Shown: one piece after another, positions 1 through 33,307 of the stretch
How positions within the stretch are numbered: the first letter of the stretch is position 1
Layout: each line of letters starts with the position of its first letter
From: a bacterium
GTDB taxonomy: Bacteria > Elusimicrobiota > Elusimicrobia > UBA1565 > UBA9628
NCBI GenBank assembly: GCA_021783355.1
Contig: JAJXTZ010000008.1
Span: forward strand, 1 to 33,307
Direction: 5' to 3'
Length of the DNA: 33,307 nt
The notes under the pieces: model-generated
Databases searched by the model: none
Seen by the model: only the letters and a program-made list of their open reading frames with translations
What the model was told of the DNA's origin: nothing
Made by a program: the position numbers and the translations under genes

Positions 1-1095
1 AGCGCCGCGGGCGCCGGGGCGCCCGCCGCCGGGGGCGGGGGGGGCGGCGGCGGCGAGGCGGAGCGCAAGCCCTGCTCGGGCAAGAACACGAACATCGCGA
101 TCACCCGCATCATCTGCTCGGTGCTCTCGAAGGCGGGGGACATCGAGCTGGAGCCGCGGACCAACTCGCTGATCGTCACCGACATCCCGGAGGTCTTTCC
201 GCAGGTCGAGCAGGTCATCGCCGAGCTGGACAAGAAGGCGCCGCAGGTCATGATCGAGGCGCAGATCGTCGAGATCGACTCCAACCGCGTCCGCGACCTC
301 GGCTTCGAGTGGGGCGGCACCAACGGCGAACTCGGCACCTTCACCGGCGGCGCCCGCGACACCTCCTTCCCGCTCAACTTGCCGCAGAACCTCAACAACA
401 CGCACTTCTTCGACCCGCTGAACCCGAAGGGCGGCATCATCAGTTCCTTGGGAAGTTCCGGGTCCAGCTCCAGCAGCAGCGGTTCCACGGGGTCCACGTC
501 CTCGAGCAACCTGCTCATCAGCCAGACCGGCTACCTGAAGACGAGCGTCCTGGACCTCTCCCAGCTGAGCATCACGCTGCGCGCGCTGGTGCAGCGCTCG
601 GAGGCCCGCTTCCTGGGCAAGCCCAAGGTCCTGACGATGAACAACAAGACGGCCACCATCGAGATCCAGTCCGACGAGGCGGTCGCCCTGCAGAGCAACC
701 TGACGGCCTCGCAGGGGGCCTCGCAGTCCGTCCAGCAGGCCGAGCGCTTCCCGACGGGCGTGACCCTCAAGGTGACCCCGCAGATCAACAAGGAAGGCTA
801 CATCACGATGCTCCTGGAACCGAGCTTCACCGACGTCCAGGAGGCCGCGATCTCGAGCTCGGCCAACAAGATCTTCAATCCCATCACCCGCAAGGCCAAG
901 ACCATGGTGCGGGTCAAGAACGGCCAGACCTTGGTCCTGGGAGGCTTGCTGCGCTCGACCGAGAACAAGGTCGTGCGCAAGGTCCCGTTCCTCGGCTACA
1001 TCCCGATCGTGGGCTGGCTGTTCACCAGCGTCTCCAACAGCCGGATCAATTCCGACCTGGTCATCTTCATCACCCCGACCATCGTCAGCGACTGA
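1..1095 (+). CDS. Secretin (GspD/PilQ-like) C-terminal portion, truncated at the window start
   Basis: Frame 1 is open from base 1, so the listed start at 121 is internal. Upstream translation is SAAGAGAPAAGGGGGGGGEAERKPCSGKN...; the C-terminus has VPFLGYIPIVGWLFTSVSNSRINSDLVIFITPTIV, typical of the secretin domain. Confidence 0.93.
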   Translation, partial: SAAGAGAPAAGGGGGGGGEAERKPCSGKNTNIAITRIICSVLSKAGDIELEPRTNSLIVTDIPEVFPQVEQVIAELDKKAPQVMIEAQIVEIDSNRVRDLGFEWGGTNGELGTFTGGARDTSFPLNLPQNLNNTHFFDPLNPKGGIISSLGSSGSSSSSSGSTGSTSSSNLLISQTGYLKTSVLDLSQLSITLRALVQRSEARFLGKPKVLTMNNKTATIEIQSDEAVALQSNLTASQGASQSVQQAERFPTGVTLKVTPQINKEGYITMLLEPSFTDVQEAAISSSANKIFNPITRKAKTMVRVKNGQTLVLGGLLRSTENKVVRKVPFLGYIPIVGWLFTSVSNSRINSDLVIFITPTIVSD

Positions 1096-1127
1096 CGGCC
1101 GGTCAGGAATCGCCCAGGACGCCGGGC

Positions 1128-1155
1128 TTGACAACCCCGGGCCGGCGGCTATACT
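1128..1155 (+). promoter_or_regulatory. Sigma70-type promoter for pilB/gspE: TTGACA-N16-TATACT
   Basis: -35 at 1128-1133, -10 at 1150-1155; Shine-Dalgarno AAAGGAGGG at 1163-1171, ATG at 1183. Confidence 0.7.
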
Positions 1156-1182
1156 TCGGTTAAAGGAGGGTAAAAACGCCCC

Positions 1183-2910
1183 ATGTCCCAGTCCTTGGCC
1201 GAGATCCTCGTCACCAGCGGCGTCCTGACCGAGGACCAGCGCGAGAAGGCGCAGAAGGTCGCCAATCAGACGAAGTGCCAGTTCTCCGAGGCGGTGATTA
1301 AGCTCGGCTTCACCAAGGAGGACGACATCGCCGTCGCCCTGTCCAAGCAGCACGGCATCCCGTACGCGTCGCGCGAGAACAAGATCCTCAAGGCCGAGAA
1401 GGGGCAGAGCCTCGAGAAGGTCGTCCCCGAGTCCTACGCGCGCGAGAATTTCCTCCTCCCGCTCTTCCAGGACAACAACGTGCTGGCCGTGGCCCTTTCG
1501 GATCCGGGCAACGTCCTGGTGATGGACAACCTGAAGCTGCTGACCGGGCTGGAGATCCAGCCCTTCATCGCCACCAAGACCCAGATCATCAAGGCCATCG
1601 ACGAGTTCTACTCCAGCGGCAGCATGATTGACCAGACCCTCAACAAGCAGCAGGAGGACGAGGTCGAGGAGGCGCCGCAGGCGGGCGACGAGCGCTTGAA
1701 CCTGGACCAGATCACGGCCGACGCGCAAGGCGCGCAGGCGGTCGGCGTGGTCAACGCGATCCTCAAGCAGGCCATCCAGGAGCGCGCCTCGGACATCCAC
1801 ATCGAGAAGTTCGACGAGCGCATCGCGGTGCGCTTCCGCATCGACGGCACGCTCTACGAGCGCTCGGCCCCGCCGAAGCAGGCCTTCAACGCGATCGTCT
1901 CGCGCCTGAAGATCCTGTCGAAGCTCGACATCGCCGAGCGCCGCCTGCCGCAGGACGGCCAGTTCTCCATCAAGGTCCAGAACCGCATCATCGACCTGCG
2001 CGTCTCCATCTGCCCCTGCGTGTTCGGCGAGAAGGTCGTCATGCGCCTGCTCGACAAGGGCGCCGTGGACCTGGACATCAACAAAATCGGACTGGAGCCG
2101 CGCCAGCGCGACGACATCATCGAGGCCGCCAACAAGCCGCACGGGCTCTTCTTCATGACCGGCCCGACCGGCTCGGGCAAGACCACCACCCTGGGCGCGA
2201 TCCTGAACACCATCAAGAGCCCCGACATCAACATCATGACCATCGAGGACCCGGTGGAGCTCAAGATCGAGGGCATCAACCAGGTGCAGGTGCGCTCCCA
2301 GATCGGGCTGACATTCGCCTCGGCCCTGCGCTCCTTCCTGCGCCAGGACCCGGACGTCATCCTGGTCGGAGAGGTCCGCGACCAGGAGACCGCGCAGACC
2401 TGCCTGCGCGCGGCGCTCACCGGCCATCTGGTGATCTCGACCCTCCACACCAACGACGCGCTCTCCTGCGTGGTGCGTCTCATCGACATGGGCATCGAGC
2501 CGTTCATGCTGGCCAACTCGCTCCAGTTGGCGGCCGGCCAGCGCCTGGTGCGCCTGCTCTGCCCGCACTGCAAGAAGCCGGCCCAGGTGCCGCCGGACGT
2601 GGCCGCCAACGTTGTCAAGGAAGCCTTGCTGGAGACGCCGCCGGATCCGGCCGCCGTCGTCTTCTACGAGTCGCGCGGCTGCGACAAGTGCTCCCGCACG
2701 GGCTACTCAGGCCGCAAGGCCATCTACGAGGTCTACAAGCTCAACGGCGCCATGCGCGAGATCATCTACCGCTATGGCGGCGACATTGGACGGCTGAAGG
2801 CCGCGGCCGAGGAAGCGGGCATGTGGAACATGCGCGCCAGCGGCTTTCGAAAAGTGCTCAACGGGCTGACCACGATCGAGGAGGTCATGTCGGTCACGGT
2901 GGCCGAATGA
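1183..2910 (+). CDS. Type II secretion/type IV pilus assembly ATPase (GspE/PilB)
   Basis: Walker A GPTGSGKTTTLGA, VGEVRDQETA, HTNDA, a CPHC...CDKC zinc-type tetracysteine motif and an N-terminal MshEN-like domain. Confidence 0.96.
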   Translation: MSQSLAEILVTSGVLTEDQREKAQKVANQTKCQFSEAVIKLGFTKEDDIAVALSKQHGIPYASRENKILKAEKGQSLEKVVPESYARENFLLPLFQDNNVLAVALSDPGNVLVMDNLKLLTGLEIQPFIATKTQIIKAIDEFYSSGSMIDQTLNKQQEDEVEEAPQAGDERLNLDQITADAQGAQAVGVVNAILKQAIQERASDIHIEKFDERIAVRFRIDGTLYERSAPPKQAFNAIVSRLKILSKLDIAERRLPQDGQFSIKVQNRIIDLRVSICPCVFGEKVVMRLLDKGAVDLDINKIGLEPRQRDDIIEAANKPHGLFFMTGPTGSGKTTTLGAILNTIKSPDINIMTIEDPVELKIEGINQVQVRSQIGLTFASALRSFLRQDPDVILVGEVRDQETAQTCLRAALTGHLVISTLHTNDALSCVVRLIDMGIEPFMLANSLQLAAGQRLVRLLCPHCKKPAQVPPDVAANVVKEALLETPPDPAAVVFYESRGCDKCSRTGYSGRKAIYEVYKLNGAMREIIYRYGGDIGRLKAAAEEAGMWNMRASGFRKVLNGLTTIEEVMSVTVAE

Positions 2911-2917
2911 GGGCGGA

Positions 2918-2946
2918 TTGACAACCCCCGCCGCCCCTGTTACACT
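2918..2946 (+). promoter_or_regulatory. Sigma70-type promoter for pilC/gspF: TTGACA-N17-TACACT
   Basis: -35 at 2918-2923, -10 at 2941-2946, then gggctaa and ATG at 2954; no Shine-Dalgarno. Confidence 0.7.
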
Positions 2947-2953
2947 GGGCTAA

Positions 2954-4171
2954 ATGGCGCGCTATTCCTATACCGTCCAAGACAGCAAGGGAGAGACCTC
3001 CAGCGGAGCCATCGAGGCCGCCGACGAGAACGAGGCCATCAACGCCCTTCAAGCGAAGGGCTATTTCATCCTCTCCATCAGCTCGGACAAGGGCGGCTCC
3101 GCGGCGGCCAAGAGCGGGGGGGGCGGCGGCAAGGTCGCCGTCCGAGATCTGGTCTTCTTCGCCGAACAGTTGGCCACCCTGCTCAACGGCGGCGTCCCGC
3201 TGGTGCGCGCGCTCTCGCTGCTGGGAGAGAACTCCGGCTCCAAGGGCCTGCAGTTCGCGCTGGCGCAGGTGACCAAGGACGTGGCCAGCGGCACGGCGCT
3301 CTACAAGTCGCTGGAGAAGCATCCCAAGGTCTTCGACACGCTGTGGGTGTCGCTGGTCCAGGCCGGCGAGATGGGCGGACAGCTGCCCAAGGTGCTCAAG
3401 CAGATCAGCTCGTACCTGGCCTCGCAGGCGGAGCTCCAGGGCAAGATCATCACGGCGCTGGCGTACCCGGGCGTGCTGATGACGATCTCCATGGGCGTGC
3501 TGATATTCTTCATCGTCAAGATCGTTCCGGTCTTCGCGGACATCTTCAAGAGCTTCCAGGTCAAGCTCCCGCCGCTGACGGCGGTCATCATCGTCTTCTC
3601 CAACATCCTCGTCCACCACCTGGCGGGCCTGATCATGACCATCGCGGCCACCTATTTCGCCTGGACCGCCTACACGTCCACGGAGGCCGGCCAAGAGACC
3701 AAGTGGAAGATGATCTTCAGCGTCCCGTTTTTCGGGGACTTCGTGAAGAACATCCTGGTCGAGCGCCTGCTGACCACCCTGTCCACGCTGATCGAGTCGG
3801 GCGTCAGCATCTTGAACGCGATCTCGGTGCTGGAAGGCGTCTTCGCCACCAACGTCATCTTCAAGCGCGTGATGGGCGCGGTCAAGAACGACGTGGCCAG
3901 CGGCAAGTCCATCTCGGCGTCGTTTAAGAAGACCGGGGTGCTGCCCAACCTAGTCACCGAGATGATGTTCATGGGCGAGGAGTCGGGGAAGCTCCCGGAC
4001 ATGCTGGTGACGCTCTCCGGCTTCTACAAGGAGCAGATCGACCAGTTCACGCGGCGCTTCAACGCCATCATCGAACCGATGATGGTCGTGGGCATCGGAG
4101 CCATCGTCGGCGTGATCGTGCTGGCCGTGTTCATGCCGATCTTCAAGCTGTCCACGATGGGGGGCCACTGA
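2954..4171 (+). CDS. Type II secretion/type IV pilus inner-membrane platform protein (GspF/PilC)
   Basis: Two repeated GspF-like domains (FAEQLATLLNGGVPLVRAL; VERLLTTLSTLIESGVSIL) and hydrophobic segments. Confidence 0.95.
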   Translation: MARYSYTVQDSKGETSSGAIEAADENEAINALQAKGYFILSISSDKGGSAAAKSGGGGGKVAVRDLVFFAEQLATLLNGGVPLVRALSLLGENSGSKGLQFALAQVTKDVASGTALYKSLEKHPKVFDTLWVSLVQAGEMGGQLPKVLKQISSYLASQAELQGKIITALAYPGVLMTISMGVLIFFIVKIVPVFADIFKSFQVKLPPLTAVIIVFSNILVHHLAGLIMTIAATYFAWTAYTSTEAGQETKWKMIFSVPFFGDFVKNILVERLLTTLSTLIESGVSILNAISVLEGVFATNVIFKRVMGAVKNDVASGKSISASFKKTGVLPNLVTEMMFMGEESGKLPDMLVTLSGFYKEQIDQFTRRFNAIIEPMMVVGIGAIVGVIVLAVFMPIFKLSTMGGH

Positions 4172-4710
4172 TGAACCTCCGAGACCGCCGCGGCTACACG
4201 CTGATCGAGCTGGTCGTCGTGATTCTGATCATCGGCATCCTGGCCTCCATCGCCGTGCCGCAGTACCTGCGCACGATGGAGAGCAGCAAGGCCGACGACG
4301 CGGTGGCGACCGTCAACATGATCGGCACCACCAACAAGATGTTCGCGCTGGATCACGGCGGCTATTACGTCAGCGGGAAGTTCACCGCGTCCTGCGGCCA
4401 GCCCAGCCCCACCACCTATTGCGATCAGGTCGGCGTCGGGCTCGCCTATCCTCCGCCGTTCACCAACCCCTGCGTGCTCGTCTGGTGCCGGTACCTCGCC
4501 GACCAGGACTGGGCCAGCAAGCCGTACGACTTTTACGCCTGCGACGGGGCCACCACCGGGACCTGCGCCGGCCAGGGCTCCACCTATCAGGTCTCCGGCG
4601 CCTCGCGCAAGTCCACCGCGTACGCTCCCTACAACACCTGGGCCTACACGATGACCACGTCCGGGGTGATCACTCCATATGGGACGACCGCGCCGACGCC
4701 GACCTATTGA
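4171..4710 (+). CDS. Type IV prepilin / GspG-like major pseudopilin, cysteine-rich
   Basis: RGYTLIELVVVILIIGILASIAVPQYL prepilin signature; 1-bp overlap with the upstream gene (TGATG); six Cys in the mature domain. Confidence 0.92.
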   Translation: MNLRDRRGYTLIELVVVILIIGILASIAVPQYLRTMESSKADDAVATVNMIGTTNKMFALDHGGYYVSGKFTASCGQPSPTTYCDQVGVGLAYPPPFTNPCVLVWCRYLADQDWASKPYDFYACDGATTGTCAGQGSTYQVSGASRKSTAYAPYNTWAYTMTTSGVITPYGTTAPTPTY

Positions 4711-5200
4711 GCGCCGCGCCGCCTCCGGCTACACGCTGGTGGAGGTCGTGGTGGCCGTGCTCATCTCGGCCATCATGGTGACCGCGGTCTTCAGCACCGC
4801 GCTGACCTCCAAGACCAGCACCGGCAAGAGCGACCGGCGCCTGATCGCGTCCCAAGCGGCGCGCGACATGACCTCCCGGCTGCGCCAGTTCGTCACCGGC
4901 TGCGGCTGCGCCGCCGACAACACTTGCCCCGCGCCCGGCTGCACGGACATCCTGGGCCCCACCAACCGCGCCGGCTCGGCCAGTTGGTACATGAACGACC
5001 CCGGGGGCTCTCCGTCGGTCGTGGACAGCCAGGGCGACAAGTGGGCCCTCTCCTGCGGCGCGCACACCATCACCGGGCTCCTCCCGTCTTGGTTCGAGGC
5101 CGCCCCGTACAACGCCAAGATCGTGTACACCGTGAGCAACTGCGCCGGCGGCGACACTCCCCCGATGGTGTCGGTCAGCGTCCCCTGGACGGAACCGTGA
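4679..5200 (+). CDS. Minor prepilin-like protein (GspI/PilV-like position)
   Basis: ASGYTLVEVVVAVLISAIMVTAVFSTAL; overlaps the preceding gene by 32 bp; six Cys. Confidence 0.85.
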   Translation: MGRPRRRRPIERRAASGYTLVEVVVAVLISAIMVTAVFSTALTSKTSTGKSDRRLIASQAARDMTSRLRQFVTGCGCAADNTCPAPGCTDILGPTNRAGSASWYMNDPGGSPSVVDSQGDKWALSCGAHTITGLLPSWFEAAPYNAKIVYTVSNCAGGDTPPMVSVSVPWTEP

Positions 5201-5895
5201 GGACGCCCCGCTCCCGCGCCGGCTACACCCTGATCGAGCTCGTCATCGCGATCTCGCTGGCCTCCATCGTCCTGGTGGGCCTGTTCGCGATCATGGCCTC
5301 GATGATGAACTTCCAGGTGGAGGCCCTCAAGAAGGGGACCGTCAACGGCTGGTCCCTGGCCGCCCTGCTGTCGATGAATCGGGAGATCGAGGACGCCAGC
5401 GTCATCGTCTACCCGAGCGCCGGCGGCAGCGCCAATTCGATTAGTCTCTGCACCAACTACTCTCACATCATGGCGGGAGCGGGAGGCTCCGCCGACGGCA
5501 GCATCTCCGGCGCGGCCTCCGACCCCATCCAGACCATCGACTACTGCTACGACCCCGCCAACCTGGTGATGCGCCGCCAGGTGATCGACGGGTCCTGCCC
5601 GGTGCTGGGCTCCGCGCCTCCCGCCTGCACGGCATCCAACTACGCGCCCGGCGCCCAGCAGGACACCAAGACCAGCGGCGTCATCGCCATCAGCGTCTAT
5701 CAGGCCCCCGGCAACCCCAGCGTGTTCACGCGCTCCGCGAACCGTTCCGGGGAGATACGCCTCCGGTACGTGATCGGCAATCCCAACTCCACCACGACCC
5801 CATCCCCGGGCTCGGCGATGGTGCGCAACCCGCAATCCATGGCTTTCGACACCACCTTGAGCGTGAACAGGCAATATGGGAACAACCAGGACTGA
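5197..5895 (+). CDS. Minor prepilin-like protein (GspJ/PilW-like position)
   Basis: GTG start at 5197 overlapping the upstream TGA (GTGA); RAGYTLIELVIAISLASIVLVGLFAIM. The ORF-track start at 4924 lies deep inside the previous gene and is unlikely. Confidence 0.85.
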   Translation: MRTPRSRAGYTLIELVIAISLASIVLVGLFAIMASMMNFQVEALKKGTVNGWSLAALLSMNREIEDASVIVYPSAGGSANSISLCTNYSHIMAGAGGSADGSISGAASDPIQTIDYCYDPANLVMRRQVIDGSCPVLGSAPPACTASNYAPGAQQDTKTSGVIAISVYQAPGNPSVFTRSANRSGEIRLRYVIGNPNSTTTPSPGSAMVRNPQSMAFDTTLSVNRQYGNNQD

Positions 5896-6247
5896 ACGAG
5901 GGAGGCGCGGGAGCGTGCTCCTGCACGTGCTGGTGACGGGGGCCGTCGTGGCCCTGATCGCGGCCAGCCTCCTTCGACTGGCCACCCTGCGCTACCAGGT
6001 GACCGCCCGGGCCCAGCAGGCCACCGTCGAGCGCCGCTCCGACGAAGGCGCCATGGCGCGCATCATCTCCGCCTGGAACGCCGCCAACCAGAACTGCACG
6101 GCCGTGCCGGGCTACTCCGTCAGCGGCTCGGCCGGCAGCTGTTCCTGCACCTTGAACCCCTCGAGCTCCGGCGACCCGACGGTCACCGCGTACATGAGCG
6201 GCGGGAACTGCACGCTCAAATTGGTCTCCAGCGACTCGATGCATTGA
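5876..6247 (+). CDS. Small terminal prepilin-like protein lacking Glu5 (GspK/PilX-like position)
   Basis: RRGSVLLHVLVTGAVVALIAASLLRLATLRYQ N-terminal helix, last in the prepilin series; 20-bp overlap with the previous gene. Confidence 0.7.
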   Translation: MGTTRTERGRRGSVLLHVLVTGAVVALIAASLLRLATLRYQVTARAQQATVERRSDEGAMARIISAWNAANQNCTAVPGYSVSGSAGSCSCTLNPSSSGDPTVTAYMSGGNCTLKLVSSDSMH

Positions 6248-7032
6248 GCGGCAAAGCCCTCATCGTCAACGCCGACGACTTCGGCGACAATCCCGCCGTC
6301 AACGAGGCGGTCCTGCGCGCCTACCGGCATGGCGTCCTGCGCTTCGCGAGCCTGATGGTCCTGCGCCCGGCCGCCGCCGCGGCCGCCCGCCTCGCCACGG
6401 AGAACCCGGGCCTGGGCGTGGGCCTGCACCTGGAGCTGTGCGCGGACGCGCCGCAAGAAGCCGGCCTGCGCTACTTCTTCAGCCCCAAGGCCCGCGCCGG
6501 CCTGGAGGGGGAGATCCGCCGCCAGATCGAGGCCCTGCTGGCCTTCGGGATCGCGCCCACGCACGTGGACGGCCACATCAACGTCCACGTCCATCCCGTG
6601 GTCTTCCCGGTCCTGTGCCGGCTGGCGCGCGAGTACCGCATCCCGCGCGTGCGCCTGCCCTCCGGCGAGATCGGGCCCAGCCTCTCCTGCCCGGACCTGG
6701 AGCCGGTCACGCCGCGCCTGGCGCTGGCCGGCGTCTTCGGCGCGATGGGCGCCTGGGTGCGCCCCGCGGCCGGCGGGCTGCAGGTCCCGGCCACCTGGGG
6801 CCTCCTGCGCTCGGGCCGCATGAGCGAGGACTACGTCGTCTGGCTGCTGGGGCGGCTCCCGGAGGGCGTCACCGAGCTCTACTTCCACCCCAGCGCTGAC
6901 CCGGCGACCGCAATCCCGGACGGCCGGCCGACCCCCAGCCACCAGAGCTGGTCGGAGCTTCAGACTCTGCTGAGCCCGAGGGTGGCCGCCGCGCTGGAAG
7001 AGTCCGGGGCGCGGCTCGTCTCGGCGCGTTAA
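6244..7032 (+). CDS. hpnK: YdjC/ChbG-family deacetylase, HpnK-like
   Basis: TTG start overlapping the upstream TGA (TTGA); ALIVNADDFGDNPAVNEAV, GLHLEL, HVDGHINVHVHP; lies next to hpnL/I/J-like genes. Confidence 0.78.
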   Translation: MSGKALIVNADDFGDNPAVNEAVLRAYRHGVLRFASLMVLRPAAAAAARLATENPGLGVGLHLELCADAPQEAGLRYFFSPKARAGLEGEIRRQIEALLAFGIAPTHVDGHINVHVHPVVFPVLCRLAREYRIPRVRLPSGEIGPSLSCPDLEPVTPRLALAGVFGAMGAWVRPAAGGLQVPATWGLLRSGRMSEDYVVWLLGRLPEGVTELYFHPSADPATAIPDGRPTPSHQSWSELQTLLSPRVAAALEESGARLVSAR

Positions 7033-8000
7033 GCCGAGGCCGCCGTCTTGCGGCGCTGATGAAGGGCGTACATGCCCAGCCCCGCCGCGGCCCAGCAGAG
7101 CTCGCGCACGTGTCGGACGACGCCGAGCGTGAAGCCGGATTCGGCGCGCAGGCCCAGCGCGGCGAAGATGGCGGCCTTGCCGGCCTCCTGGGTGCCGACC
7201 TTCGCGGGGACCCAGAAGGCGAGGGCGTCCACCAGGTTCGACAGGAACTCGATCGAGAGGGCCGTCATCGGGCCGACGCCCAAGCCCAGGAAGTGGCAGA
7301 TCAGCCAGACCTCGGCGGCACCCCAAGTGTAGCCCAGCATGAAACAGGAGATCGAGCCGAAGAAGCGGCCCGGGTGGCGGACCAGGTAGCGCTTGAGCAG
7401 CTCTCGCACCGGGGCGCTGGATTCCACGGCCTTTGGGAAGCGGCGGTGGAGCCACTCCGGGGGCCGCATCAAGAGCAGCGCCACGCCCAGCGTGATGCCG
7501 AACAGGATGCCGCCAACGCCGAATGCGCCCAAGGTCGCCTCGCGGCCGCCGAAGGCGAAGAGCTTCGCGTGCAGCAGGTAGCCGATGCCGCTCAGGATGA
7601 AGAAGGCCTGGCCGACGGACTGGGTGACCTTGGCGACCAGGACGCTGGTCACCTTGACCTCGTGCGGCAGGTCGCTGCGCATCATCCCCGGCCGGACGAA
7701 CTCGCCGCCCATCTGGGCGCTCGGGGTCAGGTAGTTGACGCCGTCGCCGGCGATGCGCACGCGCACCAGGTCCCAGAAGCGGGCGCGCGGGGCGCTCTCG
7801 GGGGGGAAGGCCAGCTTCCACGCCGAGGCGTTGAGCATGTGGTCGAAGATCTGGAACGGAAGCAGGACCGCGAAGCCCCAGCCGAAGGCCTCCAGGTGGC
7901 GCCACACGCGCCGGGGGTCGAAGGTCCACAGCAGGTACAGGAAGGTCGCCGCGCCCAGGACGAGGACGACCCGCGTGAATTGGGTCTTCAGGCGGCTCAT
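7029..8000 (-). CDS. hpnL: Lysylphosphatidylglycerol synthase TM-family membrane protein, HpnL-like
   Basis: Polytopic protein with FLSNLVDALAFWVPAKVGTQEAGKAAIFAALGL, typical of the LPG_synthase_TM/UPF0104 fold; adjacent to hpnI/hpnJ-like genes. Confidence 0.72.
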   Translation of the reverse strand: MSRLKTQFTRVVLVLGAATFLYLLWTFDPRRVWRHLEAFGWGFAVLLPFQIFDHMLNASAWKLAFPPESAPRARFWDLVRVRIAGDGVNYLTPSAQMGGEFVRPGMMRSDLPHEVKVTSVLVAKVTQSVGQAFFILSGIGYLLHAKLFAFGGREATLGAFGVGGILFGITLGVALLLMRPPEWLHRRFPKAVESSAPVRELLKRYLVRHPGRFFGSISCFMLGYTWGAAEVWLICHFLGLGVGPMTALSIEFLSNLVDALAFWVPAKVGTQEAGKAAIFAALGLRAESGFTLGVVRHVRELCWAAAGLGMYALHQRRKTAASA

Positions 8001-8007
8001 CGCGCCC

Positions 8008-9231
8008 TTAAGGCTCGACCGCGGCGGGACGCGAGAGCTTCGCCGGGAACGGCGTCAGGCGCCCGTGAGGCTGGACGTCGTAGGTCTGGCCGCGCCAGAC
8101 CACCTGGGTGGAGCTCCACGCGGCGACCCACGCCGCGAAGGCGAACCACTCGCTGAGCGGGATCAACCACAGCGCGCGCAAGGGCTGGCGGCCGCCCAGG
8201 TCGCGGCTGAGCGACGCGCTGGCGGCTGCCTTCGCGGCCCACAAGGCCGCGAGCAGGAAGAGGGAGACGCGGTCGGGTCCCAGGAGCAGGACCTTCAGCG
8301 ACAGCAGGGAGAAGCCGTGCTGGATCAGGGAGGCGGCGTAGCCGGCCGGCTGGCAGACGCGGATGGTGCGGGCCCAGCGGGTCAGGTGCTTGAAGTGCTC
8401 CGGGCCGCTCCTGATGTCGGGGACGGTCTCCACCACGGCGTCGCAGAGCTCCAGGCGCCAGCCGGCCTCGCGCACGGACTCGCCCAGCCAGAAATCGTCG
8501 GCCAGATGATCGGCCAGGTTGGCGAAGCCGCCGGACTCGTCGAGGGCCCGGCGGCGGACCATCATCGCCGCGCCCATCGCGAAGCGCATGCCGAAGGCCG
8601 CCGCGCACAGCGCCTGAGGCAGGAAATGGGCGTTGATCGACAGAGCCTCCATCAGCCCCCACGGCCCGCGCGAGCCGATGGCCTCATAGAAGGCGGTGGT
8701 CATCCCCACGCCGGGGTCGGCGAAGGGAGCGGCCATGCGTTGGAGCAGGTCCGGGCGCGCACGGACGTCCGAGTCCGACATCAGCAGGAGGTCGTACTTG
8801 GCGAACGGGTACGCGTTGGCCATGTTGTTGACCTTGGGGTTGTAGCCGATGCGGTTCATGGAGACCACGATCTCCATGTCCACGCCGGGGAAGTCGCGCT
8901 TGAGCCGCGTGACCGCGCCCAGGGCCGGGTCGTCCGGGGACTGCAGGCAGAAGAGGATCTGCCAGCACGGATAGTCCTGGCGGCAGAAGCTCGCCAGGTT
9001 CTCGTACAGGGCGCCCTCGTCGCCCTTGAGCGGCTTGATGACGGTGACCGGCGGCAGCGACGCCGGACGCGGGCGGGAGCGCAGGCGGCGCAGGAGGCCG
9101 CGACCGGCGATCGCCGCGGCGGCCGCGAACAGGAGCGCGAAGAGCCCCGTCGCCGGCGCCGCGACGGACAGCACGGCCCATCCGGCCCTCGCGGCCGCGA
9201 GCATCATCCGCCCGCCGATCGGCAAGCGCAT
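8008..9231 (-). CDS. hpnI: Glycosyltransferase (GT21/ceramide glucosyltransferase-like), HpnI-like
   Basis: PPVTVIKPLKGDEGALYENLASFCRQDYP, NPKVNNMANAYPFAKYDLLLMSDSDVR, LADDFWLGESVREAGW. The start at 9231 (MRLPIGG) is preferred to 9285, which lies inside the hpnJ-like ORF. Confidence 0.8.
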   Translation of the reverse strand: MRLPIGGRMMLAAARAGWAVLSVAAPATGLFALLFAAAAAIAGRGLLRRLRSRPRPASLPPVTVIKPLKGDEGALYENLASFCRQDYPCWQILFCLQSPDDPALGAVTRLKRDFPGVDMEIVVSMNRIGYNPKVNNMANAYPFAKYDLLLMSDSDVRARPDLLQRMAAPFADPGVGMTTAFYEAIGSRGPWGLMEALSINAHFLPQALCAAAFGMRFAMGAAMMVRRRALDESGGFANLADHLADDFWLGESVREAGWRLELCDAVVETVPDIRSGPEHFKHLTRWARTIRVCQPAGYAASLIQHGFSLLSLKVLLLGPDRVSLFLLAALWAAKAAASASLSRDLGGRQPLRALWLIPLSEWFAFAAWVAAWSSTQVVWRGQTYDVQPHGRLTPFPAKLSRPAAVEP

Positions 9232-9238
9232 CGCACGC

Positions 9239-10723
9239 TCAGGCGGCGACCGGCTCCTTCTTCTCTCCGGACTTCGCGGGGGCAACGGCCACGCGGGAGA
9301 CGGCCGGGGCCTGGCGCCCGCGCAGGTAGTCCAGGAACTCCTTGCCCTCGCGCAGGCGCCGGCGGCGCTCGACGGGGTCCTTGGCCATCGCCTTGAGCAT
9401 GCGCAGGATCGGCGTCGGGCGCGCGTAGAACTTGGAGTAGAAGCGCTTGACGCCGGCCTCGATGTCGGGGGCCTTCAGGTGGGGGTACTGGATGGCCGAG
9501 GCCTGCGTGCCGTCGTTGCGGACCAGCAGCGTCTCGTCGTACCATTTGTTGCTCATCGCCTGGCGGTAGAGCTCGGTGCCGGGATAGGCGGCGGCCAGCG
9601 AGACCTGGATGGTGTCCACGTTCAGGGCGCAGGCGAACTTGATGGACTCCTCGATGGTCTCCTTGGTCTCGCCCGGCAGGCCCAGGATGAAGGTGCCGTG
9701 GATGACGATGCCGAGCGCCCGGCAGTTCTTGGTGAACTCCTTGGCGATGTCGACGCGCACGCCCTTCTTGATGTTGTTGAGGATGGTCTGGTTGCCGGAC
9801 TCGTAGCCGACGAGCAGCAGCCGCAAGCCGTTCTCCTTGAAGGTCTTCAGATACTCGTAGGGGACGTTCGCGCGGCTGTTGCACGACCAGGTGATGCCGA
9901 GCTTGCCCAGGCCCTTGGCGATCTCCGCCGCACGCGTCAGGTCGGCCGTGAAGGTGTCGTCGTCGAAGAAGAACTCCTTGACCTGCGGGAACATCTCCTT
10001 GGCGCGCGCCATCTCGGCGATGACCGCCTGGGCCGACTTGGTGCGGTAGACGTGGCCGCCGACGGTCTGGGGCCACAGGCAGAACGAGCAGCGCGCCGGG
10101 CAACCGCGGCCCGTGTACAGGGACAGGTACGGGTGCTTCAGGTAGCCGATGTAGTAGTTCTCGATCTTGAGGTCGCGCTTGTAGACGTCCAGCACCGACG
10201 GCAGCGCGTCCATGTCTCCAATCAGGGACCGGTCCGGGTTGTGGACGATGCCGCCGTCCTTGCGGTAGGACAGGCCGGCGATCTCCTCATACGGGCGACC
10301 CTCCGCGACTTCCTTCAGGGTGAAGTCGAACTCCTCGCGGCCGACGAAATCCAGCACCGGCGCGGCCTTCAGCGACTCCTCGGGCAGGACCGCCACGTGC
10401 GCGCCGACGAAGCCGATGCGCATCTCCGGGTTCTGGGCCTTCAGCGCCTGGGCCACCTTGGCGTCGTTGTCGAAGGAGGGGGTGGAGGTGTGAATCACGC
10501 ACAGCTCGAAGCCGCGGGCCCGGCGCAGGACCTCCTCGAGGTCCAGATCGTCGGCGGGCGCGTCGATGAGCTTGGAATTGGGGATCAGGGCGGCGGGCTG
10601 GGCCAGCCAGGTGGGAAACCAGAAGGACTTGATTTCGCGGCGGGCCTGGTAGCGGGCGCCGGCTCCTCCGTCGAAGCCCTCAAAAGAGGGGGGGTTCAGG
10701 AACAGCGTGCGCATGGTGGCCAT
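9239..10723 (-). CDS. hpnJ: B12-binding/radical SAM protein, HpnJ-like
   Basis: MRTLFLNPPSFEGFDGGAGARYQARREIKSFWFPTWLAQPAALIPNSKLIDAPADDL N-terminus and GRGCPARCSFCLWPQTVGGHVYRTKS (CxxxCxxC). The alternative start at 10714 is possible. Confidence 0.85.
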   Translation of the reverse strand: MATMRTLFLNPPSFEGFDGGAGARYQARREIKSFWFPTWLAQPAALIPNSKLIDAPADDLDLEEVLRRARGFELCVIHTSTPSFDNDAKVAQALKAQNPEMRIGFVGAHVAVLPEESLKAAPVLDFVGREEFDFTLKEVAEGRPYEEIAGLSYRKDGGIVHNPDRSLIGDMDALPSVLDVYKRDLKIENYYIGYLKHPYLSLYTGRGCPARCSFCLWPQTVGGHVYRTKSAQAVIAEMARAKEMFPQVKEFFFDDDTFTADLTRAAEIAKGLGKLGITWSCNSRANVPYEYLKTFKENGLRLLLVGYESGNQTILNNIKKGVRVDIAKEFTKNCRALGIVIHGTFILGLPGETKETIEESIKFACALNVDTIQVSLAAAYPGTELYRQAMSNKWYDETLLVRNDGTQASAIQYPHLKAPDIEAGVKRFYSKFYARPTPILRMLKAMAKDPVERRRRLREGKEFLDYLRGRQAPAVSRVAVAPAKSGEKKEPVAA

Positions 10724-10815
10724 CGGGTCTCCGTACGAGGGATCGGCGTCTGGGACGAATTGAACCCCGTTATTTTACCAGAAATCCGCTCCTGGCGGAC
10801 GCCGGGGACTTCTGT

Positions 10816-10821
10816 TAGACT
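10816..10821 (+). promoter_or_regulatory. Candidate -10 element (TAGACT), 6 nt before ATG
   Basis: TAGACT-caagga-ATG; no convincing -35. Confidence 0.35.
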
Positions 10822-10827
10822 CAAGGA

Positions 10828-11850
10828 ATGAAGCCCCTGCGGACCCCGGCCACCCTCCTGGCCCTCCTGCTGGCCGCGTCGGCGGCCGCCGCAGACGGCT
10901 TCGCCAGCTTCGCCTCCGACGGCGGGGGCCAAGCCTGGCGGGAGACCCTGACCCCGCATTTCACCATCCACCACCAGACCGTCTGGCTCCCGCCGGGGCT
11001 CACGATGGGCGTGGAGAAGGTCCATTTCCGCCTGGAGATGGACCTGGGGATGTTCTCCAGCTGGCCGTCCAAGGGCCGCATCAACTTCTACCTGTACAAG
11101 GACCTACAATCCTACGAGGCCGGGGAATTCCATCCCCCGGCCTGGTCCAACGGCCTGGCCGTCTACGACCGCAACGCGGTGGCAATCCCGGCGATGAAGA
11201 AGACCTCTCAGATCCTGCGCGTCTTCGCCCACGAGACCACCCACCTGGTGTTCGTCAACTACTTCCACGAGGCGCACCGCGACCCGCCCAATTGGCTCAA
11301 CGAAGGCCTAGCCATGCTGGAGGAGGCCCCGTCCCCGGACCGCCCCCAGGCCTCGCAGTGGTACCAGAACATGGTGGCCATGGACCCCGCGAAGTGGTTC
11401 CCCATGGACGCATTCTTCCGAACCTCCCCGATGCGCGACCTGGGCAACGACAAGGGCCGCGTGGCCGTCTTCTACATCCAGGCGTATTCGATCGTGCAGT
11501 TCCTGGTCCGCCAGCATTCGCGCCTGCAGTTCAAGGCCTTCTGCTCGGACCTGCGCGACGGCCTGAGCGCTGCGGAGGCCTTGCGCTTGGTCTACCACTA
11601 CCGCTCGCCGCAGGAGTTCGAGAAGCGCTGGCGTCAGTGGCTGGCCGACCCCGTGCACAAGCGCCGCGTGGCGGCCCTGGCTCCCGGCGAGGTCTCCAGC
11701 GGCGACGGGGTGATCGACCGGGCCGGCGGCCCCGGCTCGGCGGGGGCCTTCGGCGGGTTCTCCAACAGTTTCTCCAAGGGCTGGGAGATCAAACCCCGGA
11801 TGGTCTTCCCCACGAAGGCCTCGGCCCCGGCCCCGGGCGCTTCCGAGTAG
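10828..11850 (+). CDS. Secreted peptidase MA-like (gluzincin) metalloprotease
   Basis: Signal-peptide-like N-terminus; VFAHETTHLVFVNY (HExxH) followed by NWLNEGLAMLEE. Confidence 0.75.
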   Translation: MKPLRTPATLLALLLAASAAAADGFASFASDGGGQAWRETLTPHFTIHHQTVWLPPGLTMGVEKVHFRLEMDLGMFSSWPSKGRINFYLYKDLQSYEAGEFHPPAWSNGLAVYDRNAVAIPAMKKTSQILRVFAHETTHLVFVNYFHEAHRDPPNWLNEGLAMLEEAPSPDRPQASQWYQNMVAMDPAKWFPMDAFFRTSPMRDLGNDKGRVAVFYIQAYSIVQFLVRQHSRLQFKAFCSDLRDGLSAAEALRLVYHYRSPQEFEKRWRQWLADPVHKRRVAALAPGEVSSGDGVIDRAGGPGSAGAFGGFSNSFSKGWEIKPRMVFPTKASAPAPGASE

Positions 11851-11853
11851 CCG

Positions 11854-14688
<2,835 letters not shown>

Positions 14689-14836
14689 GAGGGGCCTCCA
14701 TTTTACCATTTCGACCGTCGCGGCGCCCTGCGGACGACCATCCGGGAACAAAACGGGGGGGTGCGCCGTATTCATGGGGACGACGGATCCGCGGGAATCC
14801 TGACCGAAACAGTCGACTGACGCTGGAGTCACCAAA

Positions 14837-16021
14837 ATGACCCTCATGGATGAGTGCCGGGCTTTGAGCGACGATGAATTGGAAGGGGCGCTGCGTTTCC
14901 TGGCCGAGAGAGAGCGGCATGGGACCGCCAAACTGCTTGCGCACCTCGCCGAATACGACCGGAGACAGCTTTGCGTCAGCCGCGGACACTCGGGCTTGTT
15001 CCACTATTGTCTCCACACCTTGGGCTACGATGAGGGAGGCTCGTTCAGGCGGATCCGCGCGGCTCGAGTGGCGAGGCGGTGGCCCGTCGTCCTGGAGTGG
15101 ATCGAGGCCGGAGAATTGCATCTGACGGCGCTCGTCGTTTTGTCGCCGGTCCTCAAGGATGAGAATGGGATCGCGCTTCTGCGAACGGCCAAAGGAAAGA
15201 CGCGGCGCCAGCTCGAAGCGATCCTGGCCGAGAGCCTCCCTCGTGCACCGCAAGCCGATTTCGCCCGGCGACTCCCGGTGTGCGGCGGATGGAGCGTAGC
15301 GGTGACATCCCCCGTTGAAGCGGTCGAAGCACTTCCGGCTCAGCCGACTCCGCCTTCGGAGGGACCTCTCGACTTCGCGGCCCCGCCCGGGGATGAGACG
15401 TCGCGTCCGTCCTCGGTCCCCGCCGCCGGACGCGAGCGGCCATGGGAATGGCAGGCCATGGTCCCGATCTCCGCCGACCGCGTGCGCATCGGCTTCGACG
15501 CGGCGCTGGCGGTCATGCGCCTCATCGACCGGGCGCGGCAGATCCTGCGGCACAAATATCCCGACGGCCGGCTGGAGGACGTGGTCAAGGAGGCGCTGGA
15601 GCTCCTATTGGACCGCAAGGACCCGCAGAGGCGGCTGGGGCTGAAGGCCCCGGCTCCGGGTCCCGCCGCGGCGGCGCCGCCGGCGGGGGGCGCGGTCGTC
15701 CCCCTGTCGGGCGAGCCGCGCTTCCTGCGCTCCCTGCGCACCGGGCGCTACATCCCGGCGCGGGTCAAGGCGGCCGTTTGGCGGCGCGACGACGGGCGCT
15801 GCGCGTGGCGCTTCGAGGACGGGACGCCCTGCGGCTCGCGCGACGGCTTGGAGTACGACCACGTGCGGCCGTTCTCGCGCGGGGGGCGCTCGGACACGCC
15901 GCGCAACGTGCGCCTCCTGTGCCGTCTCCACAACCGCCTGGCGGCGGAACGCGCGGGCCTGTCCCCGGGGCCGCGCCCGGCCCCGGCGGGCCTCAGCGCG
16001 GGAGGCGGCGGCGGCGCCTGA
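14837..16021 (+). CDS. HNH endonuclease domain protein with an N-terminal DUF222-like/helical region
   Basis: C-terminal RVKAAVWRRDDGRCAWRFEDGTPCGSRDGLEYDHVRPFSRGGRSDTPRNVRLLCRLHNRLAA; GGAG 8 nt before ATG. Confidence 0.85.
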   Translation: MTLMDECRALSDDELEGALRFLAERERHGTAKLLAHLAEYDRRQLCVSRGHSGLFHYCLHTLGYDEGGSFRRIRAARVARRWPVVLEWIEAGELHLTALVVLSPVLKDENGIALLRTAKGKTRRQLEAILAESLPRAPQADFARRLPVCGGWSVAVTSPVEAVEALPAQPTPPSEGPLDFAAPPGDETSRPSSVPAAGRERPWEWQAMVPISADRVRIGFDAALAVMRLIDRARQILRHKYPDGRLEDVVKEALELLLDRKDPQRRLGLKAPAPGPAAAAPPAGGAVVPLSGEPRFLRSLRTGRYIPARVKAAVWRRDDGRCAWRFEDGTPCGSRDGLEYDHVRPFSRGGRSDTPRNVRLLCRLHNRLAAERAGLSPGPRPAPAGLSAGGGGGA

Positions 16022-17582
16022 GGAGGTTGGGGCGGCGCAGGCTCTCGCGCGGCTTGGGGTAGTCCAGCGTGTAGTGCAGGCCTCGCGACTCCTTGCGGGC
16101 CAGGGCGCCGCGGATCACCAGCGTGGCCACGTCGGCGATGTTGCGCAGCTCCACGATGTCCGGCGTGGGGACGGTGTTCCAGTAGTACTCGGCGATCTCG
16201 CGGTTGAGCAGCTCCATGCGCGCCAGGGCCCGGGCCAGGCGCTTGTCCGTGCGCACGATGCCCACGTAGTTCCACATCAGGCGCCGGATCTCGTCCCAGT
16301 TCTGCGAGACGACGACGGCCTCGTCGGAGGTCACCGCGCGCCCGTAGCGCCAGGGGGCCGCGACGAAGGGCGCCGCGGGGGCGGCGGCCCCCGCCGCGCC
16401 CAGCTGCTCGGCCGCGCGATGGGCGAACACGCAGCCTTCCAGCAGGGAGTTGGAGGCCAGGCGGTTGGCCCCGTGCAGGCCCGTGCGCGCCGTCTCGCCC
16501 ACGGCGAAGAGGCCGGGGATCGAGGTGCGGCCGCGATCGTCGGTGACCACGCCGCCGCAAAAGAAGTGGGCGGCGGGCACGACGGGGATCGGATGGACGG
16601 CCATGTCGATGCCGAAGCCGAGGACTTTCTCGTAGATGTTGGGGAAGCGGGCGCGCAGGAACTTGCGGTCGCGGTGCGTCATGTCCAGGTACGCGCAGGC
16701 GTCGCCGGTGCGCTTCATTTCGGCGTCGATCGCGCGCGCGACGATGTCGCGGGGGGCCAGCTCCGCGCGCGCGTCGTAGCGGGGCATGAAGCGCTCGCCG
16801 GACTTCAGCCTCAGGAGCCCGCCCTCGCCGCGCAGGGCCTCGGAGAGGAGGAAGCTTTTCGCCAGCGGGTGGTAGAGGCAGGTCGGGTGGAACTGGACGA
16901 ACTCCATGTCGGCCATCGCGGCCCCGGCGCGCCAGGCCATCGCCATGCCGTCGCCCGTGGCGATGTCGGGATTGGAGGTGTACAGGTACACCTTGCCCGC
17001 GCCGCCGGTGGCCAGGACGGTGGCCGAGGCCTGGTACGGGACGATGCGCCCCGTGGTCCGGTCCATCACGTAGGCGCCGCGGCAGGCGCGGCGGCGGTCG
17101 AGGAGGAGGTCCACGGCCAGATGGTTCTCGACCACGCGCACGCCGCGCGCGCGGCGCATGCCGGCCACGAGGGCCCGCTCGATCTCCCGGCCGGTGATGT
17201 CGCCCGCGTGCAGGATGCGCCTGTGCGAGTGCCCGGCCTCCAGGCCCAGGTCCACCACGGCCTCGCGCTCCGAGAACCGGACCCCCAGTTCCTGGAGCTC
17301 GCGCACGCGCGCAGGGGCCTCGGCGACGGTCAGGCGCACGATGCGCTCGTCGCAGAGCCCGGCCCCTGCCGTCAAGGTGTCCTTCACGTGGGATTCGAAG
17401 CTGTCCAGCTTGCTCATCACGGCCGCGATGCCGCCCTGGGCGTAGTTGGTGTTGGACTCGGCGGTGTCCTTCTTGGTGACGAGGGTGACCGAGCCCAGGC
17501 GGGCCAGCTTGCGCGCGGTCAGGAGCCCGGCAATGCCGCTGCCCAGGACCAGAAAATCGCTGCGTCTCGTGTCGGCGGGCAT
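15993..17582 (-). CDS. nadB: L-aspartate oxidase
   Basis: FLVLGSGIAGLLTARKLA, TNYAQGGIAAV, GEGGLLRLKSGERFMPRYD, HFFCGGVVTDDRGRTSIPGLFAVGETARTGLHGANRLASNSLLEG. Confidence 0.95.
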   Translation of the reverse strand: MPADTRRSDFLVLGSGIAGLLTARKLARLGSVTLVTKKDTAESNTNYAQGGIAAVMSKLDSFESHVKDTLTAGAGLCDERIVRLTVAEAPARVRELQELGVRFSEREAVVDLGLEAGHSHRRILHAGDITGREIERALVAGMRRARGVRVVENHLAVDLLLDRRRACRGAYVMDRTTGRIVPYQASATVLATGGAGKVYLYTSNPDIATGDGMAMAWRAGAAMADMEFVQFHPTCLYHPLAKSFLLSEALRGEGGLLRLKSGERFMPRYDARAELAPRDIVARAIDAEMKRTGDACAYLDMTHRDRKFLRARFPNIYEKVLGFGIDMAVHPIPVVPAAHFFCGGVVTDDRGRTSIPGLFAVGETARTGLHGANRLASNSLLEGCVFAHRAAEQLGAAGAAAPAAPFVAAPWRYGRAVTSDEAVVVSQNWDEIRRLMWNYVGIVRTDKRLARALARMELLNREIAEYYWNTVPTPDIVELRNIADVATLVIRGALARKESRGLHYTLDYPKPRESLRRPNLLRRRRRLPR

Positions 17583-17583
17583 A

Positions 17584-17612
17584 TTGAAAGGGGAGCCGGG
17601 GAGTGCTAGATT
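17584..17612 (+). promoter_or_regulatory. Sigma70-type promoter TTGAAA-N17-TAGATT
   Basis: -35 at 17584-17589, -10 at 17607-17612, ATG 7 nt downstream. The -10 is part of the symmetric string TAGATTCTA. Confidence 0.6.
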
Positions 17613-17619
17613 CTAACAC

Positions 17620-18144
17620 ATGATCCGGTCCATCGAGGGTGTCGTCCCCAAAATCCATCCGCGCGCGTTCGTCCACGACTCCGCCGAGCTCATCGGCCGC
17701 GTGTCACTGGCGCCCGGCGCGTCCGTCTGGCCGGGCTGCGCCCTGCGCGGCGACATCGATTGGATCCGCATCGGCGAGAACTCCAACATCCAGGACCTGA
17801 CCGTCATCCACACCCGCGAAGGCCGCCCCGCCGTCGTCGGCCGCGGCGTGACCGTCGGGCACCGCGTGATTCTGCACGGCTGCCGCGTCGGCGACCGGGC
17901 TTTGATCGGCATGGGCGCCATCGTGATGGAGGCGACGATCGGCGCGCGCGCCCTGATCGGGGCCGGGGCCCTGATCCCGGCCGGGATGACGGTGCCGCCG
18001 GGGACGCTGGTGCTGGGGTCCCCGGGCCGCGTCGTGCGCAAGCTGCGCCCGGACGAGCTGCGCATGCTGGCCGAGAGCGAGCGCGACTACGTGGCCCGCG
18101 CGCGCCTGCACGCGGCGTCCTCGCGCCCCGTCTTCGGGCGCTGA
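17620..18144 (+). CDS. Gamma-class carbonic anhydrase family protein (hexapeptide repeat)
   Basis: LRGDIDWIRIGENSNIQDLTVIHT, VGHRVILHGCRVGDRALIGMGAIVMEATIG; the three His expected as metal ligands are present. Confidence 0.9.
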   Translation: MIRSIEGVVPKIHPRAFVHDSAELIGRVSLAPGASVWPGCALRGDIDWIRIGENSNIQDLTVIHTREGRPAVVGRGVTVGHRVILHGCRVGDRALIGMGAIVMEATIGARALIGAGALIPAGMTVPPGTLVLGSPGRVVRKLRPDELRMLAESERDYVARARLHAASSRPVFGR

Positions 18145-18146
18145 CG

Positions 18147-18926
18147 GTGGCCGCGGGAGCCTTCCTCGCCGGCGCCGTCCTGGGGGCCGCCGCCGGGGCG
18201 GGCCTGGCCGCCTGGGCCTGCGCGCGGGCCCGCCTGCGCCGCGGGCGGCTGTTCTCCTTCGCCCTGCACGAGGTGAACACGCCGGCCACGGCGGTCAACA
18301 TGACGGTCATCAACCTGCTCACCGGGGTCTTCGGCGAGGTGCCGGCCGACCAGCTGCGCTGGCTGGAGATGGCCCGCGATCAACTCGGGCGCCTGTGCGG
18401 GCTCACCGGGGACCTGCGCGACCTGACGCATCTGGAGCTGCAGGGAAAGCTGCGCCTGCACCTGCTCCCGGCGGACCCGGCCGAGCTCGTCGAGGAGGCG
18501 CTGTCGCCCCTGCGCGCGGGCTTCGTCCAGGCCGGAGCGCCTCTGGAGGTCGTGGTCGCCCCGGGCCTGCCCCCGATCCTGGCCGACGCCGACCGCCTGC
18601 CCCGCGCGCTTGGGGGCCTCCTCTACCACGCCCGCAAGTTCCGCGCGTCGGGCCCGGTGCGCCTGAGCGTGCGCCGCGAGGGAGCCTTCGTCGCCTGCGA
18701 GGTCTCCTACACGGGGACGCCCCTCTCGCCCGCCCAAGCGCGCGACAGCCTGGACCTTTACTACCCGGCGCGGCGCCGCGACGACCACGTGCTCGCGGCC
18801 ACCGGCCTGGGACTGGGCCTGACGCGGACGCTCGCCCGCCTGGGCGGGGGGGACCTCGCCCTGGAACCGGGGGAGAAGGGCGCCGCGCGCCTGATCCTGA
18901 CCGTCCCCGTCGCGCCGGCCGCCTGA
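18147..18926 (+). CDS. Histidine-kinase-like protein with a degenerate ATP-binding domain
   Basis: GTG start at 18147; one N-terminal TM; H-box FALHEVNTPATAV; GLGLGLTRTLARLGGGDL G2 box; N-box and G1 box do not match consensus. Confidence 0.75.
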   Translation: MAAGAFLAGAVLGAAAGAGLAAWACARARLRRGRLFSFALHEVNTPATAVNMTVINLLTGVFGEVPADQLRWLEMARDQLGRLCGLTGDLRDLTHLELQGKLRLHLLPADPAELVEEALSPLRAGFVQAGAPLEVVVAPGLPPILADADRLPRALGGLLYHARKFRASGPVRLSVRREGAFVACEVSYTGTPLSPAQARDSLDLYYPARRRDDHVLAATGLGLGLTRTLARLGGGDLALEPGEKGAARLILTVPVAPAA

Positions 18927-19294
18927 TGGCGCGCATCCTGGTCGTCGACGACGAGGTGGACATCGTCGAGAACATCGCCGCCCTCCTCAAGGCCAAGGGC
19001 CACCAGGTCTCCTGGGCGGCGGACGGGGCCGAGGCCCTGGCGCGCGCGAAGAAGGAGCGCCCGGAGCTGGTCCTCCTGGACGTAATCCTGCCTCGCCTGT
19101 CGGGCTTCGACGTGTGCAAGCTGCTGCGCTCCGAGCCCAAGACCGCCAAAGTCAAGATCGTCATGGTGACCGGGCTGGGACGGCTCGGGGACGTGGAGAC
19201 GGCCTTCGCCTCGGGGGCCGACGACTACCTGATCAAGCCGTTCGATTCCGAGCGCCTGTTCAAGAAGATCGAGAAGGTCCTGGCCCTGCCGTGA
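18926..19294 (+). CDS. Stand-alone CheY-like response regulator receiver
   Basis: ILVVDDEVDIVENIA, LVLLDVILPRLSGFDV, IVMVTG, DDYLIKPFD. Starts at the TGATG junction; the listed ORF start at 18395 is spurious. Confidence 0.93.
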   Translation: MARILVVDDEVDIVENIAALLKAKGHQVSWAADGAEALARAKKERPELVLLDVILPRLSGFDVCKLLRSEPKTAKVKIVMVTGLGRLGDVETAFASGADDYLIKPFDSERLFKKIEKVLALP

Positions 19295-20106
19295 GCCGCG
19301 GGCCGGCGCCTCGCGCGGCCTACCGCCGCCTGCTGGCGGCCTACGGTCCCCAGGGCTGGTGGCCGACCACCCGCCCCGGCGCGGCCCGTCCGTCCTACGA
19401 GCCGCGCCGAGCGCGCGGACTCAGCGAGGCCGAGCGCGTGGAGATCTGCGTCGGCGCGATCCTGACCCAGAACGCCGCCTGGACCAACGCGGAGAAGGCG
19501 CTGGCGGGCTTGCGCCGCGTCCTCCCGCGCCCGGACTGGGCCGGCTTGGCTGCCCTGCCGGAAGGACGCCTGGCCGGGGCCGTGCGCTCCTCGGGCTATT
19601 TCCGCCAGAAGGCCCGCAAGCTCAAGGTCCTGGCCGCGGCCGCGCTGGCGCGCGGCGGCGGCACGCGCGCGTGGCTGGGGGCGGGGCGCGTGGAAGAGCG
19701 CCGCGCCGAACTGCTAGGCTTGTGGGGCGTCGGGCCCGAGACCGCGGACTCCATCCTGCTCTACGCGGGCGGCCGTCCGTCCTTCGTGATCGACGCGTAC
19801 ACCCGGCGCGTCGGCGCGCGCCTCGGCTGGTGGCGGGCCCCCTCGTACGACGAGGCCCGGGACTGGCTCGTCGCGCGCCTGCCCCGGGACCGGGAACTCT
19901 ATGCCGAATTCCACGCCCTGGTCGTCCGCCACGCCAAGGAGCATTGCCGCGTCCGCCCGGACTGCGGCGGCTGCCCTCTGCGCCGCGCTTGCGCTCACGC
20001 CCGCCGCGGCGCTGACGCCGGTCGCGCCGCCGCCGGTCCCGCGCCCCGCGCCCGACGGCGCGCTGTTCGCCGCCGCCGCAAAAGTCGACATCACCCCCGA
20101 TCTTAA
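19291..20106 (+). CDS. Endonuclease III-related DNA glycosylase (COG2231/MagIII-like)
   Basis: GTG start overlapping TGA (GTGA); YGPQGWWPT, VGAILTQNAAWTNAEKAL, LWGVGPETADSILLYAGGRPSFVIDAYTRR (HhH-GPD), C-terminal CRVRPDCGGCPLRRAC FeS motif. Confidence 0.88.
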   Translation: MSRGPAPRAAYRRLLAAYGPQGWWPTTRPGAARPSYEPRRARGLSEAERVEICVGAILTQNAAWTNAEKALAGLRRVLPRPDWAGLAALPEGRLAGAVRSSGYFRQKARKLKVLAAAALARGGGTRAWLGAGRVEERRAELLGLWGVGPETADSILLYAGGRPSFVIDAYTRRVGARLGWWRAPSYDEARDWLVARLPRDRELYAEFHALVVRHAKEHCRVRPDCGGCPLRRACAHARRGADAGRAAAGPAPRARRRAVRRRRKSRHHPRS

Positions 20107-21430
20107 GACCGAGCGGACCTACCTGGCGGGCTTCGGCGCCGCCGGCCGCCGTCCGGACGGCGTGCACGACCCGCTCTACGCCCGGATCCTGCTCCTGCGC
20201 CAAGGCCGCGAGGAAGTCGCCATCGTCGGCCTGGACCTGCTCGGCTTCTACCGCAACGACGTCCAGGACTTGCGGCGCCGCGCCGGCTTCGACGCGCCCG
20301 GGCGCTTCCTGTTCGTCGCGGCCACCCACACGCACTCCGGCCCGGACACGCTGGGCCTCTGGGGGCCGTTCTACGGGATCTCCGGGGAGAACCCGGCGTA
20401 CCAGACCCGCATCAAGGAATCGATCGCGGCGGCCCTGGACCGCCTCGAGGGCGCGCTGCGGCCGGTGACGGCCGAGGGGGCGCGCGGCTCCCTCGATCCC
20501 CGCGGTCTGTGCCGCGACTCGCGCGACCCGCAGGTCATCGACCCGGACCTCGCGGTGCTGCGGCTCAAGGGGAAGGACGGCAAGGCCGTGGCCACGGTGG
20601 TCAACTGGTCCTGCCACGCCGAGGTCCTGGGCCCCAAGAACCGCCTGCTCACCGCGGATTATCCGGCCGCGCTCTGCGCGCGCGTGGAGGAGAAGACCGG
20701 CGGGGCCTGCGTGTTCCTCAACGGGATGATCGGGGGACTGCTGACGCCCGACGTCACGGCCGACGACTACGCCGAGGCCGAGCGCGTGGGGCGGACCGTG
20801 GCCGACGCGGCCTTGGCCCTCAAGACCTCCGCCCGCCCGAGCCGTCCTCTGGCCGCGCGCGCCGGGCCGGTCCTCGTCCCGGTGGAGAACGCCCGCTACC
20901 GCCTGGTCCTGCCCGCGCTGACCTTCGGCCATCGCCTGTACGCGGCCGACGGGACGCCGCTGCCGCGCTGGAAGAAGTGGACGCTGGCCGCGCGACAGCT
21001 CCTCGTGGGCCTGACGCCCGCGACCGAGCCCTGGGTGCGCAGCGAGGTGGCCGTGGTGGACGCGGGCCCCGCGCGCCTGCTGGGGATGCCGGGGGAACTC
21101 TTCCCGGAGCTCGCCGTCGGCGGCTACGGCGGCGCCGACGCCTTCGGCCGCCCCGTCGTCGATCCACGCGACCAAAACCCGCCCGACTTGTCGCGAGCGC
21201 CGAAAGGACCTTACCTGCGCGACCTGGTCCGCGCCCCCGCCCCGATGCTGGTGGGCCTGGCCGGCGACGAACTCGGCTACGTGGTCCCGGGCTACGACTT
21301 CAAGGTCCGGCCGGGCAAGCTCATGCTGCCGCGCCTGCCCGGGCACTACGAGGAGACCAACTCGATCGGCCCCTCGGCCACCCGCATCCTTCTGGACGCC
21401 GCCGCGCGTCTGCTCAAGGAGACCCCATGA
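19901..21430 (+). CDS. Neutral/alkaline non-lysosomal ceramidase-like hydrolase
   Basis: AKVDITPDLKTERTYLAGFG, THTHSGPDTLGLWGP, VVNWSCHAEVLGPKNRLLTADYPAAL; candidate signal peptide RTAAAALCAALALTPAAALTPVAPP. Confidence 0.8.
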   Translation: MPNSTPWSSATPRSIAASARTAAAALCAALALTPAAALTPVAPPPVPRPAPDGALFAAAAKVDITPDLKTERTYLAGFGAAGRRPDGVHDPLYARILLLRQGREEVAIVGLDLLGFYRNDVQDLRRRAGFDAPGRFLFVAATHTHSGPDTLGLWGPFYGISGENPAYQTRIKESIAAALDRLEGALRPVTAEGARGSLDPRGLCRDSRDPQVIDPDLAVLRLKGKDGKAVATVVNWSCHAEVLGPKNRLLTADYPAALCARVEEKTGGACVFLNGMIGGLLTPDVTADDYAEAERVGRTVADAALALKTSARPSRPLAARAGPVLVPVENARYRLVLPALTFGHRLYAADGTPLPRWKKWTLAARQLLVGLTPATEPWVRSEVAVVDAGPARLLGMPGELFPELAVGGYGGADAFGRPVVDPRDQNPPDLSRAPKGPYLRDLVRAPAPMLVGLAGDELGYVVPGYDFKVRPGKLMLPRLPGHYEETNSIGPSATRILLDAAARLLKETP

Positions 21431-22518
21431 CCCGCAAGATCAACTTCAACGCCGGCCCCGCCGGACTGCCGCTGCCCGTGCTGGAGCGCGCGCAGAAGGA
21501 ACTGCTCGACTTCGAGGGGACCGGGATGTCCATCCTGGAACACAGCCACCGCGGCAAGGACTACGGCCGCGTGCACGAGGGGACGCTGGCCCTCTTCTCC
21601 GAGCTGATGGGCCTGCCCAAGACCCACGACGCCCTGCTCGTCCAGGGCGGCGCCAGCCTTCAGTTCGCGATGCTGCCTATGAATTTCCTTAAGCCCGGGG
21701 CCTCGGCCGACTATCTGGTGACCGGCCATTGGGCCAAGCTCGCGCTGCAGGAGGCCCGGCGCGCGGGCACCGCGCGCGCCGCCGCCGACTGCAAGGACGG
21801 CGACGGCGCGTACACGCGCCTCCCGCGTCCCGAGGAGGTCAAGGTCGACCCCAAGGCCGCCTATCTCCACCTGACGACCAACAACACCATCTACGGGACG
21901 CAGTGGAACGAGTTCCCGGACCCCAAGGGCGTCCCGCTGGTCGCCGACATGAGCTCCGACATCCTCTCGCGCCCGCCGCAGGCCGAGAAGTTCGCGCTGA
22001 TCTACGCGGGCGCCCAGAAGAACCTGGGGCCCGCGGGCCTGGCGCTCGTCGCGGTGAACCGCGAGTGGCTCAAGGAGGCGCGCGCCGACGTCCCCGACAT
22101 CCTGCGCTACCAGGTCCACCTCGACAAGAAATCCCTCGCCCACACGCCGCCGACCTTCGCGGTCTACCTCGTCTGGCTCACGCTGGGCTGGATCAAGGCG
22201 AACGGCGGGGCCGCCGCGATGGCGGTGCGCAACCAGGCCAAGGCCGACCTCCTCTACGCGGCGCTGGACCGCCTGTCCGGCTTCTACCGGGTCCCGGCCG
22301 CCAAGGAGGCGCGCTCGCGCATGAACGCGCTCTTCCGCGCGCCCAGCCCCGAGCTCGACGAGGCCTTCTGCGCCGAGGCCGCGAAGGCTGGGATGGCGGG
22401 CCTCAAGGGCCACCGGGCCACGGGGGGCATGCGCGCCTCGCTGTACAACGCGGTGAGCCTGGACGACGTGAAGACCCTGGTCGCCTTCGCCGAGGACTTC
22501 GCCCGGCGCCGCGGCTAA
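21427..22518 (+). CDS. serC: Phosphoserine aminotransferase
   Basis: ATGA overlap with the upstream gene; INFNAGPAGLPLPVLERAQKELLDFEGTGMSILEHSHRGKDY; YAGAQKNLGPAGLALV (PLP lysine). Confidence 0.95.
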   Translation: MTRKINFNAGPAGLPLPVLERAQKELLDFEGTGMSILEHSHRGKDYGRVHEGTLALFSELMGLPKTHDALLVQGGASLQFAMLPMNFLKPGASADYLVTGHWAKLALQEARRAGTARAAADCKDGDGAYTRLPRPEEVKVDPKAAYLHLTTNNTIYGTQWNEFPDPKGVPLVADMSSDILSRPPQAEKFALIYAGAQKNLGPAGLALVAVNREWLKEARADVPDILRYQVHLDKKSLAHTPPTFAVYLVWLTLGWIKANGGAAAMAVRNQAKADLLYAALDRLSGFYRVPAAKEARSRMNALFRAPSPELDEAFCAEAAKAGMAGLKGHRATGGMRASLYNAVSLDDVKTLVAFAEDFARRRG

Positions 22519-22523
22519 AGGCC

Positions 22524-24509
22524 TCAGCCGCCCAGGAAGGCGGTCAGGCGCACGGCGGCGAAGGACAGCGCGTAGGCCAGGACGAAGAGCGCGGAGAACT
22601 GGATCGCGGGCCATTTCCAGCCCCCGGTCTCGCGGCGCACCATCGCGATGGTGGACACGCACTGCAGGGCGACGGCGAAGAAGACCAGCAGGCCCGCGGC
22701 GGTGGCCAGACCGTAGCGCGCGCTTCCGTCCGGGCGGCGCGCCTCGCGCAGCTCGCGGATCAGACCCCGGTCGGCGCCGGGCTCGCGGCCCATCGCGTAG
22801 ATGGTGCCCAGCGTCCCCACGAAGACCTCGCGCGCGGCCAGAGACGACATCACGGCCACCGAGACGCGCCAGTCCCAGCCCAGCGGGCGGAACGCCGGCT
22901 CCACGGCCCGCCCGGTCATGCCCAGGAAGCTGCCCCGGATGCGCGCCGCGGCCTCGCGGCGGGACAGCGCCTCCAGGCGCGCGTCGCGGTCCGCGGAGGC
23001 CGGCTCCAGGCGCAGGGCGGCCTCCCGGGCCTGCAGCGGCGCCAGCAGGCGCGCGTCGCGCGGGTAGGAGGCCATCGCCCACAGCACGAGGCTGACCAGG
23101 AAGATCACCTGGCCGGCGCGCGTCAGGAAGTGCTTGCAGCGGGTCCACACGTAGCGGGCCAGCTCCCGTGGCTGGGGAACGCGGTATGGAGGGAGCACCG
23201 TCACCGGCGACGGGTAAGCCTCGTAGAGGCGCGTCCACTTCAGCGCCAGGGCGAGCAGGAGGGCCAGGACCACGGCGAAGGCGTACATCCCGGCCATCAC
23301 CACGCCGCGGCCGTCCAGGCCCAGGGGCCGGAAGGTCTCCGGGACGAAGGCGGTGATGATCAGCGTGTAGACCGGCAGGCGCGCGGAACAGGTCATCAGC
23401 GGGGTGAGGAGCGTCGCCACCAGCCGGCGTTTCTCGCTGGCGATGGTGCGCGCGGCCATCACGCCCGGGATCGCGCAGGCGAAGCCGGAGAGGAACGGGA
23501 TGAAGACCTTCCCGTCCAGGCCGAAGGGGCGCAGCGCCCGGTCCACCATGGCCCCGGCGCGCGGGAGGTAGCCGCTCTGCTCCAGCGCGCCGATCAGCGT
23601 GAAAAGGATCGCGATCTGGGGCACGAAGACCACCACCGCCGAGATTCCGGGGATGGCGCCGTCGCACAGGAAGCTGGCCAGGACGCCGTCGGGCAGGCGA
23701 GCGCGCAGGGCGGCGGCGCCGGCGGCGAGGACGCCCGAGAACAGGTCCATCAGCGGCTGGGCCCAGGAGAACAGGGCCTGGAAGAGCAGGAACATGGTCG
23801 CGGCCAGAATCAAGGGGCCGGCCACGGGGTGGAGCAGGACGCGGTCGATGCGGATGGAGCGCGACAGCGTGGGCAGGATCACGCGCGGGGGCTGGGTCAC
23901 GCCGGCCGCCAGGGCGCGCTCGCCGTCGGCCACGGCCCGGGCCTGCAGGTCGCGCAAGGAGCGCTTGGATGCCGCGCGGAAATCCAACGTCGCGGAGAGG
24001 TCCGGGCGCGCGGGGCGGGGGCGCAGCAGCCGCAGCACCGCATCCAGGCCCTCGCCCTTGCGCGCGGAGACCAGGACCACGGGCATCCCCAGGGACGCGG
24101 ACAGCGCGCCGGCGTCCACGCGGACCCCGTTGAGGCGGGCCTCGTCGATCATGTTGACGACCAGGGCGGCCGGGTAGCCCGCGGCTTTGAGGCCCGCGGC
24201 CAGGGCCAGGCAGTTGGACAGGTTGCTCGCCTCGCCGACGCAGAGAACCAGGAGATCGTCGCCCGCGCGCGCGCGCTCGGACAGGAAGCGGAAGGAGACC
24301 CGTTCGTCCTCGGTCTCCGGCAGGAGGGAGTGGGTGCCGGGGAGGTCCACGACCTCCAGGTCCTCGCCCGCCACGGTGAGGGCCCCCGTGGCCTTCTCCA
24401 CGGTGCAGCCGGCGAAGTTGCCCACGCGCTGGCGCAGGCCGGTCAGGGCGTTGAACAGCGTCGTCTTGCCCGTGTTCGGCCGGCCCGCCAGGGCGATTAC
24501 CCGGCTCAC
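22524..24509 (-). CDS. feoB: Ferrous iron transporter FeoB
   Basis: GRPNTGKTTLFNALTG, DLPGTHSL, NMIDEARLNGVRVD; Gate domains and multiple TMs. Confidence 0.96.
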   Translation of the reverse strand: MSRVIALAGRPNTGKTTLFNALTGLRQRVGNFAGCTVEKATGALTVAGEDLEVVDLPGTHSLLPETEDERVSFRFLSERARAGDDLLVLCVGEASNLSNCLALAAGLKAAGYPAALVVNMIDEARLNGVRVDAGALSASLGMPVVLVSARKGEGLDAVLRLLRPRPARPDLSATLDFRAASKRSLRDLQARAVADGERALAAGVTQPPRVILPTLSRSIRIDRVLLHPVAGPLILAATMFLLFQALFSWAQPLMDLFSGVLAAGAAALRARLPDGVLASFLCDGAIPGISAVVVFVPQIAILFTLIGALEQSGYLPRAGAMVDRALRPFGLDGKVFIPFLSGFACAIPGVMAARTIASEKRRLVATLLTPLMTCSARLPVYTLIITAFVPETFRPLGLDGRGVVMAGMYAFAVVLALLLALALKWTRLYEAYPSPVTVLPPYRVPQPRELARYVWTRCKHFLTRAGQVIFLVSLVLWAMASYPRDARLLAPLQAREAALRLEPASADRDARLEALSRREAAARIRGSFLGMTGRAVEPAFRPLGWDWRVSVAVMSSLAAREVFVGTLGTIYAMGREPGADRGLIRELREARRPDGSARYGLATAAGLLVFFAVALQCVSTIAMVRRETGGWKWPAIQFSALFVLAYALSFAAVRLTAFLGG

Positions 24510-24739
24510 GGCGCCTCGGGCTCCACGCGGATGCGCTTGAGCAGCCGCCGCTCCAGGGCCAGCAGCTGGGGCCCGACCAGGCAGGCCACCGGGTCGCGCA
24601 GGGGAGTGGGCATCAGCTTGGTCACCACGGTCCCCGGGCGCAGGCCCAAGCCGGAGAGGCGCGCGCGCTCGGTCTCGTCGATCGCGACGAGGTCCACGAT
24701 TCGCACCGGGACCTCCAGCGCCGCCTGGTCGAGCGTCAT
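24506..24739 (-). CDS. feoA: FeoA family protein
   Basis: 77-aa ORF MTLDQAALEVPVRIVDLVAIDETERARLSGLGLRPGTVVTKLMPTPLRDPVACLVG; 4-bp overlap with feoB. The 478-aa ORF in the track starts far upstream and is unlikely. Confidence 0.88.
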   Translation of the reverse strand: MTLDQAALEVPVRIVDLVAIDETERARLSGLGLRPGTVVTKLMPTPLRDPVACLVGPQLLALERRLLKRIRVEPEAP

Positions 24740-24745
24740 GGGGCC

Positions 24746-24774
24746 ATTATACCCTTGTTGAGACCACATTTCAA
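24746..24774 (-). promoter_or_regulatory. Near-consensus sigma70 promoter for feoAB: TTGAAA-N17-TATAAT
   Basis: Minus strand: TTGAAA TGTGGTCTCAACAAGGG TATAAT GGCCCC ATG, with the start codon 6 nt after the -10. Confidence 0.75.
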
Positions 24775-24777
24775 TAA
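24755..24777. promoter_or_regulatory. Imperfect palindrome overlapping the feoA -35/spacer, candidate operator
   Basis: TTGTTGAGA-ccaca-TTTCAATAA; arms pair at 7 of 9 positions (core TTGA-N9-TCAA). Confidence 0.4.
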
Positions 24778-24793
24778 GAGCGGCCGGCGGTTT

Positions 24794-24802
24794 TGGTATC
24801 AT
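24794..24802 (+). promoter_or_regulatory. Extended -10 element TGGTATCAT upstream of the TPR gene
   Basis: TG-N-TATCAT followed by 6 nt (cgccgc) and ATG at 24809. Confidence 0.4.
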
Positions 24803-24808
24803 CGCCGC

Positions 24809-25888
24809 ATGACCCGCGACCCCTTCGCCCCGCTGGAAACCGCACGCGACCGACTCGATGCGGGGCGCCCGGACCTGGCCCTGGCCGCCCTGGCCGCCCG
24901 CGCCCCGGCCGCGACCGCGGGCGAAACCGCCTTCTTGCGCGCCGAGGCCCTGCGCGCCCAGGGCTACTTCCGCCGCGCGCAGGCCGCCTACCGCGAGGCC
25001 CTGCGGCGCCTGGGGCGCGAGGACCGCGACCTGGCGCTGGAGGCCGAGCTGGGCCTGGCCCGCTGCGCGCGCAGCCTGGGTGAGACCGGAGACGCGCGCC
25101 GCGCGATGTCGCGCGCCCGCGCGCTGGCCCCGCGGGACTCGGCGGAGGCCGCCGAGTCCCTGGCCCTGGAGGACGCGCTGGTGGAGCGCGCCGCGGGCCG
25201 CTATTTGAAGGCGCTGACCGCCTTGGCGCCGCTGCTGGCCGCCTCCCGCCGCCGGCGGGACTGGTCGGCCGTCGGCTTCGTTTTGTGGGCGACCGGCGGG
25301 GCGCGGCGCTTCTCCGGCGACCTGGCCGGCTCCCACCGCGACTTCAAGGAGTCTTTGGCCGCCTTCCGGCGCGCCGGCGACCGGGAGGGGCAGGCCTACG
25401 CCCTGTTCGGCCTGGGCGGGATCGCGCGCGTGCGCGGCTTCTTCGCCGAGGCCCGCGCCGCGTACGCCGCCGCGAGGACGATCCTCTCCGGCGGCCCCGA
25501 CCTCTTCGGCCGCGCCTACGCCCACTGCGGCCTGGCCAACGTCCTGCGCCAGCTCGGGCGCTGGTCCGAGGCCGAGCGCCACTACCGCCGCTCCTACGCG
25601 CTGTACGCGGGCCTCGACGACCGCGTGGACCTGGCCTACGTGGACTGGGGGCTGGGTCAGGTGCATCTCAAGCGCGGCGAGCTTCCCGCCGCCGAGCGCC
25701 GCCTGCGCGCCGCGCTGGCCGCCTTCTCGGCCGCCCGCGAGGCCCGCGGCGTCGCCCTGTCGCGCCAGTCGCTGGCCCAGGTCCTGCACGCGCGCGGCCG
25801 CACCGCCGAGGCGGAGCGCCTTTTCGACGCCGCAGTGCGGGGAGCCCGCGCCGCCGGCCTGCACGCGCACCTCGAGATCTACACCTGA
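24809..25888 (+). CDS. Tetratricopeptide-repeat protein
   Basis: Alanine-rich helical repeats such as RAYAHCGLANVLRQLGRWSEAERHYRRSYALYAGL and LAYVDWGLGQVHLKRGELPAAERRLRAALAAF. The ATG at 24809 is preferred over the track start at 24755. Confidence 0.8.
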   Translation: MTRDPFAPLETARDRLDAGRPDLALAALAARAPAATAGETAFLRAEALRAQGYFRRAQAAYREALRRLGREDRDLALEAELGLARCARSLGETGDARRAMSRARALAPRDSAEAAESLALEDALVERAAGRYLKALTALAPLLAASRRRRDWSAVGFVLWATGGARRFSGDLAGSHRDFKESLAAFRRAGDREGQAYALFGLGGIARVRGFFAEARAAYAAARTILSGGPDLFGRAYAHCGLANVLRQLGRWSEAERHYRRSYALYAGLDDRVDLAYVDWGLGQVHLKRGELPAAERRLRAALAAFSAAREARGVALSRQSLAQVLHARGRTAEAERLFDAAVRGARAAGLHAHLEIYT

Positions 25889-25900
25889 CCCGCGCGTAAC

Positions 25901-25919
25901 AATCCCGAAACGCGGGATT
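25901..25919. repeat. Perfect inverted repeat (7-bp arms, 5-nt loop)
   Basis: AATCCCG-aaacg-CGGGATT between the TPR gene and the 55-aa ORF. Confidence 0.6.
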
Positions 25920-25933
25920 CGTAGTCTGTCCCC

Positions 25934-26101
25934 ATGGGACAAGCGATCTGGGGCGTGCTCGCGAGCTATCGCGGGGTGTGGGTGGCGGTGGACCGCGACG
26001 GCAAGGCGCTCGACGCCGACCCCGATTTGGCGGCGCTGAAGGCGCGCTCGCCGCGCGCCGGGACCTTCCTCTTCGCCTGCGGCGAGGAGGTCAGATCGTG
26101 A
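25934..26101 (+). CDS. Small 55-aa protein, possibly DUF5678-like
   Basis: MGQAIWGVLASYRGVWVAVDRDGKALDADPDLAALKARSPRAGTFLFACGEEVRS. Absent from the supplied track, whose shortest entries are 60 aa; the pattern Y.G.WVAVD.DGK resembles DUF5678 by eye. Confidence 0.5.
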   Translation: MGQAIWGVLASYRGVWVAVDRDGKALDADPDLAALKARSPRAGTFLFACGEEVRS

Positions 26102-26810
26102 AGTCCTGGCCCAGGTAGAGCTCGCGGGCCTTCGGATCCTCCAGCAGCTGCTGCCCGCTCCCCTCGAACTGGATGCGGCCGTCGTAGATCAGGTAGGCGC
26201 GGTCGATGATGGGCAGGGTCTCGCGGACGTTGTGATCGGTGATCAGCACCCCGATGCCCTGGCCGACGAGCTTGCGGATGATGGCCTTGAGCTCGCCGAC
26301 GGTGATCGGGTCGATGCCGACGAAGGGTTCGTCGAGCAGGATCAGCTTGGGGTCGCGGATCATCGCGCGGGCGACCTCCAGCCGGCGCTTCTCGCCGCCG
26401 GACAGGGTCCACGCCTTCTGCCGGCGCAGCTCCCACAGGCCGAACTCCTCGAGCAGCGCCTTGACCCGGCGCATCTGCTCCAGGCGCCCGGGCACCGTGC
26501 GCTCCAGCACCGCGCGCAGGTTCTCCTCGACGGTCAGGCCCTTGAAGACGGTGGGCTCCTGGGCCAGGTAGCCCAGGCCGCGGCGCGCGCGGGCGTACAT
26601 CGGGTCGCGGGTCACGTCCTGGCCGTCGATCATCACCGCCCCTTCCTCCGGGGTGATGAAGCCGGCCAGGCTGTAGAAGGTGGTGGTCTTGCCGGCGCCG
26701 TTGGGGCCCAGCAAGCCCACGATCTCCCCGGAGTCCACGCGCAGGGACAGGCCCTTGACCACCATGCGCTCGCCGTAGGTCTTGCGGATGTCCCGGGCTT
26801 CCAATCTCAT
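26091..26810 (-). CDS. lptB: LPS export ABC transporter ATP-binding protein
   Basis: MRLEARDIRKTYGERMVVKGLSLRVDSGEIVGLLGPNGAGKTTTFYSLAGFI, TLSGGEKRRLEVARAMI, LLDEPFVGIDPI. Start placed at 26810. Confidence 0.95.
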   Translation of the reverse strand: MRLEARDIRKTYGERMVVKGLSLRVDSGEIVGLLGPNGAGKTTTFYSLAGFITPEEGAVMIDGQDVTRDPMYARARRGLGYLAQEPTVFKGLTVEENLRAVLERTVPGRLEQMRRVKALLEEFGLWELRRQKAWTLSGGEKRRLEVARAMIRDPKLILLDEPFVGIDPITVGELKAIIRKLVGQGIGVLITDHNVRETLPIIDRAYLIYDGRIQFEGSGQQLLEDPKARELYLGQDFTI

Positions 26811-27505
26811 TTCGCCAGCTCCTTGATGCGGGACGGATCCGCGAAGAACAGCCAGCCCGTCACCCCGCCGCGGGCCACGATGCGGCGGGGGGACTCGGTC
26901 GCCTCCACCTCGTCGGCCTTCAGCGCGGTGGTCCATTCGCCCTCGACCTTCTTGAGCACCGGGCGGCCGCCGCGCAGGACCAGGCGGCGCCCCGCGCGCT
27001 CGTAGGTCGCGGAGTCCGCCCACGCCTCCAGGCGCGGCCCCCAGACGCGGGCGCGGCCGCTCAGGGTCGCCGTGCGCTCGTCCTTCCAGTCCAGGCGCAG
27101 GCCCTCGCCCTGGTCGGGCGCGGCGCCGGGCTGCTCGCGCGTGAAGGTCACCAGCCCTCCGGCCGGGGGCATCAGCGTGCCGGACCGGGAGACCTCGTCG
27201 TAGCGCGCGGACCCGCCGCGGGCCGTGACGGTCTCGCCGTCCGAGAGCTCGCGGCGCAGGACCACCCGCCCGCGCGCGCGCCAGACCCGCTGCGCGTGAC
27301 GGTAGAGCGCCCAGTCCGCCGCCAGGTGCGTGCCCGCGGCGTCATAGCGCACGTCGCCCTTGAACTCCTCCTCGCGGTCCTTGCCCCGGCGGACGATCCA
27401 CTCGCGGCTGCGCACCACGGAGCCGGCGGCCGCGGACCGGCCCGCGGAGGGCGCGGGAACGGCGGCGGCGGCGGTCGCCGCGGCGAGCAGGAGGGGCAGG
27501 ATCAT
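26807..27505 (-). CDS. lptA: LptA/OstA-like periplasmic LPS transport protein
   Basis: Signal-peptide N-terminus, OstA-like beta repeats (FKGDVRYDAAGTHLAADWALY; LVLRGGRPVL), between lptC- and lptB-like genes. Confidence 0.75.
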   Translation of the reverse strand: MILPLLLAAATAAAAVPAPSAGRSAAAGSVVRSREWIVRRGKDREEEFKGDVRYDAAGTHLAADWALYRHAQRVWRARGRVVLRRELSDGETVTARGGSARYDEVSRSGTLMPPAGGLVTFTREQPGAAPDQGEGLRLDWKDERTATLSGRARVWGPRLEAWADSATYERAGRRLVLRGGRPVLKKVEGEWTTALKADEVEATESPRRIVARGGVTGWLFFADPSRIKELAK

Positions 27506-28008
27506 CGCGCCGGCCCGGTCAGCACCGAGCGCTGATGGTAGACGCGGATCTCGGTCAGGTCGGGCGAGGCGTCCAGCCCTTGGCCGCGCATCACGCCGCC
27601 GGGCCGGGTCACGACGACCGGGGCGTCGGTGTGGAAGCGCCCGGTCTTGGCGGTGTAGAGGAGCTCGTCGGTGGTCAGGCGGGAGCGGTCGTCGAAGGAG
27701 TCCAGCTCCACCGAGCTGGAGAGCTTGACGTCCCGGGTGGCGGTGTCCACGGCCCCCTTGCGGGCCGTCACGCGCGAGACCGCCTTGCCGTCGCGGTAGA
27801 ACTCCATCACCGGCGCGTCCAGGTCGGCGGCGTGGTCCTCCTCGCGCAGGATGGCCAGCCGCGAGCGCAGGGTCCAGGCGGGCTTGCCGTCCTGGGACTG
27901 GCTCAGGGTCAGGCCCTCGACCGCCTCGCTGCGCTCCTCGCGCGGCGGTTCGCGCCGCGGCGAGCAGGCGCCGGCCAGCAGGAGCGCGGCCAGGGCGGCC
28001 GTCCTCAC
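27502..28008 (-). CDS. lptC: LptC-like lipoprotein
   Basis: GTG start; lipobox-like LLLAGAC; SQDGKPAWTLRSRLAILREEDHAADLDAPVMEFYRDGKAVSRVTARKGAVD. Confidence 0.75.
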   Translation of the reverse strand: MRTAALAALLLAGACSPRREPPREERSEAVEGLTLSQSQDGKPAWTLRSRLAILREEDHAADLDAPVMEFYRDGKAVSRVTARKGAVDTATRDVKLSSSVELDSFDDRSRLTTDELLYTAKTGRFHTDAPVVVTRPGGVMRGQGLDASPDLTEIRVYHQRSVLTGPAR

Positions 28009-28331
28009 TTCGCCGCGGGCGCGGGAGGGTCGTCGGGCTCGCGCGCGGGGGCTTTCAGCTGGTCCTCGGGGAGATGGACCTTCCCGCCCTTGGCCAGCCA
28101 CGGGGTCATCTCGATGGGGATGTGGCGCAGCTCGTACGGGCGCGGCATCTTGGAGAGGATCGCGGAGACGCCGTAGTAGAAGACGATCACGGCCGCGTAG
28201 ATGATCCCCAGCGTCTTCAGGTGCCACTTCGCGTCCGGGAACCAGGCGACCGGCGCGGTGAAGTCGAAGCCGCACTTCTTGCAGGCCTTCGCCGAGTCCT
28301 TGTTCTCTCCGCCGCAGCTCGTGCATTTCAT
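28005..28331 (-). CDS. Zinc-ribbon, single-TM protein of unknown function
   Basis: [24 protein letters not shown] (CxxC...CxxC) then TM LGIIYAAVIVFYYGVSAIL. Confidence 0.7.
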   Translation of the reverse strand: MKCTSCGGENKDSAKACKKCGFDFTAPVAWFPDAKWHLKTLGIIYAAVIVFYYGVSAILSKMPRPYELRHIPIEMTPWLAKGGKVHLPEDQLKAPAREPDDPPAPAAK

Positions 28332-29161
28332 CGGGAGGCCTCCTTGGCCAGGGCGTCGAAGCGGCGGACCTCGCGCAGGAACGACGGCACGGCCGACAGC
28401 TTCAGGGAGTTGGGGCCGTCGGAAAGGGCCTTGTCCGGGTCCGGGTGGGTCTCGAAGAAGACCCCGTCCACGCCGACCGCCGCCGCGGCGCGCGCCAGCG
28501 GGCGCACGAACTGCCGCTGGCCGCCGGTCGTCTTGCCGTTTCCGCCCGGAAGCTGCACGCAATGCGTCGCGTCGTGGATCACCGGCGCGCCGAAGGAGCG
28601 CATGATCTCGAAGGAGCGCATGTCCACCACCAGGTTGCCGTAGCCGAAGGAGGCGCCCCGCTCGGTCAGCAGGACCCGCTTGTTGCCGGTGGAGAGCACC
28701 TTCTCGACCGCGTGGCGCATGTCCCACGGAGAGAGGAACTGCCCCTTCTTCACGTTGACGGCCTTGCCGGTGCGCCCGCAGGCCACCAGGAGGTCGGTCT
28801 GCCGGGACAGGAAGGCCGGCACCTGCAGCATGTCCACGTAGCGGGCCGCCATCGCGGCCTGCTCCGGGAGATGGACGTCGGTGACCGTCGGCACGCCCAG
28901 TTCCGCGCCCACCTTGGCCAGCGTGCGCAGCCCCGCTTCCAGCCCGGGCCCGCGGTACGAGCGGACCGAGGTGCGGTTGGCTTTGTCGTAGGAGGACTTC
29001 AGGACCAGCCCGACCTTCAGCTCGTCGCAGGCCTTCTTGAGGGCGCGCCCGACGCGGCGCAGCAGGGCCTCGGACTCGATGACGCAAGGGCCGCCGATGA
29101 AGGCCGCCGGACGGCCCCCGCCGAAGACGACCTTGCCGACGCGGACCTCACGCGTGCGCAT
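28328..29161 (-). CDS. kdsA: 3-deoxy-8-phosphooctulonate synthase
   Basis: [86 protein letters not shown]. Confidence 0.96.
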
Positions 29162-30758
29162 GGGCCTTGCGCGCCTCGGCGCGCTCCACGGCCGCCGCGA
29201 TGAAGTCCCGGAACAGCGGGTGGGGGTCCTCGGGGCGGCTCTTGAACTCGGGGTGGAACTGCGTGGCCAGGAACCACGGGTGGTCCTTGAGCTCGACGAT
29301 CTCCACGAGGTTCTTCGGCGCGTGCACGCCAGAGACGCTCAGGCCCGCGTCCTCCAGCAGCTTGCGGAACTTGTTGTTGACCTCGAAACGGTGGCGGTGG
29401 CGCTCGGAGATGCCGGTCGTCCCGTACGCCTTGTGCGCGCGGCTGCCCTTCTTCAGCGTGCACTCGTAGGTGCCCAGGCGCATCGTCGCGCCCTTGTCCT
29501 TGACGTGCTTCTGCTCGGGGAGCAGGTCGATGACGGGATAGCGCGTCTTGGGCTCGAACTCGGTGGAGTGCGCGCCCGCGAGCTTGAGCACGTTCCGGGA
29601 GAACTCGATCACCGCGATCTGCAGGCCCAGGCAGAGGCCGAAGTACGGGATCTTGTTCTCGCGCGCCAGCTGGGCGACGCGGATCTTGCCCTCGATGCCG
29701 CGGTCGCCGAAGCCGCCCGGGACCAGGACGGCGTCGACGTCCTGGACCTGCTCGTTGATCCGGGGGTCGGTGGTGTCCAGGAAGCGCACGCGCACCTTGG
29801 CCTCGTTGGCGATGCCGCCGTGGATCAGAGCCTCGTTGACCGACTTGTAGGCGTCCTTGTAGTCGGTGTACTTGCCGGCCAGGGCGACGACGACCTCGCG
29901 CTTCGGGTTCTTCAGCCGGCGGACCACCTGGTCCCAGCTGTCGAGGTCCTTGGCTTGCGTGCGCAGGCGCAGCAGCATCAGGATCTGGTCGTCCAGGCCC
30001 TGCTTGTGGAACACGGTCGGGACCTCGTAGATGCTGTCGCAGTCCGGGGCCTCGATCACCGATTCCTTCGGGACCGAGCAGAACATCGAGAGCTTGGCCT
30101 TCATCTCCGGCCCCAGCGCCTTCTCGGTGCGGCAGACGAGCACGTCCGGGCTGATGCCGATCTCGCGCAGCTTCTGGACGGAGTGCTGGGTGGGCTTGGT
30201 CTTGAGCTCCTCGGAGGCCTTGATGTACGGGATCAGCGTCACGTGCATGTACAGCACGTTGTCGCGGCCCGCCTCCAGGCCCATCTGGCGCGCGGCCTCC
30301 AGGAAGGGCAGGCTCTCGATGTCGCCGACGGTCCCGCCGATCTCGATGATCGCCACGTCGGTGCCCTTCGTGATCGCGCGGTAGCGGTTCTTGATCTCGT
30401 CGGTGATGTGCGGGATGACCTGCACCGTCGTGCCGAGGAAGTCCCCGCGTCGCTCGCGGTCGATGACGGTCTGGTAGACCCGGCCCGCGGTGAAATTATT
30501 GGACTGGTGCATCTCCTTGTTCAGGAAGCGCTCGTAATGGCCCAGGTCCAGGTCCGTCTCCGCCCCGTCCTCGGTGACGAAGACCTCGCCGTGCTGGAAG
30601 GGATTCATCGTGCCGGGGTCCACGTTGATGTACGGGTCGCACTTGAGCATGTTGACGCTCAGGCCCCGGGCCTGCAGCAGCTTGCCGATCGAGGAGGCGG
30701 AGATGCCCTTTCCCAGCGAACTGACGACGCCTCCCGTCACGAAGATGTACTTGGTCAT
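29148..30758 (-). CDS. pyrG: CTP synthase
   Basis: [78 protein letters not shown]; glutaminase motif YFGLCLGLQ. Confidence 0.98.
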
Positions 30759-31486
30759 TGTTTTCCTCGGCGGAGGGAATTTTCGGCGCGTCTGAGATCG
30801 GCGGGGGTGTCGACGGCGACCGGGCGTTCGGAGACGACCGCGGCGCGCATCGTCATGCCGTCCTCAAGGGCCCGAAGCTGCTCGAGCTTCTCGGACTTCT
30901 CCAGGGGAGAGGGGGGCAGGGACACGAAGCGCTTCAAGGCGCCGCGCCGGTAGGCGTAGAGGCCCAGGTGCTCCCAGCGGCGGGCCTTCGCCGCGTCGCG
31001 GGGGAAAGGGACCGGGGCGCGGGAGAAATAGAGGCAGCGGCCGTCGCCGGCCAGCACGGCCTTGACCACGTTCGCGTCATCGGCGCGCCGCGACGGGGCG
31101 TCCGGGAGCGGGATCACCGCGGTGGCGATGTCCACGCCGGGGCGCAAGGCCTTCACGGTCGCCTTCAGGGTGGCGGGCTTGAGCAGCGGCATGTCGCCCT
31201 GATAATTCAGGATCACCGGCTCCCGGCGCCCCCGGGCGGCCAGCCAGACGCGGTCCGAGCCGGACGGGCAGGAGGCCGGGGTCATCACGGCCGTCCCCCC
31301 GAAGCGGCGGACCTCGTCGGCGACGGCCTCGGCGTCGGTGGCGACCAGCACGGGCCCCAGCCGGGCCGCGGTCGCCGCGCGCCAGCACCATTCGACCATC
31401 GTGCGGCCGCGCAGGCGGGCCAGGACCTTCCCGGGGAAGCGGGTGGAGCCCAGGCGCGCGGGGATCACCGTCAGGACGGCGCTCAT
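30755..31486 (-). CDS. kdsB: 3-deoxy-manno-octulosonate cytidylyltransferase
   Basis: [69 protein letters not shown]. Start placed at 31486. Confidence 0.95.
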
Positions 31487-32475
31487 CGCAGCGCCTCGGA
31501 GAGCTCGGCGGCGTCCGTGACGGCCGTGCCCAGCTTGCCGACGACGATGCCCGCGGCCTGGTTGGCCAGCTCCGCGGCGCGCGTCAGCGACGACCCGGCG
31601 GCAAGCGCCAGGGTCAGGGTCGAGATCACCGTGTCGCCGGCGCCCGAGACGTCGAAGACCTCGCGCGCGACGGTCGGGATGTGCGTGATGCGTCCCCGGT
31701 CCTCGAAGAGGCTCATCCCGTCCGGACCGCGCGTGATCAGCACCGAGCGGCTCTTCAGCTCGCGCAGGATGTCCCGGCCCAGGGCGGCCACCGCCTCCGG
31801 GCCCGCCTTCGGCTCCCGGCGCATGCATGCCCAGGCCTCCGAGGTGTTCGGGGTCACGCAGGTCACGCCCTTGTAGCGGCGGAAGTGCTCGGGCTTGGGG
31901 TCCACGGTGATCGGCAGGCCGCGGCGGCGCGCGGCCGGGATCGCGGCGGCGAGCAGGCGCGGGCCGATCACGCCCTTGCCGTAATCCGAGAGGATCACCG
32001 CGTCCGCCCGCGGCAGTTCCTCGGCCAGGCTGGCGAGCAGGCGCGTCTCCGTGGCGTGGGAGAGGGGGCCGACGGTCTCCCGGTCGAAGCGCACGGCCTG
32101 CTGACGCTCGGCCACCACGCGGCACTTCTGGGTGGTCTGACGCTCGAAATCCACGCAGACGCCCTCGACGGACGCGTCGTCGGCGCGGAACTGCTCGAGC
32201 AGGCGCCGTCCGGCCTCGTCCTCGCCGACCACGCCGACGACCGTGACCGCCGCGCCCAGGGCCGCCAGGTTGGAGACCACGTTGCCGGCGCCGCCCGGGA
32301 TGAAGGACTCCCCGGTCACGCGCACGACGGGGACCGGGGCCTCGGGGGAGATCCGGGAGACGCTGCCGCGGATGTACTGGTCCAGCATCAGGTCCCCGAC
32401 GACGAGGACCCGGCGCCCGCGGAAACGGGCGATGATCCGAAGCAGCTCCTGGCGCTCGGCGCGCGTCATGGGCAT
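31483..32475 (-). CDS. rfaE1: D-glycero-beta-D-manno-heptose-7-phosphate kinase (RfaE1/HldE1-like)
   Basis: VLVVGDLMLDQYIRGSVSRISPEAPVPVVRV, GGAGNVVSNLAALGA, DVSGAGDTVISTLTLALA. Confidence 0.92.
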   Translation of the reverse strand: MPMTRAERQELLRIIARFRGRRVLVVGDLMLDQYIRGSVSRISPEAPVPVVRVTGESFIPGGAGNVVSNLAALGAAVTVVGVVGEDEAGRRLLEQFRADDASVEGVCVDFERQTTQKCRVVAERQQAVRFDRETVGPLSHATETRLLASLAEELPRADAVILSDYGKGVIGPRLLAAAIPAARRRGLPITVDPKPEHFRRYKGVTCVTPNTSEAWACMRREPKAGPEAVAALGRDILRELKSRSVLITRGPDGMSLFEDRGRITHIPTVAREVFDVSGAGDTVISTLTLALAAGSSLTRAAELANQAAGIVVGKLGTAVTDAAELSEALR

Positions 32476-32488
32476 CGTCGGATGGGGA

Positions 32489-33307
32489 TTATATCATTTC
32501 GCGCAGCGCCGCCGTGATGTGGCCGAAGAACACCGAGACCTTCATCAGCACCGGCCGCCGCGCGGCGTCGTCGGAGAGCCACAGACGCAGGCGCTTGCCC
32601 TTTTGAATGAACAGGCCCTCGCGCCGCATCGCGGGCTCGACGCGGACCGCGGAGAAGGCCCCCGCGGGGACCTTGACCGTCTCGCGCTTCTCGACCTTGA
32701 CGATCAGCGGCCAGTTCTCGGGGGTGTTCACGTCCACCGTCACGCTCCCGCCGACCGGCAGGTCGTGCGCGCGCACGAAATAGACGCTGGAAAGGATGTC
32801 CTGGACCTGCGCCGGCACCGTCCCGGTCTTGATCTCGAACCGGCCGTCGCGGCGCGTCTGGCGCTCGACGAAGGTGCCCGCGTCGCGATCGTACAGGACC
32901 CAGACGTCGCGCCAGTAGCGCCCCTCGCGCAGCTTCTTCGAGTAGCCCAGCGAGGTCAGCGTGGCCGCGTCCAGCCAGGACTCGTTGAGGTCCCGGACCG
33001 GATAGAACGCGTCGCAGAAGGCGTTGGAGCGAGCGGTGCTGACGATGTGGTACGCCGGTCGGCCGTTGAACATCACGATCTTGTCCACGCCGAGCGTGGC
33101 CTGGCCCACCGAGAGCAGGCCCCAGGACACGTCGAAGGTCAAGTTCTCGGGGAAGACCGGGAGGCGGCGGAACTCCGGCCGGTACGGCACCTCCGGCCCC
33201 ATCAGCTGGGAGGGGGAGATCACCGCGGTGGTGATGGCCACCCGCCCCCAGACGCGGGGCTTGGCCGCGGGCCGCGGCGCGGGGGTGGGCGGCTTGGCGG
33301 GCGCGGC
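32489..33307 (-). CDS. DUF3108 domain protein, 5' end beyond the window
   Basis: LTFDVSWGLLSVGQATLGVDKIVMFNGRPAYHIVSTARSN, DDAARRPVLMKV. No stop from the annotated GTG at 33241 to the window end; the extra sequence is Pro/Ala/Lys-rich. Confidence 0.8.
   Translation of the reverse strand, partial: AAPAKPPTPAPRPAAKPRVWGRVAITTAVISPSQLMGPEVPYRPEFRRLPVFPENLTFDVSWGLLSVGQATLGVDKIVMFNGRPAYHIVSTARSNAFCDAFYPVRDLNESWLDAATLTSLGYSKKLREGRYWRDVWVLYDRDAGTFVERQTRRDGRFEIKTGTVPAQVQDILSSVYFVRAHDLPVGGSVTVDVNTPENWPLIVKVEKRETVKVPAGAFSAVRVEPAMRREGLFIQKGKRLRLWLSDDAARRPVLMKVSVFFGHITAALREMI

Follow-up and report, generated by a model that had tools for sequence, protein, structure and literature searches.

A predicted cyclitol-ether hopanoid module with a short-loop HpnK in an uncultured Elusimicrobiota bacterium

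Hopanoids such as the cyclitol ether serve as environmental and geological markers. The route to the cyclitol ether of bacteriohopanetetrol (BHT) was characterized in Burkholderia cenocepacia (Schmerk et al, 2015, as cited in PMC12583986 and PMC5462960): HpnI makes BHT-N-acetylglucosamine (BHT-GlcNAc), HpnK deacetylates it, and HpnJ forms the cyclitol ether (PMC12583986; PMC5462960), which is how an earlier note on the DNA analyzed here had described these roles for Burkholderia. All of hpnI, hpnK, and hpnJ are present in 31 of 36 alphaproteobacterial cyclitol-ether producers, and the roles of HpnL and HpnA are not established in published work (PMC12583986; PMC5462960). In Mycetohabitans rhizoxinica, hpnI, hpnJ, hpnK, and hpnL lie side by side on one strand (NC_014718), and an hpnL-like gene is nearby in Paraburkholderia as well. 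The same four genes adjoin each other in the stretch of DNA studied here. Compared with the B. cenocepacia route, it encodes the same three enzyme families, with HpnI and HpnJ above curated cut-offs, but its hpnK is convergent with the other genes and belongs to a run of secretion genes, its HpnK is a short-loop variant, and its host is a member of the Elusimicrobiota. For this phylum, neither a hopanoid report nor lipid data were found in the literature covered by our incomplete search, which consisted mostly of titles and the beginnings of abstracts. Judged from its genes, the set appears to be a normal hopanoid cyclitol-ether module with a derived HpnK.

The window, that is, the whole stretch analyzed (33,307 bases), is the entire contig C17 of a fragmented metagenome-assembled genome (MAG; 260 contigs, 91% complete, 2.7% estimated contamination). 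Families were assigned using the curated cut-offs of NCBIfam, with Pfam as a second profile set. The four adjacent genes of the HpnK, HpnL, HpnI, and HpnJ families that the earlier note had placed between 6244 and 10723 were confirmed: each protein matched its respective family best, Pfam concurred (YdjC for HpnK, LPG_synthase_TM for HpnL, glycosyltransferase 21 for HpnI, and radical SAM plus B12-binding for HpnJ), and GC content by codon position supported all four as genes. hpnK (6244-7032, plus strand) is convergent with hpnL, hpnI, and hpnJ (7029-10723, minus strand), and the four do not constitute one operon. Rather, hpnK is the end of a run of genes for a secretin, the T2SS ATPase GspE, GspF, and pseudopilins (121-6247, plus strand), apart from hpnJ-hpnI-hpnL. 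The genes of this run are not hopanoid genes; they are conserved in nine relatives and provided a synteny anchor for the squalene-hopene cyclase gene, shc. On the other side, a gene of the peptidase-MA family (10828-11850, plus strand; PF13485) adjoins hpnJ and is followed by uvrA, with the same position in relatives. Farther along (22524-33241) comes a run of LPS/Kdo genes, which fits a diderm cell. It comprises FeoB, a FeoA-domain ORF, LptC, a protein of the KDO8P/DAHP synthase family, CTP synthase, a cytidylyltransferase resembling KdsB, and a PfkB kinase.

HpnJ (9239-10723, minus strand), a radical SAM enzyme with a B12-binding domain, matched TIGR03471 over positions 1-471 of 472 with 768.9 bits (cut-off 577.6). 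It contains the radical SAM motif CxxxCxxC (CPARCSFC at residue 208) and is ∼60% identical to HpnJ of Burkholderiaceae. Identity as HpnR was rejected, at only 68 bits. In a tree of 101 sequences, with Paraburkholderia and Mycetohabitans standing in for B. cenocepacia, which the collections used did not include, HpnJ of Elusimicrobiota (that of the window among them) formed one group within a clade of HpnJ from Burkholderiaceae, Acetobacteraceae, and Verrucomicrobiota. The HpnJ-like B12-radical-SAM paralogues of the phylum fell outside this clade on long branches, separated by a branch with 99% support. The window protein is thus placed in the true HpnJ clade, and not in a nonhopanoid radical SAM family, an outcome that the earlier note had named as speaking against its reading. 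One genome, G165, encodes a second HpnJ above the cut-off (L047, on its contig C29), which is 48% identical to that of the window and joins the clade at its base by a long branch; the in-place copy of this genome is likewise divergent.

HpnI (8008-9231, minus strand), a family-2/21 glycosyltransferase, reached 368 bits against TIGR03472 (cut-off 310) and has the motifs DSD and DDFWLG. The open reading frame as called extends to 9285 and overlaps hpnJ; the ATG at 9231, which gives a protein of 407 residues, is probably the start. HpnL (7029-8000, minus strand) is a polytopic membrane protein of the LPG-synthase-TM/flippase-like superfamily. Its match to TIGR03476 covered positions 5-314 of 318 and stayed below the cut-off (140 bits versus 195.65), no other family scored better, and PF03706 was matched with 95.7 bits. 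The predicted model is all-helical (pLDDT 92), and a fold search with it returned weak matches to the MprF flippase domain only (best E 0.018, that is, ∼0.02; TM 0.5-0.6); unlike MprF, HpnL has no synthase domain. From the superfamily and this weak match, our guess is that HpnL may carry out a lipid transfer or flipping step.

As the earlier note had remarked, squalene-hopene cyclase, HpnG, and HpnH are not encoded in the window, nor is hpnCDE found on its 33,307 bases. This absence weighs little because the window is exactly one contig, and the core genes are out of view because that contig ends early. A family-wise profile search of the contigs of the MAG recovered them elsewhere in the genome, which supports the first of the two options that the earlier note had left. 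A genome lacking shc, which the earlier note had said would refute a hopanoid role, is not what this search showed. Contig C155 carries shc (741 bits, cut-off 431; DIDDTA, corresponding to the DxDDTA motif), hpnH (505 bits, cut-off 225; CxxxCxxC motif), hpnA (464 bits), an hpnG-like gene, and genes for farnesyl diphosphate synthase and IspH; between the last two lies a dxs-like reading frame recognized by eye only. hpnC-hpnD-hpnE, all above their cut-offs, are on contig C2. The HpnG-like protein scored 62 bits, below the cut-off of 187.1, and also matches futalosine hydrolase and the nucleoside-phosphorylase family; its gene adjoins hpnA in this genome and in relatives. The profile search did not yield an HpnN transporter above the cut-off. 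In a MAG of 260 contigs with an estimated contamination of 2.7%, such core genes might have come from another organism. That origin is extremely improbable: the copies of shc and hpnH on C155 share 66-88% identity with those of relatives, which have both genes on the same contig as the module, and one conserved locus is matched on one side by C155 and on the opposite side by the window.

This locus is found on single contigs in nine relatives, in the order hpnJ-hpnI-hpnL, hpnK, pseudopilins, gspF, gspE, secretin, gap, and shc-hpnH-hpnA, usually with hpnG and ispA after hpnA (the contig of G161 stops inside hpnH). The module lies 15-31 kb from shc, and G127 alone of the nine lacks hpnK at the syntenic place. 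Eight of the nine show a distance of 5.6-5.9 kb between the secretin gene and the homologue of the leftmost gene of C155. Because the window starts in the secretin gene and C155 in that other gene, the two contigs should abut across ∼5 kb, which would put shc ∼8-9 kb to the left of base 1 and ∼15 kb from hpnK. Two observations on shc in other genomes were made in passing. In G292, a single contig of 3.8 Mb, the locus is intact except that shc, hpnH, and hpnL are each broken into pieces (L070-L071), probably owing to long-read errors, and G127 encodes a second, divergent squalene-hopene-cyclase-like protein (C15, 31817-33730; 293 bits, below the cut-off).

Co-occurrence was assessed across 295 genomes of the phylum. 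HpnJ exceeded the cut-off in 34 of them, and 33 of these 34 also contained shc, the exception being G182, a 93% complete MAG; among the 261 genomes without HpnJ, shc was present in 15 (Fisher test, p ∼6e-31, which overstates the evidence because the genomes are related). hpnI adjoins hpnJ in every one of the 34, as judged from gene positions. Outside these genomes, HpnJ matches reach at most ∼410 bits, below the cut-off; such HpnJ-like B12-radical-SAM proteins are widespread in Elusimicrobiota without shc (L154-L168). Their existence, together with the divergence of HpnK and HpnL and the place of hpnK within a secretion run, might suggest that HpnI, HpnJ, and HpnL were recruited to modify a different, nonhopanoid lipid or glycan, the shc genes being incidental. 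Against this, HpnJ above the cut-off is confined almost entirely to genomes with shc, it falls in the HpnJ clade instead of with the paralogues, and the linkage to shc-hpnH-hpnA is fixed. A different lipid, the second option of the earlier note, is therefore very unlikely, and the core genes of the genome, the co-occurrence, and the HpnJ tree make it unnecessary.

The identity of the genes, the core genes carried by the same genome, the linkage seen in relatives, and the co-occurrence together argue that the module is a hopanoid side-chain set, which very probably makes BHT cyclitol ether. By analogy with the characterized homologues, hpnCDE, shc, hpnH, the hpnG-like gene, and possibly hpnA would provide the hopanoid skeleton and its tetrol side chain. 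HpnI would then transfer N-acetylglucosamine onto bacteriohopanetetrol, HpnK would remove the acetyl group from BHT-GlcNAc, and HpnJ would, as the last step, convert the glucosamine into the cyclitol ether by rearrangement. HpnL might transport the product, either across a membrane or from one membrane to another.

The least conventional member of the set is HpnK (262 residues), a predicted N-acetylglucosamine deacetylase of the YdjC/ChbG fold. Its gene starts with TTG and overlaps by 4 bp with the stop codon of the gene in pseudopilin position upstream. HpnK scored 198.3 bits against TIGR03473, below the cut-off of 232.6, with model positions ∼65-87 missing, and 173 bits against PF04794; no other family fitted better. 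The predicted model (pLDDT 93.8) resembles ChbG (7vi8) and other YdjC structures (2i5i, 8jqe), with TM about 0.68-0.69, but unlike these chitooligosaccharide deacetylases, the protein scores best as HpnK (198 bits versus 93 for the ChbG model). The missing stretch amounts to ∼21 residues that would directly follow the GLHL strand of the metal site. Canonical HpnK carries a conserved loop at this point, and HpnK of M. rhizoxinica, 38% identical to that of the window, contains this loop. Across 34 sequences, the metal-site aspartates and histidines of YdjC (D11, D12, H62, H107, H111, H117, and H215) are invariant. At the same genomic place, the HpnK loop is shortened in sister family f2 and full in f3 (G270), whose protein passes the HpnK cut-off, and the in-place proteins form one separate clade (support 100/98). 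This series at one locus and the single clade make loss of the loop in place the most likely course.

The in-place gene is absent from G127 and G238, both of which contain a canonical hpnK above the cut-off elsewhere, adjoining a second hpnI. On the HpnJ tree, the two genomes group together in one nested clade (99/96), so the pattern likely reflects one replacement event and supports the notion that both types of HpnK perform the same step, although a single event is statistically weak. In G301 (73% complete), the canonical hpnK-hpnI pair was present and a short hpnK was not found. With the score of the short HpnK under the cut-off, its functional equivalence rests on its position, its metal-site residues, and the exchange observed in G127 and G238. 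The position in a pseudopilin run, the separate clade, the missing loop, and the low score would also be compatible with a pilin- or glycan-related deacetylase, in which case the pathway would stop early, with an end product that is not the cyclitol ether but, for example, BHT-GlcNAc. This is unlikely given that the in-place gene of f2 and f3 retains the loop partly or in full (and passes the cut-off in f3), that its loss in G127 and G238 coincides with a canonical hpnK, a pattern to be expected of two proteins with the same role, and that all metal-site residues are kept. Deacetylation of BHT-GlcNAc by the short HpnK accordingly stays our preferred assignment, as a predicted one. Its substrate could differ because the loop beside the metal site is absent. 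It is doubtful that the loopless enzyme, linked to the secretion and pseudopilin run, has an altered hopanoid glycoconjugate as its substrate or works at another site of the cell, leading to a cyclitol-ether variant unseen in Proteobacteria. The short HpnK provides a natural test of the role of this active-site-adjacent loop.

From its gene content, an entire Elusimicrobiota family, represented here by metagenomes alone (from groundwater, permafrost, and similar sources according to their records), appears able to make the cyclitol ether, which would widen the list of its possible sources. In sister family f2, three genomes (G225, G211, and G273; L182, L183, and L184) contain hpnI, hpnK, and shc and no HpnJ above the cut-off, with hpnI of G273 on a different contig end. 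The gene content of these three predicts BHT-glucosamine as the end product.
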